Shown piece by piece: positions 1 to 64,000 of a DNA stretch of 64,000 nt. This DNA comes from an uncultured eubacterium 1-6. Its GTDB lineage: Bacteria; Bacillota; Clostridia; Lachnospirales; Lachnospiraceae. Under the pieces are notes generated by a model, which saw only the letters and a list, made by a program, of their open reading frames with translations, was not told where the DNA came from and searched no databases. The DNA lies in contig CAIFEZ010000016.1 of the NCBI GenBank assembly GCA_903789595.1, positions 1 to 64,000 on the forward strand. The letters run 5' to 3'. Positions within the stretch are counted from its first letter, which is position 1. Every line of letters begins with the position of its first letter. A program made the position numbers and the translations under genes.

Positions 1-55
1 CTACATTATTGAGTTTTCAAGGTTCAATACACCTTTTGGGTGTGGGAAGTTTTAG

Positions 56-697
56 GTATTTACCATTACCATCGTTCCTGTATATGCTGACGTAAATAGC
101 AAAAGCATCAATAGTGGCAGTATAGATAATACCAATATAGAAAATCTCTTTCCAAACACAGTTAAGGGACAGTTAATAAGTGATGATGGTCAAATTGTAA
201 ATATTATAGGATATAAACAAACCAATATTCGTTTGTTACAAAATAATGGTAACAATGAGCAAGAAGTAACCTATCATTATACAATTCCGATGTCTATTTT
301 TTCACATAGTAATAGTGTGACTGGTAGTGATTCTACGGGTTATATGTCTGCAACAGTTACAATTTATTATTCAGAGAACAATTCATATGTACCTTCAGAA
401 TATTTATTGACTAAAGTAAAAGGGGCCTGGAGCGATCCAAATCCTAATGATGGTACTACCGCAGAAAAAACTGCGCATGTAAAAGCTAATTGTACTGGCG
501 TTGGACATGCAGGACTTTGGAACAAACAAATTAAAGAAGGTAACATAACAAGTGGGGGATCGTTGTACACTGGTTTTACTAATTCCATAATTACGACTGG
601 GGGAGCTTTGGGGGCATATTTTTCTGTAGGATTATCACAAGGTGTTAGTCGTAAATGGACGTTAAATCTTGAATGTTTTGCCTTTACGCCACAATAA
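56..697 (+). CDS. 5'-incomplete exported protein of unknown function
   Basis: The frame is open from position 56, just after a TAG at 53-55, to a TAA at 695-697. Its first residues (VFTITIVPVYADVNS) look like the end of a signal peptide with a cleavage site after VYA, so the mature protein would start near DVNS. No start codon or charged signal-peptide N-terminus lies upstream in this frame. The gene is therefore 5'-truncated, frameshifted, or uses an unseen start. The TTG at 233 lies well inside the mature region and is an unlikely start. The mature part is polar, rich in Asn, Ser, Thr and Gly, and resembles no family I recognise. The next gene begins 21 bases downstream behind its own ribosome binding site. 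It is more AT-rich than most of the window. Confidence 0.45.
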   Translation, partial: VFTITIVPVYADVNSKSINSGSIDNTNIENLFPNTVKGQLISDDGQIVNIIGYKQTNIRLLQNNGNNEQEVTYHYTIPMSIFSHSNSVTGSDSTGYMSATVTIYYSENNSYVPSEYLLTKVKGAWSDPNPNDGTTAEKTAHVKANCTGVGHAGLWNKQIKEGNITSGGSLYTGFTNSIITTGGALGAYFSVGLSQGVSRKWTLNLECFAFTPQ

Positions 698-718
698 AAT
701 AATTAGGAGGAAAACCAA

Positions 719-1120
719 TTGGATGAAGATAAAAAGCCTCAGACTAATTGCTGTTTCTGGTTTCTTGCGTTAGCACAAGGAATGGTCTTCATTGACTTGT
801 TATGCCGTTCGCCTATCAATTTATTGATAAAAAATAATCCAATTACAATCCTTCCGTTTCTTTTAATAATGTATGATGTTTTTCCAGGACTGCTGACCGG
901 TGTGTTCCTATTTCTGTCTGCACAGTATTATCAAAAGGCGCCGAGAACATGTAAGTTTCTAAGTGGTATCTTTACAATCTGTATAAATATCGTAATCCTT
1001 GCGGTGGCCTTTTATACCTTTAAATTAGAAATATTTAGACATCCGCTCATTTTTGTTATGATCGGTTTTGGTATAGTCACACTGATCTTTTCTGGAAAAC
1101 AGAAACGACAAAACGGATGA
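719..1120 (+). CDS. Small four-helix membrane protein, unknown function
   Basis: This 133-residue protein starts at a TTG nine bases after a clear AGGAGG (704-709). It has about four hydrophobic segments (roughly residues 12-30, 42-66, 78-100 and 105-125), a short acidic-basic N-terminus (MDEDKKP) and a basic tail (GKQKRQNG), typical of a small polytopic inner-membrane protein. It follows the exported protein by 21 bases and probably shares its transcript. I recognise no family motif. Immediately after its stop begins a copy of palindromic repeat family A. Confidence 0.6.
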   Translation: MDEDKKPQTNCCFWFLALAQGMVFIDLLCRSPINLLIKNNPITILPFLLIMYDVFPGLLTGVFLFLSAQYYQKAPRTCKFLSGIFTICINIVILAVAFYTFKLEIFRHPLIFVMIGFGIVTLIFSGKQKRQNG

Positions 1121-1143
1121 ATCGGCCTGACTCTCTTTTACAT

Positions 1144-1313
1144 TGTATAAGCTACGGATTGCTCCGTGCTTCGCACTCCTGCAATCCAACAGGCATGAGG
1201 ATTCCGCGCCTTCGCGCTTCATCCTCATACCTGTTGCCTTCGAAATCGCATCCTCGCTCTTTCACACGCTTCGCGTGTGACGAGCCCATCTGCGTTTTCG
1301 AAGAGCTTATACA
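1144..1313. repeat. Repeat family A, full copy with terminal inverted repeats
   Basis: The element is bounded by TGTATAAGCT (1144-1153) and its exact complement AGCTTATACA (1304-1313). Inside are several short palindromes with UUC/UUCG-like loops, for example CGGATTGCTCCG, GTGCTTCGCAC, GCGCCTTCGCGC and CACACGCTTCGCGTGTG. The same sequence recurs at 9411-9896 as a tandem cluster and as fragments near 2621, 47371 and 51697. The right terminal repeat supplies the stop codon of the alaX-like gene on the minus strand (TAA at 1309-1307). It has no coding capacity of its own. Confidence 0.8.
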
Positions 1314-2497
1314 CGAAAGATTTCGGTCAGGACTTCTTGTATCCTGTCTTTCTCTGCGTGAAAGGATCCCTGGATCATCTCCGGACTTCCGCCTCCCCGC
1401 CCGTCCAGGCTGGAGTTGATCGTCTTCGTGAGATTTCTAAGATTAATAGCAGAGCTGCAGATGCAGTACCCATAGACACCCTTCTCGTCTACCTGCGCCG
1501 TAATTACGGCGCAGGTAGGCGCCATGGATTCCTTCACAAGCCTGTCGCAGAACTTCCGGCAGCTGTTCCTGTCGATATTTTCCTCAAAGTCGATCAGAAA
1601 GGACTCCTGTTTTTCGAGTTCCTTCATCTTCCCGTCAAAGTACCGGCCGATCCAGTCGTTGAGCTTCTGATTCGCCTCCGCCAGCTCCTGCTGTACTCTC
1701 GCGACAGCCTCTGCCGTCTCATGGGGCTTCGCAGAGAGCATATGGGAGATCTCCGCGTTCTGATCCACCTTCCGCTCATAATCGAAAAGGGCCTTTCTGC
1801 CGCAGACCAGCTCGATCCGCACGCCTTTCTTATAATGAATCATGCTGAGACATTTCACTATGCCGATCTCGCCGGTTCTCATCACATGGGTCCCGCAGCA
1901 GGCGCAAATATCCGCTCCCGGAATCGTGATAATCCTCACCTTGCCGATCAGCTCCTTCTTGCTCCGGTAATCCAGCTCCTCAAGCTCCCGTCCCTCCGGA
2001 AAGCTCTCCTCCACAGGAACATTTCTGCGGATCACCGCGTTGGTCTCCCGTTCCACCTCCATCAGCTCCTCCCAGGTCAGTACTCCGCTGATGTCAATGG
2101 TGACACATTCCCCGCTCATATGAAAGCCGACATTGTCATACCCGAACCGTCTGTGAATCAGGCCGGAGATGATATGTTCCCCGGAATGCGCTTCGGTATG
2201 GTCCATCCGGCGCTGCCAGTCGATGACTCCATGTACCTGAGACCCGACGGCGATCTCCCGGTCTATCGTATGCAGAATGCGGTCCCCGTGCTTCTGTACG
2301 TCCGTCACACGAATGTCCTTCTGATCCTCACCCCTGAGAATCCCCCGGTCTGAGGGCTGACCTCCGCCTTCCGGATAGAAGGCCGTCCGGGTCAGCTCCA
2401 CGAGATAGCCCCTGGCGCACGGCTCGCAGGCCACAACCTCCGCGTCAAACTCCTTCTGACACGGTCTCTGATAATATAATTCATCGAAATTTTCCAT
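1307..2497 (-). CDS. AlaX-type alanyl-tRNA editing protein
   Basis: A stand-alone relative of the alanyl-tRNA synthetase editing and C-terminal (DHHA1) domains, expected to deacylate Ser-tRNA(Ala) or Gly-tRNA(Ala). The N-terminal part has the family signature FYPEGGGQPSDRG. The zinc-binding editing site is present: HTEAHSGEH near residues 100-108 and CACCGTH near 198-204. A coiled segment (about 245-300) leads to a C-terminal DHHA1-like domain ending in DGRGGGSPEMIQG. The 396-residue length fits the long AlaX form. I chose the ATG at 2497 because GGAGAGGAAG lies just upstream; an in-frame ATG at 2530 has no such site. Its stop codon lies in the terminal repeat of the adjacent repeat A element. 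Confidence 0.88.
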   Translation of the reverse strand: MENFDELYYQRPCQKEFDAEVVACEPCARGYLVELTRTAFYPEGGGQPSDRGILRGEDQKDIRVTDVQKHGDRILHTIDREIAVGSQVHGVIDWQRRMDHTEAHSGEHIISGLIHRRFGYDNVGFHMSGECVTIDISGVLTWEELMEVERETNAVIRRNVPVEESFPEGRELEELDYRSKKELIGKVRIITIPGADICACCGTHVMRTGEIGIVKCLSMIHYKKGVRIELVCGRKALFDYERKVDQNAEISHMLSAKPHETAEAVARVQQELAEANQKLNDWIGRYFDGKMKELEKQESFLIDFEENIDRNSCRKFCDRLVKESMAPTCAVITAQVDEKGVYGYCICSSAINLRNLTKTINSSLDGRGGGSPEMIQGSFHAEKDRIQEVLTEIFRV

Positions 2498-2620
2498 CGC
2501 TGTCTTCTTCCTCTCCGGTCCATGCCTCATTTTTTTGTTGTTTTCGAAGCTGTATCCCGTATTTGATACGCTCTTTGCGGCAGGTACTCCGTCTGCATTT
2601 CTGAAATGCTTTCATTCGCG

Positions 2621-2671
2621 CCGCATCAGCTGCGGATTGCTTCGTGCTGCGCACTCCTGCAATTCTACACG
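2621..2671. repeat. Repeat family A fragment (left part)
   Basis: CAGCTGCGGATTGCTTCGTG and the following GCGCACTCCTGCAAT match the left third of the full family A copies at 1144 and 9538. The rest of the element is absent. It sits between the HPr-like terminator and the AlaX gene. Confidence 0.6.
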
Positions 2672-2714
2672 AAAAACGGCAGATATTCATCCCCTCTCGA
2701 ACAAATATCTGCCG
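2672..2714 (-). terminator. Intrinsic terminator of the HPr-like gene
   Basis: Read on the minus strand, CGGCAGATATT (2714-2704) and AATATCTGCCG (2687-2677) form a perfect 11-bp stem, followed by five T residues (2676-2672). It lies downstream of the HPr-like gene and separates it from the AlaX gene. Confidence 0.75.
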
Positions 2715-2732
2715 GTCTTTCTGCTGTCATTA

Positions 2733-2798
2733 CTGTTTACACATAACTGACCAGGCAAGGATTTCACAGTACCTTTGCCTGATCATTACTGTCTGTTC
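2733..2798. repeat. Repeat family B, short partial copy
   Basis: A short hairpin unit containing GGCAAGGATTTCACAGTACC followed by TTTGCCTGATCATTACTG. It matches the ends of the longer family B elements at 16841-17169 and 41847-42086. The right terminal motif is not conserved here. It sits just downstream of the HPr-like gene. Confidence 0.6.
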
Positions 2799-2819
2799 CA
2801 TAATCTCTCCGGGCGCCGA

Positions 2820-3041
2820 TTACAAAACGTATGCGCTCAGGTACTCTTCCATCTGGGAATTGCCCTCCATGAACTCGACCTCCACAGGTTCAAATCCCAG
2901 GGCAAACACTCCCATAATTGATTTTCCATCTATCTCGCTTCGGCCTTTGCGGACCGTAACATCATCTGCGCACTCTCCGGCCAGCTTGACAAAAGCTACG
3001 ATATCCTCGACCCGGTTGAATTTTACCATTGCCTTTTTCAT
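2820..3041 (-). CDS. HPr/Crh-like protein lacking the phosphoacceptor histidine
   Basis: A 73-residue protein. Its central part aligns with the second half of HPr: KSIMGVFALG matches the KSIMGVMSLG region of HPr, which contains the regulatory Ser46. The N-terminal segment that should carry the His15 site (GIHARPA in HPr) reads VKFNRVEDIVAF, so the histidine phosphorylated by enzyme I is missing. By analogy with Bacillus Crh it could act in HPr-kinase-dependent catabolite control, not in sugar phosphotransfer; that is inference. It is monocistronic, with its own terminator at 2672-2714, downstream of and codirectional with the PucR-type regulator. Confidence 0.75.
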   Translation of the reverse strand: MKKAMVKFNRVEDIVAFVKLAGECADDVTVRKGRSEIDGKSIMGVFALGFEPVEVEFMEGNSQMEEYLSAYVL

Positions 3042-3105
3042 CTCTCATGCCTCTCCTCTGAAATAGCCTCGGTCTTCGATATCTACGGCCGACTTCTATA
3101 TATGA

Positions 3106-3128
3106 ATATTTCCGGGCTCCCCGGAAAG
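3106..3128. other. Intergenic hairpin downstream of pucR-like gene
   Basis: TTTCCGGG and CCCGGAAA form a short GC-rich stem around a CTC loop in the 254-base gap between the regulator and the HPr-like gene. It lacks a T tract in either direction, so it could be a transcript end or an RNA stabiliser. I see nothing else in this gap. Confidence 0.3.
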
Positions 3129-3295
3129 CATACCGCAGCATGCTGGACTTCTGTTACCTCCTGCTTTCCCTGAGATCCTGCATATATTTTACGCTGTTGC
3201 CATCGAAATGCAAAGCATTCGGGAGATTCCGCATAAAATTCGGGACTGATTTCTATAATCCCGGCAAAAACGCGAAGGAATTTTGTGCACATCTG

Positions 3296-4972
3296 CTACT
3301 TTTTTCGAATCCGATATGAGATTTGCAGAGACAGAATCGTATCCGGATCCCCCAGATTCAGCCCGGTTAGCTTCCGTATATGATCCATTCGTCTGCAGAA
3401 TGTAGTCCGGTGAATATACAGACGCTCGGATGCTTTCGTCATGTTCAGGCCACTCTCCAGAAATATCTCCAGGGTTGACGCCAGTTCTGTTCCGTGGCAT
3501 CTGTCATATTCATCCAGAAGGCCGACAGCCGGATGAATAAGCATGGAATCCGGAAGTTCCCTGCGAATCTGCGCAATGTAATAGGGCAGTCTGATTTCGT
3601 CAAACAAATGATACCATTGCTGCGGTTGCTGAACCATACCGATGCGCAGTGCCTCCCGTGCCGCCTCTCCCGCCTGTTTCAACTCCGTGAAATTGTGAAA
3701 TACCGGACTGACCCCTGCCCTGCAGACATTGTCCCGCACAAAATATGCCATCTTCTGCAAAAGATCCCGATATGCCGCCTGGATGTCCTTCTTACCCCTT
3801 CCTTTGCTCAGGCAGATTTCGCTATTCAGGATCAGCATAATTTCCGATTCCGAACGAACCGCACAGGAACCCATCCACTCCTGTTCCAACTGAACCGCAA
3901 GGAACGGAAGCGTGGTCTTCAGCTGCACATCCCAACCCTTTTCCGGAAAGAAACGGATTACGACTACGAGGTATTCGTCTTCCAGCTTCCATCCATATCT
4001 TCCGATCGTCTTCTGAACGACTTCCCGTTCCGGCGCATCGCCCTGCACCATCTGCCGGCAAAGGTTATGCAGCCGGTCGTTCTGATGTTTTCTCGGGATC
4101 AGCTTGCCATATTCGAACATGTCCTGCACATGGCCGGCATACACAGAAAACAACTCCTCTTCACCTGCGGAAAGCGTTTGTGTCCCCTCCGGAAGATCCA
4201 TGACCAGGCGAGCGATATATTGATTGTCGACGAAGATATTTGAGCAATAGCTCACAGTTTCCTGTTCTTCAAAGAGATAGTAAAACGGTTCTTTCAGGCA
4301 GGCCACGTCATGAAATTTTTTATGGATAATCAGACTCTGAAAAATCTCTTTATCCACCCTCCCCTCTTTTATCTGATGTATTCGCCTGTAGTCCTCCGTT
4401 ATGTACATATAATTCATGTCAAAATCAATGACGGCATAGTCCCTGTGCAAAAACGCCTGCCCGAGGGACAGAAAATGTTTTTCATCCTCGTCTCCGTAAA
4501 CCGCTTCTGCCATCTCTCTGTCCCAGGAAAAAAGATCCAGCATCAGTTCTTCCATTCTCACCAGGAAAGCATCCGGTTCCTCCGCCGCAGATATGACTGC
4601 GTAATTTTTTATTTTCGAAGAGGCAAGCGCTTTTTCGAACCGCGTGATCAGAATTTCCTTCTTATTCTGCCGCTTCTGATCTCCGATTTCATCCATCTTG
4701 TACAGTTCCCGTTCATCAGCAAGAACAAGAACTGCTACAATCCCATCCCAGCAGCTATATCCGGCCATTTCAGCAAGCCCCTCCTCCATAACAAGAAGCA
4801 GCGTACCTTTCATTACCGATAATATTTTTGCGTCCTCTTTCCGTGCCAGTCTGATGTGGCGGATTTCCATTCCGGGACATCCCACATACTCCATAAAAAC
4901 CGCAGAGCTATTCCGGCCACTCTCCCCCTTCTGCTGCCATGCCGCCAAAAGCATCTCCATGGTAATCTTCAT
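3296..4972 (-). CDS. PucR-family transcriptional regulator
   Basis: About 558 residues with a C-terminal PucR-type helix-turn-helix (HTH_30): SGLNMTKASERLYIHRTTF followed by RMDHIRKLTGLNLGDPDT, near residues 500-540. The long N-terminal part has no obvious catalytic motif and probably senses a ligand; the middle resembles the CdaR GGDEF-like region of this family. Two adjacent ATGs (4975, 4972) follow GGAGAG; the second has better spacing. The gene is divergent from the URO-D-family gene at 5227 across a 254-base gap that holds a perfect palindrome. It is therefore the probable local regulator. Its effector is unknown. Confidence 0.8.
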   Translation of the reverse strand: MKITMEMLLAAWQQKGESGRNSSAVFMEYVGCPGMEIRHIRLARKEDAKILSVMKGTLLLVMEEGLAEMAGYSCWDGIVAVLVLADERELYKMDEIGDQKRQNKKEILITRFEKALASSKIKNYAVISAAEEPDAFLVRMEELMLDLFSWDREMAEAVYGDEDEKHFLSLGQAFLHRDYAVIDFDMNYMYITEDYRRIHQIKEGRVDKEIFQSLIIHKKFHDVACLKEPFYYLFEEQETVSYCSNIFVDNQYIARLVMDLPEGTQTLSAGEEELFSVYAGHVQDMFEYGKLIPRKHQNDRLHNLCRQMVQGDAPEREVVQKTIGRYGWKLEDEYLVVVIRFFPEKGWDVQLKTTLPFLAVQLEQEWMGSCAVRSESEIMLILNSEICLSKGRGKKDIQAAYRDLLQKMAYFVRDNVCRAGVSPVFHNFTELKQAGEAAREALRIGMVQQPQQWYHLFDEIRLPYYIAQIRRELPDSMLIHPAVGLLDEYDRCHGTELASTLEIFLESGLNMTKASERLYIHRTTFCRRMDHIRKLTGLNLGDPDTILSLQISYRIRKK

Positions 4973-5059
4973 CATATCTCTCCGTTTTATGCTACAATCT
5001 GATGCGTTTACTCTTGCTTTTCTCACTCGAAAGCGGCTGTAACTCCAGTGCCTCTTTTA

Positions 5060-5077
5060 TTATGATATTTATCATAA
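5060..5077. promoter_or_regulatory. Palindrome between pucR-like and URO-D genes, candidate operator
   Basis: TTATGATA and TATCATAA form a perfect 8-bp inverted repeat around a TT centre in the divergent intergenic region. Its position between two divergent starts suits an operator for the PucR-type regulator. The assignment rests only on symmetry and location. Confidence 0.45.
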
Positions 5078-5226
5078 ACCACATCATATACGTGTGGCAA
5101 AGGGTTTTTACTAAGGGTTTTAACAAAGAGATACACAGAAACCGACGAGGCGGATACAAGGCCCGCAATTCGCGCATCATTTTGTAGCGCATAAATGTGC
5201 ATCGTCGAAAAGGAGGAGGGATTCGA

Positions 5227-6480
5227 ATGGATGAACAGACAAGAAAAATCTATCAGGAAAAACTGGACCGCGTAAACAATGCCATCCGGCTGAAACCCAC
5301 AGACCGCATACCGATTGCGCCGTTTTTCGCATCCTACGTGCAGCGTTCAGAAGGTTCCAGCTACCGGGACCTTTATTACGATTTCGATAAGGCCGGCGAA
5401 GCAGCCGTCCGCTTTTATCGGAAACACCCTATGCTGGATGCCTACGGCGGGATCTCTTTCACAAGTGGAAAGGCGAACGAGCTGGCAGATTCTCAGATGA
5501 TTGACTGGCCCGGAAGACCCGGCACGAAGGTTTCCGACTACAGCTCGCATCAGGTCATCGAACGGGAATTCATGACGCAGGACGAATATCCGGAAATGCT
5601 CGGTGATTTCACCGGATTTATGATCCGAAAGTATATCCCAAGAGCATTCCCGAACCTTCGCGGGCTTTCCGGTATTCAGACAATTCCAACTATTGTTCTG
5701 TCTACAAGCATACTCGCACCATTCTGCAGCCAGGCAGCCCGCGATGCCTATTCCATCCTGGGAAAGATCGCCGACGCAGACGCCGAGGCGGCTGCTGCGT
5801 CTCAAAAATACGGACAGCAGATTGCTGATCTAGGACTTCCGGTGATGTTCACCGGTGCCTCCGAAGCGCCCTATGATATTCTGGGCGACTACTTCCGGGG
5901 TACCATGGGAATTTTCGAGGACCTGGTCGATGAAGACGTCCAGGAATATATGGAACAGGCATGTGATCTGTTTGCCGACCAGCAGATCCAGGCACTGCAA
6001 TATTTCCGCTATGTCGATCTTCCGGTAAAGCGGGTATTCTTCCCGCTTCACAAGGCAATGGACGGCTTTATGAACGACGAGCAGTTTGAGCGTCTGTACT
6101 GGAAGCCGCTGAAAAAAATCATTCTCGCACTTATTGACATGGATGTTACGCCTTACATTTACTGCGAAGGAAAATATAATTCACGTCTGGAGCACCTAGC
6201 CGATGTTCCGAAGGGAAAGGTCCTGTATCATTTTGAGAAAGTAGATATGAAAGAAGCCAAACGTATCCTCGGCGGTACCGCATGCATCATCGGAAATCTT
6301 CCGGTTTCCCAGCTGGAATTCGGGAAGAAGGAGACCGTGATCGATATGACCCGACAGCTTCTGGAGGACTGCATGCCCGGCGGCGGATATATCTTTGATT
6401 TTGACGGCAGCCTGGAAAATGCAAAAGAAGAAAATCTGGATGCCATGTTCGAAACACTGGAAAAATATGGAAAGTACTGA
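5227..6480 (+). CDS. Uroporphyrinogen decarboxylase-family protein (MtaA/CmuA-like)
   Basis: A 417-residue protein of the URO-D superfamily, which includes heme-pathway UroD and corrinoid-dependent methyltransferases. The N-terminal RIPIAPFFASYVQR region and the C-terminal GGYIFDFDG region occupy places conserved in the methyltransferase branch. The length exceeds classical UroD (about 340-370 residues), and there are no heme genes nearby, so methyl transfer is the more likely role. No corrinoid-binding protein is adjacent. I chose the ATG at 5227 because AAAAGGAGGAGG precedes it; the in-frame ATG at 5197 has none. It is divergent from the PucR-type regulator and is followed by an inverted repeat at 6531-6597. 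Confidence 0.75.
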   Translation: MDEQTRKIYQEKLDRVNNAIRLKPTDRIPIAPFFASYVQRSEGSSYRDLYYDFDKAGEAAVRFYRKHPMLDAYGGISFTSGKANELADSQMIDWPGRPGTKVSDYSSHQVIEREFMTQDEYPEMLGDFTGFMIRKYIPRAFPNLRGLSGIQTIPTIVLSTSILAPFCSQAARDAYSILGKIADADAEAAAASQKYGQQIADLGLPVMFTGASEAPYDILGDYFRGTMGIFEDLVDEDVQEYMEQACDLFADQQIQALQYFRYVDLPVKRVFFPLHKAMDGFMNDEQFERLYWKPLKKIILALIDMDVTPYIYCEGKYNSRLEHLADVPKGKVLYHFEKVDMKEAKRILGGTACIIGNLPVSQLEFGKKETVIDMTRQLLEDCMPGGGYIFDFDGSLENAKEENLDAMFETLEKYGKY

Positions 6481-6530
6481 TCTAACATGAGAAGCTGACA
6501 AACGGCACGATGAAATGAAATCGCTCTGAA

Positions 6531-6597
6531 AAAATCCCGCAATCCGCTGTCCTGTTCTGCATACTTCGCAGACCTCAGACATGAATTACGGGATTTT
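6531..6597 (+). terminator. Inverted repeat, possible terminator after the URO-D gene
   Basis: AAAATCCCGCAAT (6531-6543) and ATTACGGGATTTT (6585-6597) pair with one mismatch across a loop of about 41 bases, and the plus-strand copy runs into CTGTTTC. It lies between convergent genes and may end transcription from either side. The long loop lowers confidence. Confidence 0.45.
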
Positions 6598-6649
6598 CTG
6601 TTTCAATGATTCCTTTTGTTATCCTTCATAATTGAAGACAGCTTTTATG

Positions 6650-6943
6650 TCATCCTTCATAGTCGAAGATAGCCTTCTTCTCGAGATACTTTCCGTAGTC
6701 TCGTTTCCAGGCCCTGTGGATTTCACTGTCGTCATAGACGGGCAATGCCTCCGGTGTCATCCGGATCCGGATCAGAACGTCATACCGGTTTGACCGGTCA
6801 ATCACGTTCGGGAACACCTCCACCGACTCGATTCCTTCGATCTCTGTGAGACCGCCGAAGAGATCCCGGATCTCCTGGAGAAGTCTCTCCTTCTGCTCTC
6901 CGGATATTTCCGCATGATATTTTGCCAGTATACAATGAAACAT
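6650..6943 (-). CDS. Dabb (stress-responsive alpha/beta barrel) domain protein
   Basis: A 97-residue single-domain protein. It starts MFHCILAKYH and ends AIFDYEG, with the spacing seen in Dabb proteins: a beta strand, an amphipathic helix (EQKERLLQEIRDLFGGL), strands with SVEVFPNV and YDVLIRIRM, and a final helix with HRAWKRDYGKYLEKK. Members form dimeric ferredoxin-like barrels and are mostly uncharacterised. It lies 24 bases downstream of the DUF975 gene on the same strand, so the two are probably cotranscribed. Confidence 0.75.
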   Translation of the reverse strand: MFHCILAKYHAEISGEQKERLLQEIRDLFGGLTEIEGIESVEVFPNVIDRSNRYDVLIRIRMTPEALPVYDDSEIHRAWKRDYGKYLEKKAIFDYEG

Positions 6944-6967
6944 CTCATTTCCTCCAAATATTCTTCC

Positions 6968-7774
6968 TTACTGTGCGCCGGCGAAGTTTCCGTATCCGCC
7001 CGGATTCTGACCGGGGAACGGATTCTTCTCGATCTTGATGGCATCGTAGAGTGCGGCACTTGTCTGCGCCATATACGGATCCACATAGAAGAAGCCGACG
7101 AGTCCGAAGGTCACGCTCGAGAGGATCACCCACAGAATAAAGGACAGATCCAGCACAAATGCTTTCCACTTATTCCTGTACATCATATTTCTGCTGATAT
7201 TGAATGCATCCTCCATCGGCATGTCCGGATATTCAGCCAGAAGATACGGAATCATCCGATACTCATAACTCTTGACGATTCCGGGAATCACAAAAAGCAA
7301 TGACCAGAGAATCGTGTAAAGATCCCGGAAAAACATCACCTTTACCACATTTTTATAGGAGTGATCGAATCCGTACATGATTTCACGAAGCTCCGCCTTC
7401 TGATGAAGATTTGTGTAATAAAATCTTCGGATGCCGACCTCCAGCGGGTTCATCAGGAATACATCCGCCACAACCGCAATAACCACAATCACCAGTACTA
7501 CCGTAAAGATGATACCTGCAGCTACCAGCCACATACCGAACATGTCTCCCGGAATACTGCCCGGTCCTCTGTGGAATTCGAAACTCTTGACGTCTCCACT
7601 GGAAAATACCTCATAATTTGTAAATCCGTTGATAAATCCGGACAATGCCCTTCCGCCGGATCCGCCGTATGATCCGATTGCCAGGGAAAGAAGAAGCCCG
7701 GCCAAAACAGCTTTCCAGTAGTTTCCTCTGAATACCTCTTTCGACCGGGTCTTTAAACCAATCCTAGTCCACAT
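6968..7774 (-). CDS. DUF975 family integral membrane protein
   Basis: About 268 residues with an N-terminal cytoplasmic helix (IGLKTRSKEVFRGNYWKA) and roughly five membrane segments. The DUF975 hallmark follows: a segment with YEYRMIPYLLAEYPDM, then AFNISRNMMYRNKWKAFVLD, then two further helices. The tail FPGQNPGGYGNFAGAQ is Gly/Pro-rich. I chose the ATG at 7774, directly after AAGGAGGCAAT; the in-frame start at 7903 lacks such a site. The function of DUF975 is unknown. The downstream partner is the Dabb gene. Confidence 0.8.
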   Translation of the reverse strand: MWTRIGLKTRSKEVFRGNYWKAVLAGLLLSLAIGSYGGSGGRALSGFINGFTNYEVFSSGDVKSFEFHRGPGSIPGDMFGMWLVAAGIIFTVVLVIVVIAVVADVFLMNPLEVGIRRFYYTNLHQKAELREIMYGFDHSYKNVVKVMFFRDLYTILWSLLFVIPGIVKSYEYRMIPYLLAEYPDMPMEDAFNISRNMMYRNKWKAFVLDLSFILWVILSSVTFGLVGFFYVDPYMAQTSAALYDAIKIEKNPFPGQNPGGYGNFAGAQ

Positions 7775-8055
7775 ATTGCCTCCTTTTCTGTGATGCGGCA
7801 GATGCGGCATGATGTACACCGCCATCCGCGGCATCCCTGCCGCAGATTTCTCCTCACGTCGAAATCTGTCACCGTTGTTCTCATTCTTAAGTATACAGAA
7901 CACGGAGCAGATAGGAAAGCTTTTTCCATTCTAATGCAAGTGAAACGCAAAAATTTCACAGAACCAATGTCAGAGTGTTACCGCACACTAACCTGCAGCA
8001 GCTCCATAAAAGACAGCAGCCCCGTGAAATTTCCGAAGATTCTGTTAGGATATGA

Positions 8056-9366
8056 TCAGAGAATATCAATATATTCTCCTGCCAGCGCTTTATTCATGCT
8101 CCGCACCGCACAGAACTTTCCGCACATGGAGCAGGTATCGCTGTGATCATCCTCCGGCGCGCGGCTGTCACGTATGGATTTTGCCGTCTCCGGGTCAAGT
8201 GCTTCCTTGAACTGGACCTCCCAGTCAAGCTTCCGTCTAGCGTCTGCCATCCGGTCGTCCTGTTCCCGCGCGCCGGGAATTCCCTTTGCAATGTCCGCCG
8301 CGTGAGCCGCAATCCGACTTGCAATGATTCCCTGACGGACATCGTCCACATTCGGAAGCGCGAGATGCTCCGCGGGCGTCACATAACAGAGAAAAGCAGC
8401 CCCGCTCATCGCCGCAATTGCTCCGCCGATTGCTGCCGTGATGTGATCGTAGCCCGGCGCAATATCTGTCACCAAAGGTCCAAGTACGTAGAAGGGAGCG
8501 CCCTTGCAGATTGTCTGTTGAACCTTCATATTTGCGGCAATCTGATCCATCGGGACATGGCCCGGTCCTTCCACCATGACCTGAACATCTCTGTCCCAGG
8601 CCCGCTGCGTCAGCTCTCCAAGCCTCAGCAGTTCGCCGATCTGACAGCTGTCCGTCGCGTCCGCAAGGCATCCCGGCCGACACGCATCGCCGAGACTGAT
8701 GGTTACGTCGTGCTCCCGGCAGATCTCCAGAATCTCGTCATAATATTCATAGAAGGGATTTTCATTGCCCGTCATCGCCATCCACGCAAAAACCAGGCTT
8801 CCGCCCCGGCTTACAATGTTCATCTTTCTCCTACCGGCCTTTATTTCCTCAATGGTCTTCCTGGTGATTCCGCAGTGCAGAGTCACAAAGTCAACACCGT
8901 CCTCCGCGTGCAGACGCACGACATCGACAAAATCCTTCGCGGTGAGTGTTGCGAGATCTCTCTGATAATGAATCACAGAGTCATAAATCGGAACTGTGCC
9001 GATCATCGCCGGACATTCGCCAGTCAGTTTTTTGCGGAACGGCTGCGTGTTGCCGTGACTGGAAAGATCCATGATCGCCTCCGCTCCGAGATCGACGGCG
9101 CTCAGAACCTTCTTCATCTCGACATCGTAATCCTTTACATCGCGGCTGATGCCGAGATTGACGTTGATTTTCGTCTTCAGCATACTGCCGATGCCTCTCG
9201 GATCAAGACTCTTGTGTGATGGATTCGCGGGGATAACTACCTTTCCCTCCGCGACCCAGCCGCGGATTTCCTCCTCCGTTCTTCTCTCTTTTCCGGCCAC
9301 AGCCTTCATCTCCGGAGTAACGATTCCCTTTCTTGCCGCCTCCATCTGTGTATGATACTCTCTCAT
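8056..9366 (-). CDS. thiC: Phosphomethylpyrimidine synthase ThiC
   Basis: Converts aminoimidazole ribotide to hydroxymethylpyrimidine phosphate in thiamine synthesis, a radical-SAM reaction. The protein has 436 residues, the size of the short bacterial form. Family motifs are clear: [54 protein letters not shown] and the C-terminal Fe-S motif [15 protein letters not shown] aptamer and terminator lie on the same strand (9951-10033 and 9891-9921). They are separated from the ATG by about 480 bases filled with repeat family A, so the leader is unusually long. AAGGAAGGACAGG precedes the start. Confidence 0.97.
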
Positions 9367-9410
9367 CTCTAAACCTGTCCTTCCTTTCGAATTTCATTGC
9401 CTTATAACTT

Positions 9411-9896
9411 TCTTTCGCGCGCTTCGCGTGCGTCGTTCCTGTCTGCGTTTTCGAAGAGCTCTTTTTCTTTTATTGCATAAGCTGCGGATTGCTCCGTGCT
9501 TCGCGCCTGTCTGCGTTTTCGAAGAGCTCTTTTTCTTTTATTGCATAAGCTCCGGATTGCTCCGTGCTTCGCACTCTCGCAATCCTACAGGTATTCGGAT
9601 TTTGCGCTCTCGCGCTTCATCCTCATACCTGTTGCCTTCGAAATCGCATCCAGTCTCTTTCGCGCGCTTTGCGTGTGTCGTGCCTGTCTTCGTTTTCGAA
9701 GAGCTCTTTTCCTTTTATTGCATAAGCTGCGGATTGCTCCGTGCTTCGCACTCTCGCAATCCTACAGGTATTCGGATTTTGCGCTCTCGCGCTTCATCCT
9801 CATACCTGTTGCCTTCGAAATCGCATCCAGTCTCTTTCGCGCGCTTCGCGTGCGTCGTGCCTGTCTGCGTTTTCGAAGAGCTTATGCAATAAAAAA
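9411..9896. repeat. Tandem cluster of repeat family A inside the thiC leader
   Basis: Four units in a row: a right-end fragment (9411-9461), an internally deleted mini copy (9470-9525), and two near-identical full copies (9538-9705 and 9715-9892). Full copies begin TTATTGCATAAGCT; the last ends with the exact complement AGCTTATGCAATAA. Each carries hairpins such as GCGCGCTTCGCGTGCG and GTGCTTCGCAC. The right end of the last unit merges with the T tract of the riboswitch terminator. Open frames across this cluster are by-products of the repeats. Confidence 0.85.
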
Positions 9897-9921
9897 AGAC
9901 GATACCCGGATGGATACCGCC
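9891..9921 (-). terminator. Riboswitch terminator in the thiC leader
   Basis: On the minus strand GGCGGTATCC pairs with GGGTATCGTC (ten pairs, some G-T) around ATCC, followed by seven T residues (9897-9891). It lies about 30 bases after the TPP aptamer and is the natural expression platform: TPP binding should favour termination here. Confidence 0.8.
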
Positions 9922-9950
9922 TTGACAGACTACATAAAACACCAGTGCTC

Positions 9951-10033
9951 GCACTTCCCTACGTTGGCATTATCCAAATCAGGTTCTCGGGTCGTATCTC
10001 ATTTGATACCTCTCAGCCTTTTGGCTCCCCATG
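9951..10033 (-). promoter_or_regulatory. TPP riboswitch (THI box) upstream of thiC
   Basis: The minus strand shows the canonical aptamer: GGGGAGCC, GGCTGAGAGG, GACCCGAGAACCTGATTTGG and ATAATGCCAACGTAGGGAAG. The CTGAGA and ACCTGAT...GATAATGCCA blocks are the TPP-binding core. It controls thiC through the terminator at 9891-9921. A plausible -10 (TACAAT on the minus strand) lies about 15 bases upstream of the aptamer. Confidence 0.95.
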
Positions 10034-10184
10034 TTTTTCTATTCTATTGTATCGTGCCAGCCCAATTTATTCTGAATGAAAAATCGCCGGGCTTTTCAAC
10101 GGGACCATCATAGCATATCCCGCTTCTTTCAGCAAGCACCGTTTGATCATACCCAAACCGCGTGCCGTCATTTTTTCCATATGA

Positions 10185-11024
10185 TCAGGCATTCTTTCTT
10201 AATGCAAAGTGAGGATAGCCGAGAATCTTTTCCCGGTAATACCCGGTCAGCGCATACACCACTCTGCGGTTTATCCCCATACGTTTCCCCAGAACACGAA
10301 GCACAAGCCCATAACGATCAAGCAGAGACAATCCGAAGCGGACCTCCCCGGAACCGGTGAATTCCTGGTTCAGAAAGCTTCTCATTTCCTCCAGCATGGT
10401 CTCGTCGATCTCTTTATCGATAATAACGGCAGAATTGAAGTTCATCGATCCCTCAAAGCATCCGATCTCCTGCATATGGTCCTCTTCCGGGTTGACCAGC
10501 AGAAAATCATGAAACAACAACTCACCCTCCATCCGGATGTCTGTTTTCAGCCCGATGTCCTTGTATTGAAAGGGTTCCTCATCCTTCGACCATCCGGCCG
10601 TCAGTCCGTCTGTCATGATCAGCTTCGAACCAGCCGCCATCTGTATCTCTGTGTTCTGACGGAATCGGGCGCGTGCATATGGAATCGTCTCGTCAATGTA
10701 ATACTCCAGGAGGGAATTTTTTCCGATCTCTACCCGGTTGTTCTGGCTTGTCAGTCTTCCGCCGTCACACTTATAGATATAGTTTGGCGTCTGTGTAGTC
10801 ACGATCGCATGGCAATGCTCCTCCAGCGTGACCTCCTGAAGATAGGTTTCCCCTTCCGTAAACCCTCCGCCTGTACTGATCAGAAAATAGTAAGGGACAT
10901 CACCGGCAACCGCAATATTGCCGGAAATTCTGGAATTTCCCCTGCGGTAAGTCGTCCGGGCAACGGTTCGCCCGCTTTGATTGGTAAATCCGAGACGTAT
11001 CTCTCCGTCATATCGATTTTTCAT
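10185..11024 (-). CDS. ureD: Urease accessory protein UreD (UreH)
   Basis: The last gene of the urease operon. UreD binds apo-urease and with UreF and UreG delivers nickel and CO2 to the active site. The 279-residue length fits. Typical features are the N-terminal GEIRLGFTNQSGRT, YFLISTGGGFTEGETY (the conserved GGG segment), LLEYYIDETIPYARAR, and the C-terminal RVLGKRMGINRRVVYALTGY. GAGGAGAGATTGTT precedes the ATG. It lies 94 bases after ureG, and 150 bases separate it from the thiC riboswitch. Confidence 0.95.
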   Translation of the reverse strand: MKNRYDGEIRLGFTNQSGRTVARTTYRRGNSRISGNIAVAGDVPYYFLISTGGGFTEGETYLQEVTLEEHCHAIVTTQTPNYIYKCDGGRLTSQNNRVEIGKNSLLEYYIDETIPYARARFRQNTEIQMAAGSKLIMTDGLTAGWSKDEEPFQYKDIGLKTDIRMEGELLFHDFLLVNPEEDHMQEIGCFEGSMNFNSAVIIDKEIDETMLEEMRSFLNQEFTGSGEVRFGLSLLDRYGLVLRVLGKRMGINRRVVYALTGYYREKILGYPHFALRKNA

Positions 11025-11118
11025 AACAATCTCTCCTCACAACGGCAAACGATATTCCAAACGGCAAGCATCCCGCGCGATGTCACTGCCATCCCAAGCG
11101 GCAATGACACCAATCCGG

Positions 11119-11739
11119 TTATCCTTCCAGATCCTCCAGAAGGCAGTCTTTTTTCAGCCACTGTACCACATCTTCGAGGCCTTCATCCGTCTTCAGGTTC
11201 GTGAATACAAAGGTGCCGTCACCGCGGAACTTCCGGGACGTCTCCCGCATGTTTTCCAGATTCGCCCCGACATAGGGTGCCAGATCTATCTTATTGATGA
11301 TGAACAGATCCGATTTAATCATTCCCTGCCCGGCCTTTGCCGGGATCTTCTCTCCCTCCGCACAGTCAATGATATATATGGAAAAATCTACGAGCTCAGG
11401 GCTGAAGGTCGCCGCGAGATTATCTCCGCCGCTCTCAATGAACATCAAATCGAGCGTGTGATGGAAACGCTTTTCCAGCTTTTCCACCGCCGCAAAGTTC
11501 ATGGAAGCATCCTCACGGATCGCCGTGTGCGGACATCCCCCGGTCTCTACTCCAATGATCCGGTCCGCATCCAGTACGGAATGCGAAACCATATACTCTG
11601 CATCCCACTTTGTATAGATATCATTGGTGATGACTGCCATGCTGTATTCATCCTTCAGCCTCCTGGTAAGTCTCTCAATCAGCTGCGTTTTTCCGGATCC
11701 CACAGGACCTCCGACTCCGATTCTTACTGCCCGTTTCAT
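11119..11739 (-). CDS. ureG: Urease accessory GTPase UreG
   Basis: A SIMIBI-class GTPase that couples GTP hydrolysis to nickel insertion into urease. The 206 residues contain the Walker [10 protein letters not shown] near the N-terminus, the metal-binding CPH in [34 protein letters not shown] and the base-specificity motif NKID. All are intact. It is followed by ureD and preceded by ureF with a 126-base gap, so all accessory genes are transcribed together on the minus strand. Confidence 0.97.
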
Positions 11740-11865
11740 GATTTATCGTCCTTTCTCTTGTTATACTTTCGCATGGAACTCCCACGCCCCGCATACGCCG
11801 TACGGTATCCTCCACACATTCGCGATTCGCTTGTCTTCCTGCTCTATTAGAAAAATCGTGTTATC

Positions 11866-12558
11866 CTATGACATGAACAGTCTGGCTTCCTGCGTCTCAT
11901 GACAGATTTGCGCCAGTTCCAGTCCGGGAATATTCGCGCCCAGATAATCCTCATCCAGGCCGTCCGTCCGGTCAAATAGATCCGTGATCAGAAGCATGAC
12001 ATCATGCAGAATCACCTGGCCTTCTCTCTGGCCCAGAGGCACAGACCGGACCGCATTCTGCACCAGCGTAGACGCGACACTGTAACCATACAGTTCGAAC
12101 GCATCTCTGCAATCGATACCCTTCTCGTGCGCGAAGACAGAAAAAACAATCGCGGGACTGCCAAAATATTCGTCCTCCTCCATCCTCTCTGCATAGCGAT
12201 TCAGAAACGAAAACCTGTCCCCATAGATTTTCCGGATCAGCGCCGCCATCTGGACCGCAATCATGCGGCTTCCCTCACGGGTCTCTCTTGCCGCCACAGA
12301 CCGGTTGATGATGTCATCGTACCGCAGAAGAGCATCCTCTCTGCCCTCATCCAGCGCGCGGCTGCATAAAATGACCAGCAGCCCCTCTCCGTAACGGTAC
12401 TGAGAACGAAAATAGCTTTCCAGCCACTCCCGGAACTGCGATGCCTTTCGAATCACTCTCCTCGCCAGATAATTTTCCATCCCGAAAGAGTGGTTAAAGG
12501 TGCCGATCGGGAAGGTTGAATCACAGATCTGAAATGCCTCCAGCAACTCTTTTTTCAT
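11866..12558 (-). CDS. ureF: Urease accessory protein UreF
   Basis: An all-helical protein that bridges UreD and UreG in the urease maturation complex. About 230 residues, with the family N-terminus FQICDSTFPIGTFNHSFGME and the central AREGSR-like segment ARETREGSRM. I place the start at the ATG at 12558 (MKKELLEAFQ), behind GAGAGGACAATAACAG; an upstream in-frame start at 12612 would add residues not typical of UreF. It lies between ureE and ureG. Confidence 0.92.
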   Translation of the reverse strand: MKKELLEAFQICDSTFPIGTFNHSFGMENYLARRVIRKASQFREWLESYFRSQYRYGEGLLVILCSRALDEGREDALLRYDDIINRSVAARETREGSRMIAVQMAALIRKIYGDRFSFLNRYAERMEEDEYFGSPAIVFSVFAHEKGIDCRDAFELYGYSVASTLVQNAVRSVPLGQREGQVILHDVMLLITDLFDRTDGLDEDYLGANIPGLELAQICHETQEARLFMS

Positions 12559-12677
12559 TCTGTTATTGTCCTCTCTATCGATATCGTCTGCTCCATTTCT
12601 TATCCCGATCATGCCGCAGAATACCAGGGGGTCCTTCCGCGGCAGTGCTCCATGGAGAACCGATGATTCCTTTCCCC

Positions 12678-13169
12678 TTAATGTTCATCCGCATGATGTG
12701 CATGCGTATGAGTATGGGCGCCGGGCGTCAGATTCGCATACTGCATCGGCTGATCCAGCTGCACCTTCTCCACCGTGAAGGCCGTTCCATTCTCCTGCAA
12801 CGTCTTTTGCACCACCGGATCCATCAAAAGAGTAATTTTTCCATTCCCGATCTGCACCGGCTTGTGAAGATTTCCCAGCATATGTGCCGTTCTGCCCATT
12901 TCATCCATGTCAGACGGCGTAATCACAATGACCTCATCGGGAATGACACGCAGAACGAGAAGCTTTCCCTGACCAAGCACGAACGCAGATCCGTTCTCTA
13001 ACTTCTGTGCCTCATCCGCGAGCCGGATTCCGTAGTCTCGTCCGTGATCCGAGGTTACGCGCAGAATCGATTTCAGAAGGTCATCACTCTTCACCAGGGC
13101 GGTCTCCACATGCCAGGATCCCAGATTCGGAATGTCCTGTATATTTCCGTATACTTCTGTCAAAATCAT
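12678..13169 (-). CDS. ureE: Urease nickel metallochaperone UreE
   Basis: Delivers nickel to UreG. The 163 residues contain an N-terminal peptide-binding domain, a C-terminal ferredoxin-like metal domain with [19 protein letters not shown] and HKPVQI, and a histidine-rich tail ([12 protein letters not shown]) suited to binding several nickel ions. A 201-base gap separates it from ureC and holds a GC-rich hairpin (13220-13252). Confidence 0.95.
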
Positions 13170-13219
13170 GATGCTCTAAGCTCCTCTCTGCCAGATTGTT
13201 TTTCTATAAACATAGAGAT

Positions 13220-13252
13220 CGGTCCGGCTGCCACTCCAGACAGTCCGGACCG
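13220..13252. other. Hairpin between ureC and ureE
   Basis: CGGTCCGG and CCGGACCG form a perfect 8-bp stem in the 201-base gap between ureC and ureE. No T tract follows, so it may be a processing or stabilising structure separating structural from accessory genes, not a strong terminator. Confidence 0.4.
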
Positions 13253-13370
13253 CCTCCCGCCGACGAATCCACCGGAAAAAATCATTCCTGTTTTTGTAAT
13301 TATTCCACATATCGACAGAACCGCAGGTTCTTGAGATTGAGGGTATGAATATTTATGCGATTAATATCTC

Positions 13371-15092
13371 TCAGAAGAAATAGTAGCGCTGTGCCAGAGA
13401 AATCGTATCTACCGGCTCACAGCTGATCAGTTCGTCGTCAATGGTTACATTAAAAGTCTGCGGATCGATCTTGATCGTCTTTGGCGCATAGTCATTCAGC
13501 TTCATATCTCTCTTTGTGAGATTCCGCGTGTTGTGAACCGGGAGAACAATCTTATTCAGGCCGAGCTTCTCCTTGATTCCGTGGGTGTACGCATAAGTTG
13601 ATACAAAGGTGATGCTTGTGCTCTGCACTGCCTTGCCGAAAGCACCGTAGAGATCTCTCATCATTCTCGGCTCGGGTGTCGGAAGACTGGAAGAAGCATC
13701 TCCGACAACACCGTAAACGATCATACCGGATTTCAGCACCAGCTTTGGTTTTGCGCCGAAGAACTTCGGATCCCAGATAACCAGGTCTGCGTACTTGCCG
13801 ACCTCTACGGAACCGACGTAATCGGAAATGCCGTTAACGATGGCCGGATTGATGGTATATTTTGCCACATATCTCTTGATCCGGTTGTTGTCATCATATT
13901 CCGAATCGCCCTCGAGAGGTCCTCTCTGCTGTTTCATCTTGTCTGCCAGCTGCCAGCAGCGCATTGCCACCTCGCCGACACGGCCCATCGCCATGGCGTC
14001 TGACGTCATAACGCTGAGAGCACCCATGTCATGAAGAACATCCTCGGCAGCCACCGTCTGTTTTCTGACTCGAGACTCCGCAAAAGCGACATCCTCCGGA
14101 ACCTTCGGATCCAGATTATGGCAGACCATGGTCATGTCAAAGAGCTCGTCAATCACGTTCTGTGTGTAAGGGTTCGTCGGATTCGTTGAAGAAGGAAGGA
14201 TGTTCTCATCTCCCGCCACAATCATGATGTCCGGAGCATGTCCGCCGCCGGCGCCCTCTGTGTGGAAAGTGTGAACCGTGCGTCCCGCAAACGCATTGAT
14301 GGTATTCTCCACAAATCCGCCCTCGTTCAGGGAGTCGGTGTGCACCGCGTACTGAACATCATACTTGTCAGCAGCTTTGATCGAATTATCGATTCCGGCG
14401 GCTGTTGCGCCCCAGTCCTCATGGGTCTTGATAGCCGCAGCGCCTGCCTCAACCTGCTCGGCGATGGTCTCCGGCGTCGCGCCGGCGCCCTTTGCCATAA
14501 ATCCGTAGTTCAGAGGATCATTTTCCACGGCCTCGATCATGCGCTGAATATGCCATGCCCCGGGTGTCGTTGTGGCGGAGTTAGAGCCGTCTGCAGGACC
14601 GGTCCCGCCTCCGAAGAGCGTCGTGATACCGTTGTCCAGAGCGGCATGAGCCAGGCCCGTGGAAAGATAATGAACATGAAGATCGATGCCGCCGGCGGTA
14701 AGAATCAGTCCCTCTCCGGAAATCGCCTCTGTGCTGGCTCCGACGATAAAGTCAATGTTGTCCATGATATCCGGATTTCCGCCCTTGCCGATGGCGAGGA
14801 TCTTGCCGTCACGGATACCGATATCTGCCTTGTAGATGCCCGTATAATCGATGACGGTAATTCCCGTAATAATGGTATCTGCTACCTTCGGGTTGTCCCT
14901 TCTGGTCTGTGTTGCGCTGACACCCATTCCGTCGCGGAGAACCTTGCCGCCGCCGAATTTGCTCTCTTGTCCGTGTACGGTATAATCCTTCTCTATCTTC
15001 GCGAACAGGTTGGTGTCTCCCAGGCGGACGCTGTCTCCCTCCGCCGGCCCGAACATCTGTGTATACTGTTTCCGATCCATATCAAAGCTCAT
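13371..15092 (-). CDS. ureC: Urease alpha (catalytic) subunit UreC
   Basis: The nickel-containing subunit hydrolysing urea to ammonia and carbamate. It has 573 residues. Active-site landmarks are present: the two metal-binding histidines in HVHYLSTG, the carbamylated lysine in [31 protein letters not shown], the flap Cys-His in MVCHNLD, the Arg in FAESRVRKQ and the Asp in [10 protein letters not shown]. The segment after the first histidines (YLSTG, where well-known ureases have FICPQ) and CHN instead of CHH are local departures, but the ligands remain. Its start overlaps the end of ureB by four bases (ATGA), implying translational coupling. Confidence 0.97.
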
Positions 15093-15445
15093 ACCGTCAC
15101 CTCCAGATCTGTGCTGTGGGCTTTCTTGTTCTTGTCCAGGTACCCGTTCACACGGTTATTGAAGCCAAAGACTCTGCGTTTTCCACCAAAATCAATCAGA
15201 CGGACGGTTCTCGTCTCACCCGGCTCAAATCGAATGGCAGTACCGGCCGCAATATCGAGACGCTTTCCATACGCCTCCTCACGGTCAAACTTCAGCCCCT
15301 GCTCGTTCGCCTCATAAAAATGATACTCTGATCCAACCTGAACCGCTCTGTCTCCAACATTCTTCACTTCCAGCTCTATCGCCTCATAGCCCTCATTGTA
15401 AGGAACCGGTTTATCTGTCGCAAAATGAACCTCTCCTGGAATCAT
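15089..15445 (-). CDS. ureB: Urease beta subunit UreB
   Basis: A structural subunit of the alpha-beta-gamma urease trimer. About 118 residues from the ATG at 15445, which gives the usual N-terminus [19 protein letters not shown]; an in-frame ATG at 15481 would add an atypical extension. Conserved segments are [30 protein letters not shown] and the C-terminal [15 protein letters not shown]. It is translationally coupled to ureC. A 178-base gap without a gene separates it from ureA. Confidence 0.95.
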
Positions 15446-15623
15446 AGACTGCTCCTTTCTGCTGTGTTCTGTAAGCCCCATGCAAAAACATGGTACTGCA
15501 AACTGTATAAGTCATGCGTCACTTCAATCCCTTTTTTGCTCCGACGCTTCTGCCTGCCAACGAAGATTTGACTTCTGCCTGCGCAGTTAACGTGTCCGCT
15601 CTCTCGAAGGACGATCCTCCGTA

Positions 15624-15926
15624 TCAGCGGATCGGGTCATGAATGGTGACGAGCTTTGTGCCGTCCACGAAGGTTGCCTCGACCTGAATCATCGGGATCA
15701 TCTCCGGCACGCCTTCCATGACGTCATCTCTGGTCAGAATCCGGGCTCCCTCATCCATGAGCTCCGCTACGGTCTTGCCGTCTCTGGCGCCTTCCAGGAT
15801 ATAGCTGGTAATAATTGCAACGCTTTCCGGATGGTTCAGCTTCACTCCTCTGTCCTTCCGCTTCTGCGCGATCATAGCTGCCAGACTGATCATCATTTTT
15901 TCGCGCTCACGCTCTGTCAGTTGCAT
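15624..15926 (-). CDS. ureA: Urease gamma subunit UreA
   Basis: The small structural subunit, 100 residues, the normal length. It begins [20 protein letters not shown] and contains [38 protein letters not shown] and the C-terminal [18 protein letters not shown], all typical of UreA. It is the first urease structural gene after the urea channel gene ureI. An AAAGGAGGTATTT site precedes the ATG. Confidence 0.97.
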
Positions 15927-16104
15927 AAATACCTCCTTTTCTCACGGCCGGGTACATCGGTTCCCCGGCTTCTCAGGATGAAACTCTGCTGCTCTATCGG
16001 CATCCGATGCCGGATACCTCTGTTGAAAAAACAGCGGCGGAACATCTGCCGCCGTTCCGAACAGACCATTGATACAAATCTCCGCTGTAATCCGGAAAAG
16101 CCGC

Positions 16105-16623
16105 TCATGACGGCCACATATTTACAAGCATAAGGAATCCGGGAATCCACGCGGTAATCACGCCTTCAATCACACCGAGCCATGCCGGGAATTTTCCAAG
16201 GTTCTTCTTCAGACCGCAGGTCAGGAATCCTGTGAACCACAGAAGGCCCCATGCCCACCAGATCAGTCCGTAGATCCAGTTCCCGCCGTATCCTACAAAG
16301 CAAAGCGCACCCGCCGGAATCGCGTTGATCGCCACAAACAGGCTGAACCAGCCGTACAGACGCTGATCAAATCCGAAGATCGTATTGATCGCCGAATAAA
16401 GATATGTGAAGGCGAACAGAAGACCCGTCGCGCTTCCATAGAACCAGAGCGCACCCTGGCCGCTGACAACTCCGTATCCCAGTGCAATGATGTTCAGGAC
16501 AAGGCTGAGCCCACCAGTGAACAGATTCATGACAACCATGGACTTGTCCTTGACCTCAAGAATCCCCGCAAGGCCATTGCTGATCAGAACAATTCCCACA
16601 TAGAGCAAAATGGTACCTAGCAT
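16105..16623 (-). CDS. ureI: UreI/AmiS-family urea channel
   Basis: Six predicted membrane helices in 172 residues. It begins MLGTILLYVGIVLISNGLAG, with ALWFYGSATGLLFAFTYLY, FGFDQRLYGWFSLFVAINA and a Trp-rich stretch IYGLIWWAWGLLWFTGFLTC, all matching the AmiS/UreI family that conducts urea or short amides. The ATG at 16623 follows GGAAGGAACTAATC. As the first gene of the urease operon it should feed cytoplasmic urease. The periplasmic loops hold few histidines, so proton gating as in Helicobacter UreI is not evident. Confidence 0.9.
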   Translation of the reverse strand: MLGTILLYVGIVLISNGLAGILEVKDKSMVVMNLFTGGLSLVLNIIALGYGVVSGQGALWFYGSATGLLFAFTYLYSAINTIFGFDQRLYGWFSLFVAINAIPAGALCFVGYGGNWIYGLIWWAWGLLWFTGFLTCGLKKNLGKFPAWLGVIEGVITAWIPGFLMLVNMWPS

Positions 16624-16786
16624 GATTAGTTCCTTCCTTTCTGCTGCAGATATGCCGGACGTCATTTCGCTTTTTCTGTTTCCGAAAACATAAGGAAAAT
16701 AGAAAATAGAAAGGGAGAAACAGGAGCCTTTAACGCTCATCCTATTTCTCCCTCGAAATGACTGATCCATTTACTTTTCAGTAAGT

Positions 16787-16816
16787 ACTATACCCTGTCA
16801 TATCGGGCATCGTAAA
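16787..16816 (-). promoter_or_regulatory. Candidate promoter of the urease operon
   Basis: On the minus strand TTTACG (-35, 16816-16811), an 18-base spacer and TATAGT (-10, 16792-16787) lie about 160 bases upstream of ureI, between it and the repeat B element. The match is moderate. Confidence 0.35.
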
Positions 16817-16840
16817 TACTCATTTTTCAGCAGATCCGGT

Positions 16841-17169
16841 CTGTTAATTGTGACTGCTCAGGCAGAGATTTCAGAGCACCTTTGCCTGAGCATTACTGGC
16901 TGTTAAAAGTTTTATCCGAAAAATTCTTCATTGAATGAATAGCGAGGACTTTGCGATGAGCACTTAGCGGGCGCTTGCGGCCGCTTACGTGCGACGCATA
17001 CAAATCCCTTGGCGAATGAAATGAGCCTAGTAGATTTGCAGTTTGACGAAGGCGCTCGCGCCTGAGGAGTTCCGCAGCTTCAATAAATCAGGATAAAACT
17101 TTGTTACAGCCAGTTTGCGAATGGCAACAGAGCCATGAAATCCCTGCCTTTCTAATATCCCGTGAACAG
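16841..17169. repeat. Repeat family B, long composite copy
   Basis: A 329-base element between ureI and the MATE gene, ending in CGTGAACAG on the right and CTGTTAATTG on the left. In inverted orientation it aligns along most of its length with the 240-base element at 41847-42086. Shared blocks include AAAGTTTTATCC, GAAGCTGCGGAACTCCTCAG, GCGCCTTCGTCA, the Cys-free palindrome-rich centre, and terminal hairpins GTTGCC...TTCGCAAACTGGCTGT and GCCAGTAATGCT. An extra 90 bases here hold GCGGGCGCTTGCGGCCGC-type palindromes. No transposase frame is present. Confidence 0.75.
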
Positions 17170-17194
17170 AAACCGCTTATACTTTTCCGGCATC

Positions 17195-18616
17195 TTATAC
17201 AGTCTCCCGCTCGGCTTCGCGAAGCTCACGCATAAACGGAACGATAAACGGAACCGTTACCGCTGCCGTGATCACATCCGCGAGCGGCTGTGCCAGAATT
17301 ACACCGTTGATTCCCCAGAACTTCGGAAGAATACATACCAGCGGTATGAAGCATACGCCGCTCTTCAGCGCGGCAAGAAAAGAAGCCCGAAAGCTCTTTC
17401 CAATGCTCTGAAACAGCATGTTGGAACCGATAATCCACGCCTGCAGCAGGCAGGTCGCGCACTGCCAGCGAAGCGCCGGCGCCCCGATTCTTACCACATC
17501 CGCGTCGGGCCGGAACCACGCGATTACAGGCACAGCGAAGATGGCCATAACCAGTGCGATGATGCCCAGAACAACCGTTCCCGCCGCCACGGTAAAACCG
17601 TAGCCGCGTCTCACTCTCTGATATTTTCCCGCTCCGTAATTAAAGGCCGCAACCGGCTGCAGACCCTGTCCGATGCCGATCGCAACGGAAACCATCAGAA
17701 ATACCACTCTGCCGACAATGCTCATACCGGCGATCGCAGCGTCTCCATAAGCCGATGCCTGTGACGTGAGGAATCCCGTCGATACGCTGTTCAGCGTCTG
17801 GCGCACGAAGCTGGCGAAGCCTGTCCTCACGATATCCGCGATGTCCCTCCCGAGCGTCCTCCACCGGAACAGACCGGAAGCCGCTCTTCCGACCGTACGG
17901 ATCGAAAAATGCGTCACGGTCCTGCCGCTGTAGAACATACGAAGAAGGATCAGAAAACTGATCACCTGTGATACGGCGGTCGAGATCCCGGCGCCGCTGA
18001 CGCCCAGGCCAAAGCCAAACATCAGAATCGGATCTCCGATCAGATTCAGGATTCCGCCTGCTGTGAGCCCTATCATCGCGTAAAATGCCCGTCCCTCGTA
18101 GCGAAGAATGTTGTTCAGGACACAGCTCGTCGCCAGAAACGGACCGGACAGGAAAATCCAGAACGCGTATTCCCTTGCATACGGCAGAATCGTATCCGTC
18201 GTTCCCAGCAGCCGGAGAATCGGATTCATGAAGATCATGCAGAACAGTGCGGCAAGTATGCCGACGCCAAAGCTTCCGAAAAAGGAGGTGGAAGCAAACT
18301 TCACCGCCGCGTCCGGATCCTCCGCGCCAAGGTGTCTGGAAATGATGCTCCCTGCTCCGTGGCCGAACATGAATCCGAGCGCCTGGAAAATCGCCATCAG
18401 TGCAAATACGATTCCGACCGCCCCGGACGCGGAGGTTCCGATCCGGCTGACAAAGTAGGTGTCGCCCGTGTTATAGATATTTGTGATCAGCATGCTGATG
18501 ATCGTCGGAACCGCAAGCTGCATAATCAGCTTCGACACCGGCGTTTCTGTCATCTTCCGGTACTGTCTCTCCTCGTTTTCTTTTTCAGCTGTACTTTGAT
18601 TACTGGATTTTTTCAT
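17195..18616 (-). CDS. MATE family efflux transporter
   Basis: About 473 residues with twelve predicted membrane segments in two similar halves, as in MATE drug/cation antiporters. Family features are PVSKLIMQLAVPTIISMLIT near the N-terminus, GTSASGAVGI, NLIGDPILMFGFGLGVSGAG in the first half, and QGLQPVAAFNYGAGKYQRV in the second. I chose the ATG at 18616 (MKKSSNQS); the open frame upstream is not protein-like. It is codirectional with the PatB-like gene, 127 bases downstream of it. Confidence 0.92.
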   Translation of the reverse strand: MKKSSNQSTAEKENEERQYRKMTETPVSKLIMQLAVPTIISMLITNIYNTGDTYFVSRIGTSASGAVGIVFALMAIFQALGFMFGHGAGSIISRHLGAEDPDAAVKFASTSFFGSFGVGILAALFCMIFMNPILRLLGTTDTILPYAREYAFWIFLSGPFLATSCVLNNILRYEGRAFYAMIGLTAGGILNLIGDPILMFGFGLGVSGAGISTAVSQVISFLILLRMFYSGRTVTHFSIRTVGRAASGLFRWRTLGRDIADIVRTGFASFVRQTLNSVSTGFLTSQASAYGDAAIAGMSIVGRVVFLMVSVAIGIGQGLQPVAAFNYGAGKYQRVRRGYGFTVAAGTVVLGIIALVMAIFAVPVIAWFRPDADVVRIGAPALRWQCATCLLQAWIIGSNMLFQSIGKSFRASFLAALKSGVCFIPLVCILPKFWGINGVILAQPLADVITAAVTVPFIVPFMRELREAERETV

Positions 18617-18743
18617 TATTATAATATACCTTTCAAGAGTATACTTATAGATTCTTCCGTGCTTTGTGCTCCTGCGATCCGCTCCCCTCCCCATTCGCAT
18701 TGCCGTGCTGCTGCCGCAGCACTTCATGCGCACACAGGGCATG

Positions 18744-20534
18744 TCAGAAAATTCCGATCTGCCTGAGCTTCACACATTCTTCCTCCGTGAAAAGCTCCGC
18801 AATCCTGCATCCTCCGTTCAGGAGGATCCTGCAGTAATTCCGCGCTTCCTCCATATCCTTATTTCCAACAATATTTCCATTTACAAAACCCGCGAGATGG
18901 CACTCCTCCACCGGATAATTCCCGAGAAGCCTCTTCACGGCGTCCACCGTCATATCCCGGTTTCTGTCATCGGAAACCATCAGCAGACCGTCGTCATTAT
19001 ATACCCACCCGGCGGAAAAATCCTCCGAATCCTGATATAATTCATCCGTTTTCGTACCATTCAAATCGGCTGTGTCAGCATTCCGGTCTTCCTTGTCAGT
19101 TCTGTCTGCATCCAGCTTTCCGATACCGGCTCTGCCCGCGTCCTCGTCCGGGCTCCCGGTACCTGCCCTGCCCGCGTCCTCGTCCGGGCTCCCGGTACCT
19201 GCCCTGCCCGCGTCCTCATCCATGTTCCCGGTGCCGGCTCTGTCCGCGTCCTCGTCCGAATTCCCGGTACCGGCTCTGCCCGCGTCCGTTTCCCCGACAC
19301 AGGAATACGCCGCAGTCTCCGCATCGGTAAAGATATAATCCTGCATGCGCCCGAGTGCTTCCATCAACTTTGTCTTCGGCAGTGCCAGATTCACACGGAT
19401 ATGGCAATTCCCACCGAATGCACGGCCGGTCTGCCAGCCAACTCCCACATTCCAGCCCGCTCTGAGGACCTCATCGATGGTCCTGCCGGTTCTTCTGCAG
19501 AAACCGGTGCAGTCCAGAAACAGCATATAGGTCCCTTCCGGCATCGAAACATCCACTCCCTCAAAATTTTCCTGAATGAAGTCAACCGCCGTGCAGCAGT
19601 TCTCCTCCAGAACACTTCTGAGCTCATCGGTCCACGCCTGCCCTTCGCGGCTGTATGCCGCGATCAGCGCATGCTCGCTGAAGACGTTCATTTCATTGTA
19701 GTGGGTATTTGCCGAAAAGGCAGTGATTCTCTCATTGAGTCTCTGATTATATATAATATGGTAGCTTCCGACAAGCCCCGCGAGATTAAAGGTCTTGCTC
19801 GGCGCATACGCCGCCAGGACATGCTGACGGGCCCATTCGCTGACCATCTGTGCCGGCACATGAGGATGCCCGGTATAGGTGAGATCCGACCAGATCTCAT
19901 CGCTGATCACCAGGCAGTCATTTCTGCGGAAGACCTCCATCGCCTTTTCAATTTCTTCTCTCGTCCAGACTCTGCCACACGGATTGTGAGGCGAGCAGAA
20001 AATTGCCAGCCGAACATGATTCTCACGGATCTTCCGGTCCATATCCTCATAGTCCATCCGCCAGATTCCTCTCTCGTCCTTCTTCAGATCGCTGAACACC
20101 GGGCGCCGCCCCTTGCCGATGATATCGCCGATGAATCCCACATAATAGGGCCGGTGAAGAAAAATCCGGTCTCCCGGCTGCGTCAGCACATCGATCACGC
20201 TCGAGATAAATCCGTGCACGCCATTTTCATATCCGATCTGCTCCCGGCACAGTCCCGTGACATGATTTCGCTCCTCCTGCCAGCGGATGATCGACTCATA
20301 GTATTCGTCCTTCGGTTCAAAATATCCGAACAGCGGATGCTGTGCGCGCCGGATGATCGCTTCTGTAATCGCCGGGCACGTCTTGAAATTCATATCTGCG
20401 ACCCACATCGGGATAAAATCGAAACCCTCCATCGGTGCTCCGGGCTCAAATCCCCAGACCCGCTTTCCGGTGGCATCCACCGCCGTGGCATCCTGTCCCC
20501 GTCTGTCAATAATCGATGTAAAATCGTACTTCAT
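18744..20534 (-). CDS. PatB/MalY-type C-S lyase with repeat linker and extra C-terminal domain
   Basis: Residues 1-403 form a fold-type I PLP enzyme of the MalY/PatB cystathionine beta-lyase group: MWVADMNFKTCPAI, the SPHNPCGRVW motif, VISDEIWSDL and the PLP lysine K247 in YAPSKTFNLAG. Normal members end near residue 400. This one continues with five 12-residue repeats (about 418-477; DAGRAGTGSPDE-like), an Asp/Thr-rich spacer, and a final 90-residue domain (about 505-596) that I do not recognise. The repeats correspond to a 36-bp DNA tandem array. A frameshift does not explain the extension, since one frame runs throughout. Confidence 0.85.
   Translation of the reverse strand: MKYDFTSIIDRRGQDATAVDATGKRVWGFEPGAPMEGFDFIPMWVADMNFKTCPAITEAIIRRAQHPLFGYFEPKDEYYESIIRWQEERNHVTGLCREQIGYENGVHGFISSVIDVLTQPGDRIFLHRPYYVGFIGDIIGKGRRPVFSDLKKDERGIWRMDYEDMDRKIRENHVRLAIFCSPHNPCGRVWTREEIEKAMEVFRRNDCLVISDEIWSDLTYTGHPHVPAQMVSEWARQHVLAAYAPSKTFNLAGLVGSYHIIYNQRLNERITAFSANTHYNEMNVFSEHALIAAYSREGQAWTDELRSVLEENCCTAVDFIQENFEGVDVSMPEGTYMLFLDCTGFCRRTGRTIDEVLRAGWNVGVGWQTGRAFGGNCHIRVNLALPKTKLMEALGRMQDYIFTDAETAAYSCVGETDAGRAGTGNSDEDADRAGTGNMDEDAGRAGTGSPDEDAGRAGTGSPDEDAGRAGIGKLDADRTDKEDRNADTADLNGTKTDELYQDSEDFSAGWVYNDDGLLMVSDDRNRDMTVDAVKRLLGNYPVEECHLAGFVNGNIVGNKDMEEARNYCRILLNGGCRIAELFTEEECVKLRQIGIF
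19104..19283 (-). repeat. Five 36-bp tandem repeats coding the linker
   Basis: Five in-frame copies of a 36-bp unit encode DAGRAGTGNSDE, DADRAGTGNMDE, DAGRAGTGSPDE (twice) and DAGRAGIGKLDA. The two central units are almost identical in DNA, pointing to recent slippage or unequal exchange. Copy number may vary between strains without breaking the frame. Confidence 0.85.
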
Positions 20535-20880
20535 TTCTTCTCCGTTTCTCTAACACATCCGCATTTTCCCGCAGATGCTTCCTGCTCCGGCATCGCACCT
20601 GCCGCCGGAAAACCGGGAAGCCTCTGCTGTCACGACTGCAATTGTATCACATTCGTATGGATTCTGAAATACGGTCATTTTTCCACGAAAAAGTGCCCTT
20701 TCAGCTGATACCAGACATCTGGTCCGGTCTTCTCATTTTTTCCGCAAAAAAGTGCCCCTTTCGGGGCACTGAACAATCCAGACAATCCTATGCAGAACAT
20801 CGGGAGAGCCGCACGTTCTCAAGATTGGGAGCTGCATAGATGACACAGATATCGAAATTTTCTTCTTTGAGGCGTTCTCC
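20535..20880. other. Gap between patB-like and SLH genes
   Basis: This gap holds the SLH gene terminator (20745-20770). A second, half-length version of the same motif lies at about 20677-20705: CACGAAAAAGTGCCCTTTCA resembles GCAAAAAAGTGCCCCTTTCG but lacks the closing arm. The remainder should contain the promoter of the PatB-like gene. I see no gene. Confidence 0.5.
20745..20770 (-). terminator. Intrinsic terminator of the SLH protein gene
   Basis: On the minus strand AGTGCCCC, a GAAA loop and GGGGCACT form a perfect 8-bp stem followed by six T residues. It lies 110 bases after the SLH gene stop. Confidence 0.85.
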
Positions 20881-22200
20881 TCAGAATCTGGAAGCCGCGC
20901 GGTACAGGAAGGTCACTGCCTCCGCCCTGCTGCAGGATGCGTCCGGTGAGAATGTCGATGCCGAGGTTCCGCTCGTGATTCCATTCTGGACGGCCCAGCC
21001 GACCGCATTGTAATAATAGGCGTTGGACGATACATCGCTGAAGCTGCTGGTATAGCTGCCGGTTCCGGCCGCGTAGCATCGATAAAGCATCGTAATGATC
21101 TGCGCTCTGGAACAGTTCACCGCCGACCCGAAGGATCCGTCCCCCAGTCCCGCGGAAATTCCGTGCTGCCGTGCCCAGTTCACCGCCTGATAATAATATG
21201 CCGACGGCGAAACGTCCGAAAATCCGGCGCTGGCGCTTACCTCTCCGTTCCCGAGCAGCCGGTATATCCATGTGATGATCTCCGCCCTTGTCGTCGTATT
21301 CGACGGACTGAACGTCGTGCTGCTCGTCCCGCTGGTCACCTGGTTCTGATACGCCCAGTAGACCGGCTCATAATAATATGCCGAGGTGTTCTGCACATCG
21401 GTGAACACGCCGTTTTCCTGCGGGTCCGCCGGCTGCAGGTAGGTATGAATCCATTCATAGAAAAGCCTGTGTCGCGTATTATAGACAGCACCACTGACGG
21501 AATATGGATTGGTGCTTGCCTTCTGATCATCGGATAGCGCCGCCATGATATTGTCCAGACTAAAGTTCGAGGAATAATAACTCACAACCCGGTTAAAAAT
21601 CCGCTTCGCCGCGGCTTCTCCGCCCAGCATCCCGATCTCCGCGTACATCATGCAGGCTGCCACATCATTTGTATATAAGGACTGACAGTCCTCGATGTAG
21701 ATCTTTGCAAACTCCTTGAATGCCTCGTCCTGGCATTTCTTTCCGGTATCAGTAGTAATCAGCCGTACGATGACATCCTTCTGAGCCGCTGTCGGCTCCC
21801 AACGGAGCTTCTCCCAGTCCTGGCTGAGCATGCTCTGAATCGATCCGTCCGTATCAATGCTCTGAAACAGCGCCGGGTCCGCATTGTAGATCCTGTTCAG
21901 AAGTGCGCGGCCGTTATTGCCGTATGCGGACCACCAGCCGATCGTGATCGTCTGCTCCGCTCCCCAGCTGTCCGCCAGAGAGAGATAAGTCGAGTAGTCC
22001 CGCTGACCGTACACCAGCCCGCCGGACTCACACGCGCCGATCATATTGATGAAAATGTTGAAATCCTCGTCCGTAAAATTTCCGACGGACACCTCCGCAT
22101 ACACCGGGATCGCTGAAGATACGGCTGTCGCGGCAGGCGCCGCAAACGCAATCACGCCGGTCATGCACAGACACAGTAATTTCTTGCCGAGCTTGTTCAT
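20881..22200 (-). CDS. Secreted protein with three S-layer homology domains
   Basis: About 439 residues. A signal peptide (KLGKKLLCLCMTGVIAFAAP, cleavage probably near VYAEV) is followed by a domain of about 200 residues of unclear type. That domain contains CESGGLVYGQRDY, TITIGWWSAYGNNGRALLNR and VIVRLITTDTGKKCQDEAF, vaguely like lysozyme-superfamily muramidases or chitosanases; the Glu in CESGG could be catalytic, but this is a guess. Three SLH modules end the protein, each with Phe-x-Asp-Val, AYYY and NGITSG or HGISAG motifs. SLH domains bind secondary cell-wall polymer, so it should sit on the cell surface. GGAGAAGGTAT precedes the ATG at 22200. Confidence 0.85.
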   Translation of the reverse strand: MNKLGKKLLCLCMTGVIAFAAPAATAVSSAIPVYAEVSVGNFTDEDFNIFINMIGACESGGLVYGQRDYSTYLSLADSWGAEQTITIGWWSAYGNNGRALLNRIYNADPALFQSIDTDGSIQSMLSQDWEKLRWEPTAAQKDVIVRLITTDTGKKCQDEAFKEFAKIYIEDCQSLYTNDVAACMMYAEIGMLGGEAAAKRIFNRVVSYYSSNFSLDNIMAALSDDQKASTNPYSVSGAVYNTRHRLFYEWIHTYLQPADPQENGVFTDVQNTSAYYYEPVYWAYQNQVTSGTSSTTFSPSNTTTRAEIITWIYRLLGNGEVSASAGFSDVSPSAYYYQAVNWARQHGISAGLGDGSFGSAVNCSRAQIITMLYRCYAAGTGSYTSSFSDVSSNAYYYNAVGWAVQNGITSGTSASTFSPDASCSRAEAVTFLYRAASRF

Positions 22201-22344
22201 ATACCTTCTCCATTCCTTAACTTCATTTTTGTCTTGAAATTTTAAAGTTATTGTAACATCTTCTTCGCACTTTTGCAACTTTAACAGATGCCGCTTACGG
22301 CAGGGCGTAATGTGCTGAACAGCTGCCGGGTTTTCCCATGGATA

Positions 22345-24900
22345 TCATTTCCGGTAAGGCACAGCTCCCTCATACATGGAGGACTGCCAGATGATGGATA
22401 CCGTCCGGCTGATACAGGCCTTCAGGTCTTCGAGAGTCAGTGTTCCGTCGTCCAGCGCTTTTTCAATATCCTCGTAATCCGACGCTGCGCCCGGCATAAT
22501 CATGTCGTTTCCGGCGCGCATGCACCCGTCCGCGGTCGCCCGCTTCGGGTCCTGAAGCTGCATCGTCGTCGTCCAGTCTGTCATGACAGCTCCCCGGAAT
22601 CCCCATTCGTTCCTCAGAACATCTGTGATAAGATCCCTGCTGTTGGCGGCATGCACCCCGTTCACCAGGTTATAGCTGGTCATGAGGGACATCGGCTGCG
22701 ATTTCTTCACCGCAATCTCAAACCCACGCAGATAAATCTCCCGCAGCGTTCTCTCTGAGAGTACAGAATCCGACCTCATGCGGTTGTCCTCCTGATTATT
22801 GCAGGCAAAATGCTTGATCGTCGTTCCGACGCCTGGATTTCTCTGCACGCCGTTCGTCATAGCAGCCGCGATTTCTCCCGTCAGTACGGGATCTTCGGAA
22901 TAATACTCAAAATTTCTTCCGCAGAGCGGATTTCGATGAATGCACATGCCGGGCGCCAGCCAGAGCGTCACCCCGAACCTCAGCAGTTCCTTTCCGATGA
23001 TTTCACCGACCTCCGAAACCAGATCGGTGTCCCAGGTCTGCGCCAGCGCCGTTCCTGTCGGAATGGCCGTGCAGTACTGATAATATTTTTCGCCCTCTGT
23101 CTCCTCCGCTTCCGGGACGAAAAATCCGCCTTCCAGACTGAATTCAAAAGGCATCGGGACAATTCTTCCGTTCTGAACGAAATAATAGCGCATCAGGCGA
23201 AGTCCGGCAGGTCCGTCCGCCAGAACAATGCTCGCGAGTCCCCGGTCCTCTGCGGCCGGACTGGTCTGCGCCGCAGATCCCGGCACCGAAATTCCCGCTG
23301 ATCCCAGATTGCTGGTCTCCTGCGCCTTTCCCGGATCCCCGGCCGACAGCCGGATCAGCTGATCTCTCGTCAGCGTATCCACAAAAGAACGTGCCTCTTC
23401 ATCTGCCAGATCTGCGTTTCCGCGGTAAGCTGCGGTCTCCGTGCGGATTTCGGACGCATGCAGTGAAACGACCGGAAGCCTCTTCTCCTCTGCCTCTTTC
23501 TTCCAGTCCAGATACTGTCTCTCCATCTGCTCCGGGTCTCTGTGAAATTCCTTCAGATCCGTCTGAAGCGGACAGATGTTTCTGTCCTTCTCAAGCACGG
23601 CGGTCTCATCCATCCGTACGACTCCGGAAAGCCGGGATGCTCCAAGGCTGTTTCCGACCCAGATTCCGTAGTCGCCCTTCTCCAGGATCCAGGCGGCAGT
23701 TTCCTCATCGTAGGATGCCAGCGCCTTCAACGGAATCTCGACCATCACTTCCTGCTCGTCTCCGGGCTTAAGTTCATCGGATTTAATAAATCCGACGAGC
23801 CGGCGATATTCTTTTTCCAGCCGCCCTGTCGGCAGTGACGCATATACCTGAACAACCTCTCTTCCGACTGTCTCTCCCGTATTTCTGACAGCCGCCGTCA
23901 CGCTGATTTCCTGTGCGGCCTCTCCCTCGGCCAGCGCTGTCTCAACGGTACGGATGGAAAAACCGGTGTAGGAAAGTCCGTATCCGAACCCATAGCGAAC
24001 CGGAATTTCATAGCTGTCAAAATAACGATACCCCACATAGAGGCCTTCGTTATACTCCTCCGTATCCGTGTTTCCGTTGTTGTGGGAGTAATTCTCTTCA
24101 TTCGGATAATCCTCATACCGGAAGGCATAGCTGTCCGCAAGCTTGCCCGAAGGGCTGATCCTTCCGGATACCAGATCCGCGAAGGCATGTCCCCCTTCCA
24201 TCCCCGGCTGCGCCATCTGAATCAGCCCCCGAATGTTCGAAAATTCATCCAGAAAAGACAGATCCACCTGTCCGCCCGCATTCAGCACGACGATCACATT
24301 CGTGTAAATCCGGCAGATCTCCCGGAGCATGTCATGCTCTTCATCAGTCAGATAATAATCTCCCTTTCTGCGGAAACGATCCGCGCCTTCTCCGCAAACC
24401 CGGCTCAAGATATAGAACGCCGTCTTCCTGTCATCTGCGACGTCCTTCGAGAGGTCGATCGGCCGCCCCGCCGGCATTCGGAACGGATGCTCCGCATAAT
24501 CGGCGAAAAAATTATAATTCTCCCCGTTCTCCTGCTTTCTGCCGAGCAGACCGTCTCTCCACCGAAGCCTGGACTCCGTATAGGTCTTATCGAAATCACA
24601 AATCCACGCCTCATTGGTAATCACGTACCCGGCATCTCTCATTCCCTCAAAGATACTCACGCTGGAGCGCTCATTCACATCGCCCGAGCCGGTTCCTCCC
24701 TTGATCGTGTGAGAAGCGCCAACGCCGTACAAGGCCACTCCGCTGCCCACGGGAAGCGGCAGTACATGATTTTCATTTTTCAGAAGAACCATCCCGGCCG
24801 CGGCGGCTTTTCTGGCTACCTTCCGTCCGATCCTTTCCTTCTCTGTTTCTTCCGGGTTCCTCGTACCGGAAAACCCGCGATGCATCATTTTTCTTTCCAT
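22345..24900 (-). CDS. Glycoside hydrolase family 3 (beta-glucosidase-like), permuted domain order
   Basis: A cytoplasmic-type GH3 enzyme of about 851 residues without a signal peptide. The order is reversed relative to common GH3 enzymes: the alpha/beta sandwich comes first (GMVLLKNENHVLPLP, RISPSGKLADS, VRYGFGYGLSYTGF), then a fibronectin-III-like domain (EVVQVYASLP, LKPGDEQEVMVEI), and the TIM barrel last (IVLADGPAGLR, WLAPGMCIHRNPLCGRNFEY, TTIKHFACNNQE). The nucleophile is Asp775 in AVMTDWTT. I chose the ATG at 24900, preceded by AGGAGGATATGGAAT. A beta-glycosidase is likely; the exact sugar is unknown. Confidence 0.93.
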   Translation of the reverse strand: MERKMMHRGFSGTRNPEETEKERIGRKVARKAAAAGMVLLKNENHVLPLPVGSGVALYGVGASHTIKGGTGSGDVNERSSVSIFEGMRDAGYVITNEAWICDFDKTYTESRLRWRDGLLGRKQENGENYNFFADYAEHPFRMPAGRPIDLSKDVADDRKTAFYILSRVCGEGADRFRRKGDYYLTDEEHDMLREICRIYTNVIVVLNAGGQVDLSFLDEFSNIRGLIQMAQPGMEGGHAFADLVSGRISPSGKLADSYAFRYEDYPNEENYSHNNGNTDTEEYNEGLYVGYRYFDSYEIPVRYGFGYGLSYTGFSIRTVETALAEGEAAQEISVTAAVRNTGETVGREVVQVYASLPTGRLEKEYRRLVGFIKSDELKPGDEQEVMVEIPLKALASYDEETAAWILEKGDYGIWVGNSLGASRLSGVVRMDETAVLEKDRNICPLQTDLKEFHRDPEQMERQYLDWKKEAEEKRLPVVSLHASEIRTETAAYRGNADLADEEARSFVDTLTRDQLIRLSAGDPGKAQETSNLGSAGISVPGSAAQTSPAAEDRGLASIVLADGPAGLRLMRYYFVQNGRIVPMPFEFSLEGGFFVPEAEETEGEKYYQYCTAIPTGTALAQTWDTDLVSEVGEIIGKELLRFGVTLWLAPGMCIHRNPLCGRNFEYYSEDPVLTGEIAAAMTNGVQRNPGVGTTIKHFACNNQEDNRMRSDSVLSERTLREIYLRGFEIAVKKSQPMSLMTSYNLVNGVHAANSRDLITDVLRNEWGFRGAVMTDWTTTMQLQDPKRATADGCMRAGNDMIMPGAASDYEDIEKALDDGTLTLEDLKACISRTVSIIWQSSMYEGAVPYRK

Positions 24901-25054
24901 ATTCCATATCCTCCTGCCTCTGAAATTGCGCCGACAACTTCTTGCTCTGCACTCTGCTGCAAAAATACCGCGATCCGAATTTAGACCTGACGTAAAAACT
25001 GCCACATATGAAACTTTTTCCTACTCATATACGAATCGCATTCGCATTAAAATT

Positions 25055-25089
25055 TTGAGGAACCTGTCATCCGGTGACAGGTTCCTCAA
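25055..25089 (-). terminator. Terminator downstream of the rep gene
   Basis: TTGAGGAACCTGTCA and TGACAGGTTCCTCAA form a perfect 15-bp stem around TCCGG. On the minus strand it is followed by AATTTTAAT. It lies 72 bases after the rep stop and before the GH3 start. Confidence 0.75.
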
Positions 25090-25160
25090 TCTTTGCTCTC
25101 GGGAATACTTTCTCCCAAACGTTTCTGTCGGAAGACATGCGCATTCTCACAATCGCATAT

Positions 25161-26555
25161 TCAAGCTCGCATACTTTCTACAGTAAAGTCCATATACATC
25201 TTGATCCGCTCATCAATGTCGAAGGCGAGCTCCATCGCCTCTAGCGGAACACCGATGCTCTCGACAAAATCCTGGAAGTTGTCCTTCTGCTTGTATCTCT
25301 CCCAGACAAGCTCCTTGGTTCTGTTGGAGTGAGATTCCCGGTGCAGTTCCTTCGCAGTCTCCGCATCCTCGGTGCTTCCCTCCACCGCTTCCACGACGTT
25401 GTCCGCATAGCGGTTCCTCACCGCCTCCTTCAGCCATCCGAAATAATTTCGAATCGTCATGCCTCCGGTCTTCGCGTAGTCGATCTCTCTCTTGATCTCG
25501 TCGGTATCTCCGCCGGCGTCCTGAAGCAGGCGGTCGTAATACTCCATGGTGAATCCGCTCGTCGCACGGATTCCGCTTTTCTTCAGATACGTCAGAATAT
25601 CCGAATATTCCCGCAGCTTCTTCGCTCCGCTCTTCTTGTCCTCTGTGGCAACTTTCTCGAACGGATCCGGTTCGGCCACCTTCACATATTCCGGGCTGAG
25701 CTGCTCGATCTTCTCCTTGTTCTTGTGGATCGTCTCGAGATTCCCCTCCGGAATATTCCACGAAATCATGAACAGGATATCGGTCGCCCGTCCGCGGTTT
25801 CCTCTCTCCACGGTATACTCGAACGTGATGTCGGCCTTCTCATCCATCTCTATTTTCGCCTCGTCGAGTACCTTCGTGCGGAAATCCGTGAACCGCTCAT
25901 ACTGCTTGTCTTCCTTCTTTGCCAGACGGACAAGCTCCGACCAGGTCGCCCCGTCGGACACCGCCCTCTGCAGATAGGAAGCATCCAGATTCACGAGTCC
26001 CAGCGTACAGCGGAGCTCGTCTACGCTGTACACCTTCGTGACAAACTTCGACTTTGTCGTGTCAATCTTGTAGGCTTCCTTCTTCAGAAGCTCATAGAGA
26101 CGAAAAGAGCTGTTCTTTTCAAAGGATACCAGTGTCGCAAGTTCCATCGATGTATAGCTCTTCTGAAGACTGGTGATATGCGGCGTCATCTCCCGGTTAT
26201 AGATAATCTCCAGCTTCTGATCCTTATAGGAAACATTGGTGATCATGGTAAACGTATGGAAGTTCCCGAGACCATCCTCGATGGTTATAATATTCCCCGC
26301 AAGCTGCTTGCTCACGCTTTTCAGCTTCTTGTATATATTCGTATCGGTCTCGTTGCCAAGGATACGTTTGATCTCGCTCGGATAGAGTGTCGCCATAACC
26401 TGCTTGGATCCCGGCTCCTGCTGAAGCTTCGTCAGGGAGACGGCGATGATCTTATTCCCCAGAATCGAGGTCTTGTACTTCGCGTTGATCAGCGAATTAC
26501 TCTTCCGGACGACAACACCCTCAATCAGATCGTTTCGTACACTGGTAGCTGTCAT
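25161..26555 (-). CDS. Plasmid-type replication initiator (Rep_3 / RepB family)
   Basis: 464 residues with two winged-helix-like halves typical of theta-plasmid initiators. The first has VVRKSNSLINAKYKTSILGN, KIIAVSLTKLQ and IYKKLKSVSKQLAGNIITIE; the second has LVSFEKNSSFRLYELLKKEA, YSVDELRCTLGL and FRTKVLDEAKIEMDEKADI. The C-terminal 170 residues resemble tails of Firmicute Rep_3 proteins. The ATG follows AAAGGGGATAATGAA. Upstream on the minus strand lies a field of about 17 iteron-like repeats, the expected binding sites. Iterons at 26578 and 26636 flank the likely rep promoter, suggesting autoregulation. No parA, mobilisation or integrase gene is next to it. Confidence 0.88.
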   Translation of the reverse strand: MTATSVRNDLIEGVVVRKSNSLINAKYKTSILGNKIIAVSLTKLQQEPGSKQVMATLYPSEIKRILGNETDTNIYKKLKSVSKQLAGNIITIEDGLGNFHTFTMITNVSYKDQKLEIIYNREMTPHITSLQKSYTSMELATLVSFEKNSSFRLYELLKKEAYKIDTTKSKFVTKVYSVDELRCTLGLVNLDASYLQRAVSDGATWSELVRLAKKEDKQYERFTDFRTKVLDEAKIEMDEKADITFEYTVERGNRGRATDILFMISWNIPEGNLETIHKNKEKIEQLSPEYVKVAEPDPFEKVATEDKKSGAKKLREYSDILTYLKKSGIRATSGFTMEYYDRLLQDAGGDTDEIKREIDYAKTGGMTIRNYFGWLKEAVRNRYADNVVEAVEGSTEDAETAKELHRESHSNRTKELVWERYKQKDNFQDFVESIGVPLEAMELAFDIDERIKMYMDFTVESMRA

Positions 26556-27621
26556 TTCATTATCCCCTTTGTTTTGTCAGAAAGCGACAAAAATACTTTA
26601 AAAGGATAATAACCTATTCTGAGCCGTTTGTCTCTCAGATAACGAAAAAGTTACTGATTAACTTTTGATTACATTTCAGTATTTCATTCGTTGTCTCGCC
26701 TTTCTTTTCTCCTACATAACGAAAATAGTACATTTCAAATTAACATAAGTAATTTTTTCGTCATCTAAAATTCCCCTTTAAAAAGTACTTTTTTCGTCTT
26801 CTGCTTCCACAGGAAGGACTGTCGGTCCGGAAAACCGTCCTCCCATAACAATTTTTCGGCTTAAGCAAGTAGTTTTTTCGTCATCACTGAGCGGTTTCCC
26901 TCCTCTTCCGGTTCAGTACAAATGTTGTCATCTGAAAAAAAGAACCTTTTTCTTTCGATTCATACGTTTCGCTTCCGCCTCATTCTCAGTACTTTTCTCG
27001 TTGTCTGCCAGTAGTTCTTTCGTCTTCTGTTATTTATCTACCTAAAACTATTTTGGCAAGTACTTTTTTTGTTCTCTGGTTAAAGTATTTTTTTCGTCAT
27101 CTGGTAGTTTCTCTCTCATACATGACGACTCAGCTACTTATTCTGATAAACCGGTAGTTTTTTCGTCATCTGTATTACCGTCGGTTTCTGAAGTATTTTT
27201 TTCGTTATATGACTCTTTGACCTGATCCGATATTCTGCATCTGCCTTCCCAGAAACGTTGTCATCCGTACCCATTTTTTCGGCTTCTGCCTTAATAAAAA
27301 TGCTTCCTGTCGGTCCAATTGATGTTGAAGAGCAGTTGTTTTTTCGTCTTCTGCTCCCCGGAAAGCCTTTATTTACAAGCAATTTCACCCCCTTAAATAA
27401 AAGAAATAGAAATGTTGTTCATATATAAATATTAAAACCTCCTCAGATCTAGTATTCGACAGACAGCGAAAAATATACTTACAACAACTGGAAAACTGCT
27501 TTTGGCCGTATAAAATCTGGTAAGAATTGGCAAATACTTTCAGATAACGAAAAAGGTACTTGGTTTCCAAGTACCTTTTTCGTTATCTGTAGTTTGTTGT
27601 ATCCATATATGCTATTAATAC
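26556..27621. other. Iteron field, putative replication origin
   Basis: A gene-free, AT-rich kilobase with about 17 copies of an approximately 21-base repeat; on the plus strand most read AAGTAsTTTTTTCGTCwTCTG. Positions: 26578, 26636, 26714 and 27541 in one orientation; 26678, 26747, 26783, 26867, 26914, 26987, 27009, 27057, 27082, 27152, 27190, 27332 and 27567 in the other. The core TTTTTTCGTC or GACGAAAAAA is nearly constant while the spacers differ. Adjacent to a Rep_3 initiator this is the layout of an iteron-controlled plasmid origin. A very AT-rich stretch (27390-27540) could be the melting region. Short open frames here are not convincing genes. Confidence 0.8.
27541..27589. repeat. 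Perfect inverted pair of iterons
   Basis: Two 23-base iterons, 27541-27563 and 27567-27589, are exact inverted copies separated by TTT; each contains AACGAAAAAGGTACTTGG or its complement. It is the most perfect structure in the field and lies farthest from rep, 33 bases from the ABC permease stop. Inverted iterons commonly bind Rep dimers. It could also form a cruciform or end transcription from the sugar operon, though no T tract follows. Confidence 0.8.
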
Positions 27622-28467
27622 TCACCCTTTTATCGCACCATTTGTCACGTCGTTGATGATCTGCTTCTGAGCGATCAAGTAAAAGATGAGTATTGGAAGC
27701 AATGACAGAATATAGGACGCAAAAGCAAGGTTATAATTTGTACCGAACTGAGACTGAAATACCATTTGCGTAAGTGGCAGTGTATTATCGCGGCCATCGC
27801 CTCCGCTTAGCATGACAAGTGGAAGAAGAACATCATTCCATGCCGCAAGAGTTGTCAGAATCGCAACCGTGGCATGCATGGGCTTCAGCATAGGAAATAT
27901 AATGTAAGTAAATACCTGCCAGGTATTATAACCGTCTATATACGCTGCTTCTTCCAGACTTTGCAATATATTTTTCAGATATCCGACATATAGCAGGGTA
28001 TTTATGGACATATTGAACACGATGTACAGAAATATTACACCGATCTTGTTATCAAGGTGGAAGAATGCCATTTGCTTTACCAACGGAAGCATGAGCATGG
28101 AGAATGGAACAAACATGGCACTCACCAGATAATAATAAAAGAATTTATATATCTTTTTTCGAGTCATATTTCTTGCAATAGCAAAGGACACCATGGAACT
28201 GACCAGTACGCAAGCAATGGAACTTACCACGGTAATAATCAGAGAATTTGAGGCCGCATGCCAGAAATCTGTGATTTTTATTGCTTCCGCAAAATTGGAA
28301 AGGCTCCATTTATGAGGCAGGGAGAGCGCTCCGGCTATATCATTTGTCATCTCGGATGGCTGTTTGATCGCAATTACAATAGCCATATAGAGAGGAATCA
28401 GAATCAGAATGCCAACGATAATAAGCAGGACGGTAACCGTCCTGCGTTTTTTTTCTTTTGATGTCAT
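27622..28467 (-). CDS. Sugar ABC transporter permease (MalG type)
   Basis: A 281-residue inner-membrane permease with six predicted helices. The EAA loop is present: EEAAYIDGYNTWQVFTYIIF followed by PMLKP. The N-terminal KKRRTVTVLLIIVGILILIP and the GTNYNLAFASYILSLLPILI tail are typical of the CUT1 MalG group. The ATG at 28467, behind AGAGAGGTGCAGCTATA, overlaps the stop of the upstream permease gene by one base (TAATG). It is the last gene of the sugar operon. Confidence 0.92.
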   Translation of the reverse strand: MTSKEKKRRTVTVLLIIVGILILIPLYMAIVIAIKQPSEMTNDIAGALSLPHKWSLSNFAEAIKITDFWHAASNSLIITVVSSIACVLVSSMVSFAIARNMTRKKIYKFFYYYLVSAMFVPFSMLMLPLVKQMAFFHLDNKIGVIFLYIVFNMSINTLLYVGYLKNILQSLEEAAYIDGYNTWQVFTYIIFPMLKPMHATVAILTTLAAWNDVLLPLVMLSGGDGRDNTLPLTQMVFQSQFGTNYNLAFASYILSLLPILIFYLIAQKQIINDVTNGAIKG

Positions 28468-29330
28468 TATAGCTGCACCTCTCTTTTTGTAAGAACTTTT
28501 AATTGAAATGCTGAAATTGCTACAATTATAATGAAGTAAATAACCGAGTTCGCACACTGAAGACCAAACTGATTGCCGGTGAGTCCGTCTTTATAGATCA
28601 GCATGGAAATGGAGGTCGTACTCTCTGCAGGTCCTCCACTTGTCAGAGACATAATCTGATCAAATACCATCAGGAAGTTTCTCATGCAGAGTACCATATT
28701 GATGGTAAAGAACGGCGCGATCAGTGGGAACGTAATCTTCCAGAAGCACTTCCATCCATCCGCCCCATCAATTGCACTTGCTTCGTAAACATCCTGGGGT
28801 ATCGTCTGGAGTCCGGAAATATAAATGATAGTATTAAAGGCAACGGACTGCCATGCGACGCAGATTACAATACCAATCCAGGCTGTTTTGGTATTTCCAA
28901 GGATACTTGAGGAAAGTGCGGAGATTCCAATCTTCTGTGCCATAGCAGGGACAACAAAGGTGAACAGGAAGTTGAAGATATAGCCGACAATCAGTCCGCC
29001 AAGGATATTAGGTATAAAATAGAGACCTCTCAATGTACTCTTAAAATGAATTTTTGAATTCAGACCCAACGCGAGAATCATACTAATTACATTTACGATG
29101 ATCGTGGTAACCACAGCAAATTTGAGAGTGAAGATGTAGGAATTTAAAACCTTAATATTCTGGAAGAGCTTTACATAATTTCTCAGGCCAATGAAATTAT
29201 ATACACCAAAGCCTTTTGAGTTCGTCAGACTGTAGTAAAATCCGGAGAACAAAGGAATGGTATGGAAACAAAAGAAGATGATAATAACCGGCAGTGTCAT
29301 GGCCAGAAACGTTTTATTTCTGTTTTTCAT
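28467..29330 (-). CDS. Sugar ABC transporter permease (MalF type)
   Basis: 287 residues, six predicted helices, with the EAA motif in YEASAIDGADGWKCFWKITF followed by PLIAP. It begins KNRNKTFLAMTLPVIIIFF as is usual for CUT1 MalF-like subunits. It should pair with the following permease to form the channel for an oligosaccharide. It lies 15 bases after the binding-protein gene. No ATPase gene is present, so a shared MsmK-type ATPase elsewhere is probably used. Confidence 0.92.
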   Translation of the reverse strand: MKNRNKTFLAMTLPVIIIFFCFHTIPLFSGFYYSLTNSKGFGVYNFIGLRNYVKLFQNIKVLNSYIFTLKFAVVTTIIVNVISMILALGLNSKIHFKSTLRGLYFIPNILGGLIVGYIFNFLFTFVVPAMAQKIGISALSSSILGNTKTAWIGIVICVAWQSVAFNTIIYISGLQTIPQDVYEASAIDGADGWKCFWKITFPLIAPFFTINMVLCMRNFLMVFDQIMSLTSGGPAESTTSISMLIYKDGLTGNQFGLQCANSVIYFIIIVAISAFQLKVLTKREVQL

Positions 29331-29345
29331 GGTTGAATCCTCCTT

Positions 29346-30581
29346 TTAGTTTTCGTGCGCGTCACGCCAGGTATCGTCCAGCTGTTTAAAAAGCTTGTCC
29401 TTATTGCCGTCAATCATGTAGGTCTGGAGGGCAATCGGAAGTTTCATTTCAGATGGATAGTAGGCCTGCGGGGAGGAAACGATTTTTCCGCTCTGGAAAT
29501 CATCCAGAACGCCGTTTAACTGCTCAGGAAATTTGTAGTCACAATTAATTGCGGGGATGCCGAACTGCTCTTTCATATAGGCGGATACATTTTCCTGCTC
29601 CGTGAGAAATTCCAGAAAACGTTTGGCCTCCTCTTGATGCTTGCTTTTCTTTGTGATAGAGAACATAAGGTCAATACTGGAGCAAAGCTTGTTGTCCTTG
29701 GCATCATCAAGTGCCGGAAACGGGAACATGTCAAGATCCATATGGGGATTTGTCTGCATGATCATGGGAATAGCCCAGTTCCCCTGCATGTACATCACAG
29801 ATTCCCCGTTTGCGAATCCGACCGTGGCATTGTTGTAATTATAGGAAAAAATGTCTCCCTGGCTATAGTCATTCAGTTTGAGAAGCCGTTTCAGTGGTTC
29901 CGTATATGCTTTCCGGAAGGTGATTTTTCCATCTGTGACATTCTGATAAAAATCTGCATCCGTAAAGTTTCCGGCAAGTGGATTCCAGGCACTGTTGATG
30001 ACCCAGTCTTCTTTGTAGCCAAGATAGAAAGGAGTTTGTCCTGCTGCTTTGATCTTTTCACAGGTATCCATCAGCTCCTGCCAGGTTGTGGGAACGGTAA
30101 GGTTCAGTTCTTTAAATTTGTTCTTATTGTACATGATGCCTGTTACGTTAGCTGCAAATGGCATGGCGTGAACTGTGCCGTGCATTTCCTCGATATTTGC
30201 AAGCATTTTTACGTAGGATGGCTTTACTTTCCGGGTCAGATCAGAATTTGTAAGATCCTCAAAAATATCGGCTTTGGCATAGTCCACATATGTCTGAGTC
30301 GCATCCAGTCCTACGATGTCCGGTATATTTCCCTTTACCATACGCGCTTTAAGTATGGTGTAGGGATCTCCCGGGGAATTGATATATACACGGATGTCCG
30401 GATTCTCGTCTTCGAATTTTTTTCCGAGCTGCTGGAAGGTTTCTACGGATTCCGGTTTGAACACAAATACTTCTATTGCTTTCTTCTTGTCACTTTTTCC
30501 GATAGGTCCGCAGCCGGTAAGAGATGCAGTACACAATACTACGGACAGAAGCAAGGTGGCAATTCTGCGCATTGCTTTCAT
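29346..30581 (-). CDS. Sugar ABC transporter solute-binding lipoprotein
   Basis: 411 residues with a lipoprotein signal peptide (MKAMRRIATLLLSVVL, lipobox LTGC, lipidated Cys24). The mature part is a family 1 extracellular binding protein: IEVFVFKPESVETFQQLGKK, MPFAANVTGIMYNKNKF, VPTTWQELMDTCEKIKAAGQ and VMYMQGNWAIP. Its start overlaps the end of the GH13 gene by four bases, so the two are translationally coupled. Substrate is unknown, but the GH13 partner suggests an alpha-glucoside. Confidence 0.93.
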   Translation of the reverse strand: MKAMRRIATLLLSVVLCTASLTGCGPIGKSDKKKAIEVFVFKPESVETFQQLGKKFEDENPDIRVYINSPGDPYTILKARMVKGNIPDIVGLDATQTYVDYAKADIFEDLTNSDLTRKVKPSYVKMLANIEEMHGTVHAMPFAANVTGIMYNKNKFKELNLTVPTTWQELMDTCEKIKAAGQTPFYLGYKEDWVINSAWNPLAGNFTDADFYQNVTDGKITFRKAYTEPLKRLLKLNDYSQGDIFSYNYNNATVGFANGESVMYMQGNWAIPMIMQTNPHMDLDMFPFPALDDAKDNKLCSSIDLMFSITKKSKHQEEAKRFLEFLTEQENVSAYMKEQFGIPAINCDYKFPEQLNGVLDDFQSGKIVSSPQAYYPSEMKLPIALQTYMIDGNKDKLFKQLDDTWRDAHEN

Positions 30582-32221
30582 GAGGATACCTCCTGTGCCT
30601 GAAAAATGATCGCTTCATAGGGCCTGAGACATAACATACCGTTATTGGTCACGAGATCTTTATAGTTGCTTATCAAAATGTTTTTTGTTGCAAATGTCTG
30701 CGTCGTCTCAAGCCTTGCCTCTTTGTCTGAAAAATTGCAGATGATCAGGATTTCCTCCGTCTCATAGGTTCTTCTATATGCAAAAACTTGAGGATGATCT
30801 CTGTAAAGAAGTTGGAAATCGCCATAAACCAGAATCTTTTTCTGCTTTCTCAGGCGGATCAGATTTTGATAGTGGTAAAAAATGGAATCCGGATCTGCGA
30901 GACATTTCTTCACATTCAAGTCTTTATAAGAGGGATTTACCTTGATCCAAGGCTCTCCCCGGGTAAAACCAGCCTGTGCCGTATCATCCCACTGCATCGG
31001 TGTACGGGCGTTATCTCTGCTGTTCCTTCTAAGATAGCTCATGATTTTTGTCTGATCCCAGCCATCGTGCCGTTTGATGTCATAAAAATTCAGAGATTCA
31101 ACATCTCGGTAATCACGGATATCCTGAAACGGCATATTCACCATACCGATTTCATCCCCCTGATAAATATATGGAATCCCCTTCAGGCCGAGAAAGAATG
31201 TCGCTAGCATCTTTGCTGATAGCGTTCTGTATTTCGGGGAATCGTTTCCAAATCTGGAAAGGCATCTGGGATAATCGTGATTTCCCAGAAAAAGACTGTT
31301 CCAGGACTGGCTGTCGAGCTGGGTCTGCCATTTTTCCAGGAGATACTTGAGATCTTTCAGAGAATATTCCTTTGGATCCCAGTTTCCGGAGCGCACACCG
31401 TCAATTCCCATAAGCTCAAATTGAAAGATCATATCCAGTTCATGACGGTTTGGATTGGAGTACAGGTTTGCGGATTCAATATTTGCCGCGCCTGTTTCTC
31501 CCACGGTTACTATGCGATCCGATCTTCCAAAACTTTTCCGGTTCATTTCATTGAGGTACTTGTGGATTTTGTTCGATTTGTCATCTAAATGATAATGCTC
31601 GTCCTTGCTGATGTGATCAATGGCATCAAAACGAAATCCCTCGATTCCCAGGTCCATCCAGAATCGGATGATCTGATACAGGTCATCCCTGAGTTTTTCA
31701 TTGTTCCAGTTCAGATCCGGCTGTTCCGGACTGAAGCTGTGATAATAATACTGCTCTGTTGCTGCATCCCATTCCCACACACTCCCGCCAAAAAAGGCCT
31801 TTTCATCGGTAGGCTCTTTTCCATTTACAGGGTCCGCCCAGATATAATAGTCACGATAGGGATTATCTCGTGATGATCTTGATTGCAAGAACCACGAGTG
31901 TTCGTTAGAGCTGTGGTTTAATACAAGGTCCATCATAATGGCAATATTATGACCTTTGCACTCCTGTATCAGGGAATACATATCCTCCATTGTTCCGAAC
32001 TCGTGCATGATGCCGTAATAGTCACTGATGTCATATCCATTATCACGGTTCGGAGATTTGTAAACCGGACACAGCCAGATGATACCAACGCCAAGCTCCT
32101 CAAGGTAATCCAGTTTCTGGCGGATACCGCCTAGATCACCGATGCCGTCTCCATTGCTGTCCATAAAACTTCTTGGATAGATCTGGTACACAACTTTGTT
32201 ATGCCACCATTTTTCTTTCAC
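30578..32221 (-). CDS. GH13 alpha-glucosidase (oligo-1,6-glucosidase-like)
   Basis: A cytoplasmic enzyme of about 547 residues, the first gene of the sugar operon. GH13 landmarks: WWHNKVVYQIYPRSFMDSNG, DLVLNHSSNEHSWF, the nucleophile Asp in GFRFDAIDHI, the acid Glu in VTVGETG, and the transition-state Asp in FLGNHDYPR. The length and N-terminus match the oligo-1,6-glucosidase, isomaltase and trehalose-6-phosphate hydrolase subgroup; no PTS gene accompanies it, so alpha-1,6- or alpha-1,4-glucosides are more likely. Start: a GTG at 32221, six bases after AGGAGGG; the upstream ATG at 32257 has no such site. Confidence 0.92.
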   Translation of the reverse strand: MKEKWWHNKVVYQIYPRSFMDSNGDGIGDLGGIRQKLDYLEELGVGIIWLCPVYKSPNRDNGYDISDYYGIMHEFGTMEDMYSLIQECKGHNIAIMMDLVLNHSSNEHSWFLQSRSSRDNPYRDYYIWADPVNGKEPTDEKAFFGGSVWEWDAATEQYYYHSFSPEQPDLNWNNEKLRDDLYQIIRFWMDLGIEGFRFDAIDHISKDEHYHLDDKSNKIHKYLNEMNRKSFGRSDRIVTVGETGAANIESANLYSNPNRHELDMIFQFELMGIDGVRSGNWDPKEYSLKDLKYLLEKWQTQLDSQSWNSLFLGNHDYPRCLSRFGNDSPKYRTLSAKMLATFFLGLKGIPYIYQGDEIGMVNMPFQDIRDYRDVESLNFYDIKRHDGWDQTKIMSYLRRNSRDNARTPMQWDDTAQAGFTRGEPWIKVNPSYKDLNVKKCLADPDSIFYHYQNLIRLRKQKKILVYGDFQLLYRDHPQVFAYRRTYETEEILIICNFSDKEARLETTQTFATKNILISNYKDLVTNNGMLCLRPYEAIIFQAQEVSS

Positions 32222-32248
32222 TCTGTTCCCTCCTGCGATAGTCTTTGC

Positions 32249-32284
32249 TATAGACATTTATTCCGGAATTGTCTATAAATTATA
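32249..32284 (-). promoter_or_regulatory. Operator-like inverted repeat and -10 box of the GH13 operon
   Basis: TATAGACA (32249-32256) and TGTCTATA (32270-32277) form a perfect inverted repeat whose centre holds ATTCCGGAAT. On the minus strand TATAAT (32284-32279) sits just upstream as a -10 box with no good -35, as at activator-dependent promoters. The divergent AraC-type regulator is the obvious candidate to bind here. Confidence 0.45.
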
Positions 32285-32355
32285 GAGACAGAGTCTATTT
32301 ATTTCTAATTGCATTTTGATGTTTTCTATAAGGATTTTGACATTTGAGGGGAAAT

Positions 32356-33234
32356 ATGGAACATCCAGAGAAATTGAAAGATTTTACGGTACACGGAACG
32401 CACCAGATCCCGATGCACATCTACCATCAGAAGTATCCGTATGGAGGATTAACAGTGCCATACCATTGGCACAGAGAGATAGAACTCATTTATGTGGAGA
32501 AAGGAAGCATGGAGATGACGGTCAATATGACGGACATGACGGTTCACGCTGGAGATATCATCTGCATTAACAGTGGTGAACTTCATCAAATACACAGTGA
32601 AGGACGACAAGCTTCCATTCACCATGCCTGCGTATTTTCACCGGATATATTAAGCTTTGAATACTGGGATGCAGCACAGAGTCAGTATATTCATCGGCTG
32701 CTCACAGGTCAGCTTCTTTTTACAAGAAGAATTCAGAGTGACCGGCCCTGCTGGAATTCGTTGGTGTGCCTTTTCAAGAAGATTCTGAAGGTTAACGACG
32801 AACCTGCCGAAGGCTGGTACCTGGAATTCAAGGGCTGTCTCTATCAGATGATGGGGATCATGGCCAGAGAGCATCTTCTTATTTTGAATACGGACAGCCG
32901 CATGGAGGAAAATCATAAAATCGAGCAAGGCAAAAAGGTACTCAGCTATATTCACACCCATTACATGGAAAAAATTTATCTGGCCGATCTGGCCCGGGTT
33001 CTGGGTATGAATGCTCAGTACTTTTGCCGATTTTTCAAGAATATCTTCCACAAAACTCCGATCGAATATGTAAATCACTACCGGATACTTCAGTCTATGA
33101 AAGAGCTGAATGACGGAGACAGAAGTATCCTGGATATCTGCCTGGACTGCGGCTTTGAATCACCCAGTTATTTTATCAGGCTGTTTAAAAGAGAAATCGG
33201 TATGACACCGGTTGAATACAGAAAAAGAGCATGA
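32356..33234 (+). CDS. AraC-family transcriptional regulator
   Basis: 292 residues: an N-terminal cupin-type sensing domain (VPYHWHREIELIYVEKGSME, GDIICINSGELHQIHSEG) and a C-terminal double helix-turn-helix (IYLADLARVLGMNAQYFCRF, then SILDICLDCGFESPSYFIRL and IGMTPVEYRKRA). It is divergent from the GH13-ABC operon with a 134-base gap and is the likely sugar-responsive activator. The start is the ATG at 32356, four bases after GAGGGG. Confidence 0.92.
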   Translation: MEHPEKLKDFTVHGTHQIPMHIYHQKYPYGGLTVPYHWHREIELIYVEKGSMEMTVNMTDMTVHAGDIICINSGELHQIHSEGRQASIHHACVFSPDILSFEYWDAAQSQYIHRLLTGQLLFTRRIQSDRPCWNSLVCLFKKILKVNDEPAEGWYLEFKGCLYQMMGIMAREHLLILNTDSRMEENHKIEQGKKVLSYIHTHYMEKIYLADLARVLGMNAQYFCRFFKNIFHKTPIEYVNHYRILQSMKELNDGDRSILDICLDCGFESPSYFIRLFKREIGMTPVEYRKRA

Positions 33235-33264
33235 TATCGGTAGTGTGACGGAGGAAGGGAATCA

Positions 33265-34896
33265 TTATGTATCAGACCTGGAGTAGGAATTCTTCATTTG
33301 ATTGCTGAGTTCATAGAGAACCTTATCCAGGGTATCCGAGGCTGCTTCCTTCAGTGAATCCGCCATTTCCTGATTTGCCTGCTCGGCGAGTGCGTGAATC
33401 CGGTCATCTTTGCCGGAGGGGGTATCAGACGTCGAATCTGCGGCAATGGGATCTGACAGCGCATCCATCATCTTCGCATCGTATTTCCGGATGAGCTCAT
33501 GTCCCTTTGCGCCGACAGCAAGCTGATACCGTTCGATATGGAAGAGGCTCTTGCCGTAGGAGGCATCTGTCATCGCGGCAATCATGCGGCTTGTCCAGTA
33601 GAAATTGTCCGTGGAAGCATGCTTACCGGTATTGGAGAGATATTCGGGAGTCGTGGTGACGTTGGCGTACATTGGAACCCACGTGTTAAACGCGTTCGAC
33701 GCGAATGCGAGCCACTCGATGGTCCGGAATTCCTCCGGCTGGTACGGGCGAATCTGAATCAATGCCAGAAAATCGTTGCGGTTGATGCCGATGGAGCGGT
33801 ATGCTCCTCTTCTGCTGCTGTCTCCGTATGAAGCGTACGGATCATACGGGGTGCCCTGAAAATGAGAGGAAAGAAGATATTTTACATCCTCGGGGGTGAT
33901 CTTTCTCTCCGGAATCATGCTCCAGGGAATATCATCCGAATCCGGTCGGTAATCGGCGTGAGGACCGTCCCAGGCGGCAGAATGGGGATTCAGATAACGG
34001 GCCATGAACCATCCGCGCGGTGTGTTGTATACATGATCCGCGTCATCATGGCTTCCGAAAGCGTCCCTGGGATTGAAAACCCAATGCTTTGCCGTGGGCG
34101 GCTCGGAGCAGGAGCTGCTGTCTGATTTTGATTCGGAGTCTCCGGACGATCTGCTGAATCCGACCTCGAAATCCTGCGCATTGTCCTTCAGTGTCAGATC
34201 CAGATGATTCAGTGTAATGAATTCTCGGAGATCTGCGGAACACATGTAATTCTTCTGCTCGCCGAAGGCGTCGTCCATGTCGAACTCATCGATTCCCAGC
34301 TGATTCGGCATGATGACATACCGGTCATCCGGTACTCTTCTGGCGATCCAGTGGTGACCGCCGATACTTTCAAGCCACCAGATTTCGTCCTTGTCCTGAA
34401 AGGCCATTCCGTTTGATTCGTAGGTGCCGTATTTCTCGAGAAGGCTTCCCATGCGGGTCACTCCCTCGCGGGCGCTTTTGATATAGGGAAGTGTAAGAAC
34501 CACGAGATCTTCTTCGCCGATTCCGCCGGGGACCTCCGGCTTTCCGTCCGCGGCGGGAACGAATTCCACAAGGGGGTCGGCGCCCAGCACGCGTTCATTG
34601 GTAGTAATGGTCTCCGTGGCAGTCATGGCTACATTGACTTCATTCACGCCGCTGGCAGCCCATATTCCTTCGCCCTCCAGCGCGTTCGGCACCGCTGTGT
34701 AGCGCATCGGATTGTCCGGAAGATCGATCTCTGCGTGGGACAGAACCGAGCGGTATCTGCGAGGCTGCTCCTCGGGATGGACCACCGTGAATTTCTTCGG
34801 GGTGTACTTCCCGGAGGGGGAGTCGTCATTTCTTGCAATAAAAGTAGATCCGTCATAGGTGGCCTTTCGGCCGACCAGTATTGTAGTACAGGGCAT
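33265..34896 (-). CDS. C69 family dipeptidase (PepD-like)
   Basis: 543 residues. The N-terminus MPCTTILVGRKATYDGSTF carries the N-terminal-nucleophile Cys (residue 3, exposed after processing) of peptidase family C69. Further family features are RNDDSPSG, YTAVPNALEGEGIWAASGVN and GIGEEDLVVLTLPYIKSARE. No signal peptide is apparent. It would cleave dipeptides in the cytoplasm. A 35-residue lysine-rich gene lies just upstream on the same strand. Confidence 0.92.
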   Translation of the reverse strand: MPCTTILVGRKATYDGSTFIARNDDSPSGKYTPKKFTVVHPEEQPRRYRSVLSHAEIDLPDNPMRYTAVPNALEGEGIWAASGVNEVNVAMTATETITTNERVLGADPLVEFVPAADGKPEVPGGIGEEDLVVLTLPYIKSAREGVTRMGSLLEKYGTYESNGMAFQDKDEIWWLESIGGHHWIARRVPDDRYVIMPNQLGIDEFDMDDAFGEQKNYMCSADLREFITLNHLDLTLKDNAQDFEVGFSRSSGDSESKSDSSSCSEPPTAKHWVFNPRDAFGSHDDADHVYNTPRGWFMARYLNPHSAAWDGPHADYRPDSDDIPWSMIPERKITPEDVKYLLSSHFQGTPYDPYASYGDSSRRGAYRSIGINRNDFLALIQIRPYQPEEFRTIEWLAFASNAFNTWVPMYANVTTTPEYLSNTGKHASTDNFYWTSRMIAAMTDASYGKSLFHIERYQLAVGAKGHELIRKYDAKMMDALSDPIAADSTSDTPSGKDDRIHALAEQANQEMADSLKEAASDTLDKVLYELSNQMKNSYSRSDT

Positions 34897-34929
34897 TTGG
34901 TTATTCCTTTCTGTATGCTTCTGAAATCA

Positions 34930-35037
34930 TTACTTCTTCTTCTTTGCATTCTTGCGTGCCAGAGCCGCAAGCTGCTGCTGCATCTTCTTCTCTGCTGCCT
35001 TTTTGCTATCCTTGTTCTTTCCGCCAAGCTTGCTCAT
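34930..35037 (-). CDS. 35-residue lysine-rich small protein
   Basis: The frame encodes MSKLGGKNKDSKKAAEKKMQ, then QQLAALARKNAKKKK. AAGAAGGTTTTACA gives a ribosome binding site before the ATG at 35037. The peptide is highly basic, with an amphipathic helix likely in its middle. It lies 33 bases upstream of the dipeptidase gene and is probably cotranscribed. I recognise no characterised family; nucleic-acid or ribosome binding would suit the charge but is only a guess. Confidence 0.65.
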   Translation of the reverse strand: MSKLGGKNKDSKKAAEKKMQQQLAALARKNAKKKK

Positions 35038-35092
35038 TGTAAAACCTTCTTTCTTTCTATGATCTGATCTATATTGTATCACGATTTGATGG

Positions 35093-35137
35093 GGTGCGTC
35101 ACACGAGATGAACCGCGCTTTACAGGTTTTGTCCCGT
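35093..35137. repeat. Repeat family C, diverged fragment
   Basis: CGAGATGAACCGCGCTTTAC followed by AGGTTTTGTCCCGTCATCG resembles the better copy 100 bases on (CGAGATTAAACGCGCTTCGC, GGGTTTTATCTCGCTATCG) with scattered substitutions. Confidence 0.45.
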
Positions 35138-35184
35138 CATCGTGTCAACTGCCGCAGAGCAATGAGCGATTTGCATACCCGGTG

Positions 35185-35290
35185 TTTATGTAAACGAGAT
35201 TAAACGCGCTTCGCGGGTTTTATCTCGCTATCGCGACGCTCGCCTCACACGAATACTTGGCATTCGTCTGTGGCTCGCTGTTCGCGTAAA
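35185..35290. repeat. Repeat family C copy
   Basis: A palindrome-rich element with TAAACGCGCTTCGCGGGTTT, ATCTCGCTATCGCGACGCTC, ACGAATACTTGGCATTCGT and GCTCGCTGTTCGCG. The same blocks occur inverted at 44227-44322 directly upstream of aspA, and partially at 39252-39312. It borders the terminator of the DUF6465 gene. Confidence 0.7.
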
Positions 35291-35322
35291 AAAAGAGCCG
35301 CACCCCTTCCGGGATCCGGCTC
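35288..35322 (-). terminator. Intrinsic terminator of the DUF6465 gene
   Basis: On the minus strand GAGCCG and CGGCTC close a stem (with further CCC/GGGG pairing inside), followed by seven T residues. It lies 48 bases past the stop of the gene at 35371. Confidence 0.8.
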
Positions 35323-35370
35323 GCTTCTGGATCTTTGAGAAAAAATCCGGGACTCTGCTGCTGCGTCCGA

Positions 35371-35568
35371 TCAGAGCTCCACGAAGTTATCGGCGTCTCC
35401 GTCTGCCACGTAGTAAGCGCGGTTCTCCTCAGGCTTTACATAGATGGTGAGATCCTTCGCCTTCGGGGCGGCTGCCTTTACTCTGTCAATGATCTCCTTT
35501 TCAGTATACTGTCTGCCGCCGTACTGAAGAATTACGTCTGCCTTAACTGTGCTCTTTCTAACTGCCAT
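35371..35568 (-). CDS. DUF6465 family small protein
   Basis: A 65-residue protein with the pattern of DUF6465: KADVILQYGGRQYTEKEIID, then VKAAAPKAKDLTIYVKPEEN and RAYYVADGD. The family is widespread and uncharacterised in Lachnospiraceae and relatives. Two in-frame ATGs exist (35574, 35568); AAAGAGG spacing favours the second. It is monocistronic with its own terminator. Confidence 0.8.
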   Translation of the reverse strand: MAVRKSTVKADVILQYGGRQYTEKEIIDRVKAAAPKAKDLTIYVKPEENRAYYVADGDADNFVEL

Positions 35569-35836
35569 GTCCATTTACCTCTTTCACTTAATTCGGTTTA
35601 CAGTGGATGCCATATCAAATGCAGGATATCTCAAATGATATGGTATATATAAATTTAGTAGACCGTTACTGTAAAAAGTGTATCACAATTATGTTCGTAA
35701 TGTATACATTCTTTTCCCGGATTTTGCAGGAAACTATGTGCATTATGAACAAATGTCAGAGAGCTTGCGGAATGATCAACAGGTGAACAATTCGGGATTG
35801 CATTTGCAGGCGTCAGGCAGCTTCTCATTCCCGCGT

Positions 35837-35962
35837 TCAGATGACGGAGGATTCGTCATCCTCTTCTTCCATATAATCGATATACTCAGACTCACACGCA
35901 AAAAGCATATATCCGCCGTCAACATAACCCATAAAACCATCGCTGATTGAATAACCTTTCAT
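35837..35962 (-). CDS. 41-residue acidic small protein
   Basis: A very short frame with a strong ribosome binding site (AAGGAGGCTTTCT before the ATG at 35962). It begins MKGYSISDGFMGYVDGGYML and continues FACESEYIDYMEEEDDESSVI: an aromatic/Gly-rich half that could form a beta hairpin, then a strongly acidic tail. The strong site and clean codons argue that it is real. I recognise no family with a known function. It stands alone, upstream of the DUF6465 gene on the same strand. Confidence 0.6.
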   Translation of the reverse strand: MKGYSISDGFMGYVDGGYMLFACESEYIDYMEEEDDESSVI

Positions 35963-36161
35963 AGAAAGCCTCCTTCTCATTATCGAAAATGAATGGAAAA
36001 CAAATAAAGAATGAAGGAATGAAAAGAACGTTATCGATGTCTTTTCATGTGATTCAGGATGGCTTCATTATGACAGATGCATGATACAAAAATATGCACA
36101 ATGAACGCGAGTTAGAAACTTTATGTAAATTTAAATTCGAATATATATTCTAAAACGGCTG
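35963..36161. other. AT-rich gap without a recognised gene
   Basis: About 200 AT-rich bases upstream of the 41-residue gene that must contain its promoter. I see no convincing reading frame or RNA here. Confidence 0.4.
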
Positions 36162-36259
36162 CTGTTCACGTGCCAATAAAACATCAAAGATTTTACAGCC
36201 GGTTTGCGAAGGGCAACAGGACTGTAAAATCCTTGCCGTATAGAAACGGGTGTGAACAG
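36162..36259. repeat. Repeat family B, short copy with perfect terminal inverted repeats
   Basis: A 98-base element bounded by CTGTTCAC (36162-36169) and GTGAACAG (36252-36259). The interior contains AAGATTTTACAGCCGGTTTG, GAAGGGCAACAGGACTGTAA and AATCCTTGCC, matching the ends of the longer copies. It looks like the minimal form of the family. Confidence 0.7.
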
Positions 36260-36350
36260 AATAACCTTAAACAGCCTGCCGGCGATCACGCACTACAGGA
36301 AAGGAAGCATATTCCATCAGATTTATGTGCACTTTCTGAGCGGATTGTGC

Positions 36351-36356
36351 TATAAT
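36351..36356 (+). promoter_or_regulatory. Candidate -10 box for the thiW operon
   Basis: TATAAT stands 44 bases before the TPP aptamer. No strong -35 is visible 16-18 bases upstream. Its place relative to the riboswitch makes it the likely start region. Confidence 0.45.
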
Positions 36357-36399
36357 GGCCACATTAAAGCAGAACGCTTTAGAAAAATCAAGAAAACAG

Positions 36400-36488
36400 A
36401 CTGGGGAGCCCGATGCATCGGGCTGAGAGGACAGATTTTGAGCTGTTGACCCATGAACCTGATTTGGATAATGCCAACGTAGGGAGCA
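36400..36488 (+). promoter_or_regulatory. TPP riboswitch upstream of thiW
   Basis: Canonical core: CTGGGGAGCC, GGGCTGAGAGG, GACCCATGAACCTGATTTGG and ATAATGCCAACGTAGGGAG. The P3 region between CTGAGAGG and ACCC differs from the thiC copy, so the two aptamers are not a recent duplication. A terminator follows at 36521-36551. Confidence 0.95.
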
Positions 36489-36520
36489 TCGCTGTTATTT
36501 ACGCGGACAACGTATGTATG

Positions 36521-36551
36521 CAGACTGTCGTTTGGCAGTCTGTTTTCTTTT
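36521..36551 (+). terminator. Riboswitch terminator in the thiW leader
   Basis: CAGACTG and CAGTCTG pair across TCGTTTGG and are followed by TTTTCTTTT. It lies 32 bases after the aptamer and forms the expression platform for thiW-thiM. The 280 bases from here to thiW hold nothing I recognise. Confidence 0.8.
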
Positions 36552-36831
36552 GTGCGGAATCCCGGGGACACCACCTGATTTCGCTGTATAAAAAGGTTAT
36601 GCATATTCTGACTTCCTGAGGTGTATTCAACCTATCATGCATATTTTGCACAGAAGAGGATCCGGGCGGAGGAGGTGAAGTGCCGGAAGAGTATGCTGCT
36701 CCGACTGTGAAAATCCAGGGTGTACATTCACGGAGGCGTCGGTATCGTGAGGAATTTTGATGCCTGGAAAGTGTCAAAATTCTCTGAAGAATGGATCATC
36801 AAATAGAAATGAGAGAAAGAAGGATCTGAAT

Positions 36832-37410
36832 ATGAATGAAGAAATGAATCCAGTCACGGTTCCGGCGGAAAAGGCGGCAGCTCAGACCGGTTTGCACACC
36901 AGGTCTGTTTCCGGAGGAATCTCTTTGAAAAAAATGGTATTTACCGCTATGCTTGCCTGTCTCGGATTTATGCTGAATACCTTTGTGTGGTTTCCGCACA
37001 TGGCTCCGTTTCAGCATTTCTGCAATGTCATGGGAGCGGTTTTTCTCGGCCCGTGGTATAATTTCGCCGCGGCCTTTCTGACCGGCTGCATGCGGGTTGC
37101 TCTGGACGGCTGCGATTTTCAGGCGGTGATCGGCGCGATTTTCGGTGCCCTGCTGTCCGGTTTTCTGTACACGAAAACGCATAAGCTCTGGGCGGCGTGG
37201 ATCGGAGAAGTCATCGGGACCGGCGTCATCAGTGCGGTACTCGCGAGTGCGATTTTTAACGTGGCGCTTCACATCAAATACGCGCTCTTCTACCTGATTC
37301 CATACTACGCTCCGGCCTCGGCGATGGGAGCAACCCTTGCTATTGCCGTTCTTCTCGTGCTGAAGCGGTCAAAGGCTCTGCCGAAGATGCAGGCGCAGCT
37401 GAACAGATGA
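36832..37410 (+). CDS. thiW: ThiW, putative thiamine-precursor transporter (ECF S component)
   Basis: 192 residues with five or six membrane helices; ThiW is a predicted ECF S component for the thiazole precursor. Features: the cytoplasmic N-terminus with SLKKMVFTAMLACLGFMLNT, HMAPFQHFCNVMGAVFLGPW, and FGALLSGFLYTKTHKLWAAW ahead of GEVIGTGVISAV. It is the first gene after a TPP riboswitch and is followed by thiM, consistent with thiazole salvage. The ATG at 36832 follows AAGAAGGATCTGAAT. The energising ECF module would be encoded elsewhere. Confidence 0.92.
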   Translation: MNEEMNPVTVPAEKAAAQTGLHTRSVSGGISLKKMVFTAMLACLGFMLNTFVWFPHMAPFQHFCNVMGAVFLGPWYNFAAAFLTGCMRVALDGCDFQAVIGAIFGALLSGFLYTKTHKLWAAWIGEVIGTGVISAVLASAIFNVALHIKYALFYLIPYYAPASAMGATLAIAVLLVLKRSKALPKMQAQLNR

Positions 37411-37536
37411 CCGTGTAAGCGGTATGGGACCTGCGGCGCGGCGTGGGAATTGATGCAGCATGCGGCACTGTTGACGGCATGAATACTTATGGAATGCAAT
37501 AATGCAAGATTGGAAGGTAAGGAAGGAATCAGAAAG

Positions 37537-38379
37537 ATGAACTATGGGGAATCCCTGCGAAGGGTGCGTGAAACGAAGCCGGCGGTGCAGTGCATCACTA
37601 ATTTTGTCACGGTTAATGACTGTGCGAATATTATTCTGGCGGCGGGAGGAACGCCGTCGATGACGATGGACGTCCGCGAGGTCCGCGAGGGCGTGGAAGG
37701 CATGGACGCCCTTGTCTGCAATCTCGGCGCGATAGAATCGGTAGACAGTATGATCATTGCGGGACAGCATGCGAATGAGCTTGGAATTCCGGTTGTTCTG
37801 GACCCGGTTGCTGCCGGGAACACAACGCTGCGGCGGTACAGTATTCGGGAGCTGCTGGAGACCGTTCATTTTACCGCGATCCGCGGAAATGCCTCCGAGA
37901 TCCGCGCGATCGCCTCCGGGGGACTTGAGGCTAGAACCGGACGCGGCGTGGATGTCAGCGCGGAGGATGAGATCAGGGCGGAGAATCTGAAAAAGACCTC
38001 AGAGATGGCGGAGGCGCTCTCCCTGCGAATCGGGAGTGTGATCGCAGTATCCGGGGAGACCGATATCGTGACGGACGGAGTACGGACAGTGATCCTCCGG
38101 AACGGCTGCGCCACGATGGCGAGAATCACCGGAAGCGGCTGTATGGTAACTTCTCTGATCGGCGGATTCTGCGGCGCCGACAGAGACAATCCCTTCCGTG
38201 CTGTGGTGAGCGCCATGACGATTATGGGACTTGCGGGGGAGACCGCAGAACAGCAGCGTCTGCGAAAGGGAACCGGGAACGCTACCTTCCGCACGGATTT
38301 GATCGATGCCGTCTTCAATATGACGCCGGAACAGGTGGATCAGGGCATCCGGTGTCAGGAGGAACAGAGGGATGCGTAA
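37537..38379 (+). CDS. thiM: Hydroxyethylthiazole kinase ThiM
   Basis: Phosphorylates the salvaged thiazole of thiamine. 280 residues of the ribokinase-like fold: PAVQCITNFVTVNDCANIIL, LAAGGTPSMT, VLDPVAAGNTTLR, IRGNASEIRAIASG and ITGSGCMVTSLIGGFCG with the catalytic Cys-containing GSGC. The start ATG at 37537 follows GGAAGGAATCAGAAAG. Its end overlaps the start of the HAD phosphatase gene by eight bases. Confidence 0.95.
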   Translation: MNYGESLRRVRETKPAVQCITNFVTVNDCANIILAAGGTPSMTMDVREVREGVEGMDALVCNLGAIESVDSMIIAGQHANELGIPVVLDPVAAGNTTLRRYSIRELLETVHFTAIRGNASEIRAIASGGLEARTGRGVDVSAEDEIRAENLKKTSEMAEALSLRIGSVIAVSGETDIVTDGVRTVILRNGCATMARITGSGCMVTSLIGGFCGADRDNPFRAVVSAMTIMGLAGETAEQQRLRKGTGNATFRTDLIDAVFNMTPEQVDQGIRCQEEQRDA

Positions 38380-39028
38380 AAAGTACGCGATTTTTGATGT
38401 GGACGGCACGCTGGCAGACTCGATGCGGTACTGGGACCGCCTCGCGGAGGACTACCTCGGACGCCTCGGCATTCCCGCATCCCGGGAGGACCTCGCGCCG
38501 ATTGAGACCATGACCATGTCCGAGAGTTCGGCGTATTTTATCCAAAGATACCATCTTGCAAAAACTCCGGAAAAGGTGATGGCGGAGATGTTTTCACTGA
38601 TACGGAGGCATTATGAGGAGGATATTCCGCTGAAGGAAGGAGCCGCCTGCTATCTCAAAAGGCTCCGGGACCGCGGCGTGCGCATGTGCGTCGCAACGGC
38701 CAATGACGCAGCGCTGTCTCAGGCGTGCTTCCGCAGGAACGGGATCCTGAGCTATTTCGACTTTTTTGTGAGCTGTGATGAAATCGGCAGGGGAAAACGG
38801 GACCCGTACATCTATGACTTCTGCCGGGACAGAATGGCCCGCGAGGCGGGCACTTCTCTTCTGCCCTCCGACGTTGCGGTATTTGAGGACGCCGCGTATT
38901 GTCTGGAGACCGCTTCGGGCGCCGGGTACTATACGGTCGCAAAGTTCGAACGGAGCTATGAAAAGGACTGGGAGAGAATCCGCGGAATTGCCGACGAATC
39001 CTATGTGAGCTGGAAGGACGCAGTGTGA
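38372..39028 (+). CDS. HAD-family phosphatase in the thiamine salvage operon
   Basis: 218 residues with the complete HAD signature: nucleophile DVDGTLADS (Asp9 and Asp11), a Thr motif in MCVATAND, the Lys in GRGKRDPYIY and the acidic VAVFEDAAYC. The helical cap lies between residues 15 and 80. Overlap with thiM and control by the TPP riboswitch suggest a role in thiamine metabolism, perhaps dephosphorylating thiamine phosphate or the pyrimidine phosphate; this is inference from context. Confidence 0.88.
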   Translation: MRKKYAIFDVDGTLADSMRYWDRLAEDYLGRLGIPASREDLAPIETMTMSESSAYFIQRYHLAKTPEKVMAEMFSLIRRHYEEDIPLKEGAACYLKRLRDRGVRMCVATANDAALSQACFRRNGILSYFDFFVSCDEIGRGKRDPYIYDFCRDRMAREAGTSLLPSDVAVFEDAAYCLETASGAGYYTVAKFERSYEKDWERIRGIADESYVSWKDAV

Positions 39029-39120
39029 CCTTTAAAACAAGGTGCGTCAATGCGGCGGACGGCAGAAAAACCACTGTTCACGGCATGTGGAAAATATCCA
39101 TTTTTTCAGCGAAGCCTGAA

Positions 39121-39190
39121 CAGAAACAGAAATAGAAACAGAGATAGAGATAGAAGCAGAAAGAGAAAGAGAAACAGAAACAGAAACAGG
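39121..39190. repeat. Hexanucleotide purine-rich microsatellite
   Basis: About eleven consecutive hexamers of the form (C/T/G)AGA(A/G)(A/G), mainly CAGAAA, giving a nearly pure purine strand. It lies between convergent genes and abuts a long inverted repeat. Confidence 0.8.
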
Positions 39191-39251
39191 CTGCCGCAGA
39201 TGTGTAATCCGAATCAGAAAATGAAACCGGAAAACACATCCGCGGCAGCCT
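39188..39251. terminator. Long inverted repeat between convergent genes
   Basis: AGGCTGCCGCAGATGTGT (39188-39205) and ACACATCCGCGGCAGCCT (39234-39251) pair with one mismatch. The plus-strand copy is followed by TTATC; the minus-strand copy by GTTTCTG. It probably ends transcription of the HAD gene and of the malic enzyme gene. Confidence 0.55.
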
Positions 39252-39312
39252 TTATCTACGCGAACAGCGAGCCACAGCCGAATGCAGAGTATTCGGGTGC
39301 GGCGAGAGGCAA
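39252..39312. repeat. Repeat family C, partial copy
   Basis: TTATCTACGCGAACAGCGAG, then AGTATTCGGGTGCGGCGAG, matches the first 60 bases of the copy at 44227 (TTTACGCGAACAGC, AGTATTCGTGTGGGGCGAGC). It ends at the malic enzyme stop. Confidence 0.6.
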
Positions 39313-39314
39313 TA

Positions 39315-40487
39315 TCAGATTCTTGCGACTCCGCTCTCGCGGGCAGCCTTAGCGACAGCCTCGGCAACAGCGGTCTTTACTCTCGGATCGAAGGCCTTCG
39401 GAAGGATGTAATCGGCAGAAAGCTCCTCGTCGGAGACAAGTCCTGCGATCGCCTTTGCGGCGGCAATCTTCATCTCGTCATTGATGTCAGAAGCGCGTAC
39501 ATCCAGAGCGCCGCGGAAAATGCCCGGGAAGCAGAGAACATTGTTGATCTGGTTCGGGAAGTCGCTTCTTCCGGTGGATACTACAGCCGCGCCTGCAGCC
39601 TTTGCGTCGTCCGGGAAGATTTCCGGTACCGGGTTAGCACATGCAAAAATGATCGGATCCTTTGCCATGCTGCGGACCATATCCTGTGTCAGTGTACCCG
39701 GCGCGGAAACGCCGATAAATACGTCTGCGCCCTTGATGACATCTGCGAGAGTGCCGGACTCGTGACAGCGGTTTGTGATCTTTGCCATCTCCTCCTTAAC
39801 CGGGTTCAGGCCTTCCCGTCCCTCATAGATTGCGCCCTTGCGGTCGGTCATGATGACGTTCTTAAGTCCCATGGAGATCAGCAGCTTGATGATGGCGATT
39901 CCCGCAGCGCCGGCTCCGGATGTCACGATCTTGATGTCCTCGATATTCTTGCCGACAACCTTGAGTGCGTTCATCAGACCTGCGAGGGTGATAACGGCGG
40001 TTCCGTGCTGGTCGTCATGGAAAATCGGGATATCGGTGCATTTCTTCAGCTTCTCTTCAATCTCAAAGCATCTGGGAGCCGCGATATCCTCCAGGTTGAT
40101 GCCGCCGAAGGAACCGGAAATGAGGGAAACGGTCTTCACGATTTCGTCGACATCGTGTGTTTTTACACAGATCGGAATGGCGTCAACATCGCCGAAGGCC
40201 TTGAACAGCGCGCATTTTCCTTCCATAACCGGCATTCCTGCCTCCGGTCCGATGTCTCCGAGGCCAAGCACGGCGGAGCCGTCTGTTACAACCGCTACGG
40301 TATTCCATCTTCTGGTCAGTTCGTAGCTCTTATTGACATCCTTCTGAATCTCCAGACAGGGCTGTGCTACACCGGGGGTATAGGCGAGACTCAGCGCTTC
40401 TGCGCTGTCTACATCAGCTCTCAGCTTGATTTCAATTTTACCCTTCCACTCATAGTGCTTTTTCAGGGATTCCTTAGCATAATCCAT
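39315..40487 (-). CDS. Malic enzyme (NAD(P)-dependent, malate to pyruvate)
   Basis: Oxidative decarboxylation of malate to pyruvate and CO2. 390 residues, the short prokaryotic form without a phosphotransacetylase domain. Motifs: LSLAYTPGVAQPCLEI, VVTDGSAVLGLGDIG, metal ligands in FHDDQHGTAVI, the nucleotide site VTSGAGAAGIAI and FACANPVPEI. The ATG at 40487 follows GGAGGATAAGCAA. It lies 112 bases downstream of the Ldh2-type dehydrogenase gene and is probably in the same transcription unit. Confidence 0.94.
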   Translation of the reverse strand: MDYAKESLKKHYEWKGKIEIKLRADVDSAEALSLAYTPGVAQPCLEIQKDVNKSYELTRRWNTVAVVTDGSAVLGLGDIGPEAGMPVMEGKCALFKAFGDVDAIPICVKTHDVDEIVKTVSLISGSFGGINLEDIAAPRCFEIEEKLKKCTDIPIFHDDQHGTAVITLAGLMNALKVVGKNIEDIKIVTSGAGAAGIAIIKLLISMGLKNVIMTDRKGAIYEGREGLNPVKEEMAKITNRCHESGTLADVIKGADVFIGVSAPGTLTQDMVRSMAKDPIIFACANPVPEIFPDDAKAAGAAVVSTGRSDFPNQINNVLCFPGIFRGALDVRASDINDEMKIAAAKAIAGLVSDEELSADYILPKAFDPRVKTAVAEAVAKAARESGVARI

Positions 40488-40599
40488 TTGCTTATCCTCC
40501 ATATATGATATAAATAAAAAATGATGCAGTGCCGTGAAAGCTGTAAAGACATCTCTTCCGGAACAGGTTACCACTCCGGAAGCATTGCTGTAAAGGGAA

Positions 40600-41730
40600 T
40601 CAGTAGTTTCCGGCGAAGAAGCTGGAGTCCTTATTGACCTGATATCCCTCGAAGTATTTGCCAAAGTCCATATGCAGGTAGGAGCAGAGATTGCTGAGCT
40701 CAACCATCGTATTGTCGTTTACCGGAATGCCGTTTTCTCTTCTGTCCTTCTCTGCAAAAATTTCCTTCTCTCCATGCGTATAGATCTGCTCCTGGCCTTC
40801 CGCCTTCGGGCTCTCGCGAAGTCTCTGAAGGTAATCGGAGAAGTTTTTCTTGATGGCTTCCGCATCTCCGAAGAAGGAAGGATTAACTGCGATGAAGCCG
40901 TGGCAGATGCCGGTCTTATCCTTGAAGGTGCAGCACTGATCCGAGTTCACGCCGTTTGAGAGAATGGAGCTGAGGATCTCGCAGACCATGCCCCATCCGT
41001 AGCCCTTGTGGCTTCCGGTCAGAGGATCATTTCCGCCGAGCGGCATGATGCCGCCGCCCTTCTTCGCCACAATGTTGGACAGAACGGTCGGCGCGTCGCT
41101 GCACGGATTTCCGTTCGCGTCGAGAGCCCATCCGTCTGGCAGCGGTTTTCCTGCCTTATTGTACATCTCGAGCTTTCCTCTGGTGACAACCGTTGTGGAG
41201 GCGTCGAAGAGGAAGGGGAAGGGATCCGCCGGAACGGCAACCGCAATCGGATTAGAACCGATCATAGCTTTCCTTCCGAAGGTCGGAACCATGATCGCCT
41301 CCGAGTTGGTCGCTGCGACGCCGATCAGTCCCTGATCGCTCGCCATTTTCGCGTAGTATCCGGCAATTCCGAAATGATTGGATTCACGGACAGACACGAT
41401 TCCGACACCGGTAGTTTTCGCTTTCTCGATCGCCTTGTTCATGGCAAAATAGGCATTGAGCTGTCCCATTCCGCTGTGTCCGTCGATAACCGCGGATACG
41501 GGCGTCTCAAATACAACCTCAGGTTTTGCGGTCGGATGAATCGTTCCCTTCTCGATACCCTTGTGGTAGCGGACCATTCTCTGCATGCCGTGGCTTTCGA
41601 TTCCGTAGAGATCGGCGGTCAGCAGAACGTCTTTGATGATTTTTCCCTCGTCATCGGAAAATCCGAAGTTGTGAAAAACATCGGTGCAAAAACGATTCAG
41701 AGTTTCATAGCTCCATTTTACGTACCCCAT
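40600..41730 (-). CDS. Malate/L-lactate dehydrogenase (Ldh2 family)
   Basis: 376 residues of the Ldh2/YlbC/ComC NAD(P)-dependent family, distinct from the usual Rossmann lactate dehydrogenases. Motifs: DLYGIESHGMQRMVRYHKGI with the conserved SHG, VVSVRESNHFGIAGYYAKMA-like VSVRESNHFGIAG, ATNSEAIMVPTFGRKAMIGS and GSHKGYGWGMVCEILSS. Members oxidise malate, lactate, ureidoglycolate or sulfolactate; with malic enzyme downstream, malate is the likeliest. A perfect TGGTNNNACCA palindrome stands 40 bases before its start. Confidence 0.9.
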   Translation of the reverse strand: MGYVKWSYETLNRFCTDVFHNFGFSDDEGKIIKDVLLTADLYGIESHGMQRMVRYHKGIEKGTIHPTAKPEVVFETPVSAVIDGHSGMGQLNAYFAMNKAIEKAKTTGVGIVSVRESNHFGIAGYYAKMASDQGLIGVAATNSEAIMVPTFGRKAMIGSNPIAVAVPADPFPFLFDASTTVVTRGKLEMYNKAGKPLPDGWALDANGNPCSDAPTVLSNIVAKKGGGIMPLGGNDPLTGSHKGYGWGMVCEILSSILSNGVNSDQCCTFKDKTGICHGFIAVNPSFFGDAEAIKKNFSDYLQRLRESPKAEGQEQIYTHGEKEIFAEKDRRENGIPVNDNTMVELSNLCSYLHMDFGKYFEGYQVNKDSSFFAGNY

Positions 41731-41769
41731 TGTACTGCTCCTTTATAAATCATTTTTTTGGTATCTTTA

Positions 41770-41784
41770 ATTGGTAATACCAAT
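41770..41784. promoter_or_regulatory. GntR/FadR-type operator upstream of the Ldh2-malic enzyme genes
   Basis: ATTGGTAATACCAAT is a perfect 15-base palindrome with the TGGTNNNACCA pattern bound by FadR-subfamily GntR regulators. It lies 40 bases before the Ldh2 start; a GntR gene of that subfamily (42500) is the next complete gene. The half-site TGGTAATA recurs near 42417, upstream of the GntR gene. Confidence 0.6.
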
Positions 41785-41846
41785 ATAACACCGCCAATAT
41801 TGAAATTCAATGATGATTTCATGGAAGGATAAGCCAAAAACGGTGT

Positions 41847-42086
41847 CTGTTCATACCCAACTCTGTACGGCAAGGATTTTACAGTCCAGTTGCCCTTCGC
41901 AAACTGGCTGTAGTAAAGTTTTATCCTGATTTTATGAAGCTGCGGAACTCCTCAGGCGCAAGCGCCTTCGTCAGACAGTCCTCGCTATCCACTTCATGAA
42001 GAATTCACGGATAAAACTTTAAACAGCCAGTAATGCTCCGGCAAAGGGACTGTAAAATCTTTGCCGCTTTAGTGGCGCACGAACAG
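41847..42086. repeat. Repeat family B, 240-base copy
   Basis: Bounded by CTGTTCAT and GCACGAACAG. Left part: GGCAAGGATTTTACAGTCC and GTTGCCCTTCGCAAACTGGC. Middle: GAAGCTGCGGAACTCCTCAG, GCGCAAGCGCCTTCGTCA. Right part: CAGCCAGTAATGCTCCGGCA and CTGTAAAATCTTTGCCG. It is an inverted counterpart of the element at 16841-17169 minus an internal segment. No reading frame of note. Confidence 0.75.
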
Positions 42087-42199
42087 TAACTAAAATGGGA
42101 AGGGGTGAGAAAAGCTGCGGCGAGGTCTGTCTCGAGCTTTGCCGCAGCCATAGGGGAAGTATTTGAGAAAGCATCGTGCCGAAGGGTTAAGTGCTCACA

Positions 42200-42349
42200 T
42201 TACTCATCAAGCGCCGGATCATGGATGCTGAAAATGAGTGAGAGAATAGAGAGTCCTAGAAGGACGAACGGTGACATGCCGGATATAAAGCTTCCAAATG
42301 GTCCGGAAACGAAAAAGCCGACGATACAAAGCAGGGCCAGAACGAGGCG
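42200..42349 (-). pseudogene. Remnant of a small membrane protein
   Basis: Read on the minus strand, the frame gives LVLALLCIVGFFVSGPFGSF, then ISGMSPFVLLGLSILSLIFS and a terminal IHDPALDE before TAA. Two clear hydrophobic helices are present, but a TAA precedes the frame directly and no usable start with a ribosome binding site exists. It looks like the 3' part of a membrane-protein gene that lost its start, or a tiny protein with a non-standard start. Confidence 0.35.
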
Positions 42350-42499
42350 TTAATAATATCTGATCCGGCGGACCGAGAAAATGCATGTCTTCGGCCGTAA
42401 AAACGGAAGGTTTCGATGGTAATATATATACGCTCATGATATAGTAACAGTGTTTATGTATAAGTCCGGTTAAGATGATTCTGATCTGCAAGGACCGGA

Positions 42500-43270
42500 A
42501 TGTCTGGCGAAGTGAGAGCGGTGAAACAGATGACAGAGCAGATTGTTTTCCATAAAGTAAACAAAGATGATGCGGTGAATGATATCCTGGATCAGATCGT
42601 TAAGGCGATCGAGGACGGTAAGCTCCGGGAGGGAGACGCGCTTCCCACCGAACGGAAGATGGCGGAGCAGATGGGCGTGTCACGGCCGGTGGTGCGGGAG
42701 GCGCTTCATTCTCTCCGGTTGCTCGGAATCATTCACCCGATTCAGGGCGGTGCAAATTATATCACCGACGATTTCAACGATTGCATGATCACGCCGCTCA
42801 CGCTGCTGTTCCGAATGAACCGGAGCACGGTGACGCAGGTGCAGCAGCTGCGGTCGTCTCTTGAAATGGAGTGTGCTTTTCTTGCGGCGGAGAAATGCAC
42901 CGAATCGGACGCTGCGGAGCTGACGCGCTATCTCAATCGGCTCGAGCAGGCGGAGAATGACCGGGAACGGGCATCCCTTGACCGCGAGCTTCACCTCAAG
43001 ATCGCTTCCATCGCGGATAATCCTATGATTTATCAGGTCCTGTGCGCCTCTTCGGTTCTGATTGAGAACATGATCACAGATATCCGCGCCCTGATCATGC
43101 AGAAGGAGAAATCCACGAAGGGTATTGACCAGGAGCACCGGAACCTGGTCAGGGCAATCACGGCGCACGATGTGCGGGATGCCACCCGGCGGATGGTTGA
43201 GCACATGTGGACCGTCACCGGTTATGTCAGAACGATCGAAGAAACTCATCGTTCTCAGCGGGAAGACTGA
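42500..43270 (+). CDS. GntR-family (FadR subfamily, FCD domain) regulator
   Basis: About 256 residues: an N-terminal winged helix (GKLREGDALPTERKMAEQMG, VSRPVVREALHSLRLLGII) and an FCD ligand domain with metal-site residues in ELHLKIASIADNPM and HRNLVRAITAHDVRDATRRM. AAGGACCGGA precedes the ATG at 42500; an ATG at 42530 is a possible alternative start. The nearby TGGTNNNACCA operator at 41770 makes control of the malate/lactate genes likely. FCD regulators usually respond to small organic acids. Confidence 0.92.
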   Translation: MSGEVRAVKQMTEQIVFHKVNKDDAVNDILDQIVKAIEDGKLREGDALPTERKMAEQMGVSRPVVREALHSLRLLGIIHPIQGGANYITDDFNDCMITPLTLLFRMNRSTVTQVQQLRSSLEMECAFLAAEKCTESDAAELTRYLNRLEQAENDRERASLDRELHLKIASIADNPMIYQVLCASSVLIENMITDIRALIMQKEKSTKGIDQEHRNLVRAITAHDVRDATRRMVEHMWTVTGYVRTIEETHRSQRED

Positions 43271-43321
43271 AAATACAGTACGGACCACAGGAACGTCAGA
43301 TGCACGGGCAGATATGTAATT

Positions 43322-43412
43322 CTTACGGGGAAGGCTGGACCGACACCGCTCTTACGAGGGAGTCTGAACCGGCACTGCCCTTATGATGGAGTCTGGACCG
43401 GCACTGCCCTCT
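43322..43412. repeat. Three tandem ~29-base repeats at the Lrp gene 3' end
   Basis: The end of the Lrp gene (GGCAGTGCCGGTCCAGACTC on the minus strand, coding AVPVQTPS and stop) is followed downstream by two more imperfect copies. The second would again encode AVPVQTPS then stop; the third is more diverged. Confidence 0.65.
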
Positions 43413-43836
43413 GTTCCACACTTGTGGAGAAGACGATCTGGGTTTTGGTCCTGCCGAATTTCTGGAGCTCATTGATGAAGTGATCCAGCTCAGTTGTACT
43501 TTGGAACAGCACCTCGATGAGCATCGAATAATCGCCCGTCACGCAGTTGCATTCCACCACATTCGGTATGGATTTGATATAGGGATAAAACTCCGGTTTC
43601 TGGTTCGGCTCGACCTCCAGGTTGATAAATGCTTTGATATGATAGTCCAGCATCATGGGATTGACCTGGGCGTGATATCCCAGAATCACGCCCTGCTCTT
43701 CCAGCTTCTCAAGCCTTGCGGAGACAGAGGGAGAGGACAGAAAAACCTTTGCAGCCAGGTCCTTGAGCGGGATTCTGCCGTTTTTCTGCAGGATATTCAG
43801 TATCTTGATATCGATGGCATCCAGCTTTTTCAACAT
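43381..43836 (-). CDS. Lrp/AsnC-family regulator
   Basis: 151 residues: an N-terminal helix-turn-helix (LDAIDIKILNILQKNGRIPL, SSPSVSARLEKLEEQGVILG) and a C-terminal RAM ligand domain (IKAFINLEVEP, VVECNCVTGDYSMLIEV). These regulators usually sense amino acids. It is divergent from aspA across 509 bases, so aspartate metabolism is a reasonable guess. Its last residues lie in a tandemly repeated DNA segment. Confidence 0.92.
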   Translation of the reverse strand: MLKKLDAIDIKILNILQKNGRIPLKDLAAKVFLSSPSVSARLEKLEEQGVILGYHAQVNPMMLDYHIKAFINLEVEPNQKPEFYPYIKSIPNVVECNCVTGDYSMLIEVLFQSTTELDHFINELQKFGRTKTQIVFSTSVEQRAVPVQTPS

Positions 43837-43954
43837 TCCACCTCCATGATTATCCGGTATCTGTGATTTTCCCGGTATCGAATGGTTCTTATCTGTACTT
43901 TCTGCAAAAAAATGCTATAAATATAATCCAAAACTATAAAAGTACAAAAAGAAA

Positions 43955-43993
43955 AAGAGGCACCGTTCGATCTCTCGTTCGGTACCTCTTTGT
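43955..43993. terminator. Hairpin with T-rich flank in the lrp-aspA gap
   Basis: AGAGGCACCG and CGGTACCTCT pair with one mismatch. On the minus strand it is followed by TTTCTTTTTGTAC, like an attenuator ahead of the Lrp gene; on the plus strand by TTGTAC. The rest of the 509-base gap holds repeat C and the aspA promoter region. Confidence 0.45.
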
Positions 43994-44226
43994 ACTGCCA
44001 TAATTATAAACCTTTCGAGGACAGATGCAAGCGGGAAGTTAAAAACGGCCTTATTTTGTTCGACATAACACGAATGATCTTTATTTTTTTTGTGAGAACA
44101 TCCCGGATTTCTTCTCTTTCAATCTTTTCCGCTTAAGATATTTACATCGGATTTTTGCAGTGATATTCTCGCGTCATCCGGAAGGACAGTCAGTGAAGAC
44201 GTCCGCAAATTTTATGAGTGCTCTTA

Positions 44227-44322
44227 TTTACGCGAACAGCATCCCGGACGCAAAGTATTCGTGTGGGGCGAGCGTCGCGATAGCGAGATAAAACCCGCGA
44301 AGCGCATTTTATCTCGTTTCAT
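44227..44322. repeat. Repeat family C copy directly upstream of aspA
   Basis: TTTACGCGAACAGC, AGTATTCGTGTGGGGCGAGC, GTCGCGATAGCGAGATAAAA, CCCGCGAAGCGCATTTTATC and TCGTTT. It is the inverted equivalent of 35185-35290. It ends about 20 bases before the aspA start and so is part of the aspA leader. Confidence 0.7.
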
Positions 44323-44345
44323 TCAGGACATTTGGAGGAAAAATC

Positions 44346-45782
44346 ATGGAGATTTTTGAGAAGATCACAGCAGGAACTCGTCTGGAATCTGATTCCATCG
44401 GCACTCTGGAGGTGCCGGAGGACGCCTATTACGGTGTGCAGTCGCTTCGGGCAAAGCGGAACTTTCCGATTACCGGCACCGGGCTACATCCCCTGTTTAT
44501 CCGGAACCTGGCGAAAATCAAGCTTGCGGCTGCCGAGACCAACAAGAAAAGCGGAAAGCTGAAGCCGGAAAAGGCGGAAGCCATCGCAAAGGCCTGTCGT
44601 GAGATCATGAGAGGCAGACTGGCCGAATCCTTCATCGTGGACGGGATTCAGGGCGGAGCCGGAACCAGCGCGAATATGAATGCGAACGAGGTTGTGGCAA
44701 ACAGGGCCATTGAGCTTATGGGCGGAAAAAAGGGCGATTATTCTATGGTTCATCCGAACGATGACGTGAACATGTGTCAGTCAACGAACGATGTGATTCC
44801 GACCTGCGGCAAGCTGACTGCCCTTGATCTCCTCTCCGGCCTTGACGGTGAGCTGGAAGAGCTGGCGGACAGCCTTTCCCGGAAATCCGAGGAGTTTGAC
44901 CATATTCTCAAAATCGGTCGCACGCAGCTGCAGGACGCCGTTCCCATGCGTCTCGGCCAGACCTTCCATTCTTACGCATCGATGGTTTCCAGAGACCGCG
45001 AGCGTCTTCTGAATCTCAGGAAAGAACTCTGCACGGTGAATATGGGCGCGACAGCCATAGGAACCGCCATCAATACCTCCGATTTCTATTTTTACAATAT
45101 CGTTCCGACCCTCGGAAAAATCACCGGCTATCCTCTGACACAGGCAGCGGATCTTTTTGACGCGACCGAGAATCTCGACAGCTTCGTGATGATTTCCTCC
45201 GGACTGAAGACCTGTGCGGTTGATCTCTCCAAGATGTGCAACGACCTTCGTCTTCTCTCCAGCGGACCGCGGGCGGGTATCGGTGAGATTTCGCTCCCGG
45301 CGATGCAGAACGGATCCTCCATCATGCCGGGAAAAGTTAACCCGGTGATCCCCGAGGTTGTGACGCAGGTGGCATTTGAGGTCGCCGGCAACGACACGAC
45401 GATTACTATGGCGGCTGAGGCCGGTCAGATGGAGCTGAACGCGTTTGAGCCGGTGCTGTTCTACAATCTGTTTGACTCCATTTCCGAGCTGACGCATGCA
45501 GTGAACACGCTGCGCGTAAACTGTGTCGACGGAATCACGGCAAATGAGGAGAGATGCGAGGAGCTTCTGAACGCGAGCGTCGGAATCGCGACCGCTCTGA
45601 ATCCGTATATCGGGTATAAGAAGGCCGCGGAAATCGCGAAGAAATCCCTGAAGACCAGTGTGCCGGTAAAGGAACTGGTGCTTCAGGAAAAGCTGATGAC
45701 GGCAGGGGATCTCGAGCAGGTGCTGGATGCCTACAGCCTGACGGCAATCCATGGCGGAAGAACCGCGAGCAGTGCGGTCTGA
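44346..45782 (+). CDS. aspA: Aspartate ammonia-lyase
   Basis: Reversible deamination of aspartate to fumarate and ammonia. 478 residues of the fumarase/aspartase superfamily: GTLEVPEDAYYGVQSLRAKR, QGGAGTSANMNANEV, STNDVIPT, GRTQLQDAVPM and the signature GSSIMPGKVNPVIPE carrying the catalytic serine. The N-terminus distinguishes aspartase from class II fumarase. TTGGAGGAAAAATC precedes the ATG. Together with malic enzyme, the Ldh2 enzyme and OadB it belongs to C4-dicarboxylate metabolism. Confidence 0.95.
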   Translation: MEIFEKITAGTRLESDSIGTLEVPEDAYYGVQSLRAKRNFPITGTGLHPLFIRNLAKIKLAAAETNKKSGKLKPEKAEAIAKACREIMRGRLAESFIVDGIQGGAGTSANMNANEVVANRAIELMGGKKGDYSMVHPNDDVNMCQSTNDVIPTCGKLTALDLLSGLDGELEELADSLSRKSEEFDHILKIGRTQLQDAVPMRLGQTFHSYASMVSRDRERLLNLRKELCTVNMGATAIGTAINTSDFYFYNIVPTLGKITGYPLTQAADLFDATENLDSFVMISSGLKTCAVDLSKMCNDLRLLSSGPRAGIGEISLPAMQNGSSIMPGKVNPVIPEVVTQVAFEVAGNDTTITMAAEAGQMELNAFEPVLFYNLFDSISELTHAVNTLRVNCVDGITANEERCEELLNASVGIATALNPYIGYKKAAEIAKKSLKTSVPVKELVLQEKLMTAGDLEQVLDAYSLTAIHGGRTASSAV

Positions 45783-45932
45783 GCCGAATCTGTTTCGGCG
45801 GATGTGAGGAAAACTGTTTTTTCACAGACAGTGAACGCAAAGCGGCCGTGTGCCGTTGTATATTGCAGAACCGTGGCTCAGGTCATATGAGACCGTGTTC
45901 GGGCCGATTCATCTGCTGCCAGATAAGATTCA

Positions 45933-45960
45933 GCCGGATAGCATGGAATTCATATCCGGC
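45933..45960. other. Hairpin between convergent aspA and antiporter genes
   Basis: GCCGGATA and TATCCGGC form a perfect 8-bp stem around GCATGGAATTCA in the 188-base convergent gap. No T tract adjoins it. Confidence 0.4.
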
Positions 45961-45970
45961 CGGAGGATGT

Positions 45971-47299
45971 TCAGCTCCGGTCGAATACAATCGAGAGAAC
46001 CACAAAGATCAGGAGCAGGAAGGGATAAAACAGGTAAGGAATGATCGATACGGTGGATACTCCCGAGAGGCTGGCTGCGATCAGAAGCTGCGCCCCGTAG
46101 GGAATGATTCCTTGAAAGATGCAGGAACAGGTGTCCAGCAGTGACGCAGTTTTCTGCGGCTGTATCTGATATTCCGTACTTACCGTCTTCGCGATGGGCG
46201 CAGCGACGACGATGGCGACGGTGTTGTTGGCAGTTGCGATATCCATCAGACCGGTCAGGAAGGCAATGCCGAGCATGGCGCCCCGCTTGGTGCGGGAGAA
46301 TTTCCGGATCAGTTCCAGAATAGCCTCAAAGCCTCCGTACTCTTCCATCAGAGCGCTGATGGAGGCGACCAGAATGGTAACGATCATGGTCTCGAACATG
46401 GATGACGTGCCGGTTCCCATGGAGGAAAAGGCGGTGGCGAAGCTGAGTTCTCCCAGCAGACCGCCCATGATCAGAAACAGGATGATCCCGACGCCCAGCA
46501 CAACGAACACATTGGTTCCCAGAAGAGCCATGACAAGAACCGCAAAATATGGAATCGCAAGGCCGAACTGGAAGGGATAATTTCCGAGTTCGGCTTTGCC
46601 GCCGTTCAGAGCAATGATACATAGGATTGCCAGCGTGAGTGCGGCGGCCGGGAGGGCGATCCGGATATTTGCGCGGAATTTGTCCTTCATTTCGACGCCC
46701 TGCGTCTTGGTAGCCGCGATCGTCGTGTCAGAGATGAAGGACAGGTTGTCGCCGAACATGGCGCCGCCGACGACGGTTCCGACACAGAGGGGCAGGTAAA
46801 AGCTCGCTGTTTTGGCGACGGAGGCGGCAATCGGCACCAGAACAGTTATGGTGCCGACGCTGGTGCCCATCGACATGGAAATCAGGCAGGATATGACGAA
46901 CAGACCGGGAATCGCGAAGCGGCCCGGCATGATGTTCAGGAGAAGGTTAGCGGTACTCTCCACTCCGCCCGCTTCATTGGCGATTCCGCTGAAAGCACCC
47001 GCCATCAGGAAGATGAAGAGCATGATCGTGATGTTGTCATCGCCGATGCCTCTGGCGCAGATATGGATTTTCTCGTCAAAGGAAAGGGACGGGTTCTGGA
47101 GAAAGGCGACGATCAGAGCAAGACCGAAGGCCACAACGACGGACATGATGTAAAAGCCCATCTCTCCCTTGACCGGGTGGATATACTCAAAGTAAATACC
47201 GGACCCCAGGTACAGGATGAGGAATACCAGAATAGGAATGAGGGCCTTGGGGTTCGCCTGCTTCTTCCTGGCGGTTGTTTCGATGTTCTGTTCAGACAT
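45971..47299 (-). CDS. NhaC-family Na+/H+ (or malate-lactate) antiporter
   Basis: About 442 residues and eleven or twelve membrane helices. NhaC-family features: MGTSVGTITVLVPIAASVAK, GTVVGGAMFGDNLSFISDTT, AATKTQGVEMKDKFRANIRI and the second-half ATANNTVAIVVAAPIAK. The family includes Na+/H+ exchangers and MleN-type antiporters that exchange malate and H+ for lactate and Na+; neighbours acting on malate and aspartate make the latter attractive, but the sequence alone does not decide. ATG at 47299 after GGGAGAAAGAA. Confidence 0.88.
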   Translation of the reverse strand: MSEQNIETTARKKQANPKALIPILVFLILYLGSGIYFEYIHPVKGEMGFYIMSVVVAFGLALIVAFLQNPSLSFDEKIHICARGIGDDNITIMLFIFLMAGAFSGIANEAGGVESTANLLLNIMPGRFAIPGLFVISCLISMSMGTSVGTITVLVPIAASVAKTASFYLPLCVGTVVGGAMFGDNLSFISDTTIAATKTQGVEMKDKFRANIRIALPAAALTLAILCIIALNGGKAELGNYPFQFGLAIPYFAVLVMALLGTNVFVVLGVGIILFLIMGGLLGELSFATAFSSMGTGTSSMFETMIVTILVASISALMEEYGGFEAILELIRKFSRTKRGAMLGIAFLTGLMDIATANNTVAIVVAAPIAKTVSTEYQIQPQKTASLLDTCSCIFQGIIPYGAQLLIAASLSGVSTVSIIPYLFYPFLLLIFVVLSIVFDRS

Positions 47300-47370
47300 T
47301 TCTTTCTCCCGACATATCGTGTGATTTCGCATTCAGACTTCAGGGTGCTTTGCCTTCAGTGTCTTATGTG

Positions 47371-47442
47371 CACTTCGCATCCAGTCTCTTACGCGCGCTT
47401 CGCGTGCGACGAGCCTGTCTGCGTTTTCGAAGAGCTTATACA
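47371..47442. repeat. Repeat family A, right-end fragment
   Basis: Contains CGCATCCAGTCTCTTACGCG, GCTTCGCGTGCGACGAGCCT and GTCTGCGTTTTCGAAGAGCT and ends with the terminal motif AGCTTATACA. It lies just upstream of the NhaC-type gene, in its leader. The remaining gap to 47714 includes a doubled TTGTCAAGT near 47599 and 47624 that may belong to the LTA-synthase promoter. Confidence 0.7.
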
Positions 47443-47713
47443 GTACATTTTATTTCATAGTATAAGGATATTCAAGGGAGGCGGCGGGTGTTTTGGCCGT
47501 TTTTTTCATGAATTTTTCCAAATTTTCAGCATTCTCTGGCCGGTACTTTCGGGACTTCGTACATCGACAAATTCCGGGAAAGCTGATATGATGATTCGTT
47601 GTCAAGTTAAGCATATTAAATTGTCAAGTGTGATCTGTTAATTGTGGCAAAATATTGCGTTACGATTACGTGCATTATGAATATCGGAATTTCAGTCAGG
47701 AGCAGGAAATAGT

Positions 47714-49786
47714 ATGAGTATGAAAGAAGTTTTCGGCAGGGGAAAGCGCTGGTTTCAGAAGGCGGTGAGGCCGGAGCCGAAACCGCCGCGGCACCCGAAG
47801 CTGGTGGGGTTTCTGAACCGTTACGCCCTGATTCTGCATTTTGCCGCGTCGTTTTTCGGATACCTGGTCATCGAAGCGCTGGCGAGGCATTCCTTCGGGG
47901 CGGCGGTGACATTCCTGGATGATCATACCAAGGTCTTCCTTTACAATACGCTGATGATCTTCCTGAGCTCGCTGATCGTATTCCTGTTCCGGAACCGGAT
48001 TTTCTGGAGAATCCTGGTCATGGCGTTCTGGATGATTCTGGGAATCAGCAACAGCATTCTCCTGGCGAACCGGGTAACGCCGCTGACAGGACCCGATCTG
48101 ACAGCGCTGGGGGAAGGAGCGTCTGTGCTCACGAAGTATCTGTCCGGCTGGGAGATCGGATTGATTTATGTGCTTGTCATTGGGCTGGTGATCGGCCTGA
48201 TCGGGATACTTTGCCGGGCACCCCGCTATCAGGGAAAGATGCACCGGATTCCGGTGTTGATCGCGATTGTACTCTCCTGCTTCGGGTTCTGGGGACTGAC
48301 GCGGGAATTGGTGAACGTCCGGCTGCTTTCCGCGTACTTTGAGAACATCGCCTATGCGTATGAGGATTATGGCTTCCCGTACTGCCTGACGGTTACGGTT
48401 CTGGATACCGGAATCTCAAAGCCGGACCGCTACTCTCAGGCGATGGTAGATCAGATCATCGCGGATGAGCATGATGAGGAGACCACCACCTCGGATACCG
48501 AAAGCCTTCCGAATGTCATTATTGTGCAGTGCGAGACTTTTTTTGATCCTACCCGTATGAAAAATCTCTCATTCTCCGAGGATCCGCTCCCGAACTGGCA
48601 TAAGCTGGAGAAGGAATACACCTCCGGGCTGTATCAGGTGCCGGTCGTGGGCGCCGGTACGGTAAATACAGAATTTGAGACGCTGACCGGAATGAGCATG
48701 CGCTTTTTTGGCGCAGGAGAATATCCTTACAAGAGTGTTCTCCGGGACGAGACCTGCGAGAGCGCGGCGACCGTGCTGAAAAATCTGGGCTTTTCCGCGC
48801 ATGCTGTCCACGACAATGAGGCAAACTTTTACAGCCGCCGCAAGGTGTACGCGAATCTGGGATTTGACACGTTCACTTCCGGCGAGTACATGGATACACA
48901 GAATGACGTAAATGAGAACGGGTGGATGCGCGATGAGAATCTGATCTATCCGATCAATGACGCGCTGGATTCCACATCCGGCAGGGATTTTGTCTTTACT
49001 GTTAGCGTTCAGCCGCACGGCTCCTATCCGAGCGAGCATGTCATCGATGATCCGGAGATCACGGTATCGGGAACCGAAACGGACGCGGAGAATGCGGCGT
49101 GGGAATACTATGTGAATCAGCTGCACGAGGAGGATCAGTTCATCGCGGATCTGATTCAGGATGTGGAGGACCGCGGCGAACCGACAGTCATCCTCTTCTA
49201 CGGCGATCACCTTCCGACCATGGGACTTTCTGATGAGGATCTGAATTACGGTTCGATCTACCAGACGAATTATCTTCTGTGGGACAACATCGGTCTGAAA
49301 AAAGACAGCAAGGATATCGCGGCATATCAGGCCGCGGCGGATCTGTTCGACAAGCTCGATATTCATGACGGCGTCATGTTCCGGTATCAGCAGACCATGC
49401 AGAACAGTGAAAGCTATACCTTTGACATGCAGACACTGCAGTACGATATTCTGTACGGAAAGCGGTATGTGTATAACGGAACGAATCCATTTGAGAAGAC
49501 GGATTTGCAGCTCGGCGTAAAGCCGGTGATCATCACCGGAATCACAAAGCTTGCGAACGGCACCTATTACATCAACGGTGAGAACTTCACGCAGTCCTGT
49601 AAGGCAGTGATTGACGGAAAGCTGGACGACAGCACGATCTATGTGAATAATCAGACGCTGATGGTGAATGATCAGAACCTGAACGAGGACAGCATGATCA
49701 AGGTAGCGGTTCAGTCGAATTCCAGCACGCACAAGGTGCTGAGCAGTACCTATTCCTATAAATACAGCTGGTTTGCGGAGGACTGA
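47714..49786 (+). CDS. LTA synthase-like membrane sulfatase-superfamily enzyme
   Basis: 690 residues. The N-terminal 230 contain about five membrane helices; the extracellular alkaline-phosphatase/sulfatase domain (about 260-570) has the metal Glu in VIIVQCETFFDP, the nucleophile Thr region VVGAGTVNTEFETLTGMS, SVQPHGSYPSEH and FYGDHLPTMG. The final 110 residues form an IPT/Ig-like module (KPVIITGITKLANGTYYING). Such enzymes transfer glycerol phosphate from phosphatidylglycerol to lipoteichoic acid or related polymers. AGGAAATAGT precedes the ATG. A strong terminator follows. Confidence 0.9.
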   Translation: MSMKEVFGRGKRWFQKAVRPEPKPPRHPKLVGFLNRYALILHFAASFFGYLVIEALARHSFGAAVTFLDDHTKVFLYNTLMIFLSSLIVFLFRNRIFWRILVMAFWMILGISNSILLANRVTPLTGPDLTALGEGASVLTKYLSGWEIGLIYVLVIGLVIGLIGILCRAPRYQGKMHRIPVLIAIVLSCFGFWGLTRELVNVRLLSAYFENIAYAYEDYGFPYCLTVTVLDTGISKPDRYSQAMVDQIIADEHDEETTTSDTESLPNVIIVQCETFFDPTRMKNLSFSEDPLPNWHKLEKEYTSGLYQVPVVGAGTVNTEFETLTGMSMRFFGAGEYPYKSVLRDETCESAATVLKNLGFSAHAVHDNEANFYSRRKVYANLGFDTFTSGEYMDTQNDVNENGWMRDENLIYPINDALDSTSGRDFVFTVSVQPHGSYPSEHVIDDPEITVSGTETDAENAAWEYYVNQLHEEDQFIADLIQDVEDRGEPTVILFYGDHLPTMGLSDEDLNYGSIYQTNYLLWDNIGLKKDSKDIAAYQAAADLFDKLDIHDGVMFRYQQTMQNSESYTFDMQTLQYDILYGKRYVYNGTNPFEKTDLQLGVKPVIITGITKLANGTYYINGENFTQSCKAVIDGKLDDSTIYVNNQTLMVNDQNLNEDSMIKVAVQSNSSTHKVLSSTYSYKYSWFAED

Positions 49787-49803
49787 GGGAGGAACGGCAG
49801 CTG

Positions 49804-49857
49804 TCACACCACAAAAGAAAGCCGCGGATTCATCCGCGGCTTTCTTTTGTGGTGTGA
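49804..49857. terminator. Bidirectional terminator between LTA-synthase-like gene and scpB
   Basis: A near-perfect inverted repeat with 26-base arms centred on TC: AAAGAAAGCCGCGGAT on one side and ATCCGCGGCTTTCTTT on the other, giving a T-rich 3' arm on both strands. It lies between convergent genes. Confidence 0.9.
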
Positions 49858-49880
49858 TGCTTGTGTTTGCAATAAGTGTG

Positions 49881-50606
49881 TCAGATGTCTACGCGCACAT
49901 CCGCTTCCGCTTCTGCTTCTGCCTTGAAATCCGCGATCTGTCCCGGGCTTAGTTCCGGAAGCTGATCTGTGGATTCTACGCCGAAGTAGCGGAGAAATTT
50001 CTCTGTGGTGCCGAGAAGAATCGGTCTTCCGGGGACATTAAGGCGACCGAGCTCCTGGACCAGATCGTATTCCAGAAGCTTGTTGACCGCGTGTTCGGAG
50101 CTGACGCCGCGGATCTGCTCGATCTGCGCCTTTGTGACCGGCTGCTTGTATGCAATGATGGAGAGTGTTTCGAGAATGACGTCGGTCAGCCGGGGTTTTT
50201 TCGGATGTCTCGCGAGGGTGATAAGCTGACCATAATACTGCTTCTTCGTGGAAAGCTGCCAGGAATTGTCGAGATCGAGAAGCTGAATGCCGGATTCCGG
50301 ACGGTTCAGCCTTTCCTGCAGGGAACGCAGCGCTTTCTCGGTCTGTGATGGGGTACGCCCTACGGCAGAGGCGAGACGCGACAGCTCGACGGAATCTCCC
50401 ATCGCGAAGAGAAGCGCCTCCAGGGCGCCCTCCAGAGTAGTGTCCTCCGTCTCCGTCAGTCGAAGACCATCTGTCTTTTGGTCCGTGCCGGATTCTGCGG
50501 TACCTGTACTTCCGGTGCCGGAATCTGCATCACATGCTGCATCAGCGGCGACATTGGGCTCTGTACCCGGTTCTGTTTTCCTATCTTCTACATTATTATC
50601 TGCCAT
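49881..50606 (-). CDS. scpB: Segregation and condensation protein ScpB
   Basis: A subunit of the SMC-ScpAB chromosome condensin. About 241 residues; the conserved core of two winged helices runs from EGALEALLFAMGDSVELSRL to FGVESTDQLPELS, with LTDVILETLSIIAYKQPVTK and VSSEHAVNKLLEYDLV. The first 45 residues are an Asp/Thr/Gly-rich extension uncommon in ScpB. The start (50606 or 50612) lacks a strong ribosome binding site. A repeat B copy lies between it and scpA. Confidence 0.94.
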   Translation of the reverse strand: MADNNVEDRKTEPGTEPNVAADAACDADSGTGSTGTAESGTDQKTDGLRLTETEDTTLEGALEALLFAMGDSVELSRLASAVGRTPSQTEKALRSLQERLNRPESGIQLLDLDNSWQLSTKKQYYGQLITLARHPKKPRLTDVILETLSIIAYKQPVTKAQIEQIRGVSSEHAVNKLLEYDLVQELGRLNVPGRPILLGTTEKFLRYFGVESTDQLPELSPGQIADFKAEAEAEADVRVDI

Positions 50607-50636
50607 CTGCAATTACCATTCTCTCAGAATCACTAT

Positions 50637-50714
50637 CTGTTCGTTACTGATCATGCTTATCTGACCAGGCAGGACTGTGAAATTTCTGCCTGTCAGATAT
50701 ACCGTGAAAATCTG
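50637..50714. repeat. Repeat family B copy between scpA and scpB
   Basis: CTGTTCGTTACTGATCATGC, then GACCAGGCAGGACTGTGAAA, TTTCTGCCTGTC. It matches the hairpin end of the family. It occupies nearly the whole gap between two genes that are usually adjacent. Confidence 0.6.
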
Positions 50715-50733
50715 CTATGCAATTTCCACTCTC

Positions 50734-51555
50734 TCAGAACAATTCATTAAAGGGCTTGGTGCCCGCGTCCTCCCGGTAAGCGTCTCCGGCAAGCGCGGTT
50801 TCATGCTCATCCTCCATGGATTCAATCTCGATATCGCCGAAGAGCTCGTCCTGGGTGCAGTGAATCTTTCCGAGCTTCATGAGCTCGAGCACCGCGAGAA
50901 AAGTGACGACCGCATTCATTTTCGTCGGCTGCTTCTCCAGAAGCTTTTTGAAGGATACCTTTCTCTTCTTCCGGGTCACGATCTGCACGGAATCCAGCTT
51001 ATCGGGAAGAGAGACCTCGTCTCTTTCGATATGGCCGAATTTGCTGCGGATCGGGTCGATCTTGTCCTTCTGACGCTTCAGAACAAATTCGAAGATTTCA
51101 TGAAGCCTTTCGAGAGTGACGCCGTCCAGCAGCTCGGCGGGATCCACCGGAGGCGAGTAGCGGGCCACTTCCTTCGGAAGGTGCTGCTTTCGGGTAATAA
51201 GCTCGCCGGCATGGTCCGCGTATTCGCGCAGATGCCTGGAAATTTCCTTGTATTCCTTGTATTCGAGGAGCTGCTGTACGAGAGTTTCACGCGGATCAAT
51301 TTCCTCACCGGTTTCTTCGTCGACCTCCCTGGGAAGAAGCATCCGGCATTTGATGTCGATCAGCGTTGCCGCCATCACCATGAATTCGCTGGTGACGTTC
51401 ATGTCCTCGTGGTCCATCTGACGGACGTATTCCAGGTACTGATCGGTAATCTCTGAAATGGGAATATCGTAGATATCTATTTTGTTCTTGTCGATGAGGT
51501 GCAGGAGAAGGTCCAGAGGGCCCTGAAACACCTGCAGATTTACAGATATTGCCAC
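50734..51555 (-). CDS. scpA: Segregation and condensation protein ScpA
   Basis: The kleisin subunit that bridges SMC heads. The N-terminal signature VNLQVFQGPLDLLLHLIDKN, IDIYDIPISEITDQYLEYV, and the C-terminal winged helix with AVVTFLAVLELMKLGKIHCT are typical. I chose a GTG start at 51555 (273 residues), just upstream of the conserved N-terminus and behind AAAGGAAATTTTCCCGAA; the in-frame ATG at 51666 would add a non-homologous stretch. Confidence 0.94.
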   Translation of the reverse strand: MAISVNLQVFQGPLDLLLHLIDKNKIDIYDIPISEITDQYLEYVRQMDHEDMNVTSEFMVMAATLIDIKCRMLLPREVDEETGEEIDPRETLVQQLLEYKEYKEISRHLREYADHAGELITRKQHLPKEVARYSPPVDPAELLDGVTLERLHEIFEFVLKRQKDKIDPIRSKFGHIERDEVSLPDKLDSVQIVTRKKRKVSFKKLLEKQPTKMNAVVTFLAVLELMKLGKIHCTQDELFGDIEIESMEDEHETALAGDAYREDAGTKPFNELF

Positions 51556-51696
51556 TTCGGGAAAATTTCCTTTCTGACCGGAAGGCCGTGATACGGTCTG
51601 CTGCACGTGACAGGCAGAGACGCTGTGACACCGGCAGAGGCAGCCTGCCGGTACCAAAAAACGCAATATTCAGTAAACAGACATTGTGTCATAAAC

Positions 51697-51722
51697 TGTA
51701 TAAGCTGCGCGCCGCTCCGCAC
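51697..51722. repeat. Repeat family A, left-end fragment
   Basis: TGTATAAGCTGCGCGCCGCT starts with the family A terminal motif and then diverges. It lies between the metallophosphoesterase gene and scpA. Confidence 0.45.
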
Positions 51723-51729
51723 GGAAGAC

Positions 51730-52605
51730 TCAGGGATGAGGATGATCGTTTACATGGATTTCGGCGGTCACAATCTCCCGCGGATTATGAATCCTGACGG
51801 GGATCGTATGCTCTCCGCAGCCGGAACTTACTATAACACTTTTTCCGTCCTTTTGGAATAAGCCGTAGGCCTTCCCGGTAAAGAGACTCAAATCCGGGCT
51901 GATCAGTCCGCTGTGCTTTCCGAAGCGGACGATTCCCCCGTGATAGTGGCCGCAGAGAGTCAGGTCGGCGCCCCATTCCAGATAGGCGTCCATTCCCGAC
52001 GGACTGTGAGCAAGGAGAAGGGTGATGCTGTCGGAAGGCGGCGTTCCGGGATTCTGCCCGGTGCGGAAGGCCTCTGTAAGCGCGGAGCAGGGAAGCTGTT
52101 CGTGACGGATTCTGCCGTAGTAGCGGCGGTCCATGCTGAAGCCGCAGATGCTGACCGGAAGGCCGTGCACCGTGAATTCCCGGACCTCATTCTGGAGCAG
52201 GACGAGACGGCCGGATTGCTCCAGAGTGTGCACAAAGCGGGGATACATGTCGCCGTACACCTCCGGATAGATCCGGGTACGGTATTCATGATTGCCCATG
52301 GCGAGATAAATATTCCCTGCCGGGTCATCATCGTCGTGCGAAGCGGCCCATTTCCCTGCCAGATGGGTGAGAAAATCAGCAGCGGGCGTGACGGAGCATC
52401 CGGGCTTTGCGACAATAGAGTCTCCGCCGCACAGAATCAGATCCGGCCGGTTTCTCTGAAGAATGGCTTCGATCCGGTAGGTTTCCTCCGGGCTGCAGCA
52501 GTTGTGCAGATCGGTGAAAAAACAGACTGTCAGTGTTCCGGACGGGAGTCCGGGTTTTTCAAGACTGATTTTATAGCGGGGGTCTTTGTATCTTCTCATG
52601 AACAT
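51730..52605 (-). CDS. Calcineurin-like metallophosphoesterase (YkuE-like)
   Basis: 291 residues with all five metal motifs: FFTDLHN, CGGDSIV, AMGNHEYR, LLLAHSPSG and LCGHYHGGIVRF. It lacks a signal peptide or N-terminal membrane anchor; the first residues MFMRRYKDPRYKI are basic. Relatives act on UDP-diacylglucosamine or on uncharacterised phosphoesters. It is downstream of rpsU on the same strand but separated by a terminator-like hairpin. Confidence 0.88.
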   Translation of the reverse strand: MFMRRYKDPRYKISLEKPGLPSGTLTVCFFTDLHNCCSPEETYRIEAILQRNRPDLILCGGDSIVAKPGCSVTPAADFLTHLAGKWAASHDDDDPAGNIYLAMGNHEYRTRIYPEVYGDMYPRFVHTLEQSGRLVLLQNEVREFTVHGLPVSICGFSMDRRYYGRIRHEQLPCSALTEAFRTGQNPGTPPSDSITLLLAHSPSGMDAYLEWGADLTLCGHYHGGIVRFGKHSGLISPDLSLFTGKAYGLFQKDGKSVIVSSGCGEHTIPVRIHNPREIVTAEIHVNDHPHP

Positions 52606-52612
52606 AATGAAG

Positions 52613-52642
52613 AAAGCTCTGGCATTTACATGTCAGAGCTTT
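52613..52642 (-). terminator. Hairpin after rpsU
   Basis: AAAGCTCTG and CAGAGCTTT pair perfectly over a loop of about 12 bases; the minus-strand copy continues as CTTCATT. It lies ten bases after the rpsU stop and probably ends that transcript. Confidence 0.6.
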
Positions 52643-52653
52643 TCATGTGCAAA

Positions 52654-52830
52654 TTAATTATATTTACGTTTTCTTGCTGCTTCGGATTTCTTCTTGCGAC
52701 GAACACTCGGCTTCTCGTAGTGCTCTCTCTTACGGATCTCCTGCTGGATTCCAGCCTTAGCGCAGCTTCTTTTGAAACGACGTAACGCGCTATCCAGTGT
52801 TTCGTTCTCTTTTACGATAACGTTTGCCAT
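52654..52830 (-). CDS. rpsU: 30S ribosomal protein S21
   Basis: 58 residues, the normal length for S21 in Firmicutes: [20 protein letters not shown], then [20 protein letters not shown] and a lysine/arginine tail [17 protein letters not shown]. The start is the ATG at 52830; upstream in-frame codons fall in the 5' leader. A well-formed promoter (52906-52933) precedes it. Confidence 0.97.
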
Positions 52831-52905
52831 ATGCCCAAACCTAACCTCCCTCCAGTTGTAAGATTGTGCTAAATACAACTGTTTGGGTATTTTTGCACTC
52901 ACTTT

Positions 52906-52933
52906 ATTATAGCAAAATTTTCATATTCGTCAA
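52906..52933 (-). promoter_or_regulatory. Sigma-A promoter of rpsU
   Basis: On the minus strand TTGACG (52933-52928), a 16-base spacer and TATAAT (52911-52906), 76 bases before the rpsU ATG. Spacing and boxes are close to consensus. Confidence 0.75.
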
Positions 52934-52988
52934 GGCAAAATTTTAAATATTGTCATCCACTCTATTCGGCCCGTGATCTGGTCTCCAT

Positions 52989-53333
52989 CTACTCGGCTTC
53001 GATTTCCTTGATGACGCATTCATTCCCTTTGAGGAGCCAGGTCTCGCCGCTGTGGCAGTAGGGGCATTCCCGGCCGTGCTCTACGGTCGGGTAGGTCCTT
53101 TTGCAGTGATCGCACCAGGTCACCGCCGGGATCGTCTCAAGCTTCAGCTCTGCCGATTTCAATACGGGGTGACGAACCTTGAAGTAGTCCCAGCAGTCGG
53201 TGAAATAGTCTGTCATGATACCGGAGACCTCGCCGACCTGCAGTGTGACAGAACCGATTTTCGTAATACTCTGTTCCTTTGCAAGATCATCCAGGGTCTT
53301 CGCCAGATGTGTTACAATTCCCATTTCATGCAT
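52989..53333 (-). CDS. hypA: Hydrogenase nickel incorporation protein HypA
   Basis: A nickel chaperone. 114 residues with the N-terminal nickel site MHEMG (His2) and a zinc domain with two Cys-x2-Cys pairs (WCDHCKRTYP and CPYCHSG). LQVGEVSGIMTDYFTDCWDY is typical. It lies 12 bases after the large oxidoreductase gene in the hypB-hypB-oxidoreductase-hypA unit. No hydrogenase structural gene or hypCDEF is present in the window. Confidence 0.93.
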   Translation of the reverse strand: MHEMGIVTHLAKTLDDLAKEQSITKIGSVTLQVGEVSGIMTDYFTDCWDYFKVRHPVLKSAELKLETIPAVTWCDHCKRTYPTVEHGRECPYCHSGETWLLKGNECVIKEIEAE

Positions 53334-53345
53334 AGATATTCCCCG

Positions 53346-56159
53346 TCACCTGCGCGCCGCCTTTTTCTCCTGTGCGGATTTCCGGATGATCTTGATCTGT
53401 CTGCTCATCGCGTAAGGCGCAATCGCTTTCATCTTGTCCTCGGACCGCATATAATTGCTGCAGTCCGGAAGATCCCTCTCGAGGTGGATAGCGTCGAATT
53501 CACAGCGGGTGGTGCAGAGGCCGCAGCCGATGCAGCGGTTGAGGTCTACGGTTGTCGCGCCGCAGCCGAGACAGCGGTCCGCCTCCTGATGCACCTGCTC
53601 TGGCGTAAGCGGAAGGCGCGTATCATCAAAGCGGTCCTCGGCCTTCCGGGATCCTGGCACGCTGCGCTTCGCGTGGTCGTAGCCGAAGGGAATCGTGATG
53701 TCGTCCTTGTCGAGCTCGATGAATTCCCGGAGATCGCGGGCGATCGTGAGCGACTGGCCCTCGTGAACGAAGCGGTGCATGGATTCCGCGCCCTTCTTGC
53801 CGTCTGCAATGGCGTCAATGGCGAACCGGGCGCCGTGATTGATGTCTCCTCCGGCGAAAATATCCGGCTCGGCGGTCTGGAATGTAACCGGGTCACAGAC
53901 GATGGTGCCGCCGCGTCTGGTCTCTGCCTTTGTACCCTTCAGGAGATCGCCCCAGACAGCCGACTGACCGATTGCCTCCAGTACATTTCCGCAGGGAACG
54001 GTGATGGTTGTTTCTTCGTCGTACTGCGGATCAAAGCGTCCATCCGCGTTCTTGACCTGCGTGCACTTCTTGAACACAACGCCGGTTACCCTTCCGTTTT
54101 CAGTCAGAATCTCCTTCGGTCCCCAGCCGTTCTTCACCTCGATGCCTTCGGATTTTGCGTCTTCAACCTCATCTGCTGATGCAGGCATCTCGTCCGCGCC
54201 TTCCAGGCAGATCATGGTGATGTGACCGTCTGTCACGCGCTGTGCCGTCCGTGCCACATCGACTGCCACGTTGCCGCCGCCTATCACAACCACGTCTCCG
54301 GTGAGCCTTACGCTGTGGTCGCGGTTTACACGGTTGAGGAAACCAATGCCGGATTCCACGCCGGATGCGTCCTCCCCGGGCACGCCGGTGCTTCTTCCGC
54401 CCGACAGACCAATCGATACGTAAAAGGCGCGATACCCTTCTGCCCTAAGATCGGCAATGGAAACATCTCTGCCGACCTCAACGCCGCAGCGGAATTCAAT
54501 ACCCATCTCGCGCAGCATGTCAATTTCCGCATCGACGAGATCCTTTGAGAGACGGAAGGACGGCATGCCGTATGTCAGCATTCCTCCGGGCTTCTGCTCC
54601 TTCTCAAAAATTGTGACCGGGTATCCCTTCGTGCGAAGGTAATAAGCACAGGACATACCGGCAGGACCGGAACCGATGACTGCCATCTTATAGTTGTCGT
54701 CCCAGTATCCTCCCTCATCCCGCTCGCAGATGGGCAGAATTTTCTTGCGGAAGGCAGGATCCAGTTCCTGCTGTGCCACGAATTTTTTGATTTCATCGAT
54801 CGCTACGGGACTGTCTACCGTACCTCTTGTGCAGGCATCCTCACAGCGGCGATTGCAGATGGCACCACAGACAGCGGGGAACGGATTGTCCTGACGGATG
54901 AGCTTCAGCGCATCTTCGTAACGCCCCTGCTTTGCCATCTTCACGTATCCCTGAACCGCAATGTGCGCCGGGCACGCTGTCTTACAGGGAGAAGTGCCGG
55001 TGTCATAGCAGTTGATCTTCGCGTCCTCCCGGTAGTGGATGTTCCAGTTGTCCGCGGTCCAGCGGGTCTCATCCGGGAGCAGGGTCAGCGGGTACTGCAC
55101 CTCGCTGCCATCCTTCCGGCAGAGCTTCTGACCGAGCTTTGCCGCGCCAACGGGGCATACTTCCACGCATTTGCCGCAGGCCACGCAGTTTTCCTTGTTT
55201 ACGTGGGCGCGGTACGCGGAACGGGACATGTTCGGGGTGTTGTATAGCTGTGAGGTTCGAATCGCGTTACATACACCGGGCGCGCAGTTGCAGAGCCCGA
55301 CGATCTTATCCTCACCGTCAATGTTTGTCGTTTGATGTACAAACCCATGGCGCTCTGCTCTTTCACAAGCCTCCAGGGCCTCTTCCTTTGTAATATAATG
55401 GCCGCGTCCGGTGTTCACGCACCATTCCGCAAGATCTCCCAGACCGATGCAGCATTCCTGTTCAATGGATCCGTCGCCCTCTCCGCGGATTCTCTGCTGA
55501 CGGCGGCAGGTGCAGACGCCGATCGAGAGCTTGCCCTCGTATTTGTCCAGCCAGTGCGAGATGTGCTCGAGCGGCACGGATGTGGAGGAGGATTCGATCG
55601 CCTTCTCTACGGGAATGACATGCATGCCGATGCCGGCGCCGCCCATGGGAACCATGGGGGTGATGCCTTCCAGGGGCATCTGTGTCATCAGGTTGAAAAA
55701 CGTCGCGATATTCGGATGCTCCTCCATCAGCTTATCATTCATGACCATGAATTCGGCGATGCCCGGTACAAAGATCGGCACATCATACCACAGCTCCCCG
55801 GCCGGATTCTCGCGGTTCGTCTCGATGCAGCCGACCCACATCAGGTGCTCCAGCATTTCGTCGATCTGCTTTTCCGTAAATTTGGAATTCATTTTTACCA
55901 GCTGCGCATGGCTGTAGCTGGTTCTCGGCTTTTTAAAGCTGAGCATGAATTTTACCTCGTCCTTGTTCATGACCTCGTTGAGGCACCATATCTCCGGGTC
56001 ATCCGGACGAATCGTATGCGTGTATTTTGCCACATAACGGTCGGTGATCATTCCGGCCAGACGGGTCAGCAGATTCAGCTTCTCCTTGTCCGGATAGACA
56101 AAGTTCTCCGGCAGCCGGTAATCGCGTTCGTTTGTCATGCGGTTCTTCTGTTCCTTCAT
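53346..56159 (-). CDS. Large Fe-S/FAD oxidoreductase (GltD-like with ferredoxin domains)
   Basis: About 937 residues. The N-terminal 280 form a Cys-rich domain (IGVCTCRRQQRIRGEGDG, QECCIGLGDLAEWC, GLCNCAPGVCNAIR). A 4Fe-4S ferredoxin motif CVACGKCVEVCP follows, then the glutamate-synthase small-subunit-like region: TACPAHIAVQGYVKMAKQGR, AVCGAICNRRCEDAC, the FAD site AVIGSGPAGMSCAYYL, and the NAD(P) site VVVIGGGNVAVDVARTA. A final ferredoxin-like domain carries CLGCGATTVDLNRCIGCG. It should move electrons between NAD(P)H and an iron-sulfur partner. No glutamate synthase large subunit is nearby. ATG at 56159 after AGGAGAGAACTGAT. Confidence 0.88.
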   Translation of the reverse strand: MKEQKNRMTNERDYRLPENFVYPDKEKLNLLTRLAGMITDRYVAKYTHTIRPDDPEIWCLNEVMNKDEVKFMLSFKKPRTSYSHAQLVKMNSKFTEKQIDEMLEHLMWVGCIETNRENPAGELWYDVPIFVPGIAEFMVMNDKLMEEHPNIATFFNLMTQMPLEGITPMVPMGGAGIGMHVIPVEKAIESSSTSVPLEHISHWLDKYEGKLSIGVCTCRRQQRIRGEGDGSIEQECCIGLGDLAEWCVNTGRGHYITKEEALEACERAERHGFVHQTTNIDGEDKIVGLCNCAPGVCNAIRTSQLYNTPNMSRSAYRAHVNKENCVACGKCVEVCPVGAAKLGQKLCRKDGSEVQYPLTLLPDETRWTADNWNIHYREDAKINCYDTGTSPCKTACPAHIAVQGYVKMAKQGRYEDALKLIRQDNPFPAVCGAICNRRCEDACTRGTVDSPVAIDEIKKFVAQQELDPAFRKKILPICERDEGGYWDDNYKMAVIGSGPAGMSCAYYLRTKGYPVTIFEKEQKPGGMLTYGMPSFRLSKDLVDAEIDMLREMGIEFRCGVEVGRDVSIADLRAEGYRAFYVSIGLSGGRSTGVPGEDASGVESGIGFLNRVNRDHSVRLTGDVVVIGGGNVAVDVARTAQRVTDGHITMICLEGADEMPASADEVEDAKSEGIEVKNGWGPKEILTENGRVTGVVFKKCTQVKNADGRFDPQYDEETTITVPCGNVLEAIGQSAVWGDLLKGTKAETRRGGTIVCDPVTFQTAEPDIFAGGDINHGARFAIDAIADGKKGAESMHRFVHEGQSLTIARDLREFIELDKDDITIPFGYDHAKRSVPGSRKAEDRFDDTRLPLTPEQVHQEADRCLGCGATTVDLNRCIGCGLCTTRCEFDAIHLERDLPDCSNYMRSEDKMKAIAPYAMSRQIKIIRKSAQEKKAARR

Positions 56160-56233
56160 ATCAGTTCTCTCCTTTTCTGCTTTTTGCGCGGCTTCTTTTC
56201 TGTCGACCGGCATTGTTCCGGTTTCGGGACATG

Positions 56234-56938
56234 TCAGCTTTCGGATCTCCAGTCACACAAGGCACTCCGGAGCCATTCCTCCCAGGCCTCCATCCCCTCC
56301 CCGGTCTTCGCGGAGACAGGGAATATGCGGATCGCCGGATGCAGCGCCTTTACCCGCCGCACACAGGCATCCATGTCAAAATCAAAATACGGAAGAGCAT
56401 CGATCTTGGAGATGACGAGCGCATCACTGGACTGAAACATCAGCGGGTACTTCAGCGGCTTGTCGTCCCCCTCCGGCACGCTGAGAATCATGACATTCCT
56501 TCCCGCGCCGGTATCAAATTCCGCGGGGCAGATCAGGTTCCCGACATTCTCGAGGAAGGCAAGGTCAATGCCTTCATAACCCATTTCGTCAAGCCCGCTC
56601 GCCGTCATGCCGGCATCCATGTGACACATGCCGTCGGTGTGGACCTGTATGGCCTTTGCCCCTAGCCGATCGATCTGCCTGGCATCGACATCAGAGTCGA
56701 TATCCGCCTCCAGAACGGCGGTCTTCAGGCCGTCCTCCGCTGCGCGGTTTCCGGCGAATCCCCTGGCGTTTCCGCTAAGGTCCCGGATCGTCCGCGACAG
56801 GAGCGTCGTCTTGCCGGATCCCGGGCTGCTCATCAGATTGATCAGCAGCGTACCCTTACGCCGCATCTCTTCACGGAGCGTGTCCGCATCACGGTCATTT
56901 GACGCTGTCACGCTCTCGTGCAGCTCGATTATCTTCAT
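56234..56938 (-). CDS. hypB: HypB-family nickel-insertion GTPase (second copy)
   Basis: 234 residues: Walker A in NLMSSPGSGKTTLLSRT, EADIDSDVDARQID, the metal site GMCHMDAGMT, FLENVGNLICPAEFD, SVPEGDDKPLKYP and the G4-like SKID. It has no His-rich N-terminus. It overlaps the upstream paralogue by four bases and is followed by the oxidoreductase gene after 74 bases. Compared with its neighbour it has an inserted NARGFAGNRAAEDG loop. Confidence 0.92.
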   Translation of the reverse strand: MKIIELHESVTASNDRDADTLREEMRRKGTLLINLMSSPGSGKTTLLSRTIRDLSGNARGFAGNRAAEDGLKTAVLEADIDSDVDARQIDRLGAKAIQVHTDGMCHMDAGMTASGLDEMGYEGIDLAFLENVGNLICPAEFDTGAGRNVMILSVPEGDDKPLKYPLMFQSSDALVISKIDALPYFDFDMDACVRRVKALHPAIRIFPVSAKTGEGMEAWEEWLRSALCDWRSES

Positions 56939-57624
56939 CGCGCACTCACCTCCGTTTTCAGCCAGCGAATCCAGCTCTCAAATCCCTCTCCCGTCTTCGC
57001 GGAGAGCGGAAGGATCTGCATTTCCCCGGAAGCGTCGGACACTTTCGCCCGCTGACCGGCGACATTCTCACGAAGCCTTTCAAAATCAAAATCGAAGATC
57101 GCCGCCGTATCCGCCTTGTTTACCAGGAGAAGATCGCTCACCTGAAACATCAGCGGATATTTCAGAGGCTTGTCGTCTCCCTCCGGGACACTGAGAATCA
57201 TAACCCGCTTATTTGCACCCACATCGAACTCTGCCGGACAGACAAGATTGCCGACATTTTCGAGAAATACAAGATCCAGTCCGTCCACGCCCATCTCATC
57301 AAGGCCTTTCTGCGTCATCGCGGCATCCATGTGACAGGAGCCGCCGGTGTGGATCTGGATAACCTTTGCGCCGGCCTCCGCCAGCGTTCTCGCGTCCACG
57401 TCGCTGTCCACATCCGCCTCCATGACACCGATGCGGTATGTATCCTTCAGCTCCCGGACCGTTCTGGCGAGAAGCGTCGTCTTACCTGCCCCCGGCGAAG
57501 CCATGAGATTTATCAGAAAGACGCCCTTCTCTCTCATACGGGAGCGCACCGCATCCGCGGCGCCGGCGTTGTCCTCAAGAATGCGGCTCTTTACTTCAAT
57601 TACTTTAAATTCGTCGTTTTTCAT
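56935..57624 (-). CDS. hypB: HypB-family nickel-insertion GTPase (first copy)
   Basis: About 229 residues with Walker A NLMASPGAGKTTLLART, EADVDSDVDARTLAEAG, the metal site GSCHMDAAMT, FLENVGNLVCPAEFD, SVPEGDDKPLKYP and NKAD. It begins the hyp transcript behind a good promoter at 57661-57688. I place the start at the ATG at 57624, with AAAGG upstream; a TTG at 57633 is also possible. Two tandem hypB genes point to duplication, with divergence mostly outside the motifs. Confidence 0.92.
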   Translation of the reverse strand: MKNDEFKVIEVKSRILEDNAGAADAVRSRMREKGVFLINLMASPGAGKTTLLARTVRELKDTYRIGVMEADVDSDVDARTLAEAGAKVIQIHTGGSCHMDAAMTQKGLDEMGVDGLDLVFLENVGNLVCPAEFDVGANKRVMILSVPEGDDKPLKYPLMFQVSDLLLVNKADTAAIFDFDFERLRENVAGQRAKVSDASGEMQILPLSAKTGEGFESWIRWLKTEVSAR

Positions 57625-57660
57625 GCAGTACAAGACCTTTCCAAAGGTGTGATTTAAAAA

Positions 57661-57688
57661 ATTATAACATAAAATGCCTTTGCTTCAA
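57661..57688 (-). promoter_or_regulatory. Sigma-A promoter of the hyp operon
   Basis: On the minus strand TTGAAG (57688-57683), a 16-base spacer and TATAAT (57666-57661), 36 bases before the first hypB ATG. Confidence 0.7.
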
Positions 57689-57956
57689 AACATTTTTGTG
57701 CAATATTGATGCATTTTCAGAGATGCAATACGCGTGCTTATATTCAGGCGGCAATGACTGTGCAGTCCTGCCGCCGTCCGCGGGCGAATCCCGACTGGGA
57801 CATGGCACTGAGAAAATCATGACTGGTCAGATAGGCGAGTATGAAACGGTACAAGAATCTTGCAGGAAAGTATGCTGTGAGAATGATAAGAGTGTGTGGA
57901 ATGGCAAGAAGATACGGGATTGTAAGAGTGTGTGGAATTGTAAGAGGTATGGAATG

Positions 57957-58020
57957 AGAAAAACGCAGACTGGACCGCAGCACGCGTTATGCGCGGAGCT
58001 GTTCTGTCTGCGTTTTTTTA
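57957..58020. terminator. Terminator of the oadB-oadG unit
   Basis: AAAAACGCAGAC and GTCTGCGTTTTT form a 12-bp stem enclosing a smaller CGCAGCACGCG-type hairpin, with T runs on both strands. On the minus strand it ends the decarboxylase transcript. Elsewhere in this 529-base gap, AAGAGTGTGTGGAAT occurs twice, 36 bases apart (near 57890 and 57926); I see no gene. Confidence 0.75.
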
Positions 58021-58153
58021 CAGCAGGGCGCATACCTTCAGCAGGAGATGTGCGGATTCGGAAATCGGAAAGATCTCCTATCTCCGGCAAGAGATATGCG
58101 GGTTCGATCTTGCTGCTTATGAGAACTGTGAGAAGCGTCCCACGGCGAGAATT

Positions 58154-58354
58154 CTATCTTGATGTACCATCAGCAGGGTGATCGCTTTCCGGCTGCTTCT
58201 CATTGGCGGGAGCAGCGGTGCTTTCCGGATGGTTTCCTTTTGCGGGAAAGAGCTTTGTGAGAAGCATCATGATGGCGATCAGCACGATGGTGACGATAAA
58301 GATCCCGAGCATTCCGAGACCCATGACTTTCAACGATTCAAAAAATGTACTCAT
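58154..58354 (-). CDS. Sodium pump decarboxylase gamma-like subunit (OadG family)
   Basis: 66 residues: a single membrane helix (GLGMLGIFIVTIVLIAIMML) preceded by a short amphipathic start and followed by a Pro/Ala/Glu-rich cytoplasmic tail (STAAPANEKQPESD), the usual build of OadG. It assembles and stabilises Na+-translocating decarboxylases. ATG at 58354 behind AAGGAGGCTGAAA, 27 bases after oadB. The tail lacks the terminal His-rich zinc segment of some OadG proteins. Confidence 0.82.
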   Translation of the reverse strand: MSTFFESLKVMGLGMLGIFIVTIVLIAIMMLLTKLFPAKGNHPESTAAPANEKQPESDHPADGTSR

Positions 58355-58381
58355 TTTCAGCCTCCTTATCAAGATCTGCAA

Positions 58382-59524
58382 TTAAACGAGCGGAACCAGA
58401 CTCAGGATCAGACCGCCCGCGATAACGGACGCGATCTGGCCGGAGACATTGACGCCGGTGGCCTGCATGATCAGAACATTGGAGGGATCCTCCTTGATGC
58501 CCATCTGTGTGATGACTCTGGCTGACATCGGGAACGCGGAGATGCCGCAGGCTCCGATCATCGGGTTGACCTTCTTGTCCTTCGGAAGGAACAGATTCAG
58601 CAGCTTTGCAAAGAGAACACCGCCGATGGTGTCAAATACAAAGGCGATCAGTCCCAGAAGGAGGATCAGCAGTGTCCGGACGTTCAGAAAGTCCTCTGCA
58701 CGCATCTGCGAAGCCACAGTGATGCCGAGCATCAGCGTGATGATGTTGGCCAGAGAATGCTGTGCCGTATCGGAAAGCGAATCCAGAACGCCGCATTCGC
58801 GGACGAGATTTCCGAACATCAGGAAGCCCACCAGGGCGACAGACCGCGGTGCGACGATTCCCGCGATAATGGTGATGCATACGGGGAACAGAATCTTCAC
58901 CGGCTTAGATACGCTGTGCGGACTGTAGGACATATGCATGGCGCGCTCCTTCTTCGTCGTCACCGCGCGGATGACCGGCGGCTGAATGATCGGCACAAGC
59001 GCCATGTAGGAGTACGCCGCGACGATAATGGCGCCGAGGTATTTGGAGCCGAAGTAATTGGCGACGAAGATGGAGGTCGGTCCGTCCGCCGCACCGATGA
59101 TGCCGACGGAGGCGGCATCCTGGAGGCTGAAGCCCATCAGAGTGGCCAGACTCAGCGTGAAGAAGATGCCGAACTGGGCGGCTCCGCCGAAAAGCATCAT
59201 CAGCGGATTGGCCAGAAGCGGCGTGAAATCAATCATTGCTCCGATGCCGATGAAGAGCAGGAGCAGAAAAATTTCATTGGCAATGCCTGCGTTGAAGAGC
59301 GTGTCCAGCGGCCCTTCCGTCACGACACCGTTGATCTTCTGTGTGACAGCTCCCGACATCGGAAGGTTGACCAGAACCGCGCCGAATCCCATCGGCACGA
59401 GCAAGGAGGGCTCCATCTTCTTTACAATGCCCAGATAGATCAGGACGCCTCCGATGATCCACATGACGGCCATCTGCCATGTGATGTTCCCCGCGTTGGA
59501 GAACAGTTCCATAATTCCCTGCAT
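58382..59524 (-). CDS. oadB: Sodium-translocating decarboxylase beta subunit (OadB/GcdB/MmdB family)
   Basis: The membrane subunit that couples decarboxylation of carboxybiotin to Na+ export. 380 residues with about eleven helices. Motifs: GIGAMIDFTPLLANP, the Na+-site segment GIIGAADGPTSIFVAN, and GACGISAFPMSARV with TGVNVSGQIASVIAGG at the end. The substrate is set by an alpha subunit, which is absent here, so oxaloacetate, methylmalonyl-CoA and glutaconyl-CoA all remain possible; oxaloacetate fits the malate/aspartate genes. The gene is preceded by a 480-base leader with a folded region, terminator and tandem array. Confidence 0.92.
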   Translation of the reverse strand: MQGIMELFSNAGNITWQMAVMWIIGGVLIYLGIVKKMEPSLLVPMGFGAVLVNLPMSGAVTQKINGVVTEGPLDTLFNAGIANEIFLLLLFIGIGAMIDFTPLLANPLMMLFGGAAQFGIFFTLSLATLMGFSLQDAASVGIIGAADGPTSIFVANYFGSKYLGAIIVAAYSYMALVPIIQPPVIRAVTTKKERAMHMSYSPHSVSKPVKILFPVCITIIAGIVAPRSVALVGFLMFGNLVRECGVLDSLSDTAQHSLANIITLMLGITVASQMRAEDFLNVRTLLILLLGLIAFVFDTIGGVLFAKLLNLFLPKDKKVNPMIGACGISAFPMSARVITQMGIKEDPSNVLIMQATGVNVSGQIASVIAGGLILSLVPLV

Positions 59525-59654
59525 AACAACAACTCCTTTCTGTGATGTAACGCCTCGCAGTTTCTGACAGGCTGCGGCGGGCTGTCTGCTGATTTTCCCT
59601 GCCGGAGCGGCGCGGGCACGCCGGTGACGGACGCAGGCGGCTGCGGTTTTCGAG

Positions 59655-59820
59655 ACATCATTGGTTTAAGAGACATCATCGATTTATGGGATACATTATC
59701 GGTTTACGGGCAGCAGAATCGATCAATGGGTCACACAGAATCGATTAATGGGTCACGCAGAATCGATTAATGGGTCACACAGAATCGATTAATGGGCCAC
59801 GGAATCAATTAGAGGGACAA
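59655..59820. repeat. 22-bp tandem array in the oadB leader
   Basis: Four near-perfect 22-base units run from 59714 to 59801, each containing AGAATCGATTAATGGGTCAC with one or two changes. Degenerate units extend on both sides (ACATCATCGATTTATGGG, ACATTATCGGTTTACGGG and GAATCAATTAGAGGGAC). Each unit carries the palindrome ATCGAT. There are no unique spacers, so it is not a CRISPR array. Confidence 0.9.
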
Positions 59821-59867
59821 AAAAAGCGGGACTTCTGTGCAGCATAAAGCTGCAACAGAAGTCTCGC
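59819..59867 (-). terminator. Terminator inside the oadB leader
   Basis: On the minus strand GCGAGACTTCTGT pairs with ACAGAAGTCCCGC, enclosing a GCAGC...GCTGC hairpin, followed by seven T residues. It stands between the folded leader segment and oadB, where a riboswitch expression platform would be, and could also end dus read-through. Confidence 0.8.
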
Positions 59868-59924
59868 CATTCGATTTCGTATACAATCCGGATTGATCTC
59901 ATATGCTCAGTGCGGATTCCTATG

Positions 59925-60005
59925 CGTCTCTTAAGACCGGTCTCGGGGATATCCCGTGCTGACGGAACCGGTCACAGCAATGCTGCAGGCTACTCCCTGT
60001 CTGTT
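59925..60005 (-). ncRNA. Structured leader RNA upstream of oadB, candidate riboswitch
   Basis: The minus strand shows ACAGACAGGGAGTAGCCTGC, a CAGCATTGCTG hairpin, GACCGGTTCCGTCAGCACGG, GGATATCCC and GAGACCGGTC, where GACCGGT and ACCGGTC pair over an internal hairpin. The opening GGGAGTAGC and the CGTCAGCACG block recall the yybP-ykoY manganese aptamer, but its usual 3' end is not obvious. A promoter lies just upstream and a terminator downstream, so a ligand-controlled attenuator is likely. The gene context would suit a Na+-sensing RNA. Confidence 0.5.
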
Positions 60006-60016
60006 GATATAAATTT

Positions 60017-60045
60017 ATATTAATGAGATACCTGTGAAAAAGCAA
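60017..60045 (-). promoter_or_regulatory. Sigma-A promoter of the oadB leader
   Basis: On the minus strand TTGCTT (60045-60040), a 17-base spacer and TAATAT (60022-60017). Transcription would start near 60010, just before the GGGAGTAGC segment, giving a leader of about 485 bases. Confidence 0.65.
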
Positions 60046-60080
60046 GTGCAAACAGCAAAATGTGTGCAGATTCCATGTGT

Positions 60081-61052
60081 TTACCGCCTGTCTTCGAAGA
60101 GCTTGTCCACCGCTGTCCGGTAATCGGAAAGCCTTTTGGTCTTAAATATTTTATGAATCAGACGGTCGGAATCCGAAAAATTCTCCTTCATGAACGGCCA
60201 GAGCTCCAGCATATGACGAATGGACACGTATTCATCGCCCTGGAACGCCTCCATATAGGACTCCAGAAGAGAATCATGAAAGGCTTTCAGCTCTTCGGCG
60301 GTCAGAGGAGCTCCTCCTCGGATTTCACGCACCAGCGCCGGATTTCCGACGAGTCCGCGCCCGATCATTACCGCGCGTAGATTCGGATATTTCTCTGCGA
60401 TCAGTGAAAAATCATGTACGGTCCGGATGTCTCCGTTATAGCACACCGGATTCTCCGATCTGCGAAGACATTCTTCGAAATAATCCAGATGTACCCGGCC
60501 GCGGTAGCCCTCATCTCTCACTCTCGGATGAATGGTCAGTTCTGATATGGGGTAACGATTAAACAGGTCCAGAAGAGAAAATATTTCTTCCGGGTCGCTG
60601 CCTCCAAGTCTGGTCTTGACTGAAATATCCATTTTTCCGATTGTGCTCTGAAGCTCGCCGTCAAAAATCTGTTCCGGCTCTTCAAATACACCGTCGAGAA
60701 GTTTTTTCAGAAGCTCCGGCTCATCGAGCAGTCCGGATCCCTTCTTCTTTGTCGTGACCGTCTTCGACGGACACCCGAGGTTAATATTGCACTCGGAATA
60801 CCCGAGTTCTCCCGCGTATCGAATCCCCTTGCGGAAAGCTTCCGGATCATTCCCGAGAAACTGCGGCACCAGAGAGATCTCCGGATTCTCGGCAGGTTCC
60901 AATTCCTTTCGGTCCCTTGCCTTCAGCTTCAGATTTCCTGTCAGGGAAATAAATGGAGTATAATATTTATCAATTCCGGGGAAAAAACGGTGATGCACCC
61001 GCCGGTAAACTCTTCCGGTAATCCCCTCCATCGGCGCAAAGTATATGTTCAT
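60081..61052 (-). CDS. dus: tRNA-dihydrouridine synthase
   Basis: An FMN enzyme reducing uridine in the tRNA D-loop. 323 residues: N-terminal FAPMEGITGRVYRRVHHRFF, active-site NINLGCPSKTVTTKKKGSGL with the catalytic Cys, ISVKTRLGG, LTIHPRVRDEGYRG, YNGDI and MIGRGLVGNPAL. It belongs to the short DusB/DusC-like forms common in Clostridia. The 77-base gap to the upstream methyltransferase gene suggests cotranscription. Confidence 0.94.
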   Translation of the reverse strand: MNIYFAPMEGITGRVYRRVHHRFFPGIDKYYTPFISLTGNLKLKARDRKELEPAENPEISLVPQFLGNDPEAFRKGIRYAGELGYSECNINLGCPSKTVTTKKKGSGLLDEPELLKKLLDGVFEEPEQIFDGELQSTIGKMDISVKTRLGGSDPEEIFSLLDLFNRYPISELTIHPRVRDEGYRGRVHLDYFEECLRRSENPVCYNGDIRTVHDFSLIAEKYPNLRAVMIGRGLVGNPALVREIRGGAPLTAEELKAFHDSLLESYMEAFQGDEYVSIRHMLELWPFMKENFSDSDRLIHKIFKTKRLSDYRTAVDKLFEDRR

Positions 61053-61129
61053 TCAGTTCTCCATCTGATAAGATCGTTCGATTCTGTTGAATTTGTGTCA
61101 AAATGTCCGGCCCGCATGTTCTGTCTATC

Positions 61130-63973
61130 TTATTTTGCTTCCATCAATTTCTGGTACATACACATCAGTCTGCCCACGCAGTCGGATTCAGACATCTTCG
61201 TGCTGAACCCGTATGCCTTCATTACCGCCACATCATTTGCCGTGTGCGCCTTCCGAAGTTCCGGTGGCATGGTCAGCGGATCGTAGAGATCGGCCAGAGA
61301 AGAATCTGGGTACAAGGCGCGGGCATTGAGGATACCCTGAGCGGTCTGGGTGATGCGGTTCTTTTGCTCTTCTGTGGGCGTTGGCCAGGGGAATGTGTTA
61401 TAGTCAATCGCTCCAGAATACTGATAATCGCTTTTAAGCCGACCGGTCACGCATCGCACCCACGCCATGTGAACATTAGACGTCAGTACGCCAAAATCAT
61501 AACGATCTGCATTTTCGACAATAAGCAGCTTGTTAGATGCAATCCAGCCTTCCGGCAAGAAACCCATCGGAATATATCTTCTTCTTTGCGATGAAACCTC
61601 AGGTATTGCGAGATACTTCACATCTTTCTTCTGCGGAGCGGAAAAGAATAAGTATGGCGTTTCTGCCGCTTGTCTGGTTGGCTTTGCGGTGCTTTCACGC
61701 CGAATTTTACCGACGGCTTCTAATCTTCGCATCACCGCTTTATTGTTCCGATATATTTTCGTATTTACATCCCTAAGCCAAAGGCAATATCGGTTCTCAT
61801 CTTTATTAATAAAATCACGAGAACCGACATACCTTCTTATATATAATTGTGCTTCTGGATCAGTCTCTATAATTTGTCTTGCCTCGTCTTCACTAAGAAT
61901 GAGATTTCCTCCGTCAGATGGTTTATTCCCAGCCGTTAACCTTTTTACCGGACAGATTGGCGTGTTCGTTCCAGTTATTATCACATCAGGTGAATCAAAT
62001 AGATATGGATTAATGCGACTGACTTCTCTTTTTTCCGTGTCTTCATAAATGAATTTATGCGGCACCTCTGTTTCACTAAAACCGATAATCACACAATGAA
62101 CATGAGCTTTTTCATTAGCCTCGCTATCCCAAATAAATGTCCGGTGAGCAAAATCAATGTGAACATTTCTCAGAGAAATCAAAGTCCCCCATAAAGGGGC
62201 AACCTGCTCCCCTTGCGTAATAGAATTCGTCGAGACAAAAGCACAACGGATATTTGTCCCTTGTATAAATTCGGTTGCCTTGTAATACCATCCTCCGACG
62301 TAATCTATGCTATTGGCTCTCTTTACTTTTTCGAATAAAGAAGTAATCTCATCCTTCTGCTCCTTTGACATCATAGATGCACCCACAAACGGTGGGTTAC
62401 CCATGATATACGAAAGCTTATTCTTATCAACAATCTTGTTCCAGTCCAGTCGCAGAGCATTCCCTTCCGTAATATTCACATAGGTCTTCAGCGGCAGGAA
62501 ATCCTGATTGAAACCATACAGAATACTCTTCGTCTCCTCCAGCATCTGGCTTTCCGCGATCCATAGCGCTGTCTTCGCGACCGTTACAGCAAAGTCCAGA
62601 AGCTCACACCCGAAAAACTGCTGGATAGAAACCTTTATCGGGTTATTAAAATCCTCCGATCCAAAAATAATCTGTCCTCCTGTCTTTTCCCGGATGGCCT
62701 CATTTTCCAATCTACGAATCGAGATATATGATTCTGTTAGGAAATTCCCAGATCCAGCTGCCGGATCGAAAAATGTAAGCGACGCAAGTTTGTTCTGAAA
62801 AGCATCGAGTTTTGCCCGTTTCGTTCGCTTCACATTGATTTTTTTAATCTCTTCAAATTCCGCTTTCAGGTCGTCCAGAAAGAGCGGGTCAATAACTTTG
62901 TGTATATTTGTAATTGAAGTGTAATGGGCACCAGACTTCCGGCGTGTCTCCGGATTCAACGTGCTCTCAAACACTGCACCGAAAATGGTTGGGCTGATAT
63001 CGCGCCAATTAAAATCTGCCGATGCTTTATCCAGAAGCAGGCTCTTGATCTCTTCCGTCAGCGGCGGCACGATAATATTCTCATCGGCAAACAAGCCGCC
63101 GTTCACATACGGAAATGCAGCCAGTTCCTCTTCCAGATACTCATCGCGCTCATCAACCGGTGTATCCAGCACTTTGAACAGGCGCATCAAAGCGTTCCGA
63201 CACTGCGATGCCGGGAAGGGTTCCAGATAATCATGAAACTGATTCCTCTCAAAGATACCTGCGTCCTCACTGTAGAACAGGAAGACGAGGCGGACACAAA
63301 GCGCATTCAGACTACGCAATTTGTGCTCCCGCCTTTTCTTTTCCTCCTCCGTCTCATCCTTCGGCACGGATTCGCTTACGCCGTACTGTTTCAGGAAGGC
63401 ATCGTAAATCATGCCGACAATATCACCAGCCTTGATTGAGATCTCCATTTCGTGGCTCAGCTCCTTGACTTCTTTCTTCACGAGAAAGTCCAGAAGCGGG
63501 TATTTCGTCTGAAGGTCAGGCAGTTCAATCTTTTGCGGTTCTGGAATCGTGACATTCATGTCATAGACCCAGATATTCAGGAAATTGCACGTTATGATCC
63601 ATCTGGCCTTCTCATCGAACGGCAAATTGTCATTGTATCGTTTTGCCTGTTCGTACGGTGTGAGCATTTCACCGCCGGATTGCGGTTCCTTCTCATCCAG
63701 CGGATGTTTTGATCCCTTCTGCTCGATCAGAACCTTCACATCGGAAATGTATCCGTCGATGTAACGGGTATGTATTTTTCCGTCGCCTTCACGGAGCTTC
63801 ACCGGCTTTTCAAACTGAATATATTCTGTAGTGTTTTCAACGTCGAGAATATTCTGAAGCAGTTGGATCCAGAACGGATGGCAGTCCTGCTTCTCATCCC
63901 CTCTGGTTCTCCACCTGTTTATAAATTGTCTCGCAGCTTCCCTCTGCTGGGCATCTGTCATCTGATTCACCAC
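61130..63973 (-). CDS. Single-chain type IIG-like restriction-methylation enzyme (MmeI-like)
   Basis: About 947 residues combining possible nuclease, methyltransferase and specificity regions. The N-terminus has a PD-(D/E)xK-like site: Asp73 or Asp78 in YIDGYISDVKVL and Glu84-x-Lys86 in EQKGS. A helical region follows. The N6-adenine methyltransferase domain has GAHYTS (348-353), motif I DPAAGSGNF (403-411) and motif IV NPPF (526-529). The C-terminal 300 residues, with FPWPTPTEEQKNRI, would recognise the target. Starts are GTG 63973, or ATG 63961 with GAGAG upstream. If functional it defends against phage without a separate nuclease gene. Confidence 0.85.
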   Translation of the reverse strand: MVNQMTDAQQREAARQFINRWRTRGDEKQDCHPFWIQLLQNILDVENTTEYIQFEKPVKLREGDGKIHTRYIDGYISDVKVLIEQKGSKHPLDEKEPQSGGEMLTPYEQAKRYNDNLPFDEKARWIITCNFLNIWVYDMNVTIPEPQKIELPDLQTKYPLLDFLVKKEVKELSHEMEISIKAGDIVGMIYDAFLKQYGVSESVPKDETEEEKKRREHKLRSLNALCVRLVFLFYSEDAGIFERNQFHDYLEPFPASQCRNALMRLFKVLDTPVDERDEYLEEELAAFPYVNGGLFADENIIVPPLTEEIKSLLLDKASADFNWRDISPTIFGAVFESTLNPETRRKSGAHYTSITNIHKVIDPLFLDDLKAEFEEIKKINVKRTKRAKLDAFQNKLASLTFFDPAAGSGNFLTESYISIRRLENEAIREKTGGQIIFGSEDFNNPIKVSIQQFFGCELLDFAVTVAKTALWIAESQMLEETKSILYGFNQDFLPLKTYVNITEGNALRLDWNKIVDKNKLSYIMGNPPFVGASMMSKEQKDEITSLFEKVKRANSIDYVGGWYYKATEFIQGTNIRCAFVSTNSITQGEQVAPLWGTLISLRNVHIDFAHRTFIWDSEANEKAHVHCVIIGFSETEVPHKFIYEDTEKREVSRINPYLFDSPDVIITGTNTPICPVKRLTAGNKPSDGGNLILSEDEARQIIETDPEAQLYIRRYVGSRDFINKDENRYCLWLRDVNTKIYRNNKAVMRRLEAVGKIRRESTAKPTRQAAETPYLFFSAPQKKDVKYLAIPEVSSQRRRYIPMGFLPEGWIASNKLLIVENADRYDFGVLTSNVHMAWVRCVTGRLKSDYQYSGAIDYNTFPWPTPTEEQKNRITQTAQGILNARALYPDSSLADLYDPLTMPPELRKAHTANDVAVMKAYGFSTKMSESDCVGRLMCMYQKLMEAK

Positions 63974-64000
63974 TCTCTTTATGAAGAAAGGGCCGGAAAG

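Follow-up and report, generated by a model that had tools for sequence, protein, structure and literature searches.

Riboswitches of the yybP-ykoY family (RF00080 in Rfam) are typified by an L1 motif resembling GGGGAGUAGC. In their solved structures, as described in the available part of PMC6754395, Mn2+ is held by phosphates and by the N7 of an invariant L3 adenosine (A41 in L. lactis, A48 in X. oryzae), and the base following this adenosine is A in L. lactis and U in X. oryzae. In the L. lactis riboswitch, Mn2+ stabilises the switch helix and termination is prevented (PMC11087558, available in part). The closest described protein system is the OadABG Na+ pump, represented by the Salmonella beta-gamma structures 6IVA/6IWW. 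Residues D203, S382 and N412 of the Salmonella subunit belong to the Na+ sites, and its closest fold is that of the symporter CitS. In PMC7274780, available in part, beta-gamma remained intact when gamma lacked residues 61-84, with co-purifying alpha severely reduced. Na+-I (DUF1646) riboswitches may also precede oxaloacetate-decarboxylase genes (PMC9337991, in part).

The window is the whole stretch of DNA analysed here, 64,000 nucleotides long. On its minus strand, from approximately 60045 to 58154, a structured leader, a terminator and an oadB-oadG pair are all borne out in the sequence. We assign a probability of roughly 0.87 to the reading that the leader contains a yybP-ykoY-type aptamer with a P1/terminator switch, which Mn2+ would turn ON, and that oadB-oadG probably serves manganese homeostasis. 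The RNA is an unannotated branch of a known riboswitch and the switching mechanism is likewise known; what is new is the target, oadB-oadG, which was not seen linked to manganese in the literature searched. That search, conducted mostly outside subscription papers, returned none combining "manganese export" with "oxaloacetate decarboxylase". The terms yybP-ykoY and oxaloacetate decarboxylase occurred together only in the Na+-I paper (PMC9337991), where, in the portion available, yybP stands in the reference list.

Organisation of the leader

A promoter of the form TTGCTT-17-TAATAT was read from the sequence at 60017..60045 (minus strand, as for all features of this locus), with transcription expected to start near 60010. 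The initial annotation had called this a good promoter; both elements are present, but the wording was generous because the -35 element is weak and a consensus promoter scan lists none for the leader region. The yybP-ykoY-type (Mn2+) aptamer spans 59851..60010, as delimited by our covariance model R1 and the covariation of homologues. The 5' strand of P1, the switching helix, is CAACAGA at 60000..60006 and pairs with 59859-59853. Alignment places the L1 motif GGGAGTAGC (RNA form GGGAGUAGC) at 59997-59989 and the L3 motif CGTCAGCACG (RNA form CGUCAGCACG) at 59964-59955, and a further piece of the folded segment, GGGATATCCC, lies at 59955-59946. P3 (GACCGGU/ACCGGUC, 59973-59967/59941-59935) was seen in the folds, where it encloses L3 and P3.2 (GGG AUAU CCC). 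Along the leader, the order is L1, the P2 hairpin, P3, a long variable P4 region, GCGAGAC and the terminator.

The intrinsic terminator occupies 59826..59867 (-24.2 kcal/mol) and is followed by a T-rich tail with T7 at 59825-59819; its 5' arm includes the 3' strand of P1 (59859-59853). The 181-nt leader stretch folds at -65.9 kcal/mol with a z-score of -4.05, and none of 200 shuffled sequences was equally stable. The compact folded segment with its GACCGGT/ACCGGTC pairing and the terminator ahead of the gene, both read from the letters in the initial annotation, therefore stand.

A tandem-repeat spacer separates the terminator from oadB (59652..59811; a 22-nt unit in 4.5 copies plus degenerate units of 18-20 nt), and it occurs at a single place in the organism's own genome. 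Aptamer and oadB lie 327 nt apart in the window, versus 60, 66, 84 and 196 nt in four loci of the same genus. A Shine-Dalgarno sequence of oadB, AAAGGAG, is found at 59539-59533. In one same-genus genome (G006), the part of the leader from P3 to the terminator holds an insert in the P4 region, about 100 bases long, that the G008 leader lacks.

When 98 genomes, the organism's own among them, were searched at the DNA level, the leader was found before oadB in three genomes of the same genus (G011, G008 and G006), and in two of these loci the genes further upstream differ. In a fourth (G004), with 82% identity in oadB, the leader has the sequence GGGAGTAGC ... CGTCATCACG ... GCAAGAC; its P1 is unlike that of the window in sequence, yet complementary. 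The oadB of a fifth genome (G003) has no such leader. An oadB of the window's kind is present in 6 of the 16 genomes of the genus.

Identity of the RNA family

The initial annotation had proposed a covariance-model search against Rfam. The scan of the leader gave nothing at the gathering score, and cmscan at E up to 10 matched no riboswitch family, RF00080 included, so that any Rfam riboswitch family is ruled out for the leader at both thresholds. Above its cut-off and with strict filters, RF00080 was found in 0 of 98 related genomes, own included, and it stayed below the cut-off in all ten riboswitch-bearing loci tested. In another genus (G030), a terminator-like match proved to be part of a near-canonical yybP-ykoY leader before a Na+/Ca2+-type exchanger, and even there RF00080 reached just 11.9 bits (E 10).

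A two-motif pattern was scanned over 397 genomes of the bacterial family, with matches in 13 genomes versus 1 for the reversed pattern. R1 was derived from ten seed leaders, all outside the window's genus (11 of the 13 lay outside and one near-duplicate was dropped), and none of the downstream frames listed for these seeds is oadB. The model was built from other leaders because MAFFT alone misaligns the window's P3, which is still imperfect in R1's own alignment. In 135.7 kb of searched sequence, R1 matched the window leader at 60008-59851 with 32.1 bits and E 6.5e-6, an E-value of a kind that is rough and a score that is not wholly independent, because the pattern used to choose the seeds shares letters with the window. 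Four same-genus leaders were also recovered (46.7 to 24.7 bits), and there was no other match at E up to 10. L1 (GGGAGUAGC) is identical in 15 aligned leaders, most of them chosen by a pattern that fixes those letters.

At E up to 0.01, R1 matched at least 223 of the 397 genomes of the bacterial family. Counts of R1 matches are minimum values, because a search of 21 genomes did not return the leaders that precede oadB2 in G190 and G214. The L3 loops of two R1 matches (L159 and L164) are unusual, and both matches could be degenerate or spurious. One leader (L223) aligns poorly on its 3' side, and one locus (L171) has GGGAGTAG 834 nt upstream without an R1 match. The mntP leaders of G006 and G008, which are R1-positive, gave no RF00080 match with strict filters. 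As R1 finds leaders of the same branch before mntP that RF00080 misses, the failure of Rfam is taken here as a weakness of that model for this branch. The public Mn2+ riboswitch model therefore has a blind spot in Clostridia (R1 in at least 223 of 397 genomes, RF00080 in 0 of 98, the two sets being different).

By its sequence, fold, switching helix and neighbours, the leader is thus assigned as a divergent yybP-ykoY (Mn2+) riboswitch. It is like RF00080 in its L1, in an L3 CGUCA with the sensing adenosine, in the P1/P2/P3 layout and in the strand common to the P1 switch helix and the terminator, and the branch also occurs before mntP and cation transporters. It differs in remaining below the cut-off in the tested loci, in its oadB-oadG target, in the G that follows the sensing adenosine and in the long, variable P4 region. 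The yybP-ykoY likeness that the initial annotation saw in the opening of the leader was the right lead.

Covariation and switching

Covariation among homologous leaders was the second check proposed at the outset. For 29 leaders before oadB2, the gene type to which the window's oadB belongs, the covariation score was 0.605, versus at most 0.142 with partners slid; both partners vary in 29 of the 31 pairs, and 91.5% of cells are paired. A set of 29 leaders from named genomes gave 27 of 31 covarying pairs and 0.619 versus at most 0.142 when slid; the alignments were fitted to R1, which biases these values in its favour. The helices covered are P1, P2, P3 and P3.2, and a P4-like hairpin appears in single folds only.

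A terminator-like hairpin starting in the region of the P1 3' strand was detected in 50 of 58 leaders versus 11 of 290 shuffles. When the window transcript is cut at 59851, its best fold (-44.3 kcal/mol) has P1, whereas the full leader favours the terminator (-65.9 versus -51.0 kcal/mol with P1 enforced). This P1/terminator arrangement is equivalent to that of the L. lactis Mn2+ riboswitch. The likely Mn2+ site lies between L1 and L3, and binding there would hold P1. Because P1 and the terminator share one strand, a P1 held in this way would block the terminator and switch transcription of oadB-oadG ON at high Mn2+. Both the ligand and the ON direction are what we infer from studied members of the yybP-ykoY family. 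The riboswitch architecture first suggested for this leader is strongly supported.

OadB2 and its small partner

The oadB gene (58382..59524, 380 aa) matches Pfam OAD_beta with 484 bits and resembles Salmonella OadB at E 7.7e-90. Among the matches listed, OadB-family proteins of the bacterial family are either 58-100% or approximately 45-52% identical to that of the window. In a FastTree phylogeny, 128 proteins of the window's kind, named OadB2 here, are split by a long branch with local support of 100 from 17 of the decarboxylase type, the latter loci being a small part of those in the bacterial family. The organism's own genome has both types, with the second oadB lying in a full cluster that also encodes OadA, OadG, the biotin carrier and carboxyltransferase. 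Decarboxylase partners of this sort are near 16 of the 17 decarboxylase-type loci. Homologues of OadA, the biotin carrier and carboxyltransferase were found in 0 of 48 OadB2 stretches by tblastn over about 6 to 16 kb, a search that the short OadG escapes. Among 80 named oadB2 loci, the best of 583, three have alpha, carboxyltransferase or biotin genes nearby.

The residues D147, S329 and N359 of OadB2 align with Salmonella D203, S382 and N412 and are conserved (numbering counted on the alignment); Na+ coupling is therefore likely kept. Loss of Na+-site residues as proof of a changed role was ruled out, these residues being retained. The OadB2-specific residues D298, Q363, N260, C244 and M274 were considered as a metal site, but they are equally conserved in loci without the riboswitch.

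Directly downstream lies a short oadG (58154..58381; an ORF of 75 aa with a probable start inside), which matches OAD_gamma with 29.6 bits against a cut-off of 27 and has, by reading, one membrane helix. The oadB-oadG pair named in the initial annotation is hereby upheld, and oadB standing alone is ruled out. In a crude motif search, 109 of the 126 loci with enough sequence had a short OadG-like frame following oadB2, with visible false matches at L209, L218 and L222. Among 102 parsed OadG sequences, the median length is 46 residues with the riboswitch (46 loci) and 45.5 without; in some riboswitch-less loci OadG reaches 96-127 residues. The window OadG is longer than the median, with 47 residues after the motif, and its Pfam match stops at position 54 of the 76-position profile. 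Short OadG frames are present too in the three named loci with decarboxylase partners. The short OadG, taken with the role of the Salmonella gamma tail, suggests that OadB2-OadG would form an alpha-free beta-gamma complex.

The pair thus resembles the OadABG Na+ pump in its OadB sequence, Na+-site residues and OadG helix. It differs in the separate clade of OadB2, the short OadG, the Mn2+ riboswitch upstream and the lack of a nearby alpha or biotin gene.

Distribution of the riboswitch and its targets

Outside the genus, in loci found by protein alone, R1 was detected within 1.5 kb upstream of 14 of 28 OadB2 loci. A riboswitch was present upstream in 29 of the 80 named loci, the best of 583 and also found by protein alone; at least 3 of the 51 others end too close upstream, and this set partially overlaps with the 397 genomes. 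The figure of 29/48 from the 48-locus set is biased upward, because the set includes loci picked after R1 matches; the counts of 14 of 28 and 29 of 80 are free of this bias. At decarboxylase-type oadB loci, R1 matched 0 of 17 at E up to 10. In the sets checked for strand, every match lies on the strand of the gene. Named carriers of the riboswitch before oadB2 include Gemmiger formicilis and Porcincola intestinalis.

The distribution is patchy, with no riboswitch seen at 70 of 128 oadB2 loci. Mapped onto the tree, the riboswitch label changes 21 times, and at least 11 of these changes are forced by well-supported branches. Such repeated gain or loss would fit selection for manganese control of oadB2.

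Intervening genes were also observed. The order is riboswitch, CNNM/CorC, oadB2 in three loci (L161, L165 and L166), a Na+/Pi-type transporter lies between riboswitch and oadB2 in another (L163), and L223 shows riboswitch, mntP, oadB2. It had been objected at the outset that the downstream gene is not a manganese gene. This is a weak argument, given the L223 order and the repeated association of the oadB2 lineage with the Mn2+ riboswitch.

The search of 21 genomes yielded at least 30 R1 matches, in 20 of the genomes. Of these, 19 lie ahead of oadB2 (two of them with a CNNM gene in between), 6 ahead of cation P-type ATPase genes, 4 ahead of mntP and one ahead of an SPFH gene. The 19 are not a rate, because the genomes were chosen for a riboswitch at oadB2. 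A match within 300 nt of mntP was found in 4 of the 21, and in G006 and G008, both of the window's genus, separate copies precede mntP and oadB2. MntP, CaxA-type exchangers and cation P-type ATPases have the same RNA branch upstream as OadB2 and belong to unrelated protein families.

SPFH/Band_7 genes lie directly behind R1 riboswitches in two loci (L116 and L298), a possible further manganese-regulated membrane function. Strong R1 matches were also seen upstream of a CitMHS-type transporter and an AI-2E-type transporter (L109 and L121).

Alternative explanations and proposed function

An ordinary terminator with chance structure upstream is a negligible prospect. Terminator-like hairpins are common, and the region scan expects about one by chance and leaves that of the leader unlisted, but the covariation, the fold z-score and the conservation across genera are all contrary to it. 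The initial annotation had favoured a Na+ sensor or a new class, and a Na+ (or Li+) riboswitch, known or new, would match a Na+ pump to its ion. The sodium and lithium riboswitch families are presumably included in Rfam 15, and none of Na+-I, nhaA-I and nhaA-II was listed when the leader was run through cmscan at E up to 10. Although oadB belongs to a Na+-pump family, and other bacteria are reported to have Na+-I ahead of oxaloacetate decarboxylase genes (PMC9337991, in the part available), the neighbours of the leader differ from those of Na+-I. R1 RNAs also precede mntP and cation ATPases and are absent, at E up to 10, from the 17 decarboxylase-type oadB loci. Sequence, fold, switching helix and neighbours point instead to Mn2+, leaving a sodium sensor very improbable; the step from Na+ pump to Na+ sensor is a tempting misreading that these results correct. 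A yybP-ykoY fold with a shifted ligand, for example Ca2+ alongside Mn2+ or some other divalent ion, is unlikely to a lesser degree. The L3 of oadB2 leaders varies outside CGUCA, and in some within it; Na+/Ca2+-type exchangers and Ca2+-type ATPases are among the targets; and, for a streptococcal member, a response to Ca2+ has been reported too (PMC9495176, in part). The window nonetheless keeps the Mn2+-contacting adenosine, since 59960 aligns with A41/A48, and the next base, G here, already differs between the two Mn2+-binding structures.

With Mn2+ retained as the probable ligand, the role of the proteins was considered. For a transporter that is induced by Mn2+, coupled to Na+ and lacks a decarboxylase motor, export of Mn2+ or another cation is the simplest predicted function. 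We regard it as quite possible, although short of an even chance, that beta and gamma form a complex without alpha which exports Mn2+ or works as an exchanger of cations against Na+. A more tentative proposal is that OadB2 and the short OadG constitute an unrecognised family of manganese/divalent cation exporters, a former decarboxylase sodium pump without its catalytic subunit, widely switched ON in Clostridia by a Mn2+ riboswitch branch that RNA models miss. It is also conceivable, if somewhat doubtful, that the riboswitch senses Mn2+ while OadB2-OadG acts in trans as an alternative beta-gamma pair of the decarboxylase at high manganese; other roles share the smaller remaining probability. 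The Na+-site residues are kept, the organism's own genome has an alpha subunit elsewhere, and decarboxylase genes lie near the three named oadB2 loci mentioned above. In three further genomes (G118, G170 and G323), OadA comes immediately after the biotin-carrier gene, the cluster has no oadB, and no OadB other than OadB2 was found at E up to 1e-60; here OadB2 may be the decarboxylase's own subunit, which is the chief argument against the export reading. Against a role in trans, the riboswitch was undetected at oadB2 in all six of these cases, the short gamma would lack the alpha-holding tail known from Salmonella (PMC7274780, in part), and the organism's genome has a complete decarboxylase cluster that includes a separate oadB.

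That OadB2 replaces MntP was ruled out, as an MntP gene is present in 21 of the 21 genomes tested; for the same reason, OadB2 is not needed as the sole exporter. Overall, the results suggest that the OadB-OadG membrane proteins help bacteria to cope with excess manganese, possibly as a predicted exporter. OadB2 is currently named only as a decarboxylase subunit (NCBIfam TIGR01109), and the riboswitch gives it a testable function. If the pair exports Mn2+, it would represent a new exporter family in which a primary Na+ pump has turned into a secondary transporter.

The neighbours of the pair in the window are dus and CobW/HypB-type GTPases. Downstream of oadG, the segment 53346-57633 holds two adjacent CobW/HypB-type GTPase genes and a large ferredoxin-type oxidoreductase. 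Next to dus, a long gene at 61130-63973 resembles, by eye, a DNA methyltransferase/restriction enzyme. Elsewhere in the window (1147-14908 and 36392-36502), three Clostridiales-1 RNAs, a 5_ureB_sRNA match and two TPP riboswitches were identified above the Rfam cut-offs.
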